64,000 bases of DNA. Source: Burkholderiales bacterium 70-64. GTDB lineage: Bacteria > Pseudomonadota > Gammaproteobacteria > Burkholderiales > Burkholderiaceae_E. Both the position numbers and the translations under genes were made by a program. The stretch lies in NCBI GenBank assembly GCA_001898645.1, contig MKUQ01000016.1:62001-126000 (forward strand). The letters run 5' to 3'. Position 1 is the first letter of the stretch, and each line of letters opens with the position of its first letter. This document shows, in pieces, positions 1 through 64,000 of the stretch. Under the pieces are notes generated by a model that worked only from the letters and a program-made list of their open reading frames with translations, ran no database searches and was not told where the DNA came from.

Positions 1-132
1 GCCGGCATGAAGGTCGGCGGCACGCGCCGGCTGCTGATTCCGCCGCAGCTCGGCTACGGTGCGCGCGGGGCCGGCGGGGTCATTCCGCCCAACGCCACGC
101 TGCTGTTCGAGGTCGAGCTGCTCGGCGTGTGA
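1..132 (+). CDS. FKBP-type peptidyl-prolyl cis-trans isomerase, C-terminal end (partial)
   Basis: The last 43 codons of a gene whose start lies before the window. The visible part contains the G-x-R-R-L-x-I-P-x-x-L-G-Y-G segment and then an I-P-P-N-A-T-L-x-F-x-V-E-L-L end, which is the hallmark C-terminus of FKBP-type prolyl isomerases. These enzymes speed up rotation about Xaa-Pro bonds during protein folding. The missing N-terminus prevents saying whether the protein is cytoplasmic or exported. The gene is convergent with the PEP-CTERM protein gene, with an inverted repeat between them. Confidence 0.9.
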
Positions 133-135
133 ACG

Positions 136-164
136 AAAAAAACCGGCGGTCTCGCGACCGCCGG
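136..164 (-). terminator. Rho-independent terminator for the PEP-CTERM gene
   Basis: A perfect 9-bp stem (CCGGCGGTC at 143-151 and GACCGCCGG at 156-164) with a 4-base loop is followed, read on the minus strand, by seven T residues (the A tract at 136-142). This is a classic intrinsic terminator for the minus-strand gene ending at 189. The plus-strand FKBP gene runs into the same stem but has no U tract after it. Confidence 0.8.
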
Positions 165-188
165 CTTCGGAACGACGTTGCAGCGTGC

Positions 189-1010
189 TTACGCGGGGCG
201 GCGGCGCAGCGTCACGCCCATGCCGAGCATGCCCATGCCGAGCAGCGCCAGGGGCGCCGGCACCGGCACCGACTTGATCGATTCCATCAGGATGACCATG
301 TCGTTGTAGTCGCAGTCGGCGCTCTGGCCGCAGTTGCCGCTCCGCGCGCCGACCGGCAGGTCTTCCCAGGCGAGCAGGATCTCGTTGGCCAGCCACGGCT
401 TGGAGGTACCGGGCGCCAGGAAGGGCCACTGCATGTTCTGGCCGCTGCCCTGGTAAGCCACCAGCTGGTCGCCGCCGCCGGCGTTCAGGGCCGCCTGCGA
501 GTAGTAGGTCGCGCCACCGGCGCCCATGAACAGGCCGAACACCGACGAGGAGAAGGTGATGGTCTGGATCGAGCTCGCGATCGGGACGCCGCCCGCGGTC
601 ATCAGGTAGGTGGTGAACTCGCCCGGCGTGGTCAGCGACTCCGTCAGCACCGCGCGCTGGCCCGCCGCGGCCGTGGCTGCGTCGTAGATGGTCAGCATGT
701 GGGCCGGGTTGCCCAGGTCGTAGATGCCGAACGAGTTGTTGCCGTTGTTCGACGTCAGCTCGAACACGAACGTGACCGCGGACGTGGCGGTGCTGCCGAT
801 GGTCCACATCTCGTCCGGGCTGTACTGATTGGTGTTGACGAAGTTGGGCGAAATCGTCGTGCCCGGACCAGCCCACACGTTCTGCAGGTAGTCCTGCAGC
901 GTCTTGCCGGCGCCGTCGTAGCTGCCCGACGTGGCCACCGGCGTCGCATATGCCGCGCCGGTCAACAGGGCGGCCCCTGCTGCCAGTGCGATCTTCTTGA
1001 ACGCTTTCAT
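189..1010 (-). CDS. PEP-CTERM sorting-domain protein, DUF4114-like
   Basis: A 273-residue exported protein. Residues 1-22 form a signal peptide (basic start, Ala/Leu-rich core, A-Y-A cleavage site). The C-terminus has the sequence VPVPAPLALLGMGMLG followed by Arg-rich residues, the tripartite PEP-CTERM signal (motif, hydrophobic helix, basic tail) recognised by exosortase in exopolysaccharide-producing Gram-negatives. Just before it, a W-E-D-L-P...D-C-D-Y-N-D-M-V segment resembles the Ca-binding-like DUF4114 motif. The start at 1010 is set by the signal peptide and a GAGG ribosome site; the frame stays open far upstream, antisense to glnS, but that part is not coding. It is transcribed alone, with its own sigma-54-like promoter and terminator. 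Its ligand or surface role is unknown. Confidence 0.85.
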   Translation of the reverse strand: MKAFKKIALAAGAALLTGAAYATPVATSGSYDGAGKTLQDYLQNVWAGPGTTISPNFVNTNQYSPDEMWTIGSTATSAVTFVFELTSNNGNNSFGIYDLGNPAHMLTIYDAATAAAGQRAVLTESLTTPGEFTTYLMTAGGVPIASSIQTITFSSSVFGLFMGAGGATYYSQAALNAGGGDQLVAYQGSGQNMQWPFLAPGTSKPWLANEILLAWEDLPVGARSGNCGQSADCDYNDMVILMESIKSVPVPAPLALLGMGMLGMGVTLRRRPA

Positions 1011-1076
1011 GTCTCTGCCTCGCAAGTTCAGGAGATTTTCCTCACCGCGACGGGGGCCGCGGCTCGCGAGGGAGTA

Positions 1077-1092
1077 AGCACGTTCCATGCCA
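1077..1092 (-). promoter_or_regulatory. Sigma-54 (-24/-12) promoter of the PEP-CTERM gene
   Basis: Read on the minus strand the sequence is TGGCATGGAACGTGCT, which has the invariant GG and GC separated by exactly ten bases and matches the RpoN consensus at most other positions. Transcription would begin near 1066, giving a leader of about 55 nt before the ATG at 1010. PEP-CTERM genes are known to be commonly controlled by RpoN together with the PrsK/PrsR system, which supports the call. Confidence 0.65.
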
Positions 1093-1238
1093 TCAATATG
1101 AATCAATGACTTACCCTTCACCGACCCCATCGCTGTAAGAATTCCCAACAAGATAAAATTCCGCTTTCCGGCGTCGCGACCGGCCTGGCCGCGGCGCCTA
1201 TACAATCGCCACTGCGCCCCTGCCTGCAGCCTGGTTCC

Positions 1239-3023
1239 ATGAGCGACGCCGCCCCCGACCCCCTCCGCACCGACGTTCCGGGCAACTTCATCCGATCCGT
1301 CATCGACGAAGACCTGCGCCTCGGCAAGCACGCCGGACGCCGCTGGAACGGCGAGCCCGGGCCGGCCCCGCAGCATCGCGACGCCCTGCCCGACCCGGCC
1401 GCCGTCCGCACGCGCTTTCCGCCCGAGCCCAACGGCTACCTGCATATCGGGCACGCCAAGTCGATCTGCCTGAACTTCGGGCTGGCGCGCGACTACGGCG
1501 GACGCTGCCACCTGCGCTTCGACGACACCAACCCCGAGAAGGAGGAGCAGGAGTACGTCGACGCCATCGTCGATGCGGTGCACTGGCTCGGCTTCGACTG
1601 GAAGGACGAGGTCGAGGACAACCTCTACTACGCCAGCGACTACTTCGGGCACTTCTACCGCATGGCCGAGTGGCTCATCGAGGCCGGCCACGCCTACGTC
1701 GATTCGCAGAGCGCCGAGGAAATCCGCGCCTCGCGCGGCACGCTCACCGAGGCCGGCAGCGATTCGCCGTTCCGCGACCGTCCGCCCGCCGAGAGCCTGC
1801 GGCTGCTGGGCGAGATGCGCGAGGGGCGGCACGCCGAGGGCACGCAGGTGCTGCGCGCGAAGATCGACATGGCCTCGCCGAACATGAACCTGCGCGACCC
1901 GGTGCTGTACCGCATCCGCTTCGCCGCGCACCATCGCACCGGCGAGCAGTGGTGCATCTACCCGATGTACGACTACGCGCACCCGCTCGAGGATGCGCTC
2001 GAGAACATCACGCATTCGCTGTGCACCCTCGAGTTCGAGGACCATCGCCCGCTCTACGACTGGCTGCTCGAACGGCTCGCGGAAGGCGGCTTCTTCGATC
2101 GTCCGCTGCCGCAGCAGATCGAGTTCGCGCGGCTGAACCTCACCTACAGCATCACCAGCAAGCGCAAGCTGCAGGAGCTGGTGCGCGAGGGGCACGTCGA
2201 CGGCTGGGACGACCCGCGCATGACCACCATCGCCGGGCTGCGCCGGCGCGGCTACACGCCCGAGGCGATCCGCCTGTTCTGCGACCGCATCGGCGTGGCC
2301 AAGGCCAATTCCTGGGTCGAGATGGGCGCGCTCGAGCAGGCGCTGCGCGACGACCTGGAAGGCAAGGCGCCGCGCGCCGTGGCGGTGCTCGACCCCCTGA
2401 AGCTGGTGATCACCAACTGGCCCGAGGGCACGAGCGAGCCCTGCGAGGCGCCGGCGCATCCGCAGCACCCGGAGCTCGGCGTGCGGCGCTTTCCGTTCGC
2501 GCGCGAGCTGTGGATCGAGCGCGCCGATTTCGCCGAGACGCCGCCCAAGGGCTTCTTCCGGCTGTTCCCCGGCAACCGGGTGCGCCTGCGCTACGGCTAC
2601 GTGGTCCAGTGCACCGGCTTCGAGAAGGATGACGACGGGCGTGTCGTGGCGGTGCACGCGGAGGTCCTGAAGGATTCGAAATCCGGCACGCCGGGCTCCG
2701 AGGCCTACAAGGTCAAGGGCAACCTGCACTGGGTCGCGGCCGAGGCCGCGCTCGATGCCGAGGTGCGCCTGTACGACCGGCTGTTCTTCCAGCCGCACCC
2801 CGACGCCGGCGGGCGCGACTTCCGCGAAGCGCTCAACGCCAACTCGAAGCGCGTGGTGCGCGTGAAGCTCGAGCCGTCGCTCGCCGCCGCGGCTCCGGAG
2901 GCCCGCTACCAGTTCGAGCGTCACGGCTACTTCGTCGCCGACCGCCTCGACAGCCGGCCCGGGCAGCCGGTATTCAACCTCGCGGTGTCGCTGAAGGACT
3001 CCTGGGGCGGCAAGTCGAAGTAG
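1239..3023 (+). CDS. glnS: Glutaminyl-tRNA synthetase
   Basis: Charges tRNA-Gln with glutamine using ATP, in the cytoplasm. The 594-residue protein is a class Ic synthetase. The HIGH signature lies in PEPNGYLHIGHAKS at residues 62-75, and the KMSKS-equivalent is ITSKRKL at 305-311, followed by the two beta-barrel anticodon-binding domains to the C-terminus. The start at 1239 gives a conserved N-terminal segment (N-F-I-R-x-V-I-D-E-D-L) and a length close to but a little longer than the E. coli enzyme (about 554). It is a single-gene unit divergent from the PEP-CTERM gene. The 228-bp intergenic region between them is AT-richer than its surroundings. Confidence 0.97.
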   Translation: MSDAAPDPLRTDVPGNFIRSVIDEDLRLGKHAGRRWNGEPGPAPQHRDALPDPAAVRTRFPPEPNGYLHIGHAKSICLNFGLARDYGGRCHLRFDDTNPEKEEQEYVDAIVDAVHWLGFDWKDEVEDNLYYASDYFGHFYRMAEWLIEAGHAYVDSQSAEEIRASRGTLTEAGSDSPFRDRPPAESLRLLGEMREGRHAEGTQVLRAKIDMASPNMNLRDPVLYRIRFAAHHRTGEQWCIYPMYDYAHPLEDALENITHSLCTLEFEDHRPLYDWLLERLAEGGFFDRPLPQQIEFARLNLTYSITSKRKLQELVREGHVDGWDDPRMTTIAGLRRRGYTPEAIRLFCDRIGVAKANSWVEMGALEQALRDDLEGKAPRAVAVLDPLKLVITNWPEGTSEPCEAPAHPQHPELGVRRFPFARELWIERADFAETPPKGFFRLFPGNRVRLRYGYVVQCTGFEKDDDGRVVAVHAEVLKDSKSGTPGSEAYKVKGNLHWVAAEAALDAEVRLYDRLFFQPHPDAGGRDFREALNANSKRVVRVKLEPSLAAAAPEARYQFERHGYFVADRLDSRPGQPVFNLAVSLKDSWGGKSK

Positions 3024-3043
3024 GCGCGCCGCGCGGCTCGAAG

Positions 3044-3062
3044 TCGCTACGGTTCCTTCACA
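3044..3062. repeat. Short dispersed repeat, copy 1 (19 bp)
   Basis: The 19 bases TCGCTACGGTTCCTTCACA, in the 3' intergenic space between glnS and a convergent gene, recur exactly at 43652-43670 inside the long palindrome after the triple-Usp gene. Both copies sit just past stop codons. Confidence 0.6.
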
Positions 3063-3071
3063 TCACGTTGG

Positions 3072-3722
3072 TTAGTCGGCCTGCAGCGCCGCATCGCCGA
3101 CGAAGGGGTTGGCGGCGCGCTCGTCGCCGAAGGTGGACATCGGCCCGTGCCCGGGCACGAAGGTGACGTCGTCGCCCATCGGCCACAGCTTGCCGGTGAT
3201 GGAGGCGACCAGCGTGGCATGGTCGCCGCGCGGGAAGTCGGTGCGCCCGATCGATCCCTGGAACAGCACGTCGCCGACGATCGCCAGCCGGCTCGGCGCG
3301 TGGAAGAACACCACGTGCCCGGGAGTGTGGCCGGGGCAGTGGCGCACCTCGAGCACCTGCTCGCCGAACGACACCGTGTCGCCGTCCTCGAGCCAGCGGT
3401 CGGGCTCGAAGGCGGCCAGCTTCGGAAAGCCGAACATGCGGCCCTGCTCGGGCAGCTGCTCGATCCAGAAGCGGTCCTCGCGCTGCGGGCCCTCGATCGG
3501 CACGTGATGGCGCTGCGCGAACTGGCCGGCCTGCCCGCAGTGGTCGATGTGGCCGTGGGTGAGCAGCACCTTCTCGAGCACCGCGCCCTCGCCGCGCAGC
3601 GCGGCGTCGATGCGGTCGAGGTCGCCGCCGGGATCGATTGCGACGGCCTTGCCGGTGCGCTCGCACACCAGCACCGAGCAGTTCTGCATGAAGGGGGTGA
3701 CGGGAACGATGAACAGTTTCAT
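3072..3722 (-). CDS. MBL-fold metallo-hydrolase (glyoxalase II-like, YcbL type)
   Basis: A 216-residue soluble hydrolase of the metallo-beta-lactamase fold. The metal-binding motif T-H-G-H-I-D-H-C is at residues 55-62. Further ligands are the His in CPGHTPGH, the Asp in VGDVLF and the His in PGHGP near the C-terminus. The G-S-I-G-R-T-D-F-P-R-G-D-H segment is typical of the short glyoxalase II relatives that hydrolyse S-lactoylglutathione or other thioesters. It starts at an ATG 7 bases from the stop codon of DUF2237, which lies upstream on the same strand, so the two probably form an operon. Confidence 0.88.
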   Translation of the reverse strand: MKLFIVPVTPFMQNCSVLVCERTGKAVAIDPGGDLDRIDAALRGEGAVLEKVLLTHGHIDHCGQAGQFAQRHHVPIEGPQREDRFWIEQLPEQGRMFGFPKLAAFEPDRWLEDGDTVSFGEQVLEVRHCPGHTPGHVVFFHAPSRLAIVGDVLFQGSIGRTDFPRGDHATLVASITGKLWPMGDDVTFVPGHGPMSTFGDERAANPFVGDAALQAD

Positions 3723-3729
3723 CGGCGCA

Positions 3730-4137
3730 TTATCGCTCGGCCGGACCGGTCCTGGCCTGCCAGGCGCAGCTGCGCAGCACCTCGAGGGGCACCACGAGCA
3801 GCGCCGCCTCGTGCGTCGCCTCGAGCACCACCGGCGGGGCCACCCCCGCTTCCCAGGCCTCGAGCCAGCGCGCCGCGCACACGCACCAGCGGTCGCCCGG
3901 CTCGAGGCCGACGAAGCGCCACTGCGGGCGCGGCGTGACCAGGTCGTTGCCGTGCGCCAGCGAGAAGGCGAGGAATTCCTCGGTCATGCGCGCGCACACC
4001 GTGTGCTGGCCGATATCGTCGGGGCCGGTCTCGCAGCAGCCGGTGCGCTCGAAGCCGGTGAGCGGATCGAACGAGCACGCCTGCAGCGGCCCGCCCAGCA
4101 CGTTGCGCGCATCGCGCAGAATCTCGTTGTCGCTCAT
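3730..4137 (-). CDS. DUF2237 family protein
   Basis: A 135-residue protein of the conserved DUF2237 family. It begins with N-V-L-G-G-x-L-x-x-C-S-F-D-P-L-T-G-F-x-R-x-G-C-C, then has a conserved H-T-V-C-A-x-M-T-x-E-F-L-x-F-S segment, and closes with a G-D-R-W-C-V-C-A-x-R-W-x-E-A motif. The many conserved Cys residues suggest a metal or redox site, but the family's biochemical role is not known to me. It is probably co-transcribed with the downstream MBL hydrolase and is divergent from the amidase. The start codons of the two divergent genes are close together or overlap, depending on the amidase start chosen. Confidence 0.85.
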   Translation of the reverse strand: MSDNEILRDARNVLGGPLQACSFDPLTGFERTGCCETGPDDIGQHTVCARMTEEFLAFSLAHGNDLVTPRPQWRFVGLEPGDRWCVCAARWLEAWEAGVAPPVVLEATHEAALLVVPLEVLRSCAWQARTGPAER

Positions 4138-4207
4138 GTCGTCGGAGTCTGCCTTCCGGGAAACGATCGAGCTCTTTTATACCATCGCGTTCGAGGCCTT
4201 TCGCCAA

Positions 4208-5638
4208 ATGCCCATCCCCTTCCCCGCCTTCCCGCCGATCCCGGAGCTGCTCTCCGGCTTCCGCCACGGCCGCGGCAGCCCGCGCGAGATCCTCGAGCGC
4301 TGCCACGCCGCGATCGACGCCCGCGACGCGGACGTCAACGCCCTGCCGACGCGCGTCGAGCGCGCGGACACGCTGGCGCAGGCCGAACGCATCGCCCGGC
4401 GCATCGCGCGCGGCGAGCCGGTCGGCGCCCTGGCCGGCCTGCCCTGGTGCGCCAAGGACATGCACGCGACCGCGGGCGTGCGCACCACCTGCGGCTCGCC
4501 GATTTTCGCCGATCACGTCCCGCGCCGGAACGATCCGGTCGTGCAGCGGCTGCTCGACGCCGATGCGATCCTGATCGCCAAGTCGAACACGCCCGAGTTC
4601 GCCGCCGGCGCGCAGACCTTCAACCCGGTGCTCGGCACGACCCGCAATCCGTTCGCGCTCTCGCGCACCGTCGGCGGCTCCTCGGGCGGCGGCGCGGCGG
4701 CGCTCGCCTGCGGCATGACGGTGATCGCCGACGGCTCCGATCTCGCGGCGAGCCTGCGCAATCCGGCTGCCTTCTGCGGCGTGGCGGGCCTGCGGCCTTC
4801 GTCGCGCGTCGACCCCGGCCTGCGCGCCGCGGCCGATGCCTTCGACACCCTGAACCAGATCGGCGCCATGGCCGGCCGCGTCGCCGACCTGCGCTGCGTC
4901 GAGCGCACACTGCGCGCGCCGCGCCCGCGCCAGCCCCTGGAGCGCTGGCTGGCCGAGTGGGAGTCCGAGACGCAGGCGCGCCGCGCCCGCGCGCAGGCGC
5001 CGCTGCGGCTGGCCTGGTCGATCGACTGCGGCGGCACGATGCCGGTGGCCGCCCCCATCCGCCGCGCCATGCGCGAGGCGATCGACCGCCTGCGCGAGGC
5101 CGGCATCGAGCTGGTCGAGGCCTGGCCCGACCTCAGCGGCGCCGACGAATGCTTCCAGGTGCTGCGCGCCCGCTACTTCGTCGAGAACTTCGGAGAGCTA
5201 TACCGCGAGCACCGCGCGCAGATGAAGGACACCGTGGTGTGGAACATCGAGCAGGGGCTGGCGCTGTCGATCGAGCAGCTCGCCGAGGCTGCCTGCACCC
5301 GCTCGCGCATCTTCGAGCGCGTCGCCGGCTTCCTCGCCGGCTTCGACGCATGGCTGCTGCCCACCACGCAGGTGCTGCCGTTCCCGCATGAGATCGCCTG
5401 GCCCACGCACATCGACGGCGTAGCGCTGGACAGCTACATCGGCTGGCTGGCCAGCTGCTACCGCATCACCGTCAGCGGGCATCCGGCGCTCACCGTGCCG
5501 GCCGGCTTCGCACGCGAAGCACCCGGCGAGCCGCTGCTGCCGGTAGGTCTGCAGCTGGTCGGGCACTACGACTGCGACGAGGCGCTGCTCGATGTCGGCG
5601 AGCGCGTCGAGGCCATCCTGGCGCCGCTCGCGGCGTAG
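4208..5638 (+). CDS. Amidase signature family hydrolase
   Basis: A 476-residue cytoplasmic amidase that hydrolyses a carboxamide or similar bond through a Ser-cisSer-Lys triad. Lys83 is in W-C-A-K-D, the bridging Ser is in GGSSGGG (156-162) and the nucleophile is Ser182 in G-S-D-L-A-A-S-L-R-N-P-A. The usual Gly-Gly before the nucleophile is Ala-Ala here, a variant related to the SDxxGSLRNPA clade. The chosen ATG at 4208 places the family N-terminus (P-x-L-L-S-G-F-R-x-G-x-x-S-P-x-E-I-L) correctly. An in-frame ATG at 4136 would add 24 residues and overlap the divergent gene. The substrate cannot be told from sequence. Confidence 0.87.
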   Translation: MPIPFPAFPPIPELLSGFRHGRGSPREILERCHAAIDARDADVNALPTRVERADTLAQAERIARRIARGEPVGALAGLPWCAKDMHATAGVRTTCGSPIFADHVPRRNDPVVQRLLDADAILIAKSNTPEFAAGAQTFNPVLGTTRNPFALSRTVGGSSGGGAAALACGMTVIADGSDLAASLRNPAAFCGVAGLRPSSRVDPGLRAAADAFDTLNQIGAMAGRVADLRCVERTLRAPRPRQPLERWLAEWESETQARRARAQAPLRLAWSIDCGGTMPVAAPIRRAMREAIDRLREAGIELVEAWPDLSGADECFQVLRARYFVENFGELYREHRAQMKDTVVWNIEQGLALSIEQLAEAACTRSRIFERVAGFLAGFDAWLLPTTQVLPFPHEIAWPTHIDGVALDSYIGWLASCYRITVSGHPALTVPAGFAREAPGEPLLPVGLQLVGHYDCDEALLDVGERVEAILAPLAA

Positions 5639-5647
5639 TGCTTTTTC

Positions 5648-5878
5648 GTGCTACACGATAAGATCACTTCAGCCAACAGTCTCAATCAGCTCGTCTTCGA
5701 CGAGGTCGAGCGTGGGCCGTCGGACGATCTGCCTTTGCAGTTCGAGGCAGTGAGCCACATGTCCGAGGAGGACCGGCGCATCGTCAAGGCGCTACTGGAC
5801 GGGATGATCGTGAAGTACCAGACCGAGCAGATGGTGGGCAACCTCGGCAGCCAAGAAGGACGCAGGATCACGCGATGA
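5648..5878 (+). pseudogene. Remnant of an XRE-type HTH regulator (C-terminal tail only)
   Basis: 76 codons that match the C-terminal tail of small XRE-family repressors: F-D-x-x-E-R-G-P-x-D-D-L-x-L-Q-F-E-A-V-S, then E-E-x-R-x-V-K-A-L-L-D-G-M-I-V-K-Y-Q. The helix-turn-helix half that should precede it is missing; the reading frame begins 10 bases after the amidase stop. It overlaps the next antitoxin gene by ATGA, so if it is still translated it could couple translation into the toxin-antitoxin pair. I read it as the scar of an insertion or deletion at the edge of an accessory patch. It could instead be a short functional protein. Confidence 0.55.
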
Positions 5879-6117
5879 CGACCGTGCAAATCAACTTGCC
5901 CGACGAGCTGGCGCAGAAAGCGGCCAGCGCCGGACTGCTGTCGGCCGAAGCGATGGAGGCGATGCTGCGCGAACAGCTACGCCGCCGCGCCGGCGAGGCG
6001 CTGCAAGCGATGTGGCAGCGCCTGCCACAGGAAGAACTCACGCCCGAGATCGAGCAGGAGATCGTCGAGCAGGTGCGCCAGGTGCGCGCTGCGCAGCAAG
6101 GGCGCGGGGCCAATTGA
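5875..6117 (+). CDS. Antitoxin of a PIN-domain toxin-antitoxin pair
   Basis: An 80-residue protein with a short beta-strand start (T-V-Q-I-N-L-P-D-E-L), as in ribbon-helix-helix-like antitoxins, then an Ala/Glu/Arg-rich helical region (residues 15-75) that would wrap the toxin. It overlaps the upstream remnant by ATGA and the toxin gene downstream by TGATG, the tight coupling normal for such pairs. Antitoxins of this kind neutralise the partner nuclease and usually repress their own promoter. No obvious operator is visible because the presumed promoter region lies within the remnant gene. Confidence 0.7.
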   Translation: MTTVQINLPDELAQKAASAGLLSAEAMEAMLREQLRRRAGEALQAMWQRLPQEELTPEIEQEIVEQVRQVRAAQQGRGAN

Positions 6118-6560
6118 TGGCGTCTTCAGGCACCCGGCCGCTGCGCCTGGTGCTCGATACGAACGTCGTCGTGGCCGGCCTGCTGTGGAGCGGGCCGCCG
6201 CGGCAGTTGCTGCAAGCGGCCATCGCCGGCAGGATGGAGGCTTTCAGCAGTGCGGTCCTGGTCGACGAGCTGGCCAGCACGCTGGGCTACGCGAAGTTCG
6301 CGGCGCGCATCGAAAGCTTCGGCACGAACGTCGCGGCGTTGGTGGCACAGTACACGGCGCTCGTCAATTTAGTCGCACCCGCCAGCGTCCCGCGCGTGGT
6401 GGCCGGCGATGCCGACGATGATCAGGTCATCGCCGCCGCAGTGGCCGCCCGCGCCGAACTCATCGTCACCGGCGACCGCCGGCATTTGCTGCCCATCGGC
6501 GTGCACCAGGGCATCGCCATCATCGAGCCCGTCGAGGCGCTGCGGCGCTTGGCCGACTGA
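6117..6560 (+). CDS. PIN-domain toxin, COG1569 type
   Basis: A 147-residue PIN-domain protein, a predicted metal-dependent RNase. The N-terminal acidic residue lies in L-D-T-N-V-V-V-A-G-L-L-W-S-G, the second in F-S-S-A-V-L-V-D-E-L, and the C-terminal pair in D-A-D-D-D-Q-V-I-A-A-A and I-V-T-G-D-R-R-H-L-L. These are the four acidic positions of the family. The ATG at 6117 overlaps the antitoxin stop; the longer open frame upstream is the antitoxin region read out of frame. It points toward the vapC-like gene at 6746-7165. Confidence 0.85.
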   Translation: MASSGTRPLRLVLDTNVVVAGLLWSGPPRQLLQAAIAGRMEAFSSAVLVDELASTLGYAKFAARIESFGTNVAALVAQYTALVNLVAPASVPRVVAGDADDDQVIAAAVAARAELIVTGDRRHLLPIGVHQGIAIIEPVEALRRLAD

Positions 6561-6701
6561 CGGCAAGGCCGTCAAACCGGCAGGTCATTCGCAAGGCTAC
6601 CATCCGGCGCTTCACCGAGATCGGTGACGCAAACGCATCCAGGAGATCCCGGCGCCGCTCGCGGCGGATCGGTGAACTGCGAGGCCCCGCGTGATCGGCC
6701 C

Positions 6702-6717
6702 CCGGGGCTTGCCCCGG
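6702..6717. terminator. GC hairpin between two convergent toxin genes
   Basis: CCGGGGC (6702-6708), a TT loop and GCCCCGG (6711-6717) form a perfect 7-bp stem in the 185-bp space between the convergent toxin genes. There is no U tract on either side, so it is at best a weak or Rho-assisted bidirectional terminator. Nothing else is visible in this gap. Confidence 0.45.
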
Positions 6718-6745
6718 ACGGTTGCCGGCTGCGACGGGCTGCGGG

Positions 6746-7165
6746 CTATCGGGCCGCGGCGAACGGGTTCGTGATGGTCAGGCCATCTTCCAGCGCCTGT
6801 CCGTGGTTCATGTCTTCGCTGTAGAGCGTCCGGCATCCCGCCGACGCCGCAGCCGCCACGATGCAGGCATCGTAGAACGACAACCGGTGGTGCTCGGCGA
6901 TCCGCCGGGCCTGGTCGTGGATGGCTTCCGTCAGGGGCACGACCTTGCAGAAGCCACGCACCAGATCGAGGAACTGTGCGACCTCGCTCCACCCCATCCC
7001 GAGCTTGCGCACGCACACGTGGGTCACCTCGTTGAGCACCTGCACGCTGATGATCGGGTTGGCCCGCAGCAGCGCTTCGGCGCCATCGGCCTTGGCGGCG
7101 TCCCCGGACAACAGGTACAGCACCATGTTGCTGTCGAGGAAGGCCCGGTGCCTAGCCACGGGCAT
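6746..7165 (-). CDS. VapC-like PIN-domain ribonuclease toxin
   Basis: A 139-residue PIN-domain toxin, predicted to cut RNA with Mg or Mn. Residues F-L-D-S-N-M-V-L-Y-L-L-S-G give the first Asp, V-L-N-E-V the Glu, and L-S-F-Y-D-A-C-I-V-A-A-A plus L-Y-S-E-D-M-N-H-G the C-terminal acidic residues. The last motif (SEDMxHG) is typical of VapC proteins paired with AbrB/MazE-type antitoxins. The ATG at 7165 lies inside the antitoxin gene, a 14-bp overlap that implies translational coupling. Confidence 0.88.
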   Translation of the reverse strand: MPVARHRAFLDSNMVLYLLSGDAAKADGAEALLRANPIISVQVLNEVTHVCVRKLGMGWSEVAQFLDLVRGFCKVVPLTEAIHDQARRIAEHHRLSFYDACIVAAAASAGCRTLYSEDMNHGQALEDGLTITNPFAAAR

Positions 7166-7385
7166 TGGCTTCCTCGCGGCTGAACTTGAAGTCGGCGGGC
7201 AACCTGCCACGGAAGGCGCGCAGGCGTTTCAGCAGCGCATCGGCCCCCGGTTTCTTGCGTACTGCGAAGGTCCGTGGATCATCGATGATGATCTCGATGT
7301 CATCACCCTCGCGCAGTTCCAACGCCTCGACCAGGGAAGCCGGCAGGCGCACGGCCAGGCTGTTGCCCCATTTCGCGACCTGCAT
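7152..7385 (-). CDS. AbrB/MazE-type antitoxin (VapB-like)
   Basis: A 77-residue protein beginning M-Q-V-A-K-W-G-N-S-L-A-V-R-L-P, the swapped-hairpin AbrB DNA-binding fold. It continues with L-E-L-R-E-G-D-D-I-E-I and ends in an Arg/Lys-rich toxin-binding tail (residues 50-77). It would bind and neutralise the VapC toxin encoded next to it and repress the operon. A perfect 7-bp inverted repeat lies 18 bases upstream of its start codon, exactly where an autoregulatory operator is expected. Confidence 0.88.
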   Translation of the reverse strand: MQVAKWGNSLAVRLPASLVEALELREGDDIEIIIDDPRTFAVRKKPGADALLKRLRAFRGRLPADFKFSREEANARG

Positions 7386-7402
7386 TGCCAGCCTCCTTGT
7401 TT

Positions 7403-7424
7403 GATATACTTTTAATTGTATATC
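7403..7424 (-). promoter_or_regulatory. Operator/promoter palindrome of the vapBC-like pair
   Basis: GATATAC (7403-7409) and GTATATC (7418-7424) are perfect inverted repeats separated by 8 AT bases. This is the only strongly AT-rich stretch nearby. It lies just upstream of the antitoxin start on the minus strand and also contains TATA-like -10 sequence, consistent with an autorepressed promoter. It lies between the toxin-antitoxin pair and the TPM gene. Confidence 0.6.
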
Positions 7425-7441
7425 CAACCGAAGTGGCTCAC

Positions 7442-7945
7442 TCAGAGAATCGCCGGCCGGTTCGGCAACTCGTCGGCGCGCTCGCCCGGCGCCGGGAAGG
7501 CGGCGGCAAGCAGTACCCCGATGCGCTGCACGGCGGTGAGCGTGCCCTGCTCGAAGGCGCCCTCGCGATAGGCAGCCGCGAGCGCCTCGCACACCTCGCG
7601 CCAGCGCCCCTCGGGTATCGCTGCGGCAGCAGCACGGTCGGCGACGATCTCGACCGCGTGGTCGGCCAGCAGCACGTATAGCAGCACGCCGTTGTTGCCG
7701 GCGGTGTCCCACACGCCCAGCTCGGCGAAGACCTCGTGGGCGCGCTGGCGCGGCGTGCAGCCCCGCCAGATCCGGTGCACCGGCATCGATGCCTCGATCG
7801 CCAGGCGCAGCTCGGCCGCGTGCGTGCGCTCGCCTTCGCCGATGAGCGCCTCGATACGCGACAGCAGCGCGTCGGGGAATACCCGCCGCGCGCGGCGATG
7901 ATCGTGGAGGAGGTGGGCCCAGCAGCGGGCGAGGCGGCCGGCCAT
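7442..7945 (-). CDS. TPM-domain protein, second member (cytoplasmic)
   Basis: A 167-residue protein with one TPM/YgcG-type domain: an N-terminal helix with F-P-x-x-x-L-x-x-I-E-x-x-I, then E-L-R-L-A-I-E, A-x-E-V-F-A-E-L-G-V-W-D-T-A-x-N-N-G-V-L-L-Y-V-L and a helical end. No signal peptide is visible, unlike its neighbour. The start ATG overlaps the stop of the upstream TPM gene (ATGA), so both are translated together. Such paired TPM genes usually follow lemA, as here. Their exact function is unknown; a membrane-associated role in stress or photosystem repair has been proposed for some relatives. Confidence 0.8.
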   Translation of the reverse strand: MAGRLARCWAHLLHDHRRARRVFPDALLSRIEALIGEGERTHAAELRLAIEASMPVHRIWRGCTPRQRAHEVFAELGVWDTAGNNGVLLYVLLADHAVEIVADRAAAAAIPEGRWREVCEALAAAYREGAFEQGTLTAVQRIGVLLAAAFPAPGERADELPNRPAIL

Positions 7946-8880
7946 CACCAGCCTCCCGAGGCACCGCCGCCGCCGAAGCCGCCGCCGCCTCCACCGAAAC
8001 CGCCCCCGCCGCGGAAGCCGCCGCCTCCGCCGAACCCGCCGGGGAAGCCGCCCGGGCCGGAGCGCCAGGTATGGCGTCCGACGCGCCCCATCGGGCCGCC
8101 CGAGGAGGAGATCGACAGCAGCAGCAGGAACAGCAGGAAGCCGCCGATGCCGGCCACCAGCGCGGAAGCGCCCAGCCCCAGTGCCGCCGCCCCGCCGAGG
8201 AAGCCGCCCACCGTGGAGCCGAGCACGCGGCCGAGCAGCTGGCGCACGATCATGGCGACGATGAACACGCCCAGGAGGATCGCCAGCCAGTCGACCGAAG
8301 AATCGCCCTGCCCCTGGCCCTGCGCCTGCGCCTGCGCCTGCGAATCGGACCACGCCGGCGGCGGCAGCGGTTCGCCGTCGATCAGCTTCACCAGGGCGGC
8401 CACGCCGGCCTGCAGCCCGCCGGTGAAGTCGCCCTGCCGGAAATGCGGCGCGATGGTCTCGGCGATGATGCGCCGCGCGTAGGCGTCGGGGATCGCACCC
8501 TCGAGGCCGTAGCCGACCTCGATGCGCACCTTGCGGTCGTCCTTGGCCACCAGCAGCAGCACGCCGTCGTCGACCCGCTTGCCGTCGACCGTGCCGCGGC
8601 CGATCTTCCACGCCTCGGCCACACGGATGCCGTACTGCTCGATCGCTTCCGGCGCGGTGGTCGGGACCATGAGGATCACCAGCTGCGCGCCCTTGCGCTG
8701 CTCGAGCGCCTCGAGCTCGCCGGTGAGCGCCTGCTTCTGCGGCGCGCTCAGCGTGCCGGTGAGATCGACCACGCGCCCGGTCAGCGGCGGCACCGGCTGC
8801 AGGTCCTGCGCCAGGACGCCCAGCGCGAGGACCAGCCACAGCGCCAGCCCGACGCCCAGGCGCCGCAGCACGGCGGTCAT
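7945..8880 (-). CDS. YgcG-type TPM-domain membrane protein with glycine-rich tail
   Basis: A 311-residue protein. Residues 1-25 are a signal peptide ending A-Q. Then comes a TPM domain (about 30-165) with G-R-V-V-D-L-T-G-T-L-S, Q-L-V-I-L-M-V-P-T-T and W-K-I-G-R-G-T-V-D-G-K-R-V-D-D-G-V-L-L. After a Gln/Ala-Gly linker made of short repeats (coded near 8310-8340) there are two or three membrane segments (about 195-260). The tail is nearly pure Gly with Phe and Arg, ending GGASGGW, typical of YgcG proteins. It is probably an operon with lemA upstream and the smaller TPM gene downstream. Confidence 0.88.
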   Translation of the reverse strand: MTAVLRRLGVGLALWLVLALGVLAQDLQPVPPLTGRVVDLTGTLSAPQKQALTGELEALEQRKGAQLVILMVPTTAPEAIEQYGIRVAEAWKIGRGTVDGKRVDDGVLLLVAKDDRKVRIEVGYGLEGAIPDAYARRIIAETIAPHFRQGDFTGGLQAGVAALVKLIDGEPLPPPAWSDSQAQAQAQGQGQGDSSVDWLAILLGVFIVAMIVRQLLGRVLGSTVGGFLGGAAALGLGASALVAGIGGFLLFLLLLSISSSGGPMGRVGRHTWRSGPGGFPGGFGGGGGFRGGGGFGGGGGGFGGGGASGGW

Positions 8881-8943
8881 CGCGCCGCTCCGGAGACCGC
8901 GGATACTGGCCGCGGCCGATCCGCCGCCACGGTCATCTCGCGC

Positions 8944-9546
8944 CTACTTCGGCTGCGCGGCAGGCCGGTCGAAGTTCACCGCCGGCGGCCTGGCGATCGC
9001 CGCCTCGTTCTCGACCGTGAACTGCGGCTTGGCGGCATAGCCGAAGGCCATCGCGGTGAGGTTGACCGGGAACTTGCGCACCAGCGCGTTGTACTGCTGC
9101 ACGGCGTCGATGTAGCGCTTGCGCGCCACCGCGATGCGGTTCTCGGTGCCTTCGAGCTGGGCCTGCAGGTCGCGGAAGTTGGCGTCCGACTTCAGCTGCG
9201 GATAGTTCTCCGCCACCACCAGCAGGCGCGACAGCGCGCTGCCGACGCTGCCCTGCGCCTGCTCGAACTGCTTCAGCGAGGCCGGATCCGACGGATCGAC
9301 CCTGACCTGGCCGACGCGCGAGCGGGCTTCGGTGACGGCGGTGAGCACGTCGCGCTCCTGGTCGGCGAAGCCCTTCACGGTATTGACGAGGTTGGGGATG
9401 AGGTCGGCACGCCGCTGGTACTGGTTGATGACCTCCGACCAGGCGGACTTGGTGGCCTCGTCGGCGGTCTGGATCTCGTTGTAGCCGCAGCCGGAGAAGC
9501 CGGTGACCACGATGATCGCGCCCAGGAGGCGAAGGAGTCGGTGCAT
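8944..9546 (-). CDS. lemA: LemA family lipoprotein
   Basis: A 200-residue LemA protein. The N-terminus is a lipoprotein signal with F-S-G-C as lipobox (Cys at about residue 20), so it is probably membrane-anchored. The mature part is the LemA four-helix domain with Y-N-x-I-Q, W-S-E-V-I-N-Q-Y-Q-R-R-A-D-L-I-P-N-L-V-N-T-V-K-G and F-P-V-N-L-T-A-M-A-F-G-Y. LemA genes are very often next to TPM/YgcG genes, as here. The molecular role is unknown. Confidence 0.92.
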   Translation of the reverse strand: MHRLLRLLGAIIVVTGFSGCGYNEIQTADEATKSAWSEVINQYQRRADLIPNLVNTVKGFADQERDVLTAVTEARSRVGQVRVDPSDPASLKQFEQAQGSVGSALSRLLVVAENYPQLKSDANFRDLQAQLEGTENRIAVARKRYIDAVQQYNALVRKFPVNLTAMAFGYAAKPQFTVENEAAIARPPAVNFDRPAAQPK

Positions 9547-9579
9547 GGCGGTGCTCCTGCGAAGGAAGACCGCGGAAGT

Positions 9580-10137
9580 CTACCCGAGGCCGGGCGCGCC
9601 GGGTTCGCCGCGCAGGGCGGCGAACTGCTTGCGGAACTTCGCGACCTTGGGCGAGACCACTGCCATGCAGTAACCCTGGTGCGGATTGCGCTCGAAGTAG
9701 CGCCGGTGGTAGGCCTCGGCCGGAAACCAGCGCTGCAGCGGCACCACCTGGGTGACGATCGGCGCGTCGAAGACGGCTTCGCGCTCGAGGCGGGCGATGG
9801 TGTCGAGCGCCTCGCGGCGCTGCGCCTCGTCGAGCGTGAAGACGGTCGAGCGGTACTGCGAGCCGACGTCGTTGCCCTGGCGATCGACGGTGGTCGGATC
9901 GTGGATGCCGAAGAAGATGCCGAGCAGGTCGCCGTAGCTCACGCGCTGCGCATCGAACTCGATGCGAACCGCCTCGGCGTGCCCGGTGCGCCCGCTGCAG
10001 ACTTCCTCGTAGGACGGATTCTCCAGCGTGCCGCCGCAATAGCCCGATTCGACCGACAGCACGCCGCGCACCTCGAGGAACACCGCCTCGAGGCACCAGA
10101 AGCAGCCCCCTGCCAGCACCGCGACCTGTCGATCCAT
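9580..10137 (-). CDS. msrA: Peptide-methionine (S)-S-oxide reductase
   Basis: Reduces the S form of methionine sulfoxide in oxidised proteins, using thioredoxin. The 185-residue protein has the catalytic motif G-G-C-F-W-C at residues 10-15 (Cys12 nucleophile), the conserved G-Y-x-G-G segment, and a C-terminal H-Q-G-Y-C that supplies a recycling Cys. It is single-domain, without an MsrB fusion. It lies on the same strand as lemA downstream and the DUF1992 gene upstream, with short spacers, so co-transcription is possible. Confidence 0.95.
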   Translation of the reverse strand: MDRQVAVLAGGCFWCLEAVFLEVRGVLSVESGYCGGTLENPSYEEVCSGRTGHAEAVRIEFDAQRVSYGDLLGIFFGIHDPTTVDRQGNDVGSQYRSTVFTLDEAQRREALDTIARLEREAVFDAPIVTQVVPLQRWFPAEAYHRRYFERNPHQGYCMAVVSPKVAKFRKQFAALRGEPGAPGLG

Positions 10138-10155
10138 CTCCTTGCTCCCTGTCGG

Positions 10156-10500
10156 TCAGCTCCGCGCCAGCTTGTCGATGAAGGCGCGGCGATACGCCAG
10201 CGCCGCGCCGCCCGCCTCCGCCATGCACCCGCCCCGCCCGCCGCGCGGCCCCGCGGGCATGCCGTCGGCCGCATCGAGGGCCGCCCCGAGCAGGACATCG
10301 ATGTCGCGCAGCGCCTCGACCTCGGGCGGCACCAGGCCGGCGTTCTTCAGGATGCGATAAGCCATGCGCAGCTCCTCGGGCACCAGCCGGTCGTCGTCGA
10401 GCTCGAGCGGCCGGCCGCTGCCCGGCAGGTCGTCGAACGCGCCCTGGCGGCGCGCTTCCTCGATGCGCCGTTCGACCAGTTCCTCGAGTGCGGCGAACAT
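10156..10500 (-). CDS. DUF1992 / DnaJ-homologue-subfamily-C-like protein
   Basis: A 114-residue protein of the DUF1992 family: E-R-R-I-E-E-A-x-x-x-G-A-F-D-D-L-P-G-x-G-R-P-L, then P-E-E-L-R-M-A-Y-R-I-L-K-N-A-G-L-V-P-P-E-V at the middle. These are the standard landmarks. A Gly/Arg-rich insert near residues 80-90 is variable. The start at 10500 was chosen because the family N-terminus begins there; the frame stays open further upstream without homology. The function is unknown. Confidence 0.85.
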   Translation of the reverse strand: MFAALEELVERRIEEARRQGAFDDLPGSGRPLELDDDRLVPEELRMAYRILKNAGLVPPEVEALRDIDVLLGAALDAADGMPAGPRGGRGGCMAEAGGAALAYRRAFIDKLARS

Positions 10501-10525
10501 GCCTGGCCTTGTTGCAGACCCCGCC

Positions 10526-13018
10526 TCAGCCGCCCGCCGTGCGTGTGCGCCCGACGGCCTGCTGCGCCTTGCGCAGGGTGTCGTCCTTCGCGTGTTGCAT
10601 CGTGGCGTACAGCTGCATGGCTCCCGTATGGTACTGCACCGGCCAGCCGATGCCGCCGAAGCCGGCCTCGGCCGCGGCGTGCAGCGTGAAGTACGGATCG
10701 GCCAGGTGCGGGCGCGCCAGCGCGACCAGGTCGGCACGGCCCGAGATCAGCAGCGTGTCGATCTGGTCGGCCGTGGTGATGGCGCCGACGGCCATGGTGG
10801 CGACGCCCGCCTCGAGGCGCACCTGCTCGGCGAACGCCGCCTGGTACATGCGCCCGCAGACCGGCTGCGAGGCCGGATCGGTGCGGCCGGTCGATACGTC
10901 GACGAGGTCGCAGCCGGCCGCCGCGAGCGCGCGCGCGATGCGCACGGCGTCGTCGCCGGTGTTGCCGCCCGGGATCCAGTCGGTGGCCGAGATGCGCACG
11001 CTCATCGGCCTGGCTTGCGGCCACACTGCGCGCACCGCCTCGAGCACCTCGAGCGGAAAGCGCATGCGCCGCTCGAGCGGGCCGCCGTAGTCATCGCTGC
11101 GCCGGTTGGTGACCGGCGAGAGGAAGGAGGCGAGCAGGTAGCCGTGCGCCATGTGCAGCTCGAGCATGTCGAAGCCGGCGCGCTCGGCCAGCGCCGCCGA
11201 ATGGCAGAACTGCCCGATCACCCGGTCCATGTCCTCGCGCGTCATCTCGCGCGGCACCTGGCTGATCCCCTCGTGCCAGGGCAGCGGCGAAGGCGCCAGC
11301 AGCGGCCAGTTGCACTGCCCGCCGTTCTCCTCGAGGGGCTGCTCGGGCTGCTCCCAGCCGGGCCGGGTCGAGCCCTTGCGTCCGGCATGGCCGAGCTGCA
11401 GGCAGATCTTCGCCTGCGTATGGGCATGGGCGAAATCGACGATGCGCGCGAACGCCAGCGCCTGCTCGTCGTTCCACAGGCCGGTGCATCCCGGAGTGAT
11501 GCGCCCCTCGGGCGAGACGCTGGTCGCCTCGACGCAGACCAGGCCCGCGCCGCCGAGCGCGCGCGAGCCGTAGTGCACCAGGTGCCAGTCGCCGGGTACG
11601 CCGTCCGCTGCGCAGTACTGCGCCATCGGAGACACCGCCACCCGGTTGCGCAGCCACATGTCGCGCAGCCGGAACGGCGCGAACATCGGCGGGGCATCCA
11701 GCCATTGCGGCCGCGCCGGCAGGCGCACGGCCCGCGTGCCGCTGCCTGTGCTCGTGCCCCCCGCTCTCGCGTCCCCACTCCCGTCCGCGTCCGCACCATC
11801 GCTGCCGTGGCCGCCACCGGCGGCGATCCCGATGCCGAGCAGCCTCGCCTGCTCGCGGTTCCACCACTCGGTCGCGCGGGCGACCAGGTCGGCATCGCGC
11901 AGCCGCAGGTTCTCGTAGGTGATCTGCTTGCTGCGCGTGAGCAGCGAGACGTGGAACTGCGTCGGCGACATGTGCCAGTAGCGGCGCACGTTCTCGAACC
12001 ATGCCAGCGACACGCCGGCCGAGCGCTGCAGTCGCCCGACCTCGTCGCGGCGCGCCGCCTCGTAGGCGGCCAGGGCGGCGTCGATCTGCGCCGCGCGCTG
12101 CGGCCCGCCGCCACGCACCTGCGCGTCCATCGCCTGGTTCAGGGCGATCGCATCCTCGAGCGCGAGCTTGGTCCCCGAGCCGATCGAGAAGTGCGCGGTG
12201 TGCGCGGCGTCGCCCAGCAGCACGAACCAGGTGTCGCCCTCGCGATGACGCCAGGTGCGGCAGCGGACGGTCGGGAAGCGCCGCCAGAACGAACGGTTGG
12301 CGAGCACGTGCGCGCCGTTGAGATCGTCCTCGAACACGCGCTCGACGTGGCGCACGGTGGCCGCCTCGTCCTCCACGCCCAGCCCGGAGGCGAGGAACGC
12401 CTCTCCGGTGGTCTCGATGACGATCGTGCTCTCGCCCGGTGTGTACTGGTAGGCGTGCATGTTCCAGATGCCGCCGTGGTCCTCGCGGAAGCTGTGGTAG
12501 AAGCCCGGCAGGTCCATCTTCGCGCCCAGCCACACGAAGCGGTTGGAGTGCAGCTCGACGCTCGGCCCGAAATGGGCCTTCCAGCCCTCGCGGATCACGC
12601 TGTTCATGCCGTCGGCCGCCACCACCAGGTCGGCGCCGCGGTGCGCCTGCACGCCCGCGTCCTCGGTGCAGAAGCGCATCTCGACGCCGAGCTCGCGCGC
12701 ACGCCGCTGCAGGATCTCCAGCAGGGTGAGGCGGCGCAGGCCCGAGAAGCCGTGGCCCGAGGACTTCATCACCTGCCCCTTGTACTGGACGTAGATGTCG
12801 TCCCAGTAGGCGAAGCTGGCCGCGATCTCGCGGTGCGTCGGCTCGTCGGCCTCGTGCAGGTGGGCCAGCGTCTCGTCCGACAGGACGATGCCGAAGCCGA
12901 AGGTGTCGTCGGGCCGGTTGCGCTCGACGACCTGGATGGCGGCCGACGGAAACGACTTCTTCAGCAGGATCGCCGAGTACAGGCCGGCGGGTCCGCCGCC
13001 GATGACGTCGATGCGCAT
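10526..13018 (-). CDS. Two-domain aryl-CoA hydroxylase/reductase (salicylyl-CoA 5-hydroxylase or 2-aminobenzoyl-CoA monooxygenase/reductase family)
   Basis: An 830-residue flavoenzyme fusion. Residues 1-370 are an FAD monooxygenase of the p-hydroxybenzoate hydroxylase class: G-G-G-P-A-G-L-Y near the start, then [12 protein letters not shown]. After a Gly/Ser/Asp-rich linker (about 410-445), residues 450-830 are an old-yellow-enzyme domain (F-R-L-R-D-M-x-L-R-N-R, [24 protein letters not shown]). This architecture is that of 2-aminobenzoyl-CoA monooxygenase/reductase and salicylyl-CoA 5-hydroxylase, which add oxygen to a CoA-bound aromatic ring and then may reduce it. Which ring is used cannot be settled here. 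It is divergent from a Rid-family gene, and no CoA ligase lies beside it. Confidence 0.87.
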
Positions 13019-13077
13019 CCAGGAACTCCCTCGTGCGCGCGGCAGGAACCCCTCCGTGCCGGCTTGCCGCGCAATTG

Positions 13078-13091
13078 CTTTAAGTCTAAAG
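13078..13091. promoter_or_regulatory. Palindrome in the divergent promoter region (possible operator)
   Basis: CTTTA-AGTC-TAAAG is a perfect 5-bp inverted repeat with a 4-base spacer, in the 97-bp AT-enriched gap between the divergent aryl-CoA hydroxylase and Rid-family genes. Its position suits a repressor acting on both promoters, for example a MarR-type protein, but no regulator gene is adjacent. Confidence 0.4.
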
Positions 13092-13115
13092 TAATCGCTC
13101 GACCGAGGAAAGACG

Positions 13116-13535
13116 ATGCACAAGACGATCCTGCAACCCGCCGGCTGGGCCGCTCCGCGCGGCTATGTCAACGGAATCGCCGCCCGCGGCACGGTGGTTT
13201 CCATCGCCGGCCAGATCGGCTGGAACGCGCACTGTGAGTTCGAGTCCGACGACTTCGTCGCCCAGGCCCGGCAGGCACTCGCCAACGTACGCGCCGTGCT
13301 CGCCGAGGCCGGCGGCGGCCCGGAGCACATCGTGCGCATGACCTGGTACGTCACCGACCGCAGCGAGTACCTCGGTGCCGGCAAGGCGCTGGGGGCCGCC
13401 TACCGCGAGTTCATGACCGATGCCGGCGGCACCGTCCACTACCCGGCGATGACCGCCGTGCAGGTGGTGGCGCTGATGGAAGCGCGCGCGAAGCTCGAGA
13501 TCGAAACCACCGCGGTGGTGCCGATCGCGATGTAG
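13116..13535 (+). CDS. Rid (YjgF/UK114) family protein lacking the RidA arginine
   Basis: A 139-residue Rid-fold protein (G-Q-I-G-W-N near 30, [20 protein letters not shown]). Classical RidA enamine/imine deaminases have an Arg in a P-A-R-S/T segment; here the equivalent reads Y-P-A-M-T-A-V-Q-V, so that catalytic Arg is absent and a different Rid subfamily is likely. Divergent placement beside an aryl-CoA hydroxylase suggests a role with a reactive enamine or ketone intermediate of that pathway, which is inference only. Confidence 0.82.
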
Positions 13536-13560
13536 CGCGCGGCTCGTCGCAGCGCGCTAC
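13532..13560. terminator. Hairpin spanning two convergent stop codons
   Basis: GTAGCGCGC (13532-13540) and GCGCGCTAC (13552-13560) pair perfectly over 9 bp with an 11-base loop. The arms contain the stop codon of the Rid gene (TAG) and that of the ppiC-like gene on the other strand (TAG). No U tract follows. It would serve as a shared 3' structure for both transcripts. Confidence 0.5.
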
Positions 13561-14537
13561 TGCACCAGCGGGGTGTCGGCGGCTTCCAGGTCGACGCCCT
13601 CGATCTCGGCGCGGCCGGCCAGCAGCCGCACGTACTGGCGCAGCGCCGTGATCCAGGCCTGCTGGCGCAGCGCCAGCGCGACGGCGCCGCGTACCGTCTC
13701 GTAGGGCGGCGGCAGCGCCGGCTCGCGCTCGAGCACCTCCACCACGTGCAGCCCGAAGCGGCTGCGCACCAGGCGCGGCAGCACGCCCACGCCCGGCTGG
13801 CCGAACACTTCGCGCGCGAACTCCGGCGCGCAGTCGGCCGCGCGCAGCCAGCCCAGCATGCCGCCCAGCGCACCGCTGGGGCAGTTGGACCACGTGCGCG
13901 CCGCCGCCGCGAAGGCGTCGTCCTGTACGTCGCCTTCCTGCGCATCATTCCCCTGCTCGTCGCCGTCCGGCCTCTCGCCGCCATGCCCGTCTCCGCAGCG
14001 CAGCTCGAGCAGCAGGTGCTCGGCGCGCGGCAGCAGCGCGTTGACGTCGACGCCCGGCGTCACCGCGAACAGGACGTGGCGCGCACGCACGCGCTCGCCG
14101 CTGCCGTAGCGCGCCGGATTGGCATCGTAGTAGCGCCGGCATGCTTCCTCGGAGGGCTCCGGCACGCGCAGCTCCTGCTCGAGCAGCGCCTCGATCGCGC
14201 TGGCCGCGGCCTCGCTGATCGCGCCGTCGGTGCCGGCCGCGTCGCCGGCATCGAGCAGGCCGGCGCGCTGCGCGGCCTGGCGCAGCAGCTCGGTGCAGGC
14301 GCGCTGGCGCAGCTCCTCCGCGGCGAGGACCACGCCGGCCTCGTGCAGCGGCTGGCCGTTCACCCGCGCCAGCGGCGAAGCGCCCGCTGGCGTTGCGGCC
14401 GTGGTGCCCCCCGGCATCGCTGCCGCAGCACCCGCCGGGGCCGCAGATGCGGTGCCCGCCGGAACCGGTGCGGCGGCGTTCGCCGGGTTCGTCTCGCCGT
14501 CGTCGCGCTCGCGCCGCAGCTCTCTCACCGTGCTCAT
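13557..14537 (-). CDS. PpiC-type peptidyl-prolyl isomerase of the nar locus
   Basis: A 326-residue protein. Residues 1-60 are a low-complexity Ala/Pro/Gly region. Then a NifM/SurA-like helical segment (about 65-150) precedes a parvulin domain: R-V-R-A-R-H-V-L-F-A-V, then L-G-G-M-L-G-W-L and F-G-L-H-V-V-E-V-L-E-R near the end. No export signal is seen, so it should act in the cytoplasm. It follows narI by 23 bases with a strong GAGGAG ribosome site, so it belongs to the nitrate reductase operon and probably helps fold or mature it, as in other beta/gammaproteobacterial nar operons. The two-residue and three-residue repeats in the N-terminal linker are unusual. Confidence 0.85.
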   Translation of the reverse strand: MSTVRELRRERDDGETNPANAAAPVPAGTASAAPAGAAAAMPGGTTAATPAGASPLARVNGQPLHEAGVVLAAEELRQRACTELLRQAAQRAGLLDAGDAAGTDGAISEAAASAIEALLEQELRVPEPSEEACRRYYDANPARYGSGERVRARHVLFAVTPGVDVNALLPRAEHLLLELRCGDGHGGERPDGDEQGNDAQEGDVQDDAFAAAARTWSNCPSGALGGMLGWLRAADCAPEFAREVFGQPGVGVLPRLVRSRFGLHVVEVLEREPALPPPYETVRGAVALALRQQAWITALRQYVRLLAGRAEIEGVDLEAADTPLVQ

Positions 14538-14560
14538 GATGCTCTCCTCGCGCCGGTGCT

Positions 14561-15298
14561 TCAGGCGTCGGTCATGCGGCGTGCCGCCGGGGCGTTGTGC
14601 CCGGACGGCAGGTTCAGCCGCCTGCTGCGCACGATCTGGTAGGGGCGGAACGCGTAGGCCAGCGAGGCGAAGCCGCTCCAGATGTGCACCAGCCGCGTGA
14701 AGGGGAACACCAGGAACACGGTCATGCCGAGCACCATGTGCAGCTTGAACACCCATCCGACCGGCGCCATCAGCTCGGCGGTGCCGGAGCGGAAGGTGAC
14801 GATGCGCTGCGCCCATTCGGCGAGCACCAGCATCATGCTGCCGTCCAGGTGCTGGCCGGAGAGCGGGATCGTGCCCAGGCCGAGCGCGAGCTGCGCCCAG
14901 AACAGCCACAGCAGCATGATGTCGCTCGGCCTGGAGATCGCGCGGATGCGTGGATCGGCCAGGCGCCGGTACAACAGCATGGTGAGCCCGATGATCGCCA
15001 GCACGCCGGCGATGCCGCCCGAGATCATCGCCAGCAGCTGCTTGGCGCTCGCCGCGAGCACCGGCTCGTAGATGAAGTGCGGCGTGAGCATGCCGAAGAA
15101 GTGGCCGAAGAAGAGGAACAGCACCCCGATGTGGAAGAGGTTGCTGCCCCAGCGCAGCTGCCCGCTGCGCAGCAGCTGGGAGGAGTCGCTCTTCCAGGTG
15201 TACTGGTCGCGATCGAAGCGGATCAGGCTGCCGACGAAGAACACCGCCAGGCAGATGTAGGGATAAATGCCGAAGAAGAAGACGTCCAGGGCGTTCAT
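14561..15298 (-). CDS. narI: Respiratory nitrate reductase gamma subunit (cytochrome b)
   Basis: The 245-residue membrane subunit that oxidises quinol at the periplasmic side and passes electrons through two b hemes to NarH. Five membrane helices are visible. His56 (N-L-F-H-I-G-V-L-F) and His66 (F-F-G-H-F-F-G-M) match E. coli heme ligands exactly, and the second pair lies in the last helices (K-L-H-M-V-L-G-M and R-L-V-H-I-W-S-G). It overlaps narJ by 4 bases (ATGA). Confidence 0.96.
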   Translation of the reverse strand: MNALDVFFFGIYPYICLAVFFVGSLIRFDRDQYTWKSDSSQLLRSGQLRWGSNLFHIGVLFLFFGHFFGMLTPHFIYEPVLAASAKQLLAMISGGIAGVLAIIGLTMLLYRRLADPRIRAISRPSDIMLLWLFWAQLALGLGTIPLSGQHLDGSMMLVLAEWAQRIVTFRSGTAELMAPVGWVFKLHMVLGMTVFLVFPFTRLVHIWSGFASLAYAFRPYQIVRSRRLNLPSGHNAPAARRMTDA

Positions 15299-15993
15299 GA
15301 TGCGGCTCCAGGCTGCCCGCCTGCCGCGGCGGGCGGCTTGCGAACGAAGTGGATGGGCTGCGGCGTGCCGGGGCTGGCCTGGCCGTGCGCGGAGCAGCCG
15401 TCGAATGCCGGCGGTTCGGCCCAGCTCTCGTCGATCGTTTCCTCGGGCGGCAGCGGCACGTGCCGGACGCGCTCGCCGGCCAGCTCGAGCACGGCGGCGA
15501 TCACCGCGCAGTAGCGGCTGCGCCGCGCCACCAGCGCGCCGTGCAGAGTGTTGAGGATGTCGGCCAGCTCGCCCAGGAAGGCACGCGCGAGCTTCGGCGG
15601 CTGGGTCGAGGCGAACTCGAGCGCCACCGGCAGGAAGTCGGGCAGCTCGCCCGGCGCCAGGTACAGGCCGGCGCGCTCGTAGGTGGCGATGAGGTCGACC
15701 ATGGCCTGTCCGCGCTCGCGCGAATCGCCGTGCACGTGCTCGAAGAGCAGGAGCGAGGTGGAGCGGCCGCGGTCGAAGCAGTCGACGTAGGCAGCCTCGA
15801 TCTCGTACGGCTCGCCCTCGGCCAGGTGCGCGACGAGCCCGGCCAGCGCTTCGCGCGCGCCGGCGCTCAGCGAGCCCTCGGCGGCGAGGAAGGCGGCCAG
15901 CCCGGGCAGGTCGGAGCGCAGCTCCGCATCCGGATAGGCGAGCAGGCGCGCCAGCGCGCGGCAGACGAGCAGGGGGGTATGCGCGTCTTTCAT
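15295..15993 (-). CDS. narJ: Nitrate reductase assembly chaperone
   Basis: A 232-residue TorD/DmsD-family chaperone that binds the NarG N-terminus and guides molybdenum cofactor insertion and membrane attachment. Landmarks: L-A-R-L-L-A-Y-P-D near the start, Y-V-D-C-F-D-R-G-R-S-T-S-L-L-L-F-E-H-V-H-G-D-S-R-E-R-G-Q-A-M-V-D-L at the middle, and L-P-D-F-L-P-V-x-L-E-F. The start ATG at 15993 overlaps narH by 4 bases. It is not part of the mature enzyme. Confidence 0.95.
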   Translation of the reverse strand: MKDAHTPLLVCRALARLLAYPDAELRSDLPGLAAFLAAEGSLSAGAREALAGLVAHLAEGEPYEIEAAYVDCFDRGRSTSLLLFEHVHGDSRERGQAMVDLIATYERAGLYLAPGELPDFLPVALEFASTQPPKLARAFLGELADILNTLHGALVARRSRYCAVIAAVLELAGERVRHVPLPPEETIDESWAEPPAFDGCSAHGQASPGTPQPIHFVRKPPAAAGGQPGAAS

Positions 15994-17513
15994 AGCGTGG
16001 CCTTGATCGGGATGGTGCGGCGCTTCTTGGCGCCGAACAGGCTGGTCTGGCTGGCTCCGTCGGAACATCCGTTGCCGAAGGAGAAGCCGCAGCCGCCGCG
16101 CACGTCGAAGGCGTTCTCGGCGTACTCGCGGTGGGTGGTCGGGATGACGAAGCGGTCTTCGTAGTTCGCGATGGCCATCACCTGGTACATCTTCTCGACC
16201 TCTTCCGCCGTGAGCCCGACCTGCTCGAGCACCGCCAGGTTGCGCCGCTGCTCGACGTGCTTGTCGCGCTGGTAGGCGCGCATCGCGAGCATGCGCTCGA
16301 GCGCCTGGACCACCGGCGTGGTGTCGCCGGCGGTGAGCAGGTTGGCGAGGTAGCGCACCGGGATGCGCAGCTGCGCCACGTCCGGGATCTCGCCGTTGAC
16401 CCCGATCTCCCCGGCATTGGCGGCCGCCGAGATGGGCGACAGCGGCGGCACGTACCACACCATCGGCAGGGTGCGGTATTCCGGATGCAGCGGCAGCGCC
16501 ACCTTCCACCGCACCGCCATGTCGTAGACCGGGCTCCTGCGCGCGGCCTCGAGCCATGCGTCGGGCACGCCGTCGGCGCGCGCCTGGGCGATCACCTTCG
16601 GATCGAAGGGGTCGAGGAAGACATCGAGCTGGGCCTGGTACAGGTCGCGGTCGTGCTCGACGCTGGCGGCCGCGGCGATGCGGTCGGCGTCATAGAGCAG
16701 CACGCCGAGGTAGCGGATGCGCCCGACGCAGGTCTCGGAGCACACGGTGGGCTGGCCGGCCTCGATGCGCGGGTAGCAGAAGATGCACTTCTCGGCCTTG
16801 CCGGTCTGCCAGTTGTAGTAGATCTTCTTGTAGGGGCAGCCCGAGACGCACATGCGCCAGCCGCGGCACTTGTCCTGGTCGATGAGCACGATGCCGTCTT
16901 CCTCGCGCTTGTAGATCGACCCCGACGGGCACGAGGCGACGCAGGCCGGGTTCAGGCAGTGCTCGCACAGCCTGGGCAGGTACATCATGAAGGTGTTCTC
17001 GAACTGCCCGTAGATGTCCTTCTGCACGTCGTCGAAGTTGCGGTCCTTCGAGCGCTTGGCGAACTCGCCGCCGAGGATCTCCTCCCAGTTCGGGCCCCAC
17101 TCGATCTTCTCCATGCGCTGGCCGGTGATCAGGCTGCGCGGGCGCGCCGTGGGCGCGGCGGTCATCTCCGGGGCCGACTGCAGGTGGTCGTAGTCGAAGG
17201 TGAACGGCTCGTAGTAGTCGTCGATCTGCGGCAGGTCGGGGTTGGCGAAGATGCGCATGAGCACCTTCCACTTGCCCCCCTGGCGCGGCACGATCGAGCC
17301 GTCGGCGCGGCGCACCCAGCCGCCGTTCCAGCGGTCCTGGTTCTCCCATTCCTTGGGATAGCCGATGCCGGGCTTGGTCTCGACGTTGTTGAACCAGGCG
17401 TACTCCATGCCCGGCCGGTTGGTCCAGACGTTCTTGCAGGTGACCGAGCAGGTATGGCAGCCGATGCACTTGTCGAGGTTCAGCACCATGCCGATCTGTG
17501 CGCGTATTTTCAT
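15990..17513 (-). CDS. narH: Respiratory nitrate reductase beta subunit
   Basis: A 507-residue iron-sulfur subunit carrying electrons from NarI to NarG. The first cluster motif is Cys16, 19, 22 and 26 (C-I-G-C-H-T-C-S-V-T-C). Other clusters are C-E-H-C-L-N-P-A-C-V-A-S-C-P, C-R-G-W-R-M-C-V-S-G-C-P (Trp instead of Cys marks the 3Fe-4S cluster) and C-I-F-C-Y-P-R-I-E-A-G-Q-P-T-V-C-S-E-T-C. All 15 or so Cys ligands are present. The gene overlaps narG and narJ by 4 bases each. The open frame continues far upstream in the narG region, but that is an overlap artefact. Confidence 0.97.
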   Translation of the reverse strand: MKIRAQIGMVLNLDKCIGCHTCSVTCKNVWTNRPGMEYAWFNNVETKPGIGYPKEWENQDRWNGGWVRRADGSIVPRQGGKWKVLMRIFANPDLPQIDDYYEPFTFDYDHLQSAPEMTAAPTARPRSLITGQRMEKIEWGPNWEEILGGEFAKRSKDRNFDDVQKDIYGQFENTFMMYLPRLCEHCLNPACVASCPSGSIYKREEDGIVLIDQDKCRGWRMCVSGCPYKKIYYNWQTGKAEKCIFCYPRIEAGQPTVCSETCVGRIRYLGVLLYDADRIAAAASVEHDRDLYQAQLDVFLDPFDPKVIAQARADGVPDAWLEAARRSPVYDMAVRWKVALPLHPEYRTLPMVWYVPPLSPISAAANAGEIGVNGEIPDVAQLRIPVRYLANLLTAGDTTPVVQALERMLAMRAYQRDKHVEQRRNLAVLEQVGLTAEEVEKMYQVMAIANYEDRFVIPTTHREYAENAFDVRGGCGFSFGNGCSDGASQTSLFGAKKRRTIPIKATL

Positions 17514-20500
17514 GGATGCACTCCCGAGGCCGAGGTCGTCGCGGGTTCGTCGAGCCAGTCGACCCTGGCCATCTTGCGCACCAGCACGAACTCGTCGCGA
17601 TTGGTGCCGATGGTGCCGTAGTAGTTGAACCCGTAGCTGTACTGCGCGTAGCCGCCGATCATGTGGGTCGGCTTGATCACCGTGCGCGTGACCGAGTTGT
17701 GGATGCCGCCGCGCATGCCGGTGATCTCGGAGCCCGGCGTGTTGATGATTTTCTCCTGCGCGTGGTACATCAGCACCATGCCCGGCTTGACGCGCTGGCT
17801 GACCACCGCGCGCGCGGCGATCGCGCCGTTGGCGTTGAACGCCTCGATCCAGTCGTTGTCGACGATGCCGGCGCGCTGCGCGTCGTCCTCGCTGATCCAG
17901 ATCACCGGCCCGCCGCGGTTGAGCGTCAGCATGATCAGGTTGTCGGTGTAGGTGGAGTGGATCCCCCACTTCTGGTGCGGCGTGATGAAGTTCAGCGCGA
18001 TCTCGGGGTGCCCGTTGGGCTTGTGTCCCATCATCGCGGCGGCCGCCTTGAGGTCGACCGGCGGGCGGTAGCTCACGAAGCCCTCGCCGAAGTCGCGCAT
18101 CCACGGATGGTCCTGGTAGAACTGCTGGCGTCCGGAGAGCGTGCGCCACGGGATCAGCTCGTGCACGTTGGTGTAGCCGGCGTTGTAGGAGACCTTCTCG
18201 CTCTCCAGCCCCGACCAGGTCGGCGATGAGATGATCTTGCGCGGCTGCGCCTGGATGTCGCGGAAGCGGATCTTCTCGTCCTCGCGGTGCAGCGCCAGGT
18301 GCGCATGCTCGCGGCCGGTGATGCGGGAGAGCGCCTCCCATGCCTTGACCGCCACCTGCCCGTTGGTCTCGGGCGCGAGCATCATCACGGTCTCGGCGGC
18401 ATCGATGTCGGTGACGATGCGCGGCATGCCCTGCGTGACGCCTTCCTCGATCACCTTGCCGTTGAGATCGGCGAGCGCGCGCACCTCTTCCTCGGTGTTC
18501 CAGGCGATGCCCTTGCCGCCGTTGCCGATGCGGCTCATCAGCGGCCCGAGCGCGGTGAAACGGCGCCAGGTGTTGGGGTAGTCGCGCTCGATCACGGCGA
18601 TCTGAGGCGCGGTGCGCCCGGGCTCCAGGTCGCACTCGCCGCGCTTCCATTCGCGCACGTCCAGCGGCTGGGCGAGCTCGCCCGGGGTGTCGTGCATGAT
18701 CGGCGTGAGCACCACCTCCTTCTCCGCGCCGAGGTGGCCCACGCAGACCTCGCTGAACTTCTTCGCGAAGCCCTTGTAGATCTCCCAGTCGCTGCGCGAC
18801 TGCCACACCGGATCGACCGCGGTCGACAGCGGGTGGATGAACGGGTGCATGTCGCTGGTGTTGAGGTCGTTCTTCTCGTACCAGGTGGCCGTGGGCAGCA
18901 CGATGTCGGAGTACATGCAGGTCGTGCTCATGCGGAAGTCGAGCGTGACCAGCAGGTCGAGCTTGCCCTCGGGCGCCTGCGCGTGCCAGCGCACCTCCTG
19001 CGGCTTGGCGTCGTCGGGGCCGAGGTCCTTGCCCTGCACGCCGTGGCTGGTACCCAGCAGATGGCGCAGGAAGTACTCGTGACCCTTGCCGGAGGAGCCC
19101 AGCAGGTTGGAGCGCCACACGAACAGGTTGCGCGGCCAGTTGGCCGGATCGTCCGGGTCCTCGCAGCTCATCTCCAGCGAGCCGTCCTTGAGGCTGCGCA
19201 CCACGTAGTCCTTCGGATCCAGGCCAGCGGCCTGCGCATCGCGCACCACCTGCAGCGGATTGGTCTTGAGCTGCGGCGTGGAAGGCAGCCAGCCCATGCG
19301 TTCGGCGCGCACGTTGTAGTCGATCATCGAGCCCTGGTGGGAGCGAGGGTCGGCCAGCGGCGAGAGGATCTCCTGCACGCCGAGCTTCTCGTAGCGCCAC
19401 TGGTCGGTGTGCGCATAGAAGAAGCTGGTCGAGTTCTGCTGGCGCGGCGGACGGATCCAGTCGAGCGCGAAGGTCAGCGCCGTCCAGCCGGTCTGCGGGC
19501 GCAGCTTCTCCTGGCCCACGTAGTGCGCCCAGCCGCCCCCGGTCTGGCCGACGCAGCCGCACAGCATCAGCATGTTGATGATGCCGCGGTAGTTCATGTC
19601 GCAGTGGTACCAGTGATTCATGCCGGCGCCGATGATCACCATCGAGCGCCCCTGCGTCTTGTCGGCGTTGTCGGCGAACTGGCGCGCCACCGCGATCGCC
19701 TGCGCACGCGGCACTCCGGTGATCGCCTCCTGCCAGGCCGGGGTGTAGGGCACGTCGCTGTCGTAGTCCTCGGCGACCGTCTCGTCGCCCAGGCCGCGCT
19801 CCACGCCATAGTGGGCCGCCAGCAGGTCGAACACCGTGGCCACCAGCGCCTCCTGCCGCTCGCCGCCGCGTTCGAGCGCCAGCCGCGCGACCGGCACGCG
19901 CCGGCGCAGGATGTCGCTGCCCTGCTCGTTGGCATCGAAATGCGGCGTATCGATGCCGCCGAAGTACGGGAAGCCCACGGTGGCCACCTCGCGGGCCTGG
20001 CCGCCCTCCTCGAGCAGCGACAGGCGCAGCTTCACGTTGCGCCCGAGGCGGGCCTCGCGATCCTCCAGGTTCCACTTGCCGGCATCGGAGCGGCCTTCCT
20101 TGCCCCAGCGAAAGCCGATCGAGCCGTTGGGCACCACCACGGCGTCGGACTCGTCGAAGGCCACCGTCTTCCAGTCGGGGTTGTTGTCCTGCTCGAGCGC
20201 GCCGTCGAAGTCGCCCGCCCGCAGGTAGCGCCCGGGCGCGAGCACCGTCGTGCCGTCGGCGAGCGTGACCCGATCGAGCTGCACCAGCAGCGGCAGGTCG
20301 GTGTAGCGGCGCGCGTAGTCGTCGAAATAGGCCGACCGCCGGTCGAAGTAGAACTCCTTCAGGATCACGTGGCCCATCGCCATCGCCAGCGCCGCATCGG
20401 TGCCCTGCTTGGGATGCAGCCACAGGTCGGCGAGCTTGGACACCTCGGCGTAGTCGGGGGTGATGGCCACCACCTTGGCGCCCTTGTAGCGCACCTCGGT

Positions 20501-21304
20501 GAAGAAGTGCGCGTCCGGCGTGCGCGTCTGCGGCACGTTCGAGCCCCACGCGATCAGGAAGGTGGAGTTGTACCAGTCGGCCGACTCGGGCACGTCGGTC
20601 TGCTCGCCCCAGGTCTGCGGGCTCGAGGGCGGGAGGTCGCAGTACCAGTCGTAGAAGCTCATGCAGGTGCCGCCGATCAGCGACAGGTAGCGCGCGCCGG
20701 CTGCGTAGGAGATCATCGACATCGCCGGGATGGGCGAGAAGCCGACCACGCGGTCCGGCCCGTACTTGCGGATCGTGTACACGTTGGCGGCGGCGACGAT
20801 CTCGTTCACCTCGTCCCATTCGGCGCGCACGAATCCGCCCATGCCGCGCTGGCGCTGGTAGTCGCGCCGCGTGGCCTCGTTCTCCACGATGCTCGCCCAG
20901 GCATCGACCGGCGTCCTGGCCACCGCGCGCGCGGCCCGCCAGGCCTTCATCAGGCGCCCGCGCACCATCGGGTACTTGAGACGGTTGCCGCTGTACAGAT
21001 ACCAGCTGAAGCTCGCGCCGCGCGAGCAGCCGCGCGGCTCGTGGTTGGGCAGGTCGGGGCGCGTGCGTGGATAGTCGGTCTGCTGCGTCTCCCAGGTGAC
21101 GATGCCGCCCTTCACGTAGATCTTCCACGAGCACGAGCCGGTGCAGTTGGTGCCGTGCGTGGAGCGCACGATCTTGTCGTGCGCCCAGCGGTCGCGATAG
21201 GCCTGCTCCCAGGTGCGGTCTTCGCCGGTGGCCATGCCGTGGCCGTCGGCGAAGCGCTCCCTGGGCTGGCTGAAGTAGGTCAGTCGATCGAGGAAGTGGC
21301 TCAT
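17510..21304 (-). CDS. narG: Respiratory nitrate reductase alpha (catalytic) subunit
   Basis: The 1264-residue molybdo-bis-MGD subunit that reduces nitrate to nitrite on the cytoplasmic side. His50, Cys54, Cys58 and Cys93 (T-H-G-T-N-C-T-G-S-C and R-G-C-S-R-G) ligate the FS0 cluster, matching E. coli spacing. The Mo-ligand region D-W-Y-C-D-L-P-P-S-S-P-Q-T-W-G-E is intact. The sequence is closely similar to E. coli NarG over its whole length. The ATG at 21304 gives the conserved M-S-H-F-L-D-R-L start; an upstream in-frame start at 21361 is not supported. Confidence 0.98.
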   Translation of the reverse strand: MSHFLDRLTYFSQPRERFADGHGMATGEDRTWEQAYRDRWAHDKIVRSTHGTNCTGSCSWKIYVKGGIVTWETQQTDYPRTRPDLPNHEPRGCSRGASFSWYLYSGNRLKYPMVRGRLMKAWRAARAVARTPVDAWASIVENEATRRDYQRQRGMGGFVRAEWDEVNEIVAAANVYTIRKYGPDRVVGFSPIPAMSMISYAAGARYLSLIGGTCMSFYDWYCDLPPSSPQTWGEQTDVPESADWYNSTFLIAWGSNVPQTRTPDAHFFTEVRYKGAKVVAITPDYAEVSKLADLWLHPKQGTDAALAMAMGHVILKEFYFDRRSAYFDDYARRYTDLPLLVQLDRVTLADGTTVLAPGRYLRAGDFDGALEQDNNPDWKTVAFDESDAVVVPNGSIGFRWGKEGRSDAGKWNLEDREARLGRNVKLRLSLLEEGGQAREVATVGFPYFGGIDTPHFDANEQGSDILRRRVPVARLALERGGERQEALVATVFDLLAAHYGVERGLGDETVAEDYDSDVPYTPAWQEAITGVPRAQAIAVARQFADNADKTQGRSMVIIGAGMNHWYHCDMNYRGIINMLMLCGCVGQTGGGWAHYVGQEKLRPQTGWTALTFALDWIRPPRQQNSTSFFYAHTDQWRYEKLGVQEILSPLADPRSHQGSMIDYNVRAERMGWLPSTPQLKTNPLQVVRDAQAAGLDPKDYVVRSLKDGSLEMSCEDPDDPANWPRNLFVWRSNLLGSSGKGHEYFLRHLLGTSHGVQGKDLGPDDAKPQEVRWHAQAPEGKLDLLVTLDFRMSTTCMYSDIVLPTATWYEKNDLNTSDMHPFIHPLSTAVDPVWQSRSDWEIYKGFAKKFSEVCVGHLGAEKEVVLTPIMHDTPGELAQPLDVREWKRGECDLEPGRTAPQIAVIERDYPNTWRRFTALGPLMSRIGNGGKGIAWNTEEEVRALADLNGKVIEEGVTQGMPRIVTDIDAAETVMMLAPETNGQVAVKAWEALSRITGREHAHLALHREDEKIRFRDIQAQPRKIISSPTWSGLESEKVSYNAGYTNVHELIPWRTLSGRQQFYQDHPWMRDFGEGFVSYRPPVDLKAAAAMMGHKPNGHPEIALNFITPHQKWGIHSTYTDNLIMLTLNRGGPVIWISEDDAQRAGIVDNDWIEAFNANGAIAARAVVSQRVKPGMVLMYHAQEKIINTPGSEITGMRGGIHNSVTRTVIKPTHMIGGYAQYSYGFNYYGTIGTNRDEFVLVRKMARVDWLDEPATTSASGVHP

Positions 21305-21368
21305 CTGGAGCTCCCTGAAACAAGCCGAACCCGGGCCTGGGTGGCCCGGGCATTCGAGCACCGCGGGG

Positions 21369-22820
21369 TCAGCACGGCATCTCGGCGTTCCTGCGCGCGT
21401 AGTACCACCAGGTGAGCGCGACGCACAGGCAATAGAACAGCGTGAAGATCCACAGCGCGGCCTCGGGGCCTCCGGTGGCGGAGATCGAGGTGCCGTAGCT
21501 CTTGGGGATGAAGAAGCCGCCGTAGGCGCCCAGCGCGCCGGCGAAGCCGAGCGCCGCCGCGCCCTCGGTATTGCCTTCGCGGATCGCCTGCGCGCGCTCG
21601 GCTTCGTCGTTGCTGCGCAGCTCCTCGAGCTTCTGGTTCAGGAAGATCACCGGGATCATCCGGAAGGTCGAGCCGTTGCCGACGCCGGTGGTCAGGAACA
21701 GCAACAGGAACATGATGAAGAAGCCGGCGAAGCTGCCGTCGGCCGGCCCGAACGGCAGGGCGAAGCCGCCGGCGCTGCCCTTGGGCAGGAAGAACAGCAC
21801 GCCGATCACCGCGAGCGCCATCACCACGAAGTTCCACAGCGTGACGCGCGCGCCGCCGAGCTGGTCGGACAGCCAGCCGCCGACCGGGCGGATCAGCGCG
21901 CCCACCAGCGGCCCGAGCCAGGCATAGGCGAGCGGGTTCACGTCGGGGAATTCGCTGCGGATGAGCAGCGGGAAGCCTGCCGCGAAGCCGATGAACGAGC
22001 CGAAGGTGCCCAGGTAGAGAATGCACATCAGCCAGTTGTGCTTGCGCCGGAAGATCGCCGCCTGGGCCGCGAACGAGGCCTTGGCATCGGCGATGTCGTT
22101 CATGAAGAACCACGCGGCGACGGCGGCGAGCGCGATCCACGGCACCCAGATGAAGGCCGCGTTCTGCGACCACACGCGGATCGGCTGGCCCAGCTTGCCG
22201 GTAATCACCTGCGGGTCGCCGCCGAAGATGCCGAGCACGCCGACCGCCACCACCAGGGGCGTGAGGAACTGCACCACCGATACGCCGAGGTTGCCCAGGC
22301 CGGCATTGACGCCGAGCGCCGAGCCCTTGCGCTCCTTCGGGAAGAAGAAGCTGATGTTGGCCATGCTCGAGCTGAAGTTGCCCCCGCCCAGCCCGCACAG
22401 CAGCGCCAGGATCAGCATGGTCGGATAGCTGGTGGTCGGATCCTGCACCGCCACGCCGATGCCGATCGCGGGGATCAGCAGCGACGCGGTGGAGATCGCC
22501 GTCCAGCGCCGGCCGCCGACCAGCGGGATCATGAACGAGTAGAAGATGCGCAGGGTCGCGCCCGACAGCGCGGGCGCGGCGGCCAGCCAGAAGAGCTGGT
22601 TGGTGGAGTACTTGAAGCCGAGCGCGGGCAGGTTCACCGCCACCACGCTCCACAGCTGCCAGATCGCGAAGGCGAGGAACAGCGCCGGCACCGAGATCCA
22701 CAGGTTGAGCTGGGCGATGGCCTCGCCCTCACGCGCCCAGAAGGCCTTGTCCTCCGGCGTCCAGACGTGCAGGACGCTGCCGGGACGCGCGCGCGGGATG
22801 TCCGCTGCGGTCGCATTCAT
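21369..22820 (-). CDS. narK2: Nitrate/nitrite transporter, NarK2 type
   Basis: A 483-residue major facilitator protein with 12 predicted membrane helices. It has the nitrate-transport signatures G-G-G-N-F-S-S-S-M-A-N-I-S-F-F-F-P (helix 5 region, nitrate signature) and G-A-Y-G-G-F-F-I-P. The N-terminus (W-T-P-E-D-x-x-F-W) and length fit NarK2, usually a nitrate/nitrite exchanger. It follows narK1 by 34 bases on the same strand, and narG begins 64 bases after it, so narK1K2GHJI form one operon. Which of the two NarK proteins is symporter or antiporter is inferred from family resemblance only. Confidence 0.92.
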   Translation of the reverse strand: MNATAADIPRARPGSVLHVWTPEDKAFWAREGEAIAQLNLWISVPALFLAFAIWQLWSVVAVNLPALGFKYSTNQLFWLAAAPALSGATLRIFYSFMIPLVGGRRWTAISTASLLIPAIGIGVAVQDPTTSYPTMLILALLCGLGGGNFSSSMANISFFFPKERKGSALGVNAGLGNLGVSVVQFLTPLVVAVGVLGIFGGDPQVITGKLGQPIRVWSQNAAFIWVPWIALAAVAAWFFMNDIADAKASFAAQAAIFRRKHNWLMCILYLGTFGSFIGFAAGFPLLIRSEFPDVNPLAYAWLGPLVGALIRPVGGWLSDQLGGARVTLWNFVVMALAVIGVLFFLPKGSAGGFALPFGPADGSFAGFFIMFLLLFLTTGVGNGSTFRMIPVIFLNQKLEELRSNDEAERAQAIREGNTEGAAALGFAGALGAYGGFFIPKSYGTSISATGGPEAALWIFTLFYCLCVALTWWYYARRNAEMPC

Positions 22821-22854
22821 GTCGAATCTCCTTATCGCCGCCTTCGGGTCGCCC

Positions 22855-24132
22855 TCAGGCGCGTTGTCCGGCCGCCGTCGCATGCGGCCCCATGAGTTCG
22901 GTGCGACGCACTTCGGTGAAGTACATCCAGATGAGCGACACCCACACCACGCCGTACATCAGCATGAAGGCGCTCGAGCGCACGCCGGTGAGGTCGAGCA
23001 GCGCGCCGAACATGATCGGCAGCACGAAGCCGCCGAGCCCGCCGGCCAGCCCCACGATGCCCGAGATGGCGCCGATGTTCTCCGGGTATTCGTCGCTGAT
23101 GTACTTGAACACGCTCGCCTTGCCGAACGCCCAGGCGATACCCAGCACGAACATCAGCGCGGTGAAGGCGTACACGTTCAGGCCGATGCCGAAGGTGCGC
23201 GTGCCGTCGACCGTGGCCACGGTGAACTCGGTCTGCGGGTAGCTCAGCAGGAACAGGCAGATCCAGCTCACCCACATCACCCACCAGGTGACGCTGTGCG
23301 CGCCGTAGCGGTCCGAGAACCAGCCGCCGATCGCCCGCAGCACCCCGCCGGGCAGCGAGAAGCACGCGGCCAGGAGCGCCGCCACGCGGATGTCGAGGCC
23401 GTACTCGCCGACGTAGTACTGCACCATCCACAGGCTCAAGGCGACGTAGCCGCCGAACACGATGCTGTAGTACTGGCAGTATTTCAGCACCCGCGGGTCC
23501 TTCAGCGCCTTGAGCTGGTCGGCGAAACGCACGTTGCTGGGCACCAGGTGCTTCGGATCACTGTAGGAGAACAGCCAGAACAGCACCACCGTGCCGAGCA
23601 TGATCGCCGCGTAGACCTGCGGCACGAGGGTCCAGCCGAAGGCCACCACCAGCGCCGGGGCGACGAACTTGTTGACCGCCGCGCCCGAGTTGCCCGCGCC
23701 GTAGACGCCCATCGCGAAGCCCTGCCGGTTCTTCGGGAACCAGCGCGCCACGTAGGGGGTGCCGACCGAGAAGGAGCCGCCCGCCAGCCCGACGAACAGC
23801 CCGATCACGATGAAGTGCCAGAACTGCGTGGCGTAGGCCATCAGCCAGATCGCCGGCACGGTGAGCGCCATCAGGATCGCCATCACGATGCGCCCGCCGT
23901 AGCGGTCGGTCCAGATGCCCAGGGGCACCCGGATGAGCGACCCGGTGAGCACCGGCGTGGCGGTGAGCAGGCCGAATTCGGTGGCGTTGAGGTTCAGCGC
24001 CTTGCGGATCGGGATGCCGATCACGCCGAACATCATCCACACCATGAAACAGACGGTGAACGCCAGCGTGCTGACGATCAACACCGACAGTGCTTGCCGC
24101 GTACGCAGCGCTTCAGGTTCCAGGGGCGTCAT
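22855..24132 (-). CDS. narK1: Nitrate/proton symporter, NarK1 type
   Basis: A 425-residue major facilitator protein with 12 membrane segments. The nitrate signatures are present: G-G-S-F-S-V-G-T-P-Y-V-A-R-W-F-P (first) and G-A-G-N-S-G-A-A-V (second). N-terminal residues and length fit the NarK1 group, thought to import nitrate with protons before nitrite export begins. It is the first gene of the narK1K2GHJI-ppiC operon, preceded by a 177-bp leader region after narL. Confidence 0.92.
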   Translation of the reverse strand: MTPLEPEALRTRQALSVLIVSTLAFTVCFMVWMMFGVIGIPIRKALNLNATEFGLLTATPVLTGSLIRVPLGIWTDRYGGRIVMAILMALTVPAIWLMAYATQFWHFIVIGLFVGLAGGSFSVGTPYVARWFPKNRQGFAMGVYGAGNSGAAVNKFVAPALVVAFGWTLVPQVYAAIMLGTVVLFWLFSYSDPKHLVPSNVRFADQLKALKDPRVLKYCQYYSIVFGGYVALSLWMVQYYVGEYGLDIRVAALLAACFSLPGGVLRAIGGWFSDRYGAHSVTWWVMWVSWICLFLLSYPQTEFTVATVDGTRTFGIGLNVYAFTALMFVLGIAWAFGKASVFKYISDEYPENIGAISGIVGLAGGLGGFVLPIMFGALLDLTGVRSSAFMLMYGVVWVSLIWMYFTEVRRTELMGPHATAAGQRA

Positions 24133-24215
24133 CGCAAGACCTCCGTGACGCCACTTTAGGGACGGCGGCCCGCCGCGAACATCCTTCCGTAGAGCGGCCG
24201 CGCTGAGCCGGAAGA

Positions 24216-24241
24216 ACGATGGGGTGCGGCCGCGCCATCGT
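24216..24241. promoter_or_regulatory. Inverted repeat in the narK1 upstream region
   Basis: ACGATGG (24216-24222) and CCATCGT (24235-24241) are perfect inverted repeats with a 12-base GC spacer. It lies about 90-110 bases upstream of narK1. A nearby TACTCCT on the minus strand (24253-24247) fits the 7-base NarL consensus. No good FNR/Anr box was seen in this gap, which is unexpected for a nar operon. A regulatory role is inferred only. Confidence 0.35.
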
Positions 24242-24269
24242 TCGAAAGGAGTACTACCAGGGGCCTGTC

Positions 24270-24330
24270 GACTCCAGGAGTGCGTTGGCTGCCTGGAGTC
24301 TGCCGGCTGTCAGGAGTCCGTCGACTCCTG
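24270..24330. repeat. Cluster of four related half-sites at the narL 3' end
   Basis: GACTCCAGG (24270-24278) pairs with CCTGGAGTC (24292-24300), and CAGGAGTC (24311-24318) pairs with GACTCCTG (24323-24330). All four arms are variants of GACTCC(A)GG in alternating orientation. The second hairpin overlaps the narL stop codon. It could be the narXL terminator structure (no U tract) or a set of regulatory sites. Confidence 0.5.
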
Positions 24331-24984
24331 GGGCGCGCGTCCGGCCAGGTAGACGGCTGCCTGCACGCGCGAGCTCAGGTTGAGCTTGCGCAGGATGTGC
24401 TGGACGTGGATCTTCACCGTCGTCTCGGCGATGCCGAGCGTGCGTCCTATCGTCTTGTTGCTGTCGCCGCGCGCGATGCAGCCGAGGATCTCGCGCTCGC
24501 GCGGCGACAGCGCCTCGATCGGATCGCGCGCCGGGCCCGCCGCGGGCGCGTCTTCGATCGCGCGGAACGCCCTGACCAGCTTGCCGGTCATCTCGGGGCT
24601 CACCACCGACTCCCCCCGCACGGTGCGCCGGATCGCGTCGGCGAGCGCTTCGCCCTCGATGGTCTTGAGCACGTAGCCCTGGGCGCCGCCGCGCAGCGCG
24701 GCGGCCAGGTCCTCTTCGTCCTCGCTGACCGTCAGCATCAGCACGCGGGCGGCCGGGGCGGCTTCCTTCAGGCCGGCGAGCGCAGCCACGCCGGTCGCCC
24801 CGGGCAGGTGGTTGTCGAGCAGGATCAGGTCGGGCTGCAGCTCGCGCACGCGCCGCAGCGCCTCGCCGGCATCGGCTGCCTCGCCCACCACCTCGAAGCC
24901 CGGCTCGCCCGACAGCAGCGCGATCAGGCCGCGGCGAAACAGGGTGTGGTCGTCGACCACCACGAGACGGACCGGGCCGGTCAT
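24310..24984 (-). CDS. narL: Nitrate/nitrite response regulator
   Basis: A 224-residue response regulator. Receiver: Asp11-Asp12 acidic pocket and phospho-acceptor Asp57 (L-I-L-L-D-N-H-L-P-G). Output: a LuxR/GerE helix-turn-helix at about 155-215 (L-S-P-R-E-R-E-I-L-G-C-I-A-R-G-D-S-N-K-x-I-G-R-x-L). The partner kinase gene narX overlaps it by ATGA. Activated NarL should bind heptamers upstream of the narK1 operon. Unusually, narXL lies on the same strand as, and upstream of, narK1 here. Confidence 0.95.
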   Translation of the reverse strand: MTGPVRLVVVDDHTLFRRGLIALLSGEPGFEVVGEAADAGEALRRVRELQPDLILLDNHLPGATGVAALAGLKEAAPAARVLMLTVSEDEEDLAAALRGGAQGYVLKTIEGEALADAIRRTVRGESVVSPEMTGKLVRAFRAIEDAPAAGPARDPIEALSPREREILGCIARGDSNKTIGRTLGIAETTVKIHVQHILRKLNLSSRVQAAVYLAGRAPQESTDS

Positions 24985-26855
24985 GCGGCCCGCACCTGCG
25001 GCGCCTGCGGCGGCAGCACCAGGCTCACGCAGGTCCCCTCGCCCGGCATCGATTCCACGCGCACCGTCGCGCCGATGCGTCGCGCCCGCTCCTGCATGAT
25101 GTGCAGCCCCACCCGGGTGTCCTCGCGCGCCCGTTCGTCCACCTCGAAGCCGCGGCCGTCGTCCTGCACCTCGAAGCGCCAGGCCGGCGCCTGGTGCACT
25201 CGCAGCCATACCCGGGTCGCGTGGGCATGCTTGCGGACGTTCGACAGCGCCTCCTGGATCACGTGCAGCACCTGCACCTGCACGGCGGGATCGAGCGGCA
25301 GGCCGTGCCCCTCGATGCTGAGCTGTGCGCGCAGGCCGGTCTGGTGCTCGAACTTCGAAAGCGTGGTGCGCAGCGCCGGCTCGATGTCTTCGTCGTTGGT
25401 GCGGGTGCGGAAGTGCACCAGCAGCTCGCGCACGTCGCTGTAGCTCTCGCGCACGCCGGCATCGAGCTCGCCGAGGGTACGCTCGAGGCCGGCCGCATCG
25501 CCGCGGGCGACCGCGTCGCGCAGCAGCCGGACCTGGATCTTCAGGAAAGCCAGCGACTGCGCGATGGAATCGTGCAGCTCCTGGGCCAGCAGGCCGCGTT
25601 CCTGCGCCACCGCTGCCTCCACGTCGAGCGCCGCGGCGCGCATGCCTTCCATCGCGCTGGCGAGATGGCTGGCCAGCGCCTCGAGCAGCGAGCGGTCGTC
25701 CTCGGCCAGCACCGCCTCGCCGACGTAGAACAGGTCGATCTCGCCCAGCACGCGCTGGTGCAGCAGGACCGGCACGGAGATCAGCGTGCGGTAGCCGGCG
25801 CTCGCGCAGTGGTCGAAGCTCATCTCGGGATCGGCGCGGATCGGGATGACGCGCACGCCGGAAGCCGGCTGCAGGCGGCCGCACAGGCAGGTGCCGGCGT
25901 GCACGCAATGCTCCTTCTCGAGCATGGCCGCCGGCACGCAATCGCCGGCCAGCGCGAGAAAGCGCTGGTTGGTTTCGTCGGACCAGCGGATCAGGACCGC
26001 GTCGGCCCGGGCGATCGCCCGCACCTGGCGCGCGAAGCCGTGCGCCAGCTCGTCGAGCGAGCCCGCGGCACCCACCAGGGCGCTCGCCTGGTACAGCGCC
26101 GCCAGGCGCTGGCTCTCGCGCTCGAGGCCGGCAGTCTTCTCGTGCACCTTGTCCTCCAGGCCGCGGTACAGCGCCTGCAGGTTCTCGGCCATGCGGTTGA
26201 AGCCCGTGGCGAGCTGGCCGAATTCGTCGTTCGAGGTGACGGCCACGCGCGCATCGAACTCGCCCTGCTCGATGCGCGAAAGGCCGCGCTGCAGCCGCGC
26301 GACCGGTTCGACGACGAAGATGTAGCCCGCGTACAGCAGCGCCACCGCGCCGCCGATCGCCAGCGCCATCATCGCGAACTGGAAGGCATTGAGGATGGCG
26401 GTCCAGCGCGACAGCTGCCGCTCGATCGAGGCGACGAACACGTCGATCGATTCCACGAAGGCATCGACGCGCGCCACCGGGACGCGGCCGGCGCCGGCCT
26501 CCCAGGCGTCGCGCAGCAGCGCCCATTGGGTACGCACCGCCTCGAAATGCTCGCGCATCGACTCCGTCCAGGGCACGAACAGAGGCCGCCCCGGATCGCC
26601 GGTGGCCAGCACCTCGAGGCTGGAGTCGAAACGCCCGATGCGCCGCTGCAGGTCGCCGGGCGGCGCATCGGCCGCCTCGAGCGCCAGGCGATACGCCTGC
26701 ATGCGCATGCGCCCGGCCTCGTTGACGGCGGCCGCGCCGCCCTCGAGCTGCCAGGTCACCCACAAGGTCAGACCGATCGAGGCCAGCGCCAGCAGCAACA
26801 GCGAAAACCCGATGACGACCAGCTTGGCCGCCAGCTTCCACGGAGTAGCGCGCAT
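24981..26855 (-). CDS. narX: Nitrate/nitrite sensor histidine kinase
   Basis: A 624-residue membrane kinase. Membrane helices lie at about 11-33 and 157-182; the periplasmic region between them begins with the P-box, E-A-G-R-M-R-M-Q-A-Y-R-L (residues 46-57), which binds nitrate. HAMP follows at 183-235, then a central module with Cys317, Cys323 and Cys325 (H-C-V-H-A-G-T-C-L-C-G) typical of NarX. The phospho-acceptor His428 is in L-A-Q-E-L-H-D-S-I-A-Q-S-L, and the ATP-binding domain is at the end. It signals to NarL. Confidence 0.94.
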   Translation of the reverse strand: MRATPWKLAAKLVVIGFSLLLLALASIGLTLWVTWQLEGGAAAVNEAGRMRMQAYRLALEAADAPPGDLQRRIGRFDSSLEVLATGDPGRPLFVPWTESMREHFEAVRTQWALLRDAWEAGAGRVPVARVDAFVESIDVFVASIERQLSRWTAILNAFQFAMMALAIGGAVALLYAGYIFVVEPVARLQRGLSRIEQGEFDARVAVTSNDEFGQLATGFNRMAENLQALYRGLEDKVHEKTAGLERESQRLAALYQASALVGAAGSLDELAHGFARQVRAIARADAVLIRWSDETNQRFLALAGDCVPAAMLEKEHCVHAGTCLCGRLQPASGVRVIPIRADPEMSFDHCASAGYRTLISVPVLLHQRVLGEIDLFYVGEAVLAEDDRSLLEALASHLASAMEGMRAAALDVEAAVAQERGLLAQELHDSIAQSLAFLKIQVRLLRDAVARGDAAGLERTLGELDAGVRESYSDVRELLVHFRTRTNDEDIEPALRTTLSKFEHQTGLRAQLSIEGHGLPLDPAVQVQVLHVIQEALSNVRKHAHATRVWLRVHQAPAWRFEVQDDGRGFEVDERAREDTRVGLHIMQERARRIGATVRVESMPGEGTCVSLVLPPQAPQVRAA

Positions 26856-27009
26856 GCCGGCACTCTATCCGCCGGCGCCGCGCTTGTCTTGTCCGGGGTC
26901 AATGCGGCTGACGACGCTGTCGGACGCCCCTCGTCGGGCACCCCTTGAGCGATATCATGGCGTGCCGGGCGCCGATCGGCGCCAATGACAATTTTCAGGA
27001 GAAGTTCGG

Positions 27010-28197
27010 ATGAAGGCCGCCTTCAAGTGGGACGACCCGCTGCTGCTCGATGCGCAGCTCACCGAGGACGAGCGCATGGTGCGCGAGGCCGCGATGGCCT
27101 ATTGCCAGGACAAGCTCGCGCCGCGCGTCCTCGAGGCGTTCCGCACCGAGCGCACCGACCCGGCGATCTTCCGCGAGATGGGCGAGCTCGGCCTGCTCGG
27201 CCCGACCATTCCCGCCGAGTACGGCGGCCCGGGCCTGAACTACGTCTCCTACGGGCTGATCGCGCGCGAAGTGGAGCGCGTCGACTCCGGCTACCGCTCG
27301 ATGATGAGCGTGCAGAGCTCGCTGGTGATGGTGCCGATCTACGAATTCGGCACCGAGGCGCAGAAGCGCAAGTACCTGCCGAAGCTCGCCACCGGCGAAT
27401 CGATCGGCTGCTTCGGGCTCACCGAGCCGAACCACGGCTCCGACCCCAGCTCGATGGAGACGCGCGCCAAACGCGTGGACGGCGGCTACCAGCTCACCGG
27501 CGCCAAGATGTGGATCTCGAACTCGCCGTTCGCCGACGTGTTCATCGTCTGGGCCAAGTGCGTGGGCGGCGACCACAACGGCCGCATCAAGGGCTTCATC
27601 CTCGAGAAGGGCATGAAGGGACTGTCGGCGCCGGCCATCCACGGCAAGGTGGGGCTGCGCGCCTCGCTCACCGGCGAGATCGTGATGGACCAGGTGTTCG
27701 TGCCCGACGAGCAGCTGATGCCGGGCGTCGAGGGGCTGAAGGGTCCGTTCACCTGCCTGAACAGCGCGCGCTACGGCATCGCCTGGGGCGCGCTCGGCGC
27801 AGCCGAGGACTGCTGGCACCGCGCGCGCCAGTACGTGCTCGATCGCAAGCAGTTCGGCCGGCCGCTGGCGGCCAACCAGCTGATCCAGAAGAAGCTCGCC
27901 GACATGCAGACCGAGATCACGCTCGGGCTGCAGGGGTGCCTGCGCCTGGGCCGCATGAAGGACGAAGGCACGGCCGCGGTGGAGATCACCTCGATCATGA
28001 AGCGCAACTCGTGCGGCAAGTCGCTCGAGATCGCGCGCATGGCGCGCGACATGATGGGCGGCAACGGCATCTCCGACGAGTTCGGCGTGGCGCGCCACCT
28101 GGTCAACCTCGAGGTGGTCAACACCTACGAGGGCACGCACGACATCCACGCGCTGATCCTCGGGCGCGCGCAGACCGGCATCCAGGCGTTCTCCTGA
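27010..28197 (+). CDS. gcdH: Glutaryl-CoA dehydrogenase
   Basis: Oxidises and decarboxylates glutaryl-CoA to crotonyl-CoA, a late step of benzoyl-CoA, lysine and tryptophan breakdown. The 395-residue protein is an acyl-CoA dehydrogenase with [14 protein letters not shown] at the flavin site and the catalytic Glu374 in T-Y-E-G-T-H-D-I-H, the hallmark of this enzyme. Start and ribosome site (AGGAG) are good. It stands alone, divergent from narX, and is consistent with aromatic degradation in this organism. Confidence 0.95.
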
Positions 28198-28205
28198 GAT
28201 CGGTC

Positions 28206-28227
28206 CCCGGCTCCACTGGAAGCCGGG
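28206..28227. terminator. Hairpin after gcdH
   Basis: CCCGGCT (28206-28212) pairs with AGCCGGG (28221-28227) with an 8-base loop, 8 bases after the gcdH stop. No U tract follows, so termination would be weak or factor-dependent. Confidence 0.45.
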
Positions 28228-28339
28228 CAGCGCAACGGTGGTCCACCCTCGTCCGGCCCGTGCGGCCGGCGTCGGTGCCCCATCGTGCGCGCAAATCTGT
28301 CAGCATTCGGCCGTCGAACAACTCGGGACCAGATGCGAC

Positions 28340-29014
28340 ATGAACGATAGCACCCCTGCCAGGTCGGCCGAGCCGGGCCCGTCCGCCGTACAGCGCGTCG
28401 TCGACCTCGTGCTCTCGCGCATCCGCTCGGGCGAGTACGCGCCGGGGCAGATCATCGTGGCCCGGGACCTGATGACCGAGCTCGGCGTCAGCAAGGCGCC
28501 GGTGCGCGAGGGAATCCACGTGCTGGTCGGCGAAGGGGTCATGGAGCTGCTTCCGAACCGTTCGGCACGGATCAAGAGGCTCTCCGCAAAGGACACGGTC
28601 GACTTCACCGAGATCTGGGCCGTCATAAACGGCCTGAACATCCGCCTGGCAGCGGCCAAGCTGGACCGGGCCGAGGACCGCGACAGGGTACGCAAGGCGC
28701 TGGCGCGAATACAGGCGACCGGACGTACCCGGGTACCCTACGATTTCTTCATGGCCGTCGGCCAGCTCCACGCGACGCTGGCCGAGATTTCGCAGAACAG
28801 CTTCGCCCTCGCCTTCATCGGCCGCGTGCACCTCGTCCACTTCTATCGGCACATCGAGCGCGGGTTCCCCGGGGCCTACTGGGACGCCCACCTCCTCGCC
28901 TTCAAGCGCATCGGAGAGGCGCTGCTCGAGCAGGACGGCGACCGCGCCGAACGGATCTACCTCAAGCACATGCGGTGGGTAGCGGGCCTGATGCGCCAGG
29001 GCACGGCCACCTAG
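28340..29014 (+). CDS. GntR-family transcriptional regulator
   Basis: A 224-residue regulator. Residues about 15-80 form the winged helix (R-I-R-S-G-E-Y-A-P-G-Q-I-I, then L-G-V-S-K-A-P-V-R-E-G-I-H-V-L, G-V-M-E-L-L-P-N-R-S). The C-terminal half is an all-helical FCD-type effector domain, though a weakly conserved one. It is the likely controller of the catabolic block downstream: the same palindromic site (GTCGACCATT core) lies in both promoters of that block. The start at 28340 gives a normal N-terminus; the frame is open upstream without family similarity. The ligand is unknown. Confidence 0.88.
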   Translation: MNDSTPARSAEPGPSAVQRVVDLVLSRIRSGEYAPGQIIVARDLMTELGVSKAPVREGIHVLVGEGVMELLPNRSARIKRLSAKDTVDFTEIWAVINGLNIRLAAAKLDRAEDRDRVRKALARIQATGRTRVPYDFFMAVGQLHATLAEISQNSFALAFIGRVHLVHFYRHIERGFPGAYWDAHLLAFKRIGEALLEQDGDRAERIYLKHMRWVAGLMRQGTAT

Positions 29015-29016
29015 GG

Positions 29017-29043
29017 CCTGTTCACACTACGATCGACCCTGCC
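29017..29043. repeat. Short dispersed repeat, type 2
   Basis: GCCTGTTCA-CA-CTACGATCG followed by A-CCCTGC, right after the GntR gene. The same sequence minus the CA appears at 43680-43705. Both lie just behind stop codons. Confidence 0.55.
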
Positions 29044-29121
29044 CCTTCGGGAGGCGCCCTGCCGGCGCTGCCCGCCATGGCCGGCGGCAACGACGCTGCT
29101 TCTCCGGCGACGTGATTCGGC

Positions 29122-29164
29122 TTGACAAGAAGCTGGTCATGTCGGCAATAATAGTCGACCATTA
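29122..29164 (+). promoter_or_regulatory. Promoter and GntR-type operator of the ABC/racemase operon
   Basis: A perfect -35 hexamer TTGACA (29122-29127) is followed 19 bases later by AATAAT. Overlapping that -10 region, TAATAGTCGACCATTA (29149-29164) is palindromic except for one base pair and contains GTCGACCATT. An almost identical site lies at 32671-32686. The overlap with the -10 region implies repression by the adjacent GntR protein. Confidence 0.65.
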
Positions 29165-29173
29165 AGTCGTCCA

Positions 29174-29192
29174 ATTGTTCGACATGAACAAT
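29174..29192. promoter_or_regulatory. Second inverted repeat in the same leader
   Basis: ATTGTTC (29174-29180) and GAACAAT (29186-29192) are perfect inverted repeats with spacer GACAT, 10 bases after the first operator. It may be an auxiliary operator or a leader hairpin. It is not repeated at the second promoter. Confidence 0.45.
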
Positions 29193-29226
29193 GCAAGCCC
29201 GGGCGCGTACACAGAGGAGACCCGTG

Positions 29227-30165
29227 ATGAACTACCGCAAGTACCTGATCGCCGCGCTCGCGTTCCCGATCGCCGTCGCGCTGTCGCCGCTGGCCGGGGC
29301 ACAGGCCAGGGAGCCGGTCAAGCTGGGGGTCGGCGTCGACACGGCCTATGCCGCGATGTATGTGGCGAAACAAGGCAAGCTGTTCGAGAAGCACGGCGTC
29401 AATGTGGACGTCGTGCAATTCACGCAGGGCGGCGATGCACTCGATGCGATGGTCGCCGGCCAGATGGCGCTCGGCGCCTCGGCCGAGCCGACGACGCTCG
29501 TCAGGGCAGCGCGCGCCGACATCGCGGTGGTCGGCATCTTTTATCAGTCGGGGAAGTACATCAAGCTGGTGGTCAAGCCCGGCATCACCGAGCCCAGGCA
29601 GCTCAGGAAGCTCGGCATCGTTCCGGGCACGGTCAGCGAGTACTCGACCGAGCTCATGCTGGCCAAGTACGGCATCGATCCGAAATCCGTGGAGATTATC
29701 AAGGTGGGTCCGCCGGAGGCGCCTGCGCTGCTTGCGCGTGGCGACCTCGACGGCTACTTCATGTGGGAGCCGTGGCCGACCAATGGAGTCAAGCAGGGCG
29801 GCAAGATCCTGCTGACCAGCGGCGACGTCGGCTACGTTGACAACATGTGGCTGTCGACCCGTCGCACCTGGCTCGCGACCCACCAGGCAGAGGCGAAAGC
29901 GATCCTCGCGGCGCTTGCCGAGGCCTGCGAAATCGTTCGCAGCGACCCGGCCAAGGCGGCAGCTGCCGTGCAGGCCGAAGCGAAGATTCCGGCCGAGGTG
30001 GTACTGAACGTGTTGAAGGACATCCAGTGCGTGGTACGCGACTTCACGCCTGCCGACATGGAGTCCTACAACAGGATTGCCGATTTCCTGGCGAGCCGGA
30101 AGATCACGCCGGTCAGGGTCGACCTCGACAAGGTGCTGCAGCGGGGATTCTATGTCGCGAAATAG
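29227..30165 (+). CDS. ABC importer substrate-binding protein, NMT1/TauA type
   Basis: A 312-residue periplasmic binding protein. Residues 1-27 are a signal peptide ending A-Q-A. The mature part begins V-K-L-G-V-G-V-D-T-A-Y-A-A-M-Y-V-A-K-Q-G and has the two-lobe NMT1/TauA/SsuA arrangement (D-A-L-D-A-M-V-A-G-Q-M-A-L-G, then G-Y-F-M-W-E-P-W). Such proteins bind sulfonates, thiamin precursors, pyrimidines, phthalate or other small organic molecules, so the substrate is open. Start chosen by the GAGGAG site at 29215-29220 and the signal peptide. First gene of the operon. Confidence 0.87.
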   Translation: MNYRKYLIAALAFPIAVALSPLAGAQAREPVKLGVGVDTAYAAMYVAKQGKLFEKHGVNVDVVQFTQGGDALDAMVAGQMALGASAEPTTLVRAARADIAVVGIFYQSGKYIKLVVKPGITEPRQLRKLGIVPGTVSEYSTELMLAKYGIDPKSVEIIKVGPPEAPALLARGDLDGYFMWEPWPTNGVKQGGKILLTSGDVGYVDNMWLSTRRTWLATHQAEAKAILAALAEACEIVRSDPAKAAAAVQAEAKIPAEVVLNVLKDIQCVVRDFTPADMESYNRIADFLASRKITPVRVDLDKVLQRGFYVAK

Positions 30166-30177
30166 CCGGGTCGCCGC

Positions 30178-31014
30178 GTGAACGCACTTCCGACGCTCCA
30201 GGACCGGCCCGTGGCCGCATGCACCGGGGCCACGATCCGGCTCGATCGCGTCTCGATCGCGTTCGGCGAGCACCGGATCGTGTCGGACATCAACCTCGAG
30301 GTCGCGGCGGGAGAGTTCGTATGCCTGCTGGGCCCGAGCGGCTGCGGAAAATCGACGCTGCTCAATCTGGTCGCCGGCTTCCTGCCGGCCACGTCGGGAC
30401 AGGTCCGTGTCGGCGGGAAGCCGGTCCAGGGTCCCGGCATGGATCGCGGCGTGGTGTTCCAGAGCACCGAGGCGCTGTTTCCGTGGCTCACCGTCCAGGA
30501 GAACGTGGAGTACGGGCCGCGCATGCGCGGCGTGGGCCGCGCGGAGCGGGCCGAGGCCGCGCGGCACTATCTGGAGCTCGTCGGCCTGAGCCACGCCGCC
30601 CTGCGCCTGCCCGGGGAGCTCTCGGGAGGCATGCGGCAGCGGGCCCAGATCGCGCGCGTTCTCGTCAACGAGCCTTCCGTGGTGCTGATGGACGAGCCGT
30701 TCGGCGCCCTCGACGCCCAGACGCGCGAGGTGATGCAGGCCGAAGTCGATCGCATCTGGCGCGCGACCCGTCCGACCATCCTTTTCATCACCCACGACAT
30801 CTGGGAAGCGATCCTGCTCGGCGACAGGATACTCACGATGACCGCGGGCCCCGCCGCGACGTTCAAGACCGTCGCATCGGTCGGCATCCCCCATCCGCGG
30901 GAGCTCACCGCCCCCGAAGCCGTCGAGCTCTATCGCGAACTGCGTGAAGACATCGCCGCCGAGGTTAGGCGCACGCTGCTGGCGCAGGGGCTGGCCAAGG
31001 GAGTCGCCGCATGA
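30178..31014 (+). CDS. ABC importer ATP-binding protein, SsuB/TauB type
   Basis: A 278-residue ATPase energising the transporter. Walker A is G-P-S-G-C-G-K-S-T at 52-60, the signature is L-S-G-G-M-R-Q-R, Walker B is V-V-L-M-D-E-P, and the switch is the His in F-I-T-H-D. It begins with GTG, 12 bases after the binding protein's stop. The NitT/TauT-family gene order (binding protein, ATPase, permease) is standard. Confidence 0.92.
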   Translation: MNALPTLQDRPVAACTGATIRLDRVSIAFGEHRIVSDINLEVAAGEFVCLLGPSGCGKSTLLNLVAGFLPATSGQVRVGGKPVQGPGMDRGVVFQSTEALFPWLTVQENVEYGPRMRGVGRAERAEAARHYLELVGLSHAALRLPGELSGGMRQRAQIARVLVNEPSVVLMDEPFGALDAQTREVMQAEVDRIWRATRPTILFITHDIWEAILLGDRILTMTAGPAATFKTVASVGIPHPRELTAPEAVELYRELREDIAAEVRRTLLAQGLAKGVAA

Positions 31015-31841
31015 CGACGGTCGATTCCAGCCCCGTGGCCTTTCGCGCCGCTGCCGAAGCGGCCGGCCCGGCACGGCCTTTCTGGCACACGAGGCTGGGA
31101 AGGCTCCTTACCGGCCTCTTTTCCGTGGCGCTCGGCGTCGTCGTCTGGGAGATACTGAGCTGGCGGATCCAGCCGCTGTTCCTGCCGTCGCCGCGGCTGA
31201 CGCTGCAGGCCGTCATCGAGCTATGGCAAGACGGGACGCTGATGCTGTCGGTCGGCGCCTCGCTGGCCCGGATCATGGTGGGCTGGTCGCTCGGGCTCGT
31301 CATCGGCATCCCGCTGGGCATCGTGATGGGCTATTTCCCCCTCGTGCGCCGGCTGCTCGACCCCTATGTCGAATTCTTCCGCTTCATTCCGCCGATCGCA
31401 TTCGTCACGCTGGCGGTGATATGGCTCGGACCGGGGGAGGCGTCCAAGGTCGCCCTGATCCTCTACACCACGATCTTCATCGTGATGATCAATACGATCG
31501 CCGGCGTGCTTTCGGTGAGCGAGCTGCGCCTGAGGGCGGCAGCCACGCTCGGCGCCGGCCGCCTCCAGACCCTGCTCACGGTCATCTTTCCATCGACCGT
31601 GCCCTACATGGTCACGGGCGCGCGGCTCGCGATGGGAAACTCCTTCCTGACCATCGTCTCCGCCGAGATCGTCGCAGCCCAGGTGGGCCTCGGATCGATG
31701 ATCTGGACTTCGCGCAACTACGGCAAGACCGAATGGGTCTTCGTCGGCATCATCGCCCTGGGCCTGCTCGGGTATGCCTGCGACCGCGTCGTGCGTTTCG
31801 TCGTGCAACGGCTGCTGAAACGCTACGCCGTTGCAGTATGA
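31011..31841 (+). CDS. ABC importer permease, SsuC/TauC type
   Basis: A 276-residue inner-membrane protein with about six helices. The cytoplasmic coupling loop is A-A-A-T-L-G-A-G-R-L-Q-T-L-L-T-V-I-F-P (EAA motif variant), followed by the conserved P-S-T-V-P-Y segment. It overlaps the ATPase gene by ATGA. A 57-base spacer precedes the racemase-like gene, and no terminator is seen, so the operon continues. Confidence 0.92.
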   Translation: MTTVDSSPVAFRAAAEAAGPARPFWHTRLGRLLTGLFSVALGVVVWEILSWRIQPLFLPSPRLTLQAVIELWQDGTLMLSVGASLARIMVGWSLGLVIGIPLGIVMGYFPLVRRLLDPYVEFFRFIPPIAFVTLAVIWLGPGEASKVALILYTTIFIVMINTIAGVLSVSELRLRAAATLGAGRLQTLLTVIFPSTVPYMVTGARLAMGNSFLTIVSAEIVAAQVGLGSMIWTSRNYGKTEWVFVGIIALGLLGYACDRVVRFVVQRLLKRYAVAV

Positions 31842-31898
31842 AGTCGTGCCGGACGGCGGCGGCGCCTCGCGAAGTCGGGGTCATGAAAGGGAACCGCA

Positions 31899-32621
31899 TT
31901 GGCTGAAGGGTTCGGCTGGAAGGCGCGGATCGGGCAGCTCTATCCTTCGGGCGGGCTGAGCGACCATGAAGTCCAGCGGATGGCGCCCGAAGGCGTGCAG
32001 TTCGTCACGACGCGCATGCCTTTTCGCAAGGCCGGCCTCGAAGACGACGCATCGCTGGCGCGCGACGTGGAGTTCCACGCGTCGCTGCTGGCCGATGCCC
32101 GCGTCGAGCTGATCGCCTTCAACTGCACGGCGGCCAGCCTGATCACCGGGCCGCAGGTGATCAATCGCCGCATCGAGGCCGCGACAGGCATCCGTTCGGT
32201 CACGACGATCGAAGCGGTCCTGGAAGCCCTGGAGGCCGCGCGCGTGCGGCGCTTCGCGTTGTTGACGCCCTATCTGCCCGAGGTCGTCGCGCACGAGGCC
32301 GCGTACTTCCGCGAGCGCGGATTCGAGGTGACGGACAGCGCCGGCGAGCCCTGCGCGGATCCCGTCGCGCAGGGCTCGATCCCGGCGCAGCGCTGGCTCG
32401 AGCTGTCCCGCGCCCTGCGCAAGGACGACTGCGACGGCCTGCTGGTGAGCTGCGCGGGCATCCAGCTCGCGACGGTGCTCGGCGAGATCGAGCGCGAGTT
32501 CGATCGCCCGGTCATCGCCAGCAACCAGGCGCTGCTCTGGACATGCCTGCGCCGCCTGGCGTTGCCCGATCGGCCGGCCGGCTTCGGCGCCCTCCTGGCC
32601 GGCGCCTTCGATCCGCGCTGA
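31899..32621 (+). CDS. Asp/Glu racemase superfamily enzyme (maleate isomerase / hydantoin racemase / arylmalonate decarboxylase-like)
   Basis: A 240-residue enzyme of the cofactor-free two-cysteine racemase fold. Cys76 (A-F-N-C-T-A-A-S) and Cys186 (V-S-C-A-G-I-Q) are the two catalytic positions; both are Cys, as in racemases and maleate isomerase, while arylmalonate decarboxylases keep only the second. The start is TTG at 31899, with AAAGGGA before it. An 8-codon ATG frame (31882-31905) overlaps that start and could reduce translation. The position between an importer and a HyuA/HyuB pair suggests it prepares the configuration or double bond of the imported compound. Confidence 0.83.
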   Translation: MAEGFGWKARIGQLYPSGGLSDHEVQRMAPEGVQFVTTRMPFRKAGLEDDASLARDVEFHASLLADARVELIAFNCTAASLITGPQVINRRIEAATGIRSVTTIEAVLEALEAARVRRFALLTPYLPEVVAHEAAYFRERGFEVTDSAGEPCADPVAQGSIPAQRWLELSRALRKDDCDGLLVSCAGIQLATVLGEIEREFDRPVIASNQALLWTCLRRLALPDRPAGFGALLAGAFDPR

Positions 32622-32632
32622 CCGTCGCGGTC

Positions 32633-32686
32633 TTGACAAATCAGGCCATGCCCAGAAGAATGTGTCTCTCAAATGGTCGACCATTT
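32633..32686 (+). promoter_or_regulatory. Second promoter of the catabolic block with a perfect 16-bp operator
   Basis: TTGACA (32633-32638), a 17-base spacer and AAGAAT (32656-32661) form a good sigma-70 promoter. Ten bases further, AAATGGTCGACCATTT (32671-32686) is a perfect 16-bp palindrome near the predicted start of transcription. Together with the following bases it repeats the site at 29149-29168 (GTCGACCATT-A/T-AGT, 13 of 14 identical). It is the most probable operator of the GntR protein encoded at 28340. Confidence 0.75.
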
Positions 32687-32702
32687 AGTAGGCTAAATTG
32701 AA

Positions 32703-34802
32703 ATGACTGAGCGGACATTGAGGCTGGCGGTAGATGTCGGCGGCACCTTCACCGACGTCACGCTGTTCGATCCGGACACGGGTGGAGTGGTTTCGGCAAA
32801 AGCGCCCACGACACCGGGCGACCGGGCGGTCGGCGTGCTCGACGGCATCGCGGCGGCGCTCGAGGCGGCGGGCGCCCGGGCCGACCGCGTGGCCGAGGTG
32901 GTGCACGGCTCCACCACCGGCACCAACGCCCTGATCGAGCGCACCGGCGCGCGGGTCGGCCTGCTCACCACCGAAGGGTTTCGCGACGTGCTCGAGATCG
33001 GCCGCATCATGCGGCCGGACGCCGGGCTGTACGACTTCTCGGTCGACCTGCCGCTGCCGCTGGTGCCGCGGCACCTGCGGCTCGAAGCGCGCGAACGGCT
33101 CGACGCGCGGGGCCGCGTCCTGGCCCCGCTCGACGAAGCATCGGTGGCCGCGGCAGCCGACGCCTTCGCGCGCGAGGGCGTCGAGGCGGTGGCCGTCTGC
33201 TTCCTGTTCTCCTTCCTCGACCCGACGCACGAGGAAGCGGCCGAGCGGATCCTCGCGCGCCGCCTGCCCGGCGTGCCCATCAGCCTGTCCTCGCGCATCT
33301 GCCCCGAGATCCGCGAGTACGAGCGCAGCTCGACCACGGTGATGAACGCCTACCTCACGCCGGTCATGTCGGCCTATCTCGATTCGCTGCAGCGGCGCCT
33401 GCAGGAGGCGATGGGCGCGGTCCGGCTGTCGGTGATCCAGGCCAACGGCGGCTCGACGTCGGTCGCGTCGGCCCGCCGCCGCGCCGTCACGACGGTGAAC
33501 TCGGGGCCGGCAGGCGGCGTCGTGGCGGCGGCGTTCTACGGCCGGCGCAACGGCCGCGACCGCCTCGTCTCGGTCGACATGGGCGGCACCTCGTTCGACA
33601 TCGGCCTGGTCGAGAACGGCACCTGCGCGGTCACCACGGAAGGCGGCTTCCAGGGACTCCCGGTGCGCATCCCGATCATCGATCTGCACATCATCGGCGC
33701 CGGCGGCGGGTCGATCGCGTTGCGCGATCCCGGCGGCGCGCTGCAGGTCGGCCCGCACTCGGCCGGCGCCGAACCCGGGCCGGCCTGCTACGGGCGCGGC
33801 GGAACCCGGCCCACGGTCACGGATGCCAACCTGGTGCTCGGCCGCCTGAACGCCGACTACTTCAACGGCGGGCGCATGCGCCTGGACGCGGCGGCGGCAC
33901 GGCGCGCAGTGGGCGCGCTCGCGGATGAGATGGGCATGAGCGTCGAGGAGACCGCGCTGGGCATCGTGCGCGTGGTCAACGCGAACATGGTCAAGGGCAT
34001 CGCCGCGGTCACGATCCTGCGCGGCATCGACGTACGCGACTTCTCGCTCCTCTCGTTCGGCGGCGCGGGCGGCGTCCACGCGGTCGAGCTCGCGCAGGCG
34101 CTGTCGATGCGCGAGACCGTCGTGCCGCCGCTGCCGGGCACCTTCTCGGCCGTCGGCCTGCTCGCCACCGACGTGCGCCACGACTACGTGACGGCACTCG
34201 GCGGCGTGCGCACGACCGACGCGGATCCGGACGAGCTGGAAGCGGCGTACCGCGAGATGGAGCGGCAGGCCGGGGCGGAGCTGGCTGCCGACGGCTTCAC
34301 GGGCGCGTCGGCGAGCTTCGTGCGCACGGCCGATATGAAGGTGGCCGGGCAGACCTACGAGCTGTCCGTGCCGCTGCCGCAGGCGGGCCCGGTGACCACG
34401 GCCGGCATCGAGGCGCTCGCCGACGCCTTCGCGCGCCTGTACCGCGAACGCTACGCCTACTTCTTCGCCGGCGAGCCGATCGAGATCGTCAACCTGCGGG
34501 TCGCGGGGCTCGGCCACAACCGGCCGATCGAGCTGCCGACCGCGCCCGCCGCGGCGGCCGATCCGTCGCCGGCGCGCAAGGGGACGCGGCCGGTGTACTT
34601 CGAATCGGCCGGCTTCCTCGACACCGACGTCTACGACCGGCTCCTCCTCCATCCGGGCATGGTGGTCGAGGGACCGGCGCTGGTCGAGGAGCAGACCTCC
34701 TCGACGCTGGTTCCGCCGGGCTCGCGTGCCGAAGTCCTGGCCGACCTCGGCCTGGCGATTCCGGTCGGCGGCCAACCCGTGCCTGAAGGAGCACACACAT
34801 GA
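32703..34802 (+). CDS. Hydantoinase/oxoprolinase family protein, HyuA-type subunit
   Basis: A 699-residue member of the HyuA (ATP-binding) family that includes N-methylhydantoinase, 5-oxoprolinase and the acetone/acetophenone carboxylase beta-like subunits. Landmarks: L-A-V-D-V-G-G-T-F-T-D-V at the N-terminus (actin-like phosphate loop), H-G-S-T-T-G-T-N-A-L-I-E-R and S-V-D-M-G-G-T-S-F-D-I. These enzymes use ATP to open cyclic amides or to carboxylate ketones. The ribosome site is weak (AGG, 11 bases). It is the first gene of the second transcription unit and overlaps the next gene by ATGA. Confidence 0.9.
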   Translation: MTERTLRLAVDVGGTFTDVTLFDPDTGGVVSAKAPTTPGDRAVGVLDGIAAALEAAGARADRVAEVVHGSTTGTNALIERTGARVGLLTTEGFRDVLEIGRIMRPDAGLYDFSVDLPLPLVPRHLRLEARERLDARGRVLAPLDEASVAAAADAFAREGVEAVAVCFLFSFLDPTHEEAAERILARRLPGVPISLSSRICPEIREYERSSTTVMNAYLTPVMSAYLDSLQRRLQEAMGAVRLSVIQANGGSTSVASARRRAVTTVNSGPAGGVVAAAFYGRRNGRDRLVSVDMGGTSFDIGLVENGTCAVTTEGGFQGLPVRIPIIDLHIIGAGGGSIALRDPGGALQVGPHSAGAEPGPACYGRGGTRPTVTDANLVLGRLNADYFNGGRMRLDAAAARRAVGALADEMGMSVEETALGIVRVVNANMVKGIAAVTILRGIDVRDFSLLSFGGAGGVHAVELAQALSMRETVVPPLPGTFSAVGLLATDVRHDYVTALGGVRTTDADPDELEAAYREMERQAGAELAADGFTGASASFVRTADMKVAGQTYELSVPLPQAGPVTTAGIEALADAFARLYRERYAYFFAGEPIEIVNLRVAGLGHNRPIELPTAPAAAADPSPARKGTRPVYFESAGFLDTDVYDRLLLHPGMVVEGPALVEEQTSSTLVPPGSRAEVLADLGLAIPVGGQPVPEGAHT

Positions 34803-36475
34803 CCGACGTCATCACGATGCAGGTGATCCGCTACGGCCTGGAACAGGTGGCGGACGAAATGGGCAACACGCTGGTGCGCACCGGGCGCTCGACCATCATC
34901 ACCGAGATCAAGGACATCTCGTGCGTCGTCACCGACGCAGCCGGGCAGACCGTCGCGCAGGCCCATCACAACCCCAGCCTGCTGGCCGGCTTCGAGATCA
35001 CGATGAAGGAGCTGGTGCGGGCGTTCCCGCCCGAGGCGCTCTCGCCGGGCGACGTGATCATCACCAACGACCCGTATCGCGGCGGCCAGCACATCATGGA
35101 CCTGTACGCGATCGCGCCGGCGTTCCACGACGGCCGCCTGATCGGCTTCGTCGGCAACATCACCCACCACTCCGATCTCGGCGGCGTGGCCGCGGGCGGC
35201 GTCGCGGGCGGCATCCGCGAGATCTACCTCGAGGGCCTGCGCCTGCCGATGATCAAGCTCTACAAGGGCGGCCGCGAGGATGCCGAGATCATCGGCATCA
35301 TCGCCAACCAGATCCGCGTGCCCGACAAGACGCTCGGCGACATCAGGGCGCAGGTCGCCTCGCTGATGGTGGGAACCGAGCGGCTCGACCGGATGTTCCG
35401 CCGCTACGGCGAAACGACGATGCGCCAGGCCTGCGCCGACCTGCTCGACTACTCCGAGCGCCGCATGCGGCTCGGGCTGCAGCAGCTGCCGGCCGGCACC
35501 TACGAGGCCGAGGACTGGATCGACGACGACGGCGTCTCCGAGCGGCCGATCCGCATCCACGTGAAGCTGACGATCGGCGGCGGGCGGGTCGTCGTGGATC
35601 TCACTGACAGCGACCCGCAGGCCGAGGGGAACACCAACTCCACGGTGGCGAACACGCATGCGGCCGCCTACTATGTGATGATCGCGGTGGTCGATCCGGG
35701 GATCCCGCCGAACTCGGGCTGCTACCGGCCGATCGAGGTCGTCACCCGCCCCGGCAGCATCGTGCATCCGCTGCCGCCGGGCGCCGTGGCCGCGCGCACC
35801 AACGCATCGCAGAAGATCGTCGAGGCGATGCTGCGTGCCCTGTCGGTCGCCGTGCCCGACCGCGTGACCGCCGGCTCGCACGGGCAGATCAGCACCAGCG
35901 GCTTCGGCGGGCGCGATCCATCGAGCGGCGCCCCCTTCGTCTACACCGACATCCAGGGCGGCGGCTCGGGCGCACGCCCCTACCGCGACGGACGCGACGG
36001 ACAGGACAGCCACCTGCCCCGCTTCATGAACACACCGGTCGAGGTCCTCGAGCGCCAGTTCCCGATGCGCATCGAACGCTACGAGTTCATTCGCGATTCG
36101 GGCGGCCCCGGCCTGTACCGGGGCGGGCTCGCCCTGCGACGCGACGTGCGCGTGCTCGCGGACCGCGTCAGCTTCGCCCGCTACGGCGATCGCCACCGCT
36201 TCGCACCGCAAGGCCTGTTCGGCGGCCTGCCCGGAAGCTGCGGCGCGATCGTGCTCAATCCGGGCACGCCCGCGGAGCGCAGGCTCGCATCCAAAGGGCT
36301 GGATACGCTGGGCGCCGGAGACCTCATCAGCATGCGCCTGCCGGGAGCCGGCGGCTACGGCGACCCGCGCAAGCGGCCGCGCGAGGCCGTCGAGGCGGAT
36401 CTGCGCGACGACAAGATCAGCCGCGAGTCGGCACTGCGCGATTACGGCTGGACGGATGCGGGAGGCGCGCGATGA
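34799..36475 (+). CDS. Hydantoinase/oxoprolinase family protein, HyuB-type subunit
   Basis: A 558-residue partner of the HyuA-type protein. Conserved segments: [27 protein letters not shown] and G-S-G-A-R. The short length (no large extra domain) fits ordinary HyuB. The pair must work together; the reaction could be ATP-dependent hydrolysis of a lactam, imide or hydantoin, or carboxylation of a ketone. No carboxylase gamma-type small subunit is present, which makes an acetone carboxylase unlikely. Overlaps both neighbours by 4 bases. Confidence 0.9.
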
Positions 36476-37683
36476 CCCTGCGCCGCCGCGTCGTCCTGTC
36501 GCTCGAGCAGGCGCTGTCGCTGCCGCACGCGACGCTGCGCTTCGTGCACAAGGGCTGGCGCGTGATCCGCATCGAGCCCGTTCCCACCGGCCAGGGATTG
36601 CCCGGCGATCCGAACCGCTACATCGGCAAGCGCATCGTCGGCGAAGACCGGCGCAGCTACTTCATCGCCCAGAACGTGGGCAAGGAGTCGATCGCGCTCG
36701 ACCTGAAGAACCCCGAGGGCCAGCGGCTGCTGCGGCGGATCATCGAAGCCCTCGACGTCGACGTCTTCTGCTGCAACACCCTGCCCAAGCGCCACCGCCA
36801 GCTCGGCATCGACTACCGGACGCTGTCGGCGGCCAAGAGCGACCTCGTGTGGGCCGGGATCTCCGCGATGGGGCCCGATTACCCGGACGTCCCCGGCTAC
36901 GATCCCGCGATGCAGGCGATGGCCGGCTTCATGGAGCTGACCGGAGCGCGCGACGGGCCGCCGATGCTGTCCGGCGTGCCGCTGATCGACCTCAAGGCCG
37001 GCGACGACGTCTACGGGGAGGTGATGGCCGCGCTGCTCGAGCGCAGCGAGACCGGGCGCGGGCGCGAGATCCACGTCTCGATGCTGCAGTCGGCCGCCTC
37101 CTGGCTGGTCACGACGATGCCGCTGCTGAACTTCGATTGCGATCCGTCGGAGATCGGGCGCGTCGGCAACGAGCACCGCAAGTTCATTCCGACCAATGCC
37201 TACCCCACGATCGACGGGTTCGTCTTCGTGGCCATCGGCAACGACCTGCAATGGAAGCGCCTGACGCAGATCCCGAAGTTCGCCGGCATCGCCAACGAAG
37301 TCCGTTGGAGCAACGAGGGCCGGCATCGCGAACGCGCCGCGATCCACGAAGACATCGCGGCGGTCACGCGCAGGCACACCAGCGCCGAGCTGATGGAAGA
37401 CTTCAGGCGCGCGACGATCCCGCACGCGCCGATCCAGACGATCGCACAGGTGGCCGCCATGCCGGCGGTCCGCACCAAGATGAGCAGCAGCACGATGCCG
37501 GACGGCCGGGTCATCCATCTGCAGCCGCCCGCCATCGATCTCGATGGCCCTGCCCACTTCGCCTTCCCGCCGCGCTATGGCGAGCACACGCAAGCGGTGC
37601 TGCGCGAGGCCGGGCTCGGCGACGGCGAGTGCGCCGCACTGGCGGCGCAGGGGATCGTATCGCTCGGCGCGCCGGATCGCTAA
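36472..37683 (+). CDS. Family III CoA-transferase
   Basis: A 403-residue CaiB/FRC-like CoA-transferase, which moves CoA from a donor thioester to a carboxylic acid via an enzyme-bound anhydride. Asp144 in [13 protein letters not shown] is the likely catalytic residue. The usual N-terminal [14 protein letters not shown] start and [11 protein letters not shown] segment are present. It overlaps the HyuB gene by ATGA, so the product of HyuAB is probably the acid that is activated. Its stop overlaps the convergent MaoC gene by 4 bases. Confidence 0.9.
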
Positions 37684-38135
37684 GGGTAGCGCCGCGACAC
37701 CGCCTCGGCCACGCACACCGGGCGGTCGCCGCCCTTGCGCTCGACAGTGACCTCAATGGTCATCTGCACCCCGCCCCGGTCGAGGTCCTCGAGCGACAGC
37801 AGGCGCACGCGCGCGCGCAGCTCGCTGTCCGCCGGCACCGGCGCGGGGAAGCGCACCCGGTTGAGCCCGTAGTTCACGCTCATGCGCACCCCACGCAGCT
37901 CGAGCGCGCTCTGCATGAAGAGCGGCAGCAGCGACAGCGTGAGGTAGCCGTGCGCGATGGTGGCGCCGAACGGGCCCTTGGCGGCGCGCTCGGGGTCGAC
38001 GTGGATCCACTGGTGATCGCCGGTGGCCTCGGCGAACTGGTCGATGCGCGACTGGGTCACCTTCACCCAGTCGCTCACGGCGATCTCCTCGCCCACGCAC
38101 GGCTTCAATGCAGCCAGGTTCTCGAATACCCGCAT
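37680..38135 (-). CDS. MaoC-like hydratase
   Basis: A 151-residue hot-dog-fold enoyl-CoA hydratase-like protein. The catalytic dyad is in [13 protein letters not shown], with the conserved [10 protein letters not shown] after it and F-P-A-P-V-P near the end. Such proteins add water to enoyl-CoA thioesters. It follows the benzoate-CoA ligase gene by 11 bases and so belongs to that operon rather than to the convergent CoA-transferase. Confidence 0.88.
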
Positions 38136-38146
38136 GGTCGCGCTCC

Positions 38147-39784
38147 TCAGCCGCGCAGCTTGTAGCGCTGGATCTTGCCGGTGGCCGTCTTGGGCAGCTC
38201 CTCGATGAACTCGATCCAGCGCGGGTACTTGAACGGCGCGAGCCGGTCCTTCACGTGCGCCCTGATCGCCTCGGCCAACTGCGGCGAGGCCTGCGCCGGA
38301 TCCTTCAGCACCACGTAGGCCTTGGGCTTGATCAGGTGGTCGGCGTCGTCGACGCCCACCACCGCCGCCTCCAGCACCGCGGGGTGCGACGCCACCGCCG
38401 ACTCGACCTCGAACGGCGAGACGTACTGGCCGCTCACCTTAAGCATGTCGTCGGAGCGGCCGGCGTAGGTGTAGTAGCCGTCGGCGTCGCGCACGTACTT
38501 GTCGCCGCTGCGCGTCCACTCGCCCTGGAAGGTGCCACGCGTCTTCTCGCGCTGGTTCCAGTACATGGCGGCCGCCGACGGCCCGCGGATGTAGAGATCG
38601 CCGACCTCGCCCGTGCCGACCTCGTGCCCGTCCTCGCCGCGCAGCGAGAGGGAATAGCCGGGCACCGGCCTGCCGGTCGTGCCGTAGCGCACCCGGCCGG
38701 CCTGGTTGGAGAGGAAGATGTGCAGCATCTCGGTCGAGCCGATGCCGTCCAGGATCTCCACGCCGGTGCGCTCGGTGAACGCCGCGCCGACCCGCTCGGG
38801 CAGGGCCTCGCCGGCGGAAGTGGCCACGCGCAGGCCGAGCTGCTCGCGCGCCGGGAACGCTTTGCTGGCAAGCATCGAGGCATACAGCGTCGGCACGCCG
38901 TAGTGGATCGTCGGGCGCGCGTGCAGCTGCACCAGGGCCTGCGGCGCCTCGCCGGTGAGGCGCTGGAACACCGCTTCCGGCGTCGGGCGCTCCGCCATCA
39001 GCAGCGCGGTGGCGCCGACCGACAGCGGGAACGTGAGGCCGTTGCCCAGCCCGTAGGCGAAGAACAGCTTGGCCGCGCTGAACACGATGTCGGACTCGCG
39101 GATGCCGAGCACCGGCAGCGCATACAGCTCGGCGGTCTCGACCAGGCTGGAATGGATGTGCACGGTGCCTTTCGGCGCGCCGGTCGAGCCCGAGGAATAC
39201 AGCCAGAAGCAGGCTTCGTCGGCGATCGTGTCGGCCGGCTCGAACGTGTCGCTCCCCGAGGCGAGCAGGGCGTCGAAGTCGGTGATCCCCGGCCCTTGCG
39301 GAGCCGCGCCGCCCGCCTCGAGCGGAGCGCGCGACACGACGGTATGGCGCAGCGTCGGGATGCGCCCGGCCAGCTCCTCGAACACGGGCAGCAGCGCCTG
39401 CGACACGAACAGCACCTGCGCGCGCGAATCGCGCAGCATGTACTCGTAGTCCTTGGATCGAAGCAGGGTGTTGACGGCGATCGGCACCACGCCGGCCTTG
39501 ATCGCGCCGAGGAAGGCCACCGGCCAGTCGATGGTGTCGAGCATGCACACCAGCACGCGGTCCTCCGGCCGCAGGCCCAGCCCCGCCAGCGACGAGGCGA
39601 ACCGGTTCACGCGCCGGGCCAGCTCGGCGTAGGTGCAGCTGCCGCGGTCGTCGATGAAGGCGAGCCGATCGCCGCGCCCCGCCTGCAGGTTGCGCTCGAT
39701 CAGGTCGTGCGCCGCGTTGTAGCTGCGCGGGAAGGTGACCCGCGGTGGGACCACGTTGCGGTCGACGCTCGACAGTTCGGCCAC
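38147..39784 (-). CDS. bclA: Benzoate-CoA ligase
   Basis: A 545-residue adenylate-forming enzyme that converts benzoate, ATP and CoA to benzoyl-CoA, the entry to aerobic (box) or anaerobic benzoate breakdown. The AMP-binding motif Y-S-S-G-S-T-G-A-P-K-G-T-V-H is at 196-209; the C-terminal lysine is in T-A-T-G-K-I-Q. The whole N-terminus (V-P-P-R-V-T-F-P-R-S-Y-N-A-A-H-D-L-I-E-R-N) is characteristic of benzoate-CoA ligases. It begins at GTG (39784) with AGGAG 7 bases before; an ATG just upstream is out of frame. Confidence 0.92.
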   Translation of the reverse strand: MAELSSVDRNVVPPRVTFPRSYNAAHDLIERNLQAGRGDRLAFIDDRGSCTYAELARRVNRFASSLAGLGLRPEDRVLVCMLDTIDWPVAFLGAIKAGVVPIAVNTLLRSKDYEYMLRDSRAQVLFVSQALLPVFEELAGRIPTLRHTVVSRAPLEAGGAAPQGPGITDFDALLASGSDTFEPADTIADEACFWLYSSGSTGAPKGTVHIHSSLVETAELYALPVLGIRESDIVFSAAKLFFAYGLGNGLTFPLSVGATALLMAERPTPEAVFQRLTGEAPQALVQLHARPTIHYGVPTLYASMLASKAFPAREQLGLRVATSAGEALPERVGAAFTERTGVEILDGIGSTEMLHIFLSNQAGRVRYGTTGRPVPGYSLSLRGEDGHEVGTGEVGDLYIRGPSAAAMYWNQREKTRGTFQGEWTRSGDKYVRDADGYYTYAGRSDDMLKVSGQYVSPFEVESAVASHPAVLEAAVVGVDDADHLIKPKAYVVLKDPAQASPQLAEAIRAHVKDRLAPFKYPRWIEFIEELPKTATGKIQRYKLRG

Positions 39785-39862
39785 GGCATTTCTCCTGTAG
39801 ATTCGTTGCGGGTCCCGATTATCGCGCGGGCGCGCCGCGCCGACCGCGGCGGCGCAATGGCT

Positions 39863-40363
39863 TCACGACGCGCTGCCCGGCGTCGCGGTGCCCGCGGCCT
39901 CCGGCGACGTCTCCTCGGGCGCGCGCACCAGCAGCACGGCCGCCGGCGCGTGGCGCACGATCGCCTCCGCATCGCTGCCCAGCAGCAGGCGGCGCACGCC
40001 GCGCCGGCCGTGGGTGCCGAGCACGATGAGGTCGGCGCCCCAGCGCCTGGCTTCGTCGATGATGGCGTCGGAGACCCGCGTGCCGAGCGCCTCGAACGCG
40101 CCGGTCTCGGCCGCGGCTCCGGCCTCGCGCGCCGACTGCAGCGCCTGCGCGAGGATCTCCTCGCCGCCGCGGCGCATGGTGCCGACCAGGTCGGGCGCCA
40201 CCGGCACCGTGCCGTCGCCGAGCAGCAGGGGGTGCAGGTCGACCACGTGGAAGAAGCGCAGCTGCGCCTGCAGCGCCACCGCTAGGCGGATCGCCTCGTG
40301 CACGCCGCGGTTGGAGGTGGGGCTGCCGTCGACCGGGCAGAGGATGCGTTGATAGGGGGACAT
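39863..40363 (-). CDS. Universal stress protein (single Usp domain)
   Basis: A 166-residue UspA-fold protein: R-I-L-C-P-V-D-G-S near the start and the ATP-binding G-T-H-G-R-R-G-V-R-R-L-L-L-G-S-D-A-E at 116-133. The ATG at 40363 is preceded by AGGAGG. It lies between the benzoate-CoA ligase (78 bases downstream) and boxR, and is probably in the same operon. Stress proteins are common near box genes. Confidence 0.9.
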   Translation of the reverse strand: MSPYQRILCPVDGSPTSNRGVHEAIRLAVALQAQLRFFHVVDLHPLLLGDGTVPVAPDLVGTMRRGGEEILAQALQSAREAGAAAETGAFEALGTRVSDAIIDEARRWGADLIVLGTHGRRGVRRLLLGSDAEAIVRHAPAAVLLVRAPEETSPEAAGTATPGSAS

Positions 40364-40395
40364 TTCGGCAAACCTCCTCGATTGGAGCCGGCCGC

Positions 40396-41307
40396 TCAGG
40401 CCGCGTCGTCGCGAGCCGACGAGCCGGCCAGCGGGCTGATCTGTGCGATGACCTCGAGCAGGCGCTTCAGGCTCTCGGCCTCCCCGATGCCGGTCGTGTC
40501 GACGGCGGCGTCGGCCATGGCGTAGAGGCGGTCGCGCTGCTTCAGGATAGTACGCAATTCCGCCATCGCGTGATCGCGTCCGCGGATCGGACGCAGGTCG
40601 CCCTGGGCGACCACGCGATCCATGTGCTCCTCGGGCGAGGCCTTGAGCCAGATCGTCAGGCAGCGCTCGCGCAGCAGATCGTAGGTGAGCGGCTCCAGCA
40701 CCAGCGATCCGCCGGTGGCGATGACGCAGCGCCGGTGCGTGCGGGTCAGGCGGTCGAGCACGCGGCGCTCGGCCTCGCGGTAGGTGTCCTGCCCGTACAT
40801 GGCGAAGACGCTCTCCAGGCTGGCCCCGAGCTCGGCCTCGATCTGCTGGTCGAGCTCGAAGAACGGCACCTTCAGCCGCGCCGCCAGGCGCGTCCCGAGC
40901 GTCGATTTGCCGGCGCCGCGCAGGCCCACCAGCGCGATGCGCCGGGCGCGCTCGCGGCTCATCTGGCCGAAGCGCTGCTGCAGCGCCGCGACCGCCTGGT
41001 GGCGCTGCCCCGGCTCGAGGCTGCGCAGCACCTCGAGCGCGGCGCGGATCTCCGCATCCATCACCTGATCGCCGAGTAGCTGCTCCAGCGAGCACTGCAG
41101 CGCCTCGGCGACGCGGCGGATGAGCAGGATCGAGATGTTGCCGTCGCCCGACTCGAGCTGCGCCAGGTAGCGCTCGGAGAGGCCGGACGCCTCGGCCAGC
41201 CGCCGGCGCGTCAGCCCGGCCTCCTCGCGGCGCTCGCGCACGCGCCGTCCGAGCGCGGCGAGAAAGGCCGGATCGTCCTGGGATTTGCCCAACGGCGGCG
41301 AAGCCAT
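40396..41307 (-). CDS. boxR: Benzoyl-CoA-responsive regulator (BoxR/BzdR family, HTH plus shikimate-kinase-like domain)
   Basis: A 303-residue fusion. Residues 15-75 form an XRE-type helix-turn-helix (L-T-R-R-R-L-A-E-A-S-G-L-S-E-R-Y-L-A-Q-L-E-S-G-D-G-N-I-S). Residues 120-295 resemble shikimate kinase, with Walker A G-L-R-G-A-G-K-S-T (128-136) and D-L-R-P-I-R-G-R. This is exactly the BoxR/BzdR architecture, a repressor that lets go when benzoyl-CoA binds. It is divergent from the alpha/beta hydrolase, with only 42 bases between starts; TGCA copies lie at 41307 and 41337. Confidence 0.9.
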   Translation of the reverse strand: MASPPLGKSQDDPAFLAALGRRVRERREEAGLTRRRLAEASGLSERYLAQLESGDGNISILLIRRVAEALQCSLEQLLGDQVMDAEIRAALEVLRSLEPGQRHQAVAALQQRFGQMSRERARRIALVGLRGAGKSTLGTRLAARLKVPFFELDQQIEAELGASLESVFAMYGQDTYREAERRVLDRLTRTHRRCVIATGGSLVLEPLTYDLLRERCLTIWLKASPEEHMDRVVAQGDLRPIRGRDHAMAELRTILKQRDRLYAMADAAVDTTGIGEAESLKRLLEVIAQISPLAGSSARDDAA

Positions 41308-41349
41308 GCAAGATAAGCCAGTCAATGGTGAATACCTGCAATATAACTC

Positions 41350-42144
41350 ATGAGAAACCCGACCAACGAGCAACAAGATGCCGTTCTCGTGAACGGCAGG
41401 CGCCTCGAATGCCGGCTCATCGGCCGTATCCGGCCGGAAGCACCGGTGCTGGTGTTCCTGCACGAAGGGCTGGGCAGCGTGGAAATGTGGCGCGACTTCC
41501 CGGAGCGCGTGTGCCGGGCCACCGGCCTGGCCGGGGTGGTGTACTCGCGGCTGGGCTACGGCAAGTCCGATCCGCTGGTCGGGGCGCGTTCCGCGCGCTT
41601 CATGCACGAGGAGGCCACCGTTGCGCTGCCGGCGCTGCTGCGCGCCCTCGAGGTGGAACGGCCGCTGCTGGTCGGCCACAGCGACGGCGCCTCGATCGCG
41701 CTGATCCACGCCGGGACGTTTCCCGACGTGCCCTGCGCCGTCGTGGCGCTGGCGCCCCACCTGTTCGTCGAGGCGGTCTGCGTCGAGTCGATCGCCGCCA
41801 TTACCCGCGAGTACGGCCGCTCGACGCTGCGCGAACGGCTCGCGCGCTATCACCGCGACGTCGACGGCGCCTTCCACGGCTGGAGCGACGTCTGGCTCTC
41901 GGAAGACTTCCTGCGCTGGAACATCGAGCAGGAGGTTGCCGCCTCGCGCTGTCCGATCCTGGCCATCCAGGGCGAGGACGACCAGTACGGCACGATGCGC
42001 CAGATCGACCGGATCGCCGAGCTGCGCCCCGGCACGCGGCTGGTGAAGCTGGCCCGCTGCCGCCACAGCCCGCATCTCGAGCAGCCCGACGAGGTCATCG
42101 CGGCGATCGAGTCGTTCGTCGTCGAGCGGCAGCTGCACCCTTGA
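41350..42144 (+). CDS. Alpha/beta hydrolase, divergent from boxR
   Basis: A 264-residue esterase/thioesterase-type hydrolase. Oxyanion region: F-L-H-E-G-L-G-S. Nucleophile Ser in V-G-H-S-D-G-A-S at about 113-120. Acid region D in Q-G-E-D-D-Q-Y-G, and the catalytic His in C-R-H-S-P-H-L-E. Hydrolases of this type occur next to box genes and may rescue CoA or act on the ring-opened product. Substrate not evident. Confidence 0.82.
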   Translation: MRNPTNEQQDAVLVNGRRLECRLIGRIRPEAPVLVFLHEGLGSVEMWRDFPERVCRATGLAGVVYSRLGYGKSDPLVGARSARFMHEEATVALPALLRALEVERPLLVGHSDGASIALIHAGTFPDVPCAVVALAPHLFVEAVCVESIAAITREYGRSTLRERLARYHRDVDGAFHGWSDVWLSEDFLRWNIEQEVAASRCPILAIQGEDDQYGTMRQIDRIAELRPGTRLVKLARCRHSPHLEQPDEVIAAIESFVVERQLHP

Positions 42145-42212
42145 CCGGAGTCCATGTCGGCGGCGCGGGCGGTCGATAGAATCGGGCGCAGTCCGAACAC
42201 GGGGAAACGACC

Positions 42213-43553
42213 ATGCGCATCGTATGCGGCACCGACTTCAGCGATCGTGCCGGGCAGGCCGGCACGGTGGGCGCTCTGCTCGCCCAGCGCACCGGCGGCG
42301 ACCTGACCCTGGTCCATGTGCTCGATACGCGCGGTTCGCTGTTCGGGCCGGGCGCGCTGCTCGATGCCCTCGACGAGGCCGCGCGCGAGCGGCTCGCTCA
42401 GACCGCCGAGGCGCTGCGCGCGCTCGGCGCGCAGGTCTCGACCGAGCTGCCGGCGGGCTGGCCCGACGAGGCGCTGGTGGCCGAGGCCATGCGGCGCGGC
42501 GGCGCATGGCTGGTCCTGCCGGCGCTCGGGCGCCGCGACGGCGCCGGGGTCCGGCTCGGCAAGACCTGCGAGCGCACCCTGCGCCACGCGCAGTCGCCGA
42601 TGCTGGTGCTGCGCGACGCCTCGCCGCTCATTACCTGGCTGCGCGACGGGCAGCCGCTGCGGATGCTGGTCGCCTACGACTTCACGCCGCAGGCCGATGC
42701 CGCGGTGCTGTGCGCCGGGCAGCTCGCGGCGCTCGGTGCGTGCCGGCCGGTGGCGGCCTTCGTCGGCGATCCGCAGCGCGAGGCGGCACGCATGGGCCTG
42801 CACGATGCCCCGGCCGAGGCACAGCAGCGGCTGCGCGACGAGATCGCACGCCGCCTCGCACGGGCCCTTCCGGCGCTGCCGATCGAAGTGGTGGTCGCCG
42901 CCGACGAAGGGGACGCGGCCGCGCAGCTGGCCCAGCTGGCCGAACGCGAACGGGCCGACCTGATCGTGACCGGCTCGCACCAGCGCGGCGCGGTCGAGCG
43001 GCTGTTCAGCGGCTCGGTGGCGCTCGACCTGATGCGCGAGGCGCCCACCAATATCCTGGTGGTGCCCGGAGCCGCCCTCGCGGCGGTGACCGGGCTGCCG
43101 CCGGTCGTGCGCCGCATCCTCGCGGCCACCGACCTCTCGCCGCTGGGCAACCAGGCCCTCGCCTACGCGCTGTCGATCGCGCCGCCCAATGGCGAGGTGA
43201 TCCTGGTGCACGTGGTGAGCCCCAACCTCATGCGCGACGGGCAGCACGGCCGGGCCTCGTATGCCCAGTTCGAGGTCGAGCACGCCGAGGTGCTCGCGCA
43301 GCGCCGCGCGGCATTGCAGGAGCTGGTCGCGCAGGCGGGCGCGGGCGAGCGCAGCGTGCGCATCGAGCTCGTCGAGCACGAACGCCCCGACCGCGCGCTG
43401 ATCGAGGCCATCGAGCGCGAAGCGCCCGACCTGGTCTGCGTCGGCACCCTCGGGCGTACGGGCGCGAGCGCGGTCATCCTGGGCTCGACCGCGCAGGCGC
43501 TGCTGCGCGGCTGCCGGCGGCCGCTGCTATTGGTCCAGCCGCAGGACCGCTGA
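42213..43553 (+). CDS. Universal stress protein with three tandem Usp domains
   Basis: A 446-residue protein made of three Usp units: residues about 1-140 (R-I-V-C-G-T-D-F-S-D at its start), 148-290 (M-L-V-A-Y-D-F-T-P-Q, with the ATP motif G-S-H-Q-R-G-A-V-E-R-L-F-S-G-S) and 300-446 (R-I-L-A-A-T-D-L-S-P, with G-T-L-G-R-T-G-A-S-A-V-I-L-G-S). The first unit lacks a clear G-x-x-G-x9-G motif. Two Usp domains are common, three are not. No other domain is present. It ends at a long palindrome. Confidence 0.87.
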   Translation: MRIVCGTDFSDRAGQAGTVGALLAQRTGGDLTLVHVLDTRGSLFGPGALLDALDEAARERLAQTAEALRALGAQVSTELPAGWPDEALVAEAMRRGGAWLVLPALGRRDGAGVRLGKTCERTLRHAQSPMLVLRDASPLITWLRDGQPLRMLVAYDFTPQADAAVLCAGQLAALGACRPVAAFVGDPQREAARMGLHDAPAEAQQRLRDEIARRLARALPALPIEVVVAADEGDAAAQLAQLAERERADLIVTGSHQRGAVERLFSGSVALDLMREAPTNILVVPGAALAAVTGLPPVVRRILAATDLSPLGNQALAYALSIAPPNGEVILVHVVSPNLMRDGQHGRASYAQFEVEHAEVLAQRRAALQELVAQAGAGERSVRIELVEHERPDRALIEAIEREAPDLVCVGTLGRTGASAVILGSTAQALLRGCRRPLLLVQPQDR

Positions 43554-43676
43554 AAAACGTGTGAATGAACCTACTGCGCGGCCCGATCTCGCGCCTGCGG
43601 TGCTCGCCGTACCCTGGTACGGCTGCGCTCCTCGGCGCGACCTCGGGCCGCTCGCTACGGTTCCTTCACACGTTTT
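43554..43676. repeat. Long imperfect palindrome (about 120 bp) after the triple-Usp gene
   Basis: The outer arms are AAAACGTGTGAA (43554-43565) and TTCACACGTTTT (43665-43676). Further matching blocks are GAACC/GGTTC, GCGGCCCGA/TCGGGCCGC and TCGCGCC/GGCGCGA, and the centre is GCCGTACC-CT-GGTACGGC (43606-43623). The whole stretch can fold into one long hairpin with small bulges. It is a possible bidirectional terminator or a mobile palindromic unit; part of it (43652-43670) is repeated at 3044-3062. Confidence 0.75.
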
Positions 43677-43679
43677 GAA

Positions 43680-43705
43680 GCCTGTTCACTACGATCGTCC
43701 CTGCG
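43680..43705. repeat. Short dispersed repeat, type 2, second copy
   Basis: GCCTGTTCACTACGATCG then T-CCCTGC, immediately after the long palindrome. It matches 29017-29043 apart from a 2-base deletion and one change. Confidence 0.55.
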
Positions 43706-43714
43706 CCGCAGCCG

Positions 43715-44239
43715 TCACCGGGCCCGGCGCGGGGGCTCGAGATTGCCGCAGTCGGCCGCGAGCCACTTGCCCGAGTGCTCGATGTGCGTCGTGCGCCCCT
43801 GCGCCACGACATCGGTCCAGCCGGTGTAGCTGCGCCCGTCCTCGGCGTAGACGAATTCGCCGTGCCCCTCGTTGCCGCCGGGGCAGCTGTAGCGGAAGGC
43901 AAGCGTGCGGCCCTTCGCCTGCGTGCTGCCCTTGCAGCCCTCGGGCATCGCCGCCGGCATCTCGCCGCGGGCCATCTCCGGCGTGACGCATACGCGTACC
44001 GCCCCCGAGGGCGTCACGCCGACGCCCCGGCTGTTCATCAACGCCTGCATCTGCGCGCGCTGGGCCGGGGTCATGGCGGCCATGCGCTCCTGCATCGCGG
44101 CGCGCGCCTGGTCGAGCTCGGGATTGCGCGCCGAGGTCTCCCACAGGCCCGGCCTGCCCAGCGGCTGGGCAACGGCCACCTGTGCGGCGACCAGCAGCGC
44201 CGCCGCCAGCGGCCGCCCTGGAGTTCTCTTGGTCAGCAT
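43715..44239 (-). CDS. DUF3617 family exported protein
   Basis: A 174-residue protein with a signal peptide (residues 1-25, ending V-A-Q), then the family's start R-P-G-L-W-E-T, a Met/Gln/Ala-rich helix, and three or four Cys (C-V-T-P-E-M, G-C-K-G, F-R-Y-S-C-P, A-D-C-G). DUF3617 proteins are small periplasmic proteins of unknown role, here probably disulfide-bonded. The gene overlaps the sua5 stop by 7 bases. Confidence 0.85.
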   Translation of the reverse strand: MLTKRTPGRPLAAALLVAAQVAVAQPLGRPGLWETSARNPELDQARAAMQERMAAMTPAQRAQMQALMNSRGVGVTPSGAVRVCVTPEMARGEMPAAMPEGCKGSTQAKGRTLAFRYSCPGGNEGHGEFVYAEDGRSYTGWTDVVAQGRTTHIEHSGKWLAADCGNLEPPRRAR

Positions 44240-45264
44240 GGTGCGTCCTCGATGGGATCGATCGCGGCCCCCGCTGCAGCGCGCTCGAGCCGGTCGGCCA
44301 CGGCCCGCCAGGCCACCCCCGCCGGCACGCGCTCGATCAGGATGCGATCGCAACCGCAGCGATCCAGGGCACGCAAGGTATCGTACAACGCACGCGCCGC
44401 CGCCCCCGCCCGCGGCGGCATCGGCACGTGGACGTCGGCCGCCGCGCCGGCCGCCGAGCGCGACCATGCCGCCACCCGCCAGCCGCGCGCATGCAGGCGC
44501 GCAATGCCGGCCTGCAGGCCGGCGCGGGACACCAGCTCGATGGGCGTGGCCGGCGCGTAGTGAGCATCCAGGGTGCCGGAGGCGCGCGGCGCCTGCGCGT
44601 CGCGCGCCAGCAGGGGCTCGCCGAGCACCGCCTCGAGCCGTGCGCTGTCGATGCCGCCCGGGCGCAGCAGCACGGGACGATCGCGCGTGAGATCGACGAT
44701 GGTCGACTCCACCCCCACCCGGCACGGACCGCCGTCGAGCACCATCGGCGCATCGGCGCCGAGGTCGTCGATCACGTGCGCGGCGGTGGTCGGGCTGACC
44801 CGCCCGAAGCGGTTCGCCGAGGGCGCCGCCACGCCGTGGCCGCCCGCCGCGGCGAACGCCGCCAGCAGCGCGAGCGCGACCGGGTGGGCGGGCACGCGCA
44901 GCCCGATCGAGGCCTGGCCGCCGCACGCGTAGCCCGGCGCATCGTCGCGGCGCGGCAGGATCAGGGTCAGCGGCCCCGGCCAGAAGGCGTCGGCGAGCCG
45001 TTGCGCACGAGCCGACCAGCGCCCCCACCATGCCGCCCCGGCTGCGTCGGGCACGTGCACGATCAGCGGATGATCGGCCGGGCGCCCCTTGAGGCGGTAG
45101 ATCTCGGCCACCGCGCGCTCGTTGGCGGCATCGGCGCCGAGACCGTAGACGGTCTCGGTGGGAAACGCCACCAGCTCGCCGCGCGCGAGCCGCGCGGCCG
45201 CTTCCGCGACCGCCTCCGCGTCGGCGCGGCGCACCTTGGCCGCCGCCCGCGGCGCGTGCCTCAT
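44233..45264 (-). CDS. L-threonylcarbamoyladenylate synthase (Sua5/YrdC family)
   Basis: Makes L-threonylcarbamoyl-AMP from threonine, bicarbonate and ATP, the first step of t6A37 tRNA modification. The 343-residue protein has the YrdC domain ([39 protein letters not shown]) at about 20-210 and a C-terminal Sua5 domain ([10 protein letters not shown]), so it is the long Sua5 form rather than short TsaC. Overlaps purK by 4 bases, a conserved neighbourhood. Confidence 0.94.
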
Positions 45265-46511
45265 GGACGAAACGGAACGTCGACCCGGCCGATGCCCAGC
45301 GAGCGCTCGATCTGCACCGCCACGCGCACCGCTTCGTCGACCGCGTCGGCGAGCACCGTGACATGCCCCATCTTGCGGCCCATGCGCGGCTCGCGCTTTC
45401 CGTACAGATGCAGCTTGGCGAACGGATGCCGCAGCACGACGGTCCAGTCGGGCTCGCGCGGCATCGTGCTCGGCTGCGCGTCGCCCGGCGGGCGATACCA
45501 GCAATCGCCGAGGATGTTCAGCATCACCGCCGCCTGGTGCTGGTGCGTCGAGCCCAGCGGCAGGCCGGTCATCACGCGCACCTGCTGCTCGAACTGGCTG
45601 GTGACGCAGGCATCGATCGTGTAGTGGCCCGAGTTGTGCGGGCGCGGCGCCATCTCGTTGACGACCAGGCTGCCGTCGGAGAGCACGAAGAACTCCACGC
45701 ACAGCACGCCGACGTAGTCGAGCGCGTCGGCCATCGCGCGCGCCGCGTCGATCGCGCGCATCGCCAGGTCCTGCGAGATGCGCGCCGGCACCGTGGACAC
45801 CGCCAGGATGCCGTCGCGATGGACGTTCTCCGCCACCGGATACACCACGCTGCGCCCGTCGAAGCCGCGTGCCACCACCGCGGAGATCTCGAGATCGAGC
45901 GCCAGGCGCTTCTCGAGCACGCACGGCACCGCGCCGAAACGCTCGAAAGCCTCGAGCGCCTGCGCGGCCGACGCCACCCGCGCCTGGCCCTTGCCGTCGT
46001 AGCCCAGGCGCGCCACCTTCAGGATGCCCGGCAGCAGGCCGGACGGCATGGCGCGCAGGTCGCCGGCCTCGCGCACTTCGACATAAGGCGCGGTCTCGAG
46101 CCCGCAGCGCCGGATGAAGCCCTTTTCCGCGATGCGGTCCTGGGCGATCGCCACGCTGGAAGCGGCCGGGCTGACGATGCCCGCGGCCGCGAGGAACTCG
46201 AGGGCGCGCGCCGGCACGTTCTCGAACTCGGTGGTCGCGGCGCGGCACAGGGTCGAGAGCTCGGCCAGCGCCGGCGCATCGAGGTAGTCGCCCTGCAGGT
46301 GCCGATCGGCCACCGAGCCGGCCGGACTGTCGGAGCCCGGATCGAGCACGCACACGCGGTAGCCCATGCTCTGCGCGGCCATGCAGAACATGCGGCCGAG
46401 CTGTCCGCCGCCCAGCAGGCCGAGCCAGGCGCCCGGAGGCACCGGCGGCACCGGCCGGTGGGCGGGCGGGCGGGCCGCGACCGCTTCGGGCGTACCGGCG
46501 GCAGCGCCCAT
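45261..46511 (-). CDS. purK: N5-carboxyaminoimidazole ribonucleotide synthase
   Basis: Uses ATP and bicarbonate to convert AIR to N5-CAIR in purine synthesis. The 416-residue ATP-grasp enzyme has [12 protein letters not shown] near residue 30, G-Y-D-G-K-G-Q, E-K-x-L-x-L-D-x-E-I-S and [16 protein letters not shown]. The first 27 residues are Ala/Pro-rich and not conserved; the true start may be slightly later. Overlaps purE by ATGA. Confidence 0.95.
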
Positions 46512-47005
46512 CAGGCGTCGGGCAGCTTCATCGCGCGCGCCGCCTCGGTCTGGCGGGCGCGAAACGCCGCGAGCTTCTCCGCCACCGCGGCATCGCTGCC
46601 CGCGAGCATGGCCACGGCGTGCAGCGCGGCATTGGCGGCCCCGGCCTCCCCGATCGCGAACGTGGCCACCGGGATGCCGCGCGGCATCTGGACGATCGAG
46701 GCGAGGGAATCCTCGCCGCGCAGGTACTTCGAGGGAACCGGCACGCCGAGCACCGGCACGATGGTCTTGGAGGCGAGCATGCCGGGCAGGTGCGCCGCGC
46801 CGCCAGCGCCGGCGATGATCGCGCGCAGGCCGCGCGCGTGAGCCTGCTCCGCGTAGCGGAACATGTCGTCGGGCATCCGGTGCGCCGACAGCACGCAGGC
46901 CTCGCACGGCACCCCGAACTCGCGCAGCACGGCCACCGCGTGCCGCATCACCTCCCAGTCGCTGCTCGAGCCCATCACCACGCCGACCTGCGGGGACGCT
47001 TCCAT
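46511..47005 (-). CDS. purE: N5-carboxyaminoimidazole ribonucleotide mutase
   Basis: Moves the carboxyl group of N5-CAIR to give CAIR. The 164-residue class I enzyme has M-G-S-S-S-D-W near the start, L-S-A-H-R-M-P-D (catalytic His) and [14 protein letters not shown]. purC lies just before it, with 5 bases between the two genes, and purK overlaps its end. Confidence 0.97.
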
Positions 47006-47010
47006 CGGTG

Positions 47011-47907
47011 TCAGTCCTCCAGCTCCAGGCCGGTGAGCCGGCGCAGCGCCTCGCGATATTTCTCCGTCGTCTGCGCGATCACCTCGGGCGGCAGCGGCGG
47101 CGGCGGCGGGCGCTTGTCCCAGCCGGGCACGGTCTCGAGGTAGTCGCGCACGAACTGCTTGTCGAACGACGGCGGCGAGATGCCCGGGCGCCACGAGTCG
47201 GCCGGCCAGAAGCGCGAGGAATCGGCGGTGAGCACCTCGTCCATCAGGTGCAGCGTGCCCTGCGCGTCGAGACCGAACTCGAACTTGGTGTCGGCGATGA
47301 GGATGCCGCGCGTAGCCGCGTACTCGCCGGCGCGGCGGTACAGCTCGAGGCTGATGTCGCGCATGCGCGCGGCCAGCGGCGCGCCCACGCGCGCCGCCAT
47401 CTCGTCGAAGCCGATGTTCTCGTCGTGCTCGCCGAGCTGGGCCTTCGCCGCCGGGGTGAAGATGGGCTCGGGCAGGCGCGCGGCCATCTGCAGGCCTGGC
47501 GGCAGGGCGATGCCGCACACCGCACCGCTCGCCTGGTAGTCCTTCCAGCCCGAGCCGATCAGGTAGCCGCGCACCACCGCCTCGACCAGGATGGGCTCGA
47601 GCCGCTTGACCACCATCGAGCGCCCGCGCACCTGCTCGCGCTCGTCGGGGGCCACCACCGACTCGGGGTCGACGCCGGTGAGATGGTTGGGCACCACGCC
47701 GGCCAGCCGTTCGAACCAGAACAGGGCCATGCGGTTGAGCACCCGGCCCTTGTCGGGGATCGGCTCGCCCATGACCACGTCGAACGCCGACAGGCGGTCG
47801 GTGGTGACGATGAGCAGCCGGTCCTCGCCCACCGCATAGTTGTCGCGCACCTTGCCGCGCGAGAGCAGCGGCAGGGAGTGCAGGTTCGAGTGGTAGACGG
47901 CCGCCAT
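47011..47907 (-). CDS. purC: Phosphoribosylaminoimidazole-succinocarboxamide synthase
   Basis: Joins CAIR and aspartate using ATP in purine synthesis. The 298-residue protein starts [14 protein letters not shown] and has [13 protein letters not shown], and [11 protein letters not shown] as key motifs, with a C-terminal V-R-D-Y-L-E-T. The ATG at 47907 fits homologous starts best; ATGs at 47934 and 47964 are in frame but give non-conserved extensions. Confidence 0.95.
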
Positions 47908-47989
47908 CGCGGGGAACCCCGGCAAAAACGCCATTTTGCCTGATCGCGGGAGGGCGCCGGGCACGGCGGCATGCGGCCGTGCCCGGCGG

Positions 47990-48868
47990 TCAGGGCCGGT
48001 CGTCGGGCAGCGGAATGAATTCGCCGGCGTCGTTGGGCGGCAGCGCGATGCGCCCGCTCTTCCAGTCGGCCTTGGCCTGCTCGATGCGCTCGCGGCGCGA
48101 CGAGACGAAATTCCACCAGATGTGTCGCTCGCCGAGCGGCTCGCCGCCGAGCAGCATCAGCGTCGAGGCTTCCCGCGCCTCGAGCTGCGCGCCTTCGGAT
48201 CGGCCGAACACCAGCATCTGCCCGGTCCGGTAGTCGTTGCCCGCGTGCTCCACGCAGCCGGCGACCACGTACGCGGCGCGTTCGGGATGACCGTGCGGCA
48301 TCGTGAGCCGGGCGCCGGGGCGCAGGCTCGCGTGCAGGCAGAACAGCGGCGAATGCGTCTTCACCGGGCTCTTCATGCCGTATGCCTCGCCGGCGATCAG
48401 CCGCATCCAGGTGCCGGCATCGCGCGCCTCGGGCAGCACGCTGGCCGGGTAATGATCGAACGCCGGCCCGGTTTCCTCGTCGGCCTCGGGCAGCGCCACC
48501 CACGACTGCAGCAGCTCGATCCCGGGCGGCTCGAGCACCGACGGGTCCTCGAAGCGCTCCGAATGCGAGATGCCGCGCCCGGCGGTCATCCAGTTCACGT
48601 CGCCCGGCCGGATCACCTGCTCGACGCCGAGGCTGTCGCGATGCGTGATCGCCCCGCTGAGCAGGTAGCTGACGGTCGACAGGCCGATGTGCGGGTGCGG
48701 GCGCACGTCGGCGCTGCGGCCGACCGTACGCGGAAACACGACCGGGCCGGCATGGTCGAGGAAGATGAACGGCCCGACCATGCGGCGCCTGGCATAAGGC
48801 AGCACGCGGCGCACCGCCAGACCGTGGCCGAGATCCGCGTGCCGCGCGTCGATCACCATCTCCGCCAT
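47990..48868 (-). CDS. Pirin family protein
   Basis: A 292-residue bicupin. The iron-binding N-terminal part has [24 protein letters not shown] and [13 protein letters not shown], the pirin signatures. Some pirins act as quercetin dioxygenases, others as redox sensors. Start chosen at 48868 where the family N-terminus begins. It lies on the same strand as purC but is separated by 82 bases. Confidence 0.92.
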
Positions 48869-48936
48869 GACGGCCACTCCCAAGTTCTGCAGGCATCGAT
48901 TGTCGCGCAATCGGGGAAGTGCGCGGATACGCCGGA

Positions 48937-49416
48937 TCACCCGTCCGTATCGGGGCCTGCGCGTCCCGCCATCGCCCTGGCGACCATCTGGCCCACTGCC
49001 GCGTTGGTGTGGATCGGAATGATCTCCATGTCCGGGTGCTGCCGCGCAAAAACGCGGAAGACCTCGTCGGCGAAGGACTGGCCGACGAATTCCACCTGGT
49101 CGAAGTCGAGCACGACCGTGGTGCCGCGATGCACGCCCCGATGGTCGAAGAGGAAATCGAGCCCGCCCTTGTGGTGCGAGAAGGACAATCCGCCGGACTG
49201 GATCGCGAAGCGATCGAGCACCCGCGAGGTGAAAAAGACTCCCTCCCCGCTATGCCGTTCCGGATCGGTCGTCAGCTTGCCTTTGGCCAGCTCGAGCAGC
49301 GATTGGCGTTCGTCATCGAGTTGGCACAGCCGCTTGATGCGGGTGAAGATTCCTTCGCCGTCGTCGGAGATCCTGATGGTCGCGAACGCCATGTCCACCT
49401 CGACGGCTACGCGCAC
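48937..49416 (-). pseudogene. Decayed HTH-ATPase-STAS-like (DUF4325) regulatory protein
   Basis: 159 codons from a GTG at 49416. The N-terminal part matches only the second half of a GHKL ATPase domain: the D-D-G-E-G-I (G1) and G-E-G-V-F-F-T-S-R (G2) boxes are present, but the region with the Asn-containing N box is gone. Residues 75-150 form a STAS-like DUF4325 domain (G-T-T-V-V-L-D-F-D-Q-V-E-F-V-G-Q-S-F-A-D-E). Directly upstream, in another frame, minus-strand bases 49490-49442 encode I-T-M-Q-A-A-N-H-Q-L-R-R-L, like the helix-turn-helix start of the same family. I infer a deletion with frameshift in a once complete HTH-ATPase-DUF4325 gene. Confidence 0.55.
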
Positions 49417-49536
49417 CTTCGTTCCTTCCGAGTGATCGCGTGACCAGGCGACGCAACTGGTGATTGGCCGCCTGCATCGTAATGCGGCGATCGGCCGCCA
49501 GGGCCGCGCTCAGCGGCGCTTCGCGTGTCCGATCGA

Positions 49537-50601
49537 TCAGGTGACGACCTGCGCCAGCTCCCCCTTGCGGTAGCGCTCGATCATCACCGGCAGCGCGATC
49601 GGCCTGATGCGGCTGCCCTGGCCCTCGCAGCCGAACTGGCGATAGCGCGCCAGGCAGATCGCCTTGGCCGCCTCGCGCGCCGGCTTCAGGTATTCGCGCG
49701 GATCGAACTTCGACGGGTTCTCGACGAAGAAGCGGCGGATCGCGCCGGTCATCGCCAGCCGGATGTCGGTGTCGATGTTGATCTTGCGCACGCCGTACTT
49801 GATCGCCTCCTGGATCTCCTCGACCGGCACGCCGTAGGTTTCCTTCATGTCGCCGCCGTACTTGCGGATCTCGGCCAGCAGCTCCTGCGGCACCGACGAC
49901 GAGCCGTGCATCACCAGGTGGGTGTTCGGGATGCGGGCGTGGATCTCCTTGATGCGCGAGATCGCGAGGATGTCGCCGGTGGGCTTGCGCGAGAACTTGT
50001 AGGCGCCGTGGCTGGTGCCGATCGCGATCGCCAGCGCGTCGACCTGCGTCTTGCGCACGAAATCGGCGGCCTGCTCCGGGTCGGTGAGCAACTGCTCGCG
50101 GGTCATCGTCCCCTCGGCGCCGTGTCCGTCCTCCTTGTCGCCCTTCATCGTCTCGAGCGAGCCGAGGCAGCCCAGCTCGCCCTCGACCGTGACGCCGACC
50201 GCGTGCGCCATGTCGACCACCTTGCGGGTCACGTCGACGTTGTATTCGTAGCTGGAGATCGTCTTGCCGTCTTCCTGCAGCGAGCCGTCCATCATCACCG
50301 AGGAAAAGCCGAGGTCGATCGCCCCCTTGCACACCGCCGGCGACTGGCCGTGGTCCTGGTGCATCACCACCGGCACCTTCGGATACGACTCGACCGCGGC
50401 CTCGATCAGGTGGTGCAGGAACTGCTCGCCGGCGTACTTCCGCGCGCCGGCGGATGCCTGCATGATGACCGGCGCATCGAGCTCGCCGGCCGCGGCCATG
50501 ATGGCCTGGACCTGCTCGAGGTTGTTGACGTTGAACGCGGGAATCCCGTAGCCGTGCTCGGCGGCGTGATCCAGCAGCTGGCGCATCGAAACGAGGGGCA
50601 T
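49537..50601 (-). CDS. fba: Class II fructose-bisphosphate aldolase
   Basis: Splits fructose 1,6-bisphosphate to two triose phosphates. The 354-residue zinc enzyme has [10 protein letters not shown] near the start, V-V-M-H-Q-D-H-G (zinc His pair), T-S-H-G-A-Y-K and V-M-H-G-S-S-S, plus N-I-D-T-D for phosphate binding. It fits the Calvin-cycle subtype of betaproteobacteria. The start is ATG 50601; an upstream in-frame start lacks similarity. Confidence 0.97.
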
Positions 50602-50731
50602 GACGACCTCCGTAGTTGAAAACCGCGCGGCTCGCGGTGGGCGCCCGGCGCCCCGGTCGGCCACGAAACCCGGCGAACCTCCTGTAGCCCGTCATTATCG
50701 CCCACCCCGACACGGCCCCCTCGTCGCAAGG

Positions 50732-51727
50732 TCAGTCCAGCTGGATGTTCAGGGCACGGATCACCTTTCCGTAGCGTTCGTGGTCTCGCGCGATGGCCGC
50801 AGCGAGCTCATCGGGGGTTCCGCCCAGCCCGACCGTACCCTGCGCCCTCAGCTTCTCCTGGACGTCGGGCGAGCGCATCGCGGCAGTCACTTTCTTCGCA
50901 ATCGCTTCGCGCAGCGCCAGCGGGGTGCCGGCGGGCGCCATCAGCCCCGACCATGAAACCATGTCGCCGAACGACAGACCGGTCTCCTCTGCCAGCGTCG
51001 GCATGTCCGGGATCAGCTCCGATCGCTTCTCGGAGGCCACCCCCAGCGCGCGCACGCGGCCGTCCTTGATGAAGGGCAACGCCGTTGGCAGTTGCGCGAA
51101 CATGAGGTCGATCTGTCCCGCCGCGACATCCGACAGTGCAGCGGAGACGCCGTTGTACGGAACATGCAGGAGCTTCGCCCCGATCCGTTCGGCGAATATC
51201 TCGGCCGCAAGATGGGCCTGGCTACCGATTCCCGGCGAGGAATAGCTCAGGCCTCCCGGCTTTGCCCTCGCCAGCGCGACCAGATCACGCGCGCTGGAAA
51301 TGCCGAGGCCCCTGGAGACGACCAGCACGTTCGGGACCGCACCGACCTGGCTCACCGGAGCGAGATCCTTCAGCACGTCGAACGGCCGCTTGCGATACAG
51401 GTGCGGATTGACTGCCAGATCCGAGACCGGCACCGATACCAGGGTGTAGCCGTCGGGAGGAGCATTCACCACAGAGGAGATGCCGATGACGCCCACTCCA
51501 CCGGGCTTGTTCTCGACTATCACGCCCTTGGGCCACTCCTGGCCCAGCTTTGCGGCCAGGGTTCGGGCGAGGATGTCGGCAGCGCCCCCGGCGCCATACG
51601 GCACGACGATCCGGACAGGACGCTCGGGAAACGCGCCGATCGAGCCGTCCGGCGTTTGGGCCACCACCGACGAGCTCGCGGCGATCGCCGTGACGATAGC
51701 GAGCATCCTTGACGAGAGCTTCTTCAT
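50732..51727 (-). CDS. Bug-family (TctC-like) solute-binding protein
   Basis: A 331-residue periplasmic binding protein with a signal peptide (about 1-23, ending V-V-A-Q). Core motifs: R-I-V-V-P-Y-G-A-G-G-A-A-D-I-L-A-R, V-E-N-K-P-G-G-V-G-V-I-G and V-P-Y-N-G-V-S-A-A-L-S-D-V-A-A-G-Q. Bug proteins bind carboxylates, amides or aromatics; many, as here, have no membrane partners nearby. An excellent ribosome site (AAGGAGG) precedes the ATG. The amidohydrolase gene is upstream on the same strand, 68 bases away. Confidence 0.92.
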   Translation of the reverse strand: MKKLSSRMLAIVTAIAASSSVVAQTPDGSIGAFPERPVRIVVPYGAGGAADILARTLAAKLGQEWPKGVIVENKPGGVGVIGISSVVNAPPDGYTLVSVPVSDLAVNPHLYRKRPFDVLKDLAPVSQVGAVPNVLVVSRGLGISSARDLVALARAKPGGLSYSSPGIGSQAHLAAEIFAERIGAKLLHVPYNGVSAALSDVAAGQIDLMFAQLPTALPFIKDGRVRALGVASEKRSELIPDMPTLAEETGLSFGDMVSWSGLMAPAGTPLALREAIAKKVTAAMRSPDVQEKLRAQGTVGLGGTPDELAAAIARDHERYGKVIRALNIQLD

Positions 51728-51795
51728 CGCTTCCTCCTTTTAAACGGGGCTGCGGGCACCGAAACACGCGGCAGGACAGCGGCCCGGCTCGGGAG

Positions 51796-53286
51796 CTAGC
51801 CGCAATCGGGGTAGAACGAAGGCCTGCAGATCGCACGCGCCGTGCGCTTCAGGGGGTCCCAGTCCTGGACTTCCGCCCAGATACCCGTGGCGAACTCCTG
51901 GGCATCGGCGCGCAGGCGACCCAGATCCACACCGGATATCCGTCCTTCGCGCATGCGCACGACACCGTTGGTGACGACGAAGCCGACGTCGTCGCCAACC
52001 CCACATTCGACGAGGCTGCGGATCGGGTCCCATATGGGACCGTAGCGAAGGGTGTCCTTTCGCCCCAGATCGATCGCGATGATGTCGGCGCGCGCGCCGG
52101 GTTCGAGCCGGCCGAGGTCGTTCCTTCCCAGGGACCGGGCGCCGCCGAGCGTGGCCGCCTCGAAGACCTCCTCGGCGGTCGCGCTCGTCAGGTCATGGCT
52201 CATCACCTTGCCGTGATACGACGCCGTCCGCATGTTCATGATCATGTCGCGCGGATACGTATCGCTTCCGATGGTGAGGTTGATCCCGGCCTCGCGATAT
52301 TTCTTCCAGGAATCGAGTACGCGCGCCCTGCGAACGATGTTGATCGGGCAATGCGAGACCGATACGTGGCTGGAGCCCATCAGCGCGAGATCCCGCCCGC
52401 CCGAATAATTCAACCTCGGACTGTCCGAGATGAAGTTGGCGTGGCCGATGTTCAGGAGTGGGCCGAGCATGCCGACGCTGTCGAGCAGCTCGATCGGCGT
52501 CTTGCGGTGCTCCCGGATCGTCTCGTAGAACTCGATGACGTTGTAGCCGGCGTGCGTGGCCATCGGCACACCCAGTTCACGCGCGGCGGCGACCGTTCGC
52601 CGCAGGATGTCGGGGCTGCAGTTCTCGACCTCGCGCGGCACCAGGATGCCGTGCACCAGGTCGTTGCCTGCGGCTTCGACCCGCTCTATGAATGCGACGG
52701 CTTCCTCGAAGAGATGCTGCCCGTCGTCGGGATAACGCGAGCGCGTGAGGTTGCCCTCCTCGTCCGATACCCAGCGCCCGCTGTCGTACCCCGGCCCCAG
52801 GTAACCCCTGACACCCAGCGATTCGCATTGCAGCCGCAGTGCTTCCTGAACGATGACGTGTCCACCGAGCTCCACGAAAGTCGTGACGCCGTTGCGAAGC
52901 AGCTCGGCCACCGTGAATGCCGCGTGAAGCGCCATTCCCGGATCGGCCGCAGCCTGGGCGCGTGTCAGGTAGTTCGGGTACCCGCGGATGCTCGTCCCGG
53001 CGCGCGCAATCGTCACCTCCATGTAGGGCTGCCCGAAGAGGTCGGGACGGCCGGAGTCGGCCAGCAGCCGGTGGAGAGCTCGATGCCCCGAATGGACGTG
53101 GGTGTCGATGAAGCCCGGGCAAACCAACGATCCCGGGAGATCGATGACTGCATCGGTGACACCCGGATAATGCTCGCCGACGAATTCGATGCGCTCGCCT
53201 TCGAAGACCACGCAGCCACCGCGCAGCAACCGATGATTCCCGTCGCGGAATCCTACGATCCACTCTCCGTTGATCCGGGTCCTCAT
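51796..53286 (-). CDS. Metal-dependent amidohydrolase (chlorohydrolase / TRZ-ATZ type)
   Basis: A 496-residue cytoplasmic hydrolase of the amidohydrolase superfamily. Metal ligands: His pair in I-D-T-H-V-H-S-G-H, a His in A-T-H-A-G-Y-N, a His in V-S-H-C-P-I-N and the Asp in I-G-S-D-T-Y-P-R-D-M. A small C-terminal beta part (G-R-L-E-P-G-A-R-A-D-I-I-A-I-D) closes the fold. It probably removes an amino group or opens an amide in a heterocyclic compound, brought in with help from the Bug protein. Start taken at 53286. Divergent LysR gene likely regulates it. Confidence 0.87.
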   Translation of the reverse strand: MRTRINGEWIVGFRDGNHRLLRGGCVVFEGERIEFVGEHYPGVTDAVIDLPGSLVCPGFIDTHVHSGHRALHRLLADSGRPDLFGQPYMEVTIARAGTSIRGYPNYLTRAQAAADPGMALHAAFTVAELLRNGVTTFVELGGHVIVQEALRLQCESLGVRGYLGPGYDSGRWVSDEEGNLTRSRYPDDGQHLFEEAVAFIERVEAAGNDLVHGILVPREVENCSPDILRRTVAAARELGVPMATHAGYNVIEFYETIREHRKTPIELLDSVGMLGPLLNIGHANFISDSPRLNYSGGRDLALMGSSHVSVSHCPINIVRRARVLDSWKKYREAGINLTIGSDTYPRDMIMNMRTASYHGKVMSHDLTSATAEEVFEAATLGGARSLGRNDLGRLEPGARADIIAIDLGRKDTLRYGPIWDPIRSLVECGVGDDVGFVVTNGVVRMREGRISGVDLGRLRADAQEFATGIWAEVQDWDPLKRTARAICRPSFYPDCG

Positions 53287-53359
53287 CGCCCTCTCGATTC
53301 GCTGCCGCGCTGCATGGCTTCCTTCGGCCACAGTATGAGGGCGCAAATACGTCGTTTCG

Positions 53360-53374
53360 ATTCCGATTTGGAAT
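53360..53374. promoter_or_regulatory. LysR-type binding box
   Basis: ATTCC-GATTT-GGAAT is a perfect 5-bp inverted repeat of 15 bases and contains T-N11-A (53361 and 53373), the LysR consensus. It lies in the 199-bp gap between the amidohydrolase and the divergent LysR regulator, about 75 bases from the amidohydrolase start. Confidence 0.65.
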
Positions 53375-53485
53375 AATTGACCATCGGCGCGGAGAATCGT
53401 CGCGGACGATCTCCTGGCACGCGAGCCGTCCCGAAGCGGCGCGCAATCCGATCGCCAGGCCGATGGCTTGCCGGGGAGTACGGGA

Positions 53486-54394
53486 ATGGACGACAAACAC
53501 CTGGACCTGCAGTTGCTGGCAATCTTCGATGCGGTACTGCTCGAAGGAAACGTCACGCGCGCCGCCGCCCGCATCGGGATCAGCCAGTCCTCGGCCAGCA
53601 AGGGTCTGTCGCAACTGCGCCAGATCGTCGGCGATCCGCTGTTTCTCCGCAGTGGGCGCGGCGTGACCCCCACGCACAAGGCCATCGAGATCGCGGACAA
53701 AGTGCGGCTTGCGCTCGGGTTCCTCGGCTCGCTGACGTCGTCGAGAGACCCCTTCGATCCGGCCGTTTCCCGGATCCGCTTTCACATCGGAGCCACGGAC
53801 TACGTGTCCTTCGTCCTCTTGCCGGTTCTCGTGCGGAAGCTCGCAAGGATTGCACCCTTCGTGTCGCTCGAAGTGCATCCGATCGAACCGGCTGTTCCAG
53901 AGGAGTTGCTGCTGCTCGGCAAGGCGGACATCGTGCTCTCGACGGTGCGCTCGGTCAGCCACCCGATCTATCGCCAGGAGCTGTTTCGCGACAACTATGT
54001 CTGCCTGTGGCGGCGCGGGCATCCGTTCGGTGCCGGTCCGATTACCGTCGAGCAGTTCGCTTCGGCCCGGCATCTCGCCATGCCGCGCCAGAACGGCGCT
54101 CGCGAGCGCGTTCTGCAGGACGTCATGCAGGGGCTCGGAATCTCCCGGGACGTCGCGCTGCAGGTGCCCCAGATGCTGGCCATCCCGGCTGCCCTGTCGG
54201 AGACGGATCTGATCGCGACCGTCGCACGGCGCACGGCGCTCGCTTTCGCCAATACCTACGCGCTGCAGCTCTCCGCGCACCCTCTCCCGCTCGGCCGGTT
54301 CTCCGTGTCGCAGCTATGGCACGCGCGAACGCAGTCGAGCCAGTCGCAGAAGTGGCTGCGCGAGGTGATCTCGTCGGTGGCGCAAACCCTCTGA
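53486..54394 (+). CDS. LysR-family transcriptional regulator
   Basis: A 302-residue regulator. The winged helix is in residues 5-65 (L-Q-L-L-A-I-F-D-A-V-L-L-E-G-N-V-T-R-A-A-A with S-Q-S-S-A-S-K-G-L-S-Q-L-R). The substrate-binding domain has Y-V-S-F-V-L-L-P and I-V-L-S-T-V. Resembles the NodD/NahR-like branch that uses small aromatic or organic effectors. It probably controls the divergent amidohydrolase and Bug genes. A TTG start at 53468 is possible; the ATG at 53486 with GGGGAG is preferred. Confidence 0.9.
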   Translation: MDDKHLDLQLLAIFDAVLLEGNVTRAAARIGISQSSASKGLSQLRQIVGDPLFLRSGRGVTPTHKAIEIADKVRLALGFLGSLTSSRDPFDPAVSRIRFHIGATDYVSFVLLPVLVRKLARIAPFVSLEVHPIEPAVPEELLLLGKADIVLSTVRSVSHPIYRQELFRDNYVCLWRRGHPFGAGPITVEQFASARHLAMPRQNGARERVLQDVMQGLGISRDVALQVPQMLAIPAALSETDLIATVARRTALAFANTYALQLSAHPLPLGRFSVSQLWHARTQSSQSQKWLREVISSVAQTL

Positions 54395-54428
54395 CTTCGA
54401 GAGTTCGCGCAATGCCAGCCGAGGCGGG

Positions 54429-55871
54429 CTACTGACCGTGCTCGCCCACGCGCACGATCTTCAGCGTGTTGGTGCCGCCCGACTTGCCGATCGGCTCGCC
54501 GATGGTGAGCGCGATGAGGTCGCCCCTGGCCACGATGCCCGCCTCCAGCAGCCTCTGCTCGGCCTCCAGCAGCAGCGCCTCGCGCTCGTGCGAGTGGTAG
54601 GTCATGACGATCGGGTGCACCTCGCGATAGAGGCACATCCGGCGCCGGCTGCCCTCCTCGGGCGTCAGCGCGTAGATCGGCACGCCGGAATCGACGCGCG
54701 ACATCCACAGCGCGGTCGAGCCCGACTGGGTGAGCGACACCACCGCCTTGACCTTCAAGTGATGCGCCACGAACAGCGCGCTCATCGCGATGGTCTGGTC
54801 GATGCGCGTGAACCTGCGGTTCAGGAACGCCGCGTCGAGCGGCGAGACCTCGGAGCGGTCGGCCTCGACGCACACCCGCGCCATCGCCTCGATGGTCTCG
54901 ACCGGGTAGCGGCCCGCCGCGGTCTCGGCCGACAGCATGACCGCGTCGGTGCCGTCGAGCACGGCATTGGCCACATCGGAGACCTCCGCGCGCGTGGGCA
55001 CCGGCGACTCGATCATCGACTCCATCATCTGGGTGGCGGTGATCGTCACCTTGTTCAGGTCGCGGGCCATGCGGATCATGCGCTTCTGCAGCGCCGGCAC
55101 CGCCGCGTCGCCGACCTCGACCGCCAGGTCGCCGCGCGCGACCATGATGCCGTCGGACGCCTCGAGGATCTCCTGCAGCTTGCCGATCGCCTCGTAGCGC
55201 TCGATCTTGGCGATCATCAGGGCGCGCCCGCCGGCCGCGCGCACCAGCTCGCGCGCCATGTACATGTCGGCCGAGTTCTTCGGGAACGAGACCGCCACGA
55301 AATCGGCCTGGAAGCGCACCGCGGTGCGGATGTCTTCCATGTCCTTGGCGGTGAGCGCGGGTGCCGACAGCCCGCCGCCCTGCCGGTTGATGCCCTTGCG
55401 GTTGGACAGCACGCCGCCCTGCAGGACCGTGCACTCGATCGAGCGCGGCGTGGTCTTCTCGACGCGCATCATCATCCGGCCGTCGTCGAGCAGCAGCGTG
55501 TCGCCGGGCTTCACGTCGTTGACCAGCTCGGGGTAGTCGAGACCCACCCTCGTCGCGTCGCCCGGCGTGCCGTCGACGTCGAAGCTGAAGCGGTCGCCGA
55601 CGGCCAGCGTGACCTTCCCCTCGGCGAACTTGCCGATGCGGATCTTCGGCCCCTGCAGGTCGGCGAGCACACCGACGCTCTGGCCGATCCGGTCGGCGAT
55701 CTCGCGCACCCGCTCCACCGTCGCCGTGTGCTCGTCGGCGGTGCCGTGCGAGAAGTTGACGCGGACCACGTTCACGCCGGCGCGCAGCATGCGCTCCAGC
55801 ACCGCCGGATCGCTGGAGGCGGGGCCGAGCGTGGCGACGATCTTGGTGGCGCGGGGCGTGGGTTCGAGCAT
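54429..55871 (-). CDS. pyk: Pyruvate kinase
   Basis: Converts phosphoenolpyruvate and ADP to pyruvate and ATP. The 480-residue protein has T-K-I-V-A-T-L-G-P-A at its start, N-F-S-H-G, D-L-Q-G-P-K-I-R, G-I-M-V-A-R-G-D-L-A-V-E and the signature K-V-T-I-T-A-T-Q-M-M-E-S-M, in which the family's lysine position is a Thr-rich variant. The C-terminal regulatory domain is intact. In related bacteria pyk lies directly next to fba; here three genes separate them. Confidence 0.96.
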   Translation of the reverse strand: MLEPTPRATKIVATLGPASSDPAVLERMLRAGVNVVRVNFSHGTADEHTATVERVREIADRIGQSVGVLADLQGPKIRIGKFAEGKVTLAVGDRFSFDVDGTPGDATRVGLDYPELVNDVKPGDTLLLDDGRMMMRVEKTTPRSIECTVLQGGVLSNRKGINRQGGGLSAPALTAKDMEDIRTAVRFQADFVAVSFPKNSADMYMARELVRAAGGRALMIAKIERYEAIGKLQEILEASDGIMVARGDLAVEVGDAAVPALQKRMIRMARDLNKVTITATQMMESMIESPVPTRAEVSDVANAVLDGTDAVMLSAETAAGRYPVETIEAMARVCVEADRSEVSPLDAAFLNRRFTRIDQTIAMSALFVAHHLKVKAVVSLTQSGSTALWMSRVDSGVPIYALTPEEGSRRRMCLYREVHPIVMTYHSHEREALLLEAEQRLLEAGIVARGDLIALTIGEPIGKSGGTNTLKIVRVGEHGQ

Positions 55872-56002
55872 GGCCGGCGGGCGGCGGCATCGGCCGCGAC
55901 GTGAAGGAAGCGACGATCCTACCTCACTCGGCCGCCGGCGCGCGCCGCGCCCGACAGGCGGAGCGTGCCCGCCCGTCGGCGACGGGTCGCCCGGACGCGG
56001 GC

Positions 56003-56716
56003 TCAGATGCCGAGGTAGGCGCGCTGCACCTGCGGATCGCTCTCCAGCTCGCGGGCGCTGCCCTCGCGCACGATCTCGCCGGTTTCCATCACGTAGCCGC
56101 GATCGGCCACCGACAGCGCGGCGTGCACGTCCTGCTCGACCAGCAGCACCGTGACGCCCTGGCTGCGGATCTGCGTCATGGTGTCGCACAGCAGGTCGAC
56201 GATCACCGGCGCGAGCCCCAGGCTCATCTCGTCGACCATCACCAGCCGCGGCCGGGCCATCAGCGCGCGCCCCATGGCGCACATCTGCTGCTCGCCGCCC
56301 GACATGCTGCCGGCCCACTGGCGGCGCCGCTCGGCGAGGCGGGGAAAGAGCCCGTAGACGCGCTCCAGGTCGTCGCGGATGCCGGCCTGGTCGCGGCGCC
56401 GGTAGGCGCCCATCAGCAGGTTCTCCTCGACGCTCATGCGGTCGAAGAGCTGGCGTCCCTCGGGCACCTGCACCAGGCCCATCGAGAAGACCTCGTCGGC
56501 GGTGGCGCCGTCGAGCGGGTGGCCGTCGAAGCGCACGCTGCCGCGCGAATCGATGAGCCTGGAGATCGCCCGCAGCAGGGTGGTCTTGCCGGCGCCGTTG
56601 CCGCCGACCATGGCCACGATCTCCGCCGGTCGGATGGCGATGCTCACGTCGCGCAGCACCGGCATCTCGCCGTAGCCGGCGTTCAGCCGCACCACTTCGA
56701 GCAGGGGCTGGCTCAT
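56003..56716 (-). CDS. livF: Branched-chain amino acid type ABC transporter, ATPase F
   Basis: A 237-residue ATPase with Walker A G-G-N-G-A-G-K-T-T near 40, signature M-S-G-G-E-Q-Q-M and Walker B L-V-M-V-D-E-M-S-L-G-L-A-P, the LivF hallmark. It overlaps livG by 4 bases. Energises, together with LivG, the import of the ligand bound by the protein at 59257. Confidence 0.94.
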   Translation of the reverse strand: MSQPLLEVVRLNAGYGEMPVLRDVSIAIRPAEIVAMVGGNGAGKTTLLRAISRLIDSRGSVRFDGHPLDGATADEVFSMGLVQVPEGRQLFDRMSVEENLLMGAYRRRDQAGIRDDLERVYGLFPRLAERRRQWAGSMSGGEQQMCAMGRALMARPRLVMVDEMSLGLAPVIVDLLCDTMTQIRSQGVTVLLVEQDVHAALSVADRGYVMETGEIVREGSARELESDPQVQRAYLGI

Positions 56717-57447
56717 TGCCGCTTGCGTCCCAGGTAGGCCTCGACCACGCGCGGGTCGCGCAGCACGTCCTCGGTCGCGCCCTCGGCGATCTTCACGCCG
56801 TGATGCAGCACCAGCACCCGGTCCGACAGGCTCTTGATCGCCTTCATGACGTGCTCGATCACCAGGATGCTGATGCCCTGGCCGCGCAGCTTGCGGATCA
56901 CCTCGATCACTTCCTCGATCTCGACGCTGTTCAGCCCGGCCATGACCTCGTCGAGCAGCAGCAGCCGCGGCTTCATCGCCAGCGCCTTGGCCAGCTCCAG
57001 GCGCTTGCGGTCGGGTCCGCCGAGCTCGTCGGCGCGCTGCGCGATGCGCTGGCCCAGGCCGACGAAATCCAGGCACTCGCGCGCCTGCTCGCGGGCGCGC
57101 TCGAGGTGGCGCTCGCCGCCGCCGGCGCCGAACAGCGCGCCGACCGAGACATTCTCCAGCACGCTCAGGCCGGGAAACGGCTTCATGATCTGGAAGGTGC
57201 GCCCGATGCCCAGGTGCGCGCGCCGGTAGGCCGGCAGATTTCGCACCGAGCGGCCCTCGAACACGATGTCGCCGGCGCTCGGCTCCAGCGTTCCGTTCAC
57301 CATGCTCACCAGGGTCGTCTTGCCGGCGCCGTTCGGGCCGATGAGGCCGAGGATCTCGCCGCGCCCCAGGTGGAAGCTCACGCCATCGACCGCCACCAGG
57401 CCGTGGAAGCGCCGGGTGAGGCCGCTGACCTGGAGGATGTCGTCCAT
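56713..57447 (-). CDS. livG: Branched-chain amino acid type ABC transporter, ATPase G
   Basis: A 244-residue ATPase with Walker A G-P-N-G-A-G-K-T-T at about 37, long loop between helices, L-L-L-L-D-E-V-M-A-G-L-N and a C-terminal Y-L-G-R, the LivG-type end. The signature segment reads L-G-G-P-D-R-K-R, with G-P in place of the usual S-G, a degenerate variant seen in some LivG proteins. livM ends one base upstream of its start region. Confidence 0.92.
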   Translation of the reverse strand: MDDILQVSGLTRRFHGLVAVDGVSFHLGRGEILGLIGPNGAGKTTLVSMVNGTLEPSAGDIVFEGRSVRNLPAYRRAHLGIGRTFQIMKPFPGLSVLENVSVGALFGAGGGERHLERAREQARECLDFVGLGQRIAQRADELGGPDRKRLELAKALAMKPRLLLLDEVMAGLNSVEIEEVIEVIRKLRGQGISILVIEHVMKAIKSLSDRVLVLHHGVKIAEGATEDVLRDPRVVEAYLGRKRQ

Positions 57448-57448
57448 C

Positions 57449-58396
57449 CTAGATCCGGTGCGACCTGACGTTGTCGACGAAGTAGCGCCAGCCCGCGCCG
57501 CGCAGGTGGCGGGTCATGTGGGCGATGCCGCGCGGCATGAACACCACCGCCACCACGATCACGACGCCGAAGAACATGCTCGCCAGGCTGGTGATCCGCG
57601 TCGCCAGCACCTCGGAGATGGTCGACAGGACCAGCGCGCCCACCACCGGCCCGAGCACGCTGCCGGCGCCGCCGAACACCGCCATGATGATCATCTTCAC
57701 GTTGAGCACGACGTCGAACACGCTCACCGGATCGATGAAGGTGATGTAGTAGGCGTAGATGCCGCCGGCCAGCGAGGTGAACGCCGCCGAGAGCATGAAC
57801 GCCAGCACCTTGTACAGGGTGGTGTTGACGCCCATCACCGCCGCGCCCTCCTCGTTCTCGCGGATCGCGATCAGGCCGAGGCCGAAGCGGCTGCGCGACA
57901 GCCAGAAGACGGCGAGCGTGGCCGCCACCAGCAGGCCCAGCGCCAGCTCGTAGAACAGCACCTCGCTCTTGAGCAGCGGCAGCACCAGCCCGATGTTGCT
58001 GCCGGCGATCTCCAGGTTGGAGACGATGGCGGTCATGACGAAGGCCAGCCCGAGGGTGCAGATGGCGAAATAGTGGCCCTTGAGCCGCAGCACCGCGACC
58101 CCCAGCACGGCCGCGAACGCCACGGCCAGGGCCAGGCCTGCCAGCAGGCCGAGCCAGAACGACAGGTGGTACTGGACCATGGCGATGGCCACGCCGTAGG
58201 CACCCAGCCCGTAGAAGACCGAGTTGCCGAACGACGGATAGCCGGTGAAGCCGCCGATGATGTTCCAGCCCTGCGCCAGGGTGGCCAGCAGCAGCACGCT
58301 GATGCCGAACTGCACCACCACGGGGTTGCCGAACCACGGCAGCGCCGCCAGCGCGACGACGATCGCCGCCAGCGCGAGCGCCCGGGCGGCCTTCAT
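57449..58396 (-). CDS. livM: Branched-chain amino acid type ABC transporter, permease M
   Basis: A 315-residue permease with about nine helices. Family markers: G-G-F-T-G-Y-P-S-F-G-N-S-V-F-Y-G-L-G-A-Y and the coupling loop I-R-E-N-E-E-G-A-A-V-M-G-V-N. Overlaps livH by ATGA. The C-terminal cytoplasmic tail is basic. Confidence 0.94.
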   Translation of the reverse strand: MKAARALALAAIVVALAALPWFGNPVVVQFGISVLLLATLAQGWNIIGGFTGYPSFGNSVFYGLGAYGVAIAMVQYHLSFWLGLLAGLALAVAFAAVLGVAVLRLKGHYFAICTLGLAFVMTAIVSNLEIAGSNIGLVLPLLKSEVLFYELALGLLVAATLAVFWLSRSRFGLGLIAIRENEEGAAVMGVNTTLYKVLAFMLSAAFTSLAGGIYAYYITFIDPVSVFDVVLNVKMIIMAVFGGAGSVLGPVVGALVLSTISEVLATRITSLASMFFGVVIVVAVVFMPRGIAHMTRHLRGAGWRYFVDNVRSHRI

Positions 58397-59256
58397 GCAG
58401 CCCTGCCCAGCAGGCCGGCCGGGCGCACGATCAGCACCAGCACCAGGATGCCGAAGCTCGCCACGTCGCGGTAGGTGGGGCCGACGTAGAGCGAGGTCAG
58501 CGATTCGATGATGCCCAGCGACAGGCCGCCCACGATCACGCCGAGCGGATTGTCCAGGCCGCCGATGATCGCGATCACGAACGACTTGGCGGTGAGCGGG
58601 CCGCCGATGTAGGGATTGATCTGCGACACCATCCCGTACAGGCCTCCCGCGACGCCGGCCAGCGCCGTCCCGAGCCCGAAGGTCACGGCGTAGATGCTCC
58701 TCGGGCTGACGCCGTGCAGCCGCGCCGCCACCAGGTTCTGCGCCGCCGCGCGGATGCCGCGGCCGAGCCGCGTGTGCAGCAGGAACAGCCACATCCCCAC
58801 GGTGAGCCCGATGGCGATCGCGCAGGCGGCCACCTGCACGGAGGGGATGGTGACCCCGCCCAGCGCGAAGTTGGCGCCGGCGTAGGAAGGGTTGATGGCG
58901 CGGAAGTCGGCCGAGAACCAGAACTGCGCCAGGTAGGCCAGCACGACCTCCAGGCCGAAGGTGATCAGCAGGGTGTTGAACATCGGCGCGCGGATCACCA
59001 GGTTGAGGATGCCGCGCTGGATCGCGTAGCCGAGCACGAACAGCGCCGCCGCCGTGACCGGCAGCGCAGCGAACGGATCGATGCCGGCCCCGGTGAACAG
59101 GTAGTAGGTCGCATAGCCGCCCAGCATGATGAAGGCGCCGTGCGACAGGTTGACGATGTTGAGCACGCCCCACACCAGGGCGAGCCCCAGCGCCATCAGC
59201 GCGTAGAGCCCGCCCAGCAGGACGCCGTTCGCCAGGACCTGGAGGAGGAGATCCAC
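58393..59256 (-). CDS. livH: Branched-chain amino acid type ABC transporter, permease H
   Basis: A 287-residue permease, about eight helices, with V-W-G-V-L-N-I-V-N-L-S-H-G-A-F-I-M-L-G at its start and A-A-A-Q-N-L-V-A-A-R-L-H-G-V as coupling loop. It begins at GTG (59256), directly against the stop of the binding protein gene, with a GGAGG-like site inside that gene. Confidence 0.94.
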   Translation of the reverse strand: MDLLLQVLANGVLLGGLYALMALGLALVWGVLNIVNLSHGAFIMLGGYATYYLFTGAGIDPFAALPVTAAALFVLGYAIQRGILNLVIRAPMFNTLLITFGLEVVLAYLAQFWFSADFRAINPSYAGANFALGGVTIPSVQVAACAIAIGLTVGMWLFLLHTRLGRGIRAAAQNLVAARLHGVSPRSIYAVTFGLGTALAGVAGGLYGMVSQINPYIGGPLTAKSFVIAIIGGLDNPLGVIVGGLSLGIIESLTSLYVGPTYRDVASFGILVLVLIVRPAGLLGRAA

Positions 59257-60444
59257 TCAGCGCTTGTCCCAGGATGGCAGCGGATACTGCAGCTTGCCGA
59301 CGAACTCGCCGCCCGCGAAGATCGGCACCACCTTGTCGTTCTGGATCTGGATCATGGTCTGCGGCAGGTTGATCTGCCCGTTCTGGTCGAACTTGATGTG
59401 CCCGTACAGGCTCTCGAAATCGACCTTGGCCAGCGCATCGCGCACCTTGCCGTGATCGGTGCTGCCGGCGGCCTCGATCGCCTTGACGAAGGCCTCGACG
59501 GCAGCCACGCCGGCGGCGGCGTGGTAGTCGGGCTCGTAGCCGAAGCGGGCCTTCCACGCCTTGGCGAACTGCTCGGCATCGCCGAACCACTGGTCCTTGA
59601 ACGTCGGCGACGGCAGCCAGGCGGTCATGCCGGAAGCGCCGTTCGCATCGCGGCCGAGCGCTTGGCGGAAATCGGCGCTCGGCACGCCCACGGTGAGCGA
59701 GTACAGCTTCGGATTGACGTTCAGGCTCTTGGCCTGGCGGATGAAGTTGAGCCCCTCGGTCTCGTGGCAGGCCATGAGCACGACGTCGACGTTGCCGCTC
59801 TTGATGCGCGACAGCAGCGAGGAGAAATCGGAGGCGTTGCTGCTGTAGCGCTCGTCGACGACGGTCTTGAAGCCGGCCTTCTCGAGCAGCGCGCGCGTGC
59901 CCTTGGCCACCGCGACGTCGAAGGAATCGTCGGCATACAGCAGCGCCACCGTGCCCGGCTTCGGATCGAGCCGGGCCATCGCCTCGATGGTGCTGCCGAA
60001 GTAGTCGCTCGCCGGCGCCAGCGTGCCGAAGACGTACTTGTAGCCGCGGCTGTAGATCTGGTCCGAGGCGCCGCCGCCCTGCACCATCGGCACCTGGTTC
60101 TTCTCCGAGATCGACGAATCGGCCAGGATGAAGTTGCTGGCGAAGCCGCCGAGCAGGAAGTCGACCTTGTCCTGCGACAGCAGCTGCACGTACTGGCGCA
60201 CGCTCAGGTTGACGTCGGACTGGTTGTCCAGGATCTTCAGCGCGAGCTTCTCCTGCTTCGCGCCGACCTTGACGCCGCCCGCGGCGTTGATCCTCTCCAC
60301 CGCGAACTCGTAGGCGTCCTTGTAGTACCGCCCGGTGTTGGCCACCGGCCCGGTGAGCTGCGTGGAGGCGCCGAACGTGACGGTCTGCGCCCAGGAGGGA
60401 GCTGCCGCCAGCAGGACTGCGGCGAGGAACAGGGAACGGTACAT
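59257..60444 (-). CDS. Branched-chain amino acid type ABC transporter, periplasmic binding protein
   Basis: A 395-residue binding protein with signal peptide (1-20, S-W-A-Q). Family features: [27 protein letters not shown] and the second-lobe Y-A-D-D-S-F. Relatives bind not only leucine-type amino acids but also aromatic acids and amides; no ligand can be named. First gene of the livKHMGF order, with GGAGGATC before its ATG. Confidence 0.92.
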
Positions 60445-60574
60445 GGCGAGATCCTCCGGTATGGCGGCACTGCCGAAAGCACCGACTCCTTCCTCGCATG
60501 CGCCAGGGCCGCCTGCTGACTCAGGCCGACAGTATGCGACCGCGACGGAACCCTGTCGACGACGTGGGAATCGC

Positions 60575-61219
60575 TCAGGGCGGGGTCAGCCCGCACTCGA
60601 TGGCGAAGCGCACCAGGCCCGCGACGCTGTCGAGCTCGAGCTTCTGCATCAGCCGGCTGCGGTAGGTGTCGACCGTCTTGGGCGAGAGGTACAGGGCGCG
60701 CGCGATCTCGGCGGTGCTCTTGCCCTCGGCCACGCCCTGCAGGATCTGGCGCTCGCGCGGGCTGAGCGCCTCGAGCGGGCTGCGGGCGTGGTGCTCGCGG
60801 ATGTAGTCGTCGACCACGGTCTCGGTGATCTTCTGGCTCAGGTAGCGGCGCCCGGCGTGCACGCTGCGCACCGCCGCCACCACCTCGGCGCCGGCCGACT
60901 CCTTGAGCAGGTAGCCCTGGGCGCCCGCCTGCAGCGCACGGAAGATGTGCTCGGTGGTCGAGTACATCGACAGGATGACCACGCGCGACTGCGGACGATG
61001 CTCGCGGACCTGGCGCGTCGCCTCGATGCCGTCGAGCTCGGGCATCACGATGTCCATGATGGTCACGTCGGGCGACAGCTCGATCGCCTTGCGCACCGCC
61101 TCGCGGCCGTCCTGCGCGTGCCCGACCACGGCCATGCCCGGGTGGGCGTGCAGCATCGCCTCGAGGCCGTCGCGCAGCACCGAATGGTCGTCGGCCAGCA
61201 GGACGCGGATCTCGCTCAT
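60575..61219 (-). CDS. NarL/FixJ-family response regulator
   Basis: A 214-residue regulator. The receiver has D10-D11 and phospho-acceptor Asp56 (V-T-I-M-D-I-V-M-P). The LuxR helix-turn-helix is at 145-205 ([22 protein letters not shown]). It overlaps the kinase gene by ATGA. Targets unknown; the liv operon stands 131 bases downstream of it on the same strand. Confidence 0.93.
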
Positions 61220-62280
61220 CGTTTCCTCCCCACCGTGGCGATCACGCGGGTGCCCCCGCCACGCCTCGATTCGATGCGCAGCGAGCCGTCGAGGGCGCGC
61301 AGGCGTTCCTGCATGATCAGCAGCCCCAGCCCCTCGGTGGCGTGGCCGAGGCGGTCGGGCGCGTCGAAGCCGCAGCCGTTGTCGGCGATGGTCAGGCAGA
61401 CCTCCTCGCGCCCGACCTCGAGCGTGACGTACACCTGGTCGGCCTGGGAGTGCTTGAGCACATTGGTGAGCGCTTCCTGGCCGATGCGGAACAGCGCCAT
61501 CTCGGCCTCCTGGCGCAGGCGCAGCACGGGGTCCTTCGCCTCGACGACCACGCGGATGCCGGTTCGCGCCGAGAACTGCTCGGCATGCGAGCGCAGCGTG
61601 ACCGCCAGCCCGTAGTCGTCGAGCACCAGCGGACGCAGCGCCCCGGCCACGTCGCGCACCGCCTCCACCGTGCCCTCGACCAGCCCGATCGAGTCGTCCA
61701 GCCGCGAGCCGACCTTGCCGAGCAGGTTCGCCGGCAGCAGGTCCCTGATGATGTGCAGGTTCAGGTTGATGGTGGACAGGTCCTGGCCGATGCGGTCGTG
61801 CAGCTCGGCCGACAGGTTGCGCCGCTCGCTTTCCTGGATCTCGACGATACGCTGCGAGATCGCGCGCAGCCGCGCCGCGTAGCGGCGCGCCTCGGTCTCG
61901 GCGCGCTTGCGCGCGGTGATGTCGACCACCGTGGCGCGCGTGTTCAGGAAGATGCCGCCGCGGTCACGTACCGTGCCGATGCGCAGCAGCGCGTCGAACA
62001 CCGAGCCGTCCTTGCGCACCAGCTCGGTCTCGATCTCGGAGCTGTCGCGGCCGTCGCGCAGCGCCTCGAAGGCACGCTGGTAGGCGCGGCGGCAGCGCAC
62101 CGAGACGGCATCGACGTACCTGCGCCGGCCGACCAGCTCCGCGCACGCGTAACCCAGCCAGGAGAGCTCGGTGCGGTTCATCCGAACCACCATGCCATCC
62201 GGGCCGACGCTGTGGTAGCCGCACGGCGCGTTCTCGTAGAGATCGCGCAGCTCGGCTGCGATCCCTTCCTCTTCCGACAT
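61216..62280 (-). CDS. PAS-domain sensor histidine kinase (HisKA_3 type)
   Basis: A 354-residue soluble kinase. A PAS domain (about 8-125: E-N-A-P-C-G-Y-H-S-V-G-P-D-G, E-L-V-R-K-D-G-S-V-F-D) senses an unknown signal, then H161 in S-A-E-L-H-D-R-I-G-Q-D-L-S is phosphorylated, and the ATPase domain has I-A-D-N-G-C-G-F-D near the end. No membrane helices. The ATG at 62280 is preferred to a GTG at 62343. Partner of the overlapping response regulator. Confidence 0.92.
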   Translation of the reverse strand: MSEEEGIAAELRDLYENAPCGYHSVGPDGMVVRMNRTELSWLGYACAELVGRRRYVDAVSVRCRRAYQRAFEALRDGRDSSEIETELVRKDGSVFDALLRIGTVRDRGGIFLNTRATVVDITARKRAETEARRYAARLRAISQRIVEIQESERRNLSAELHDRIGQDLSTINLNLHIIRDLLPANLLGKVGSRLDDSIGLVEGTVEAVRDVAGALRPLVLDDYGLAVTLRSHAEQFSARTGIRVVVEAKDPVLRLRQEAEMALFRIGQEALTNVLKHSQADQVYVTLEVGREEVCLTIADNGCGFDAPDRLGHATEGLGLLIMQERLRALDGSLRIESRRGGGTRVIATVGRKR

Positions 62281-62504
62281 GTGGCGAGCGTCCAACCGGC
62301 CTCGCCGACGGCCGATGTGCGCATTCTCCCACGGGGAGCGCACCCGCGTCGCGGGGTCAAGATTCCCCTACACGATTCGTCGAGCATCCCCGATGGCGAG
62401 CCCCCGTGCCGCGTCGTCCAATCGAGGCTGACGTGCCCGGCGCCGCGGCCGCCTGCCCCGGGGCGGGCGGCACGGGTGCGCCGTTTCGCCGAAGGAGACG
62501 CACC

Positions 62505-62999
62505 ATGCACCCCACCATCGACTACCGCAAGGCCGCGCCCGACGGCGTGGCCGCCATGTCGGGCCTCGAGGCCTACGTGCGCAAGTGCGGACTCGATGAG
62601 AACCTGCTCGAGCTGGTCCGTACGCGCGCCTCGCAGATCAATGGCTGCGCCTACTGCATCGACATGCATACCAAGGACGCGCGCGCGCGCGGCGAGACCG
62701 AGCAGCGGCTGTATGCGCTGCCGGCCTGGCGGGAAACCCCGTTCTATACCGAGCGCGAGCGGGCCGCCCTGGCCTGGACCGAGGCGCTCACCCGGATCTC
62801 CGGACAGGGCGTGCCGGAGGAGGACTACACGCTGGCGCGCCAGCAGTTCACCGAGAAGGAGCTGGTCGACCTGTCGCTGGCGATCATCGCCATCAACGGC
62901 TGGAACCGCCTGGCCATTCCGTTTCGCACCGTGCCCGGCACCTACCACCCCGCCCAGCCGAAGTCGCGCACCCGCGCGCCGTCGGCCTCGCACGGATGA
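62505..62999 (+). CDS. Carboxymuconolactone decarboxylase / AhpD-like protein
   Basis: A 164-residue AhpD-fold protein. Cys48 and Cys51 in N-G-C-A-Y-C-I-D-M-H, with His55, form the CxxCxxxH redox centre of alkylhydroperoxidase-like proteins, and the E-R-A-A-L-A-W-T-E-A-L-T helix follows. Likely removes peroxides or acts in redox stress; a true decarboxylase function is unlikely with the CxxC present. AAGGAG precedes the ATG. Divergent from the kinase gene. Confidence 0.9.
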   Translation: MHPTIDYRKAAPDGVAAMSGLEAYVRKCGLDENLLELVRTRASQINGCAYCIDMHTKDARARGETEQRLYALPAWRETPFYTERERAALAWTEALTRISGQGVPEEDYTLARQQFTEKELVDLSLAIIAINGWNRLAIPFRTVPGTYHPAQPKSRTRAPSASHG

Positions 63000-63042
63000 G
63001 GGGTCCGTCCAGCCCGTTCCATCGACCCAAGGAGCGCACGAC

Positions 63043-64000
63043 ATGAACGAGAACGAAGATCCCGCCATCATCACTCCCGCCCCCGTTGCCGCCCCCGCCG
63101 ACGCTCCCGAGGCGCCGGCGCGCCGCGGGTTCATCCGCGCCACCGGCGCGGCCGGGCTCGCCCTCGGCGCCGGCCCGCTGATCCTGCCGCGCAAGGCGCG
63201 GGCCGCCGGCAAGACGCTGAAGATCCTGCAATGGGCCCACTTCGTGCCGGCCTACGACAAGTGGTTCGACAACGAGTACACCAAGCAGTGGGGCGAGAAG
63301 AACGATACCGAGGTTATCGTCGACCACGTCGGCATCCCCGCCATCAACTCGCGCGCCGCCGCCGAGGTGTCGGCGCAGAAGGGCCACGACCTGTTCATGT
63401 TCCTGTGGCCGCCTCCGACCTACGAGACGCAGGTGATCGACCACAAGGAGATCTACCAGGAGTGCGAGCGCAAGCACGGCAAGCCGATCGACCTGGCCGT
63501 CAAGAGCACCTACAACCCGAAGACGAAGAAGTACTTCGGCTTCTCCGACAGCTTCGTGCCCGACCCGGTCAACTACCGCATCGACCTGTGGTCCGAGGCC
63601 GGCATGGCGGAAGGCCCGCGCAGCTGGGAAGACGTGCTGCGCGTCGGCAAGAAGATCAAGGACAGCAAGAACATCCCGGTCGGCGTCGGCCTGTCGGCCG
63701 AGCTCGACACCGCGATGGCGATGCGCACCATCCTCTACGCCTTCGGCGGCTCGGTGCAGGACCCCGAGGGCAAGGTGATCCTCGACTCCAAGAACACGCT
63801 GGATGCGGTCAAGTTCGTCACCGACCTGTACAAGCAGACCATGACCCCCGAGGTGATGGCCTGGGACGCCTCCTCGAACAACCGCGCCCTGCTGGCGGGC
63901 AAGGTCTCGCTGTGCCTGAACGCCATCTCCACCACGCGCGCGGCCGAGAACGACAAGCTGCCGATCGCCGACCAGATCGGCCTGACCAAGGCGCTGATGG
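63043..64000 (+). CDS. Tat-exported ABC substrate-binding protein (partial)
   Basis: The first 319 codons of an extracellular solute-binding protein, cut off by the window end. Residues 26-54 hold a twin-arginine signal (A-R-R-G-F-I-R, hydrophobic core, A-R-A cleavage). The mature part (K-T-L-K-I-L-Q-W-A-H-F-V-P-A-Y-D-K-W-F) fits the family 1 sugar-type binding proteins, with G-H-D-L-F-M-F-L-W-P-P and R-S-W-E-D-V-L. Many such proteins bind sugars or polyols, but Tat export in this group is less common. The permeases should follow beyond the window. Confidence 0.9.
   Translation, partial: MNENEDPAIITPAPVAAPADAPEAPARRGFIRATGAAGLALGAGPLILPRKARAAGKTLKILQWAHFVPAYDKWFDNEYTKQWGEKNDTEVIVDHVGIPAINSRAAAEVSAQKGHDLFMFLWPPPTYETQVIDHKEIYQECERKHGKPIDLAVKSTYNPKTKKYFGFSDSFVPDPVNYRIDLWSEAGMAEGPRSWEDVLRVGKKIKDSKNIPVGVGLSAELDTAMAMRTILYAFGGSVQDPEGKVILDSKNTLDAVKFVTDLYKQTMTPEVMAWDASSNNRALLAGKVSLCLNAISTTRAAENDKLPIADQIGLTKALM

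Follow-up and report, generated by a model that had tools for sequence, protein, structure and literature searches.

A putative GntR regulon joining a HyuAB-type predicted cyclic amidase, a racemase-fold enzyme, a family III CoA-transferase and an exchangeable importer in Burkholderiales bacterium 70-64

Two adjacent transcription units in Burkholderiales bacterium 70-64 look like one regulon under a putative GntR operator. We analyzed the 64,000-nucleotide stretch of DNA that contains them (the window) and compared the block with related genomes. Gene content, gene order, conservation, a shared palindrome, catalytic motifs and the kinship of the CoA-transferase are established computationally. 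On this basis, the block can be read, with evenly balanced confidence, as a small regulon for an acidic N-heterocycle bearing a lactam or imide bond.

The block spans positions 28340..37683 of the forward strand. All eight same-strand genes described in the earlier note were recovered, in order, from the open reading frame list and a Pfam search. The first encodes a GntR/FCD-family regulator, a proposed repressor (28340..29014, + strand; Pfam GntR 43.7 bits, FCD 42.4 bits); the corresponding position in three relatives is occupied by orthologues of 71-79% identity. It is followed by an NMT1/SsuA-type substrate-binding protein (29227..30165, +; Pfam NMT1_2 89.6 bits), whose reading frame opens at 29191 and whose likely start at 29227 is an ATG after GAGGAG. 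This protein matches, at 48%, a Pinisolibacter protein encoded near that organism's racemase; the ABC transporter ATPase (30178..31014, +; Pfam ABC_tran) and permease (31011..31841, +; Pfam BPD_transp_1) match Pinisolibacter at 67% and 68%. Next come a two-Cys racemase/isomerase with the maleate isomerase/arylmalonate decarboxylase (Amdase/Asp-Glu-racemase) fold (31899..32621, +), HyuA, the predicted ATP-binding alpha subunit (32703..34802, +; three Hydantoinase Pfam domains), HyuB, the predicted metal-binding beta subunit (34799..36475, +; Pfam Hydantoinase_B 569.9 bits) and a family III CoA-transferase that appears to be IaaL-like, as in iaa clusters (36472..37683, +; Pfam CoA_transf_3 226.5 bits). 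The tight ATGA overlaps claimed within units are likewise present, 4 bp each, at ATPase/permease, HyuA/HyuB and HyuB/CoA-transferase. The regulated units appear to be importer plus racemase and HyuA-HyuB-CoA-transferase; a separate TTGACA promoter-like sequence and a separate operator-like palindrome precede each of them, and gntR lies outside both. The block contains no further beta-oxidation genes, and the flanking acyl-CoA dehydrogenase and MaoC/CoA-ligase genes are not found at either end of the locus in G012 as read.

The core of the block consists of GntR, the two-Cys racemase-fold enzyme, HyuA, HyuB and the CoA-transferase. Its order recurs in three same-genus genomes at 71-94% identity, and the gene grouping therefore exceeds chance. 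Lack of conservation in relatives had been set beforehand as the outcome that would speak against the block; the order is kept in all three. The importer varies, being an NMT1-type ABC system in the window, a TRAP system in two relatives and a different TRAP system in the third. Uptake had been proposed as part of the block and is encoded at all four loci, but the importer type is interchangeable, so that no one importer is a fixed part. TRAP uptake suits a carboxylate. Relatives of the racemase also occur in other settings: near PyrD/PyrK in Pinisolibacter, adjacent to genes for an asparaginase-family protein and a Rieske homotrimeric hydroxylase in Streptomyces radicis, with no adjoining HyuAB pair in either Pinisolibacter or Streptomyces, and in a Cupriavidus record that contains no HyuA over its whole length. 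All three same-genus relatives carry a divergent pyrK-pyrD-EthD-like unit. In the window genome (G000), neither an EthD-like match nor a close PyrD homologue is present, PyrD/PyrK being absent at E<=1e-60, so this step is either dispensable there or encoded elsewhere.

The regulatory sequences connect the two units. Before the importer, a promoter-like TTGACA-N19-AATAAT (29122..29152, +) was read directly from the sequence, the consensus scan having not listed it because of its spacer of 19; it is accompanied by the operator-like palindrome ATAGTCGACCAT at 29151..29162. Before hyuA, the consensus scan gave TTGACA-N17-AAGAAT (32633..32661, +), the sole sigma-70-like site listed between 28150 and 37900 (0.6 expected from shuffles), and the operator-like palindrome ATGGTCGACCAT lies at 32673..32684 inside AAATGGTCGACCATTT. 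The palindrome ATRGTCGACYAT is found upstream of the importer and of hyuA at 4/4 loci, and in the three relatives also at the gntR side of the divergent unit (one site mismatched). There are 2 exact sites in the 64-kb window, against 0.19 expected even with one mismatch allowed. Across the genomes G000, G003, G009 and G012, 10 of the 11 exact sites fall in the block, compared with 0 for a reversed control pattern. The string TTGACA...AATAATAGTCGACCATT also precedes dctP in three relatives, such that three unrelated importers follow an identical promoter-palindrome string. As the palindrome is common to both units and nearly confined to the block, the units look like one regulon; GntR is the presumed ligand of the ATRGTCGACYAT site. 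A response of the two units to different signals was the second outcome named in advance as adverse, and what was found is the same operator-like palindrome before both.

These data also bear on whether the block combines separate neighboring functions, with the importer and racemase serving one substrate and HyuAB and the CoA-transferase another. Such a split would account for the separate promoters and for the Pinisolibacter importer and racemase, which occur without an adjoining HyuAB pair. We nevertheless consider it unlikely given that the shared palindrome hardly occurs elsewhere in the four genomes and that gene order is kept at all four loci despite the importer swap.

The catalytic genes give further indications of function. 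The TTG start of the racemase gene aligns to a relative's ATG start, and C76 and C185 are invariant in 10 aligned homologues, in agreement with the two-Cys description given previously. While both catalytic Cys of maleate cis-trans isomerase are therefore present, the block enzyme shares 26% identity with that isomerase, and its SGG aligns to the N-terminal SSN motif, with Gly replacing the Asn that we take to be a functional residue. It also adjoins HyuAB rather than lying in a nicotinate cluster.

HyuAB is probably of the ATP-dependent cyclic amidase type, as predicted from its motifs and closest matches. HyuA contains all three of the phosphate-1 (DVGGTFTD), phosphate-2 (DMGGTSFD) and adenosine (GAEPGP) motifs defined in PMC8453981, and D39, H98, D101 and H123 of HyuB match the CapB metal tetrad in 4/4 block copies. 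The order is HyuA, HyuB and then the CoA-transferase, with no gamma or third subunit gene after HyuB, in line with the two-genes-only, A-then-B rule for Hyd alpha-beta in PMC5214803. For both subunits, N-methylhydantoinase and caprolactamase score as much closer relatives than acetophenone or acetone carboxylase; HyuA/HyuB E-values were 6e-147/9e-89 for N-methylhydantoinase, 1e-96/1e-26 for Apc and 6e-79/4e-11 for acetone carboxylase. Previously, lactam or imide opening and ketone carboxylation were both considered for HyuAB, and only the former is favored here. In a carboxylase route, HyuAB would use bicarbonate to carboxylate a ketone and the transferase would activate the keto acid, as in acetophenone degradation. 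Although the proteins share a superfamily and a benzoate-CoA-ligase-family gene lies in the flank, this is very improbable in view of the E-values and the missing extra subunit gene; PMC5214803 describes apc clusters of four or five genes and acx clusters of three.

The CapAB enzyme of Pseudomonas jessenii is likewise a two-subunit ATP-dependent amidase with the same ATP motifs and metal tetrad. At 8/14 aligned caprolactam-pocket positions, block HyuB is polar instead of hydrophobic or Cys, identically in the four copies except for one S/C, in alignments of 31-38% identity whose columns 385-409 shift between two aligners. The CapA/CapB NCBIfam scores of 581 and 271 bits are below the cut-offs of 1000. 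Clusters of the hyu type hold HyuA, HyuB, the carbamoylase HyuC and the racemase HyuE. They share HyuA, HyuB, a racemase-fold enzyme and uptake with the block, but plain hyu membership is disfavored.

Activation by a family III CoA-transferase was predicted earlier, though its iaa-type kinship was overlooked. The block enzyme matches transferases of indoleacetate-type (iaa-like) clusters in relatives at 62-66%, in a comparison that covered the transferases of those clusters; the cluster transferases match one of their number at 66-68%. IaaL shifts CoA within phenylsuccinyl-CoA, or between phenylsuccinyl-CoA and succinate (PMC8360864). The acyl acceptor cannot be deduced from the kinship of the block enzyme. 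The anaerobic iaa pathway of Aromatoleum resembles the block in that a single cluster provides HyuAB-type proteins, which open a gamma-lactam there, together with uptake and a family III CoA-transferase (IaaL). In contrast, the block lacks its B12 mutase, Mo hydroxylase and thiolase genes, and carries a racemase-fold gene as well as a palindrome of its own. Its HyuA also belongs to another clade: in a tree of 18 rows, the block sequences form their own clade (100/100), iaa HyuA falls in a separate five-row set (100/99), and the set with iaa HyuA and CapA does not include the block clade. We therefore disfavor iaa membership.

A related auxin-catabolite route would start from free 2-oxindole-3-acetate, with HyuAB opening the gamma-lactam to (2-aminophenyl)succinate, the racemase acting on chiral C3 and the IaaL-like transferase forming the CoA ester. 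The transferase type is consistent with this, as is the description, in PMC5214803, of iaa HyuAB as 2-oxoindoleacetyl-CoA gamma-lactamases. In addition, a close iaa-type B12-dependent mutase is encoded in two of the three block-carrying relatives (G003, 77%; G012, 71-82% in two pieces). However, the best match in G000 is 43%, compared to 77% in G003 and G013, the HyuA clade is distinct, and PyrD/PyrK is left without a role. This route has a low probability.

The relatives' PyrD raises two other possibilities, each slightly less probable still. It exceeds the NCBIfam cut-offs for dihydroorotate dehydrogenase 1B (NF005574, 323.4 vs 269; TIGR01037, 278.8 vs 270), as would suit a pyrimidine-acid route with PyrD/PyrK as the reductase for orotate or a similar compound, HyuAB as an ATP-dependent dihydroorotase and the racemase acting on ureidosuccinate, a 2-substituted succinate; a upp gene also lies near the block in PRO4. 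Against this, the substrate-site Asn of MLNAIGLQN, presumably the orotate-site residue, is Cys in PRO11, PRO4 and G012 and Phe in Pinisolibacter, and an Asn-Thr pair has become Asn-Ala. The CoA-transferase would moreover be superfluous, and the window genome lacks the unit. Alternatively, a substituted maleimide or succinimide (e.g. hematinic acid from tetrapyrrole breakdown) might have its double bond reduced by PyrD/PyrK, its acidic alpha carbon epimerized by the racemase and its succinimide ring opened by HyuAB before the transferase activates the substituted succinate. This accommodates the gene functions plus the PyrD/PyrK unit, the polar HyuB pocket and the substituted-succinate type of the transferase, but again conflicts with the absence of PyrD/PyrK from the window genome.

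For the favored acidic N-heterocycle, we infer each reaction, its direction, the substrate class and the link between regulator and palindrome. A carboxylated substrate would be imported by the ABC system in the window and by TRAP systems in relatives. The two-Cys enzyme may shift a proton at the acidic carbon, making both stereoisomers (or the E/Z form) usable. HyuA would phosphorylate the amide carbonyl with ATP, and the HyuB metal site would hydrolyze the activated ring, releasing a 2-substituted succinate or a comparable open-chain dicarboxylate. CoA from succinyl-CoA could then be added by the IaaL-type transferase, with acyl-CoA enzymes continuing. GntR would repress both promoters through ATRGTCGACYAT at the start sites. 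In the three relatives, the PyrD/PyrK-type flavoprotein pair and the EthD-like protein may act on the same route, probably in ring double-bond reduction. The proposal of one jointly regulated catabolic block thus retains its gene order, shared palindrome, uptake, racemase-fold enzyme, HyuAB and CoA activation, with an exchangeable importer and with the ketone option disfavored. The block is probably a rare variant of known chemistry in an undescribed degradation route. More tentatively, a dihydroorotate dehydrogenase-type ring reductase, maleate-isomerase-type racemase, cyclic amidase and IaaL-type CoA-transferase in one GntR regulon may constitute an undescribed route from heterocycle to 2-substituted succinyl-CoA, with the importer exchanged between unrelated families under an unchanged promoter-operator.

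HyuAB pairs are abundant, with HyuB matches at E<=1e-40 in 64 of 101 related genomes, and most lack an assigned substrate. The block provides leverage on them through its tight regulon, its recognizable operator and a CoA-transferase pointing to substituted succinates. The natural importer swaps narrow the substrate to a compound that both ABC and TRAP systems can carry, and the operator offers a direct handle on the search for the inducer.

Reading of the open reading frames and domains in the window bears out the eight same-strand genes described in the earlier note at 28340-37683 (+): gntR, three ABC importer genes, a two-Cys racemase-fold gene, hyuA, hyuB and a family III CoA-transferase gene. 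The ATPase/permease, HyuA/HyuB and HyuB/CoA-transferase junctions overlap by 4 bp. Gaps of 57 bp and 81 bp precede the racemase gene and hyuA respectively, the latter holding the sole sigma-70-like promoter detected in the region by consensus scan (shuffles expect 0.6). A MaoC-like gene (37680-38135, (-)) and a benzoate-CoA-ligase-family gene (38147-39784, (-)) converge on the CoA-transferase end; they are followed by a regulator gene with HTH and shikimate-kinase folds (40420-41340, (-)), presumably of the BoxR/BzdR kind. This flank is retained in PRO11 and rearranged in PRO4, the only locus read with a uracil phosphoribosyltransferase gene (L028 2491-3141 (+)) between the CoA ligase and MaoC genes. 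Elsewhere in the window (15990-26855, (-)), translations read by eye include a respiratory nitrate reductase, two NarK-like transporters and a NarX/NarL-like pair, on which basis the source organism probably denitrifies.

The block is conserved in few genomes. In the 101-genome set, where the window lies in G000:C16, the racemase has orthologues in 3 of the 17 other same-genus genomes (G003, G009, G012). The gene order of the block (GntR, importer, racemase, HyuA, HyuB, CoA-transferase) is kept in all three, with identities to the window of 71-79% for GntR, 77-93% for the racemase, 82-93% for HyuA, 88-94% for HyuB and 84-91% for the CoA-transferase. Outside the genus the racemase is rare: its own genome aside, no match in the order and phylum samples exceeded the 31-36% range, and one contig scan added homologues from Pinisolibacter aquiterrae (67%) and Streptomyces radicis (56%). 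The importer differs by locus, being NMT1-type ABC in the window, TRAP in PRO11 and PRO4, and in G012 a TRAP transporter unlike that of PRO11 (DctP 32%, DctQ 29%); the window importer matches that near the Pinisolibacter racemase at 48, 67 and 68%. The window and PRO11 have the same flanks, with an acyl-CoA dehydrogenase gene at one end of the block and the MaoC and CoA-ligase genes at the opposite end.

The upstream regions of the block units, in the window and relatives, share the operator-like palindrome ATRGTCGACYAT. Exactly two sites occur in the window (29151-29162, 32673-32684), none of them upstream of gntR; 0.19 are expected with one mismatch allowed, yet a count of two was reached in 3 of 100 shuffles. 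In all three relatives' loci (L027 of PRO11, L028 of PRO4, L033 of G012), dctP and hyuA each have a site ahead of them. In these, PyrD-like, PyrK-like and EthD-like genes diverge from gntR, and an extra site on the pyrK side is exact in L027 and L033; that of L028 has one mismatch and lies right where the pyrK ORF begins. Across whole genomes there are 3, 3, 2 and 3 exact sites in G000, G003, G009 and G012, where a reversed control pattern has none. Ten of these 11 sites fall in the block, the other being inside an ORF of G000. The natural reading of this placement is a putative repressor that would cover the start sites of the two units. A second element, AATCTGTCAGCAT (28293-28306), is conserved upstream of gntR in three loci (window, PRO11, G012) and may be a promoter or control site of gntR itself.

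Among 61 genomes, PyrD is found at E<=1e-60 in four, the three block relatives and G071 (47%); G000 has neither PyrD at this threshold nor an EthD-like protein match. The relatives' PyrD scores above curated dihydroorotate dehydrogenase cut-offs, and keeps the SCPN Cys and the Lys; the MLNAIGLQN Asn and the Thr of the Asn-Thr pair are not conserved in it. It is read as a putative ring reductase (or dehydrogenase) of related type that would act on a different substrate. In L067 (G071:C5:185001-205000), a PyrK-PyrD pair (51 and 48%) adjoins a dihydroorotase-like gene, with UbiD-like and Mo-hydroxylase genes also recognized by reading; this is perhaps another catabolic use of the reductase type. 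The EthD-like protein is a tandem ferredoxin-like barrel to which Pfam gave no match, and turns up next to ring-oxidising genes in a number of genomes (L027 278-982 (-), L029 9216-9983 (+), L050-L053).

PyrD (57%) and a PyrK piece (57%) also lie near the Pinisolibacter racemase, together with a ring hydroxylase, an HsaA-like flavoprotein and a phenol-hydroxylase family member. The Streptomyces racemase neighbours an asparaginase family member, a Rieske homotrimeric hydroxylase and a ferredoxin reductase, with an M20 match under its cut-off. Both neighbourhoods fit an N-containing ring compound without naming one. The Cupriavidus copy, which adjoins LysR and CsiD genes, lends nothing to this reading.

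The three ATP motifs are intact in HyuA, as is the Asp-His-Asp-His metal site in HyuB, features essential or important in caprolactamase (PMC8453981). By score, both subunits group with the hydrolases rather than the carboxylases: E-values against N-methylhydantoinase, caprolactamase, acetophenone carboxylase and acetone carboxylase are 6e-147, 8e-138, 1e-96 and 6e-79 for HyuA, and 9e-89, 2e-64, 1e-26 and 4e-11 for HyuB. The block contains no gamma subunit gene. Compared with the caprolactamase pocket, 8 of 14 aligned positions change from hydrophobic, Pro or Cys to polar in HyuB (E36, N58, S60, S337, S367, Q402, S404, H405) and one changes in reverse (Y136 to V135), although columns 385-409 shift with a second aligner. 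E36 is unremarkable, as Glu occupies every row but caprolactamase in the eight-row alignment. The pocket residues agree across the four block copies, except for S/C at 367.

Homologues of the CoA-transferase at 61-66% occur in 13 further places in the 101-genome set; at least 9 of these have, among the HyuB matches listed, a HyuB homologue 7-9 kb away on the same contig. By this spacing, a cluster resembling the anaerobic indoleacetate (iaa) pathway, under its own GntR/FCD gene, is present in at least nine related genomes. In L101 (G069:C81:25001-45000) and L097/L098 (G013:C3), this second locus encodes GntR/FCD, thiolase, a putative ligase-like ORF, HyuA, HyuB, acyl-CoA dehydrogenase, B12-type mutase, 2Fe-2S and molybdopterin subunits, and CoA-transferase. 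Such a make-up is that expected for the iaa pathway. The block transferase is 62-66% identical to those of four iaa-like loci, three of which are 66-68% identical to the fourth; it is therefore nearly as close to them as they are mutually. The named iaa proteins include IaaB, IaaF, IaaGH, IaaL and IaaM, of which the CoA-transferase IaaL shifts CoA within phenylsuccinyl-CoA, or between phenylsuccinyl-CoA and succinate (PMC8360864). By analogy with this activity, our best candidate for the acid activated by the block enzyme is a 2-substituted succinate. That the block is itself the iaa pathway is disfavoured, since its HyuA forms its own clade outside the set holding iaa HyuA and G000 has no close iaa mutase; the block would thus borrow the transferase type. 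An iaa-type HyuAB pair is encoded elsewhere in G000 (L102, G000:C49, 2960-6744; subunits 55 and 57% identical to those of G069), with no other iaa genes beside it in the 20 kb read.

Searches of open-licence literature turned up neither this gene combination nor the operator-defined regulon or the importer swap. The block is real, rare and coherently regulated, and its chemistry is known family by family. Candidate substrates span at least three classes. The favoured reading, to which we would give an even chance, is a route in which a carboxylated lactam or imide is taken up and epimerised, its ring is opened in an ATP-dependent step, and the opened product is activated with CoA.
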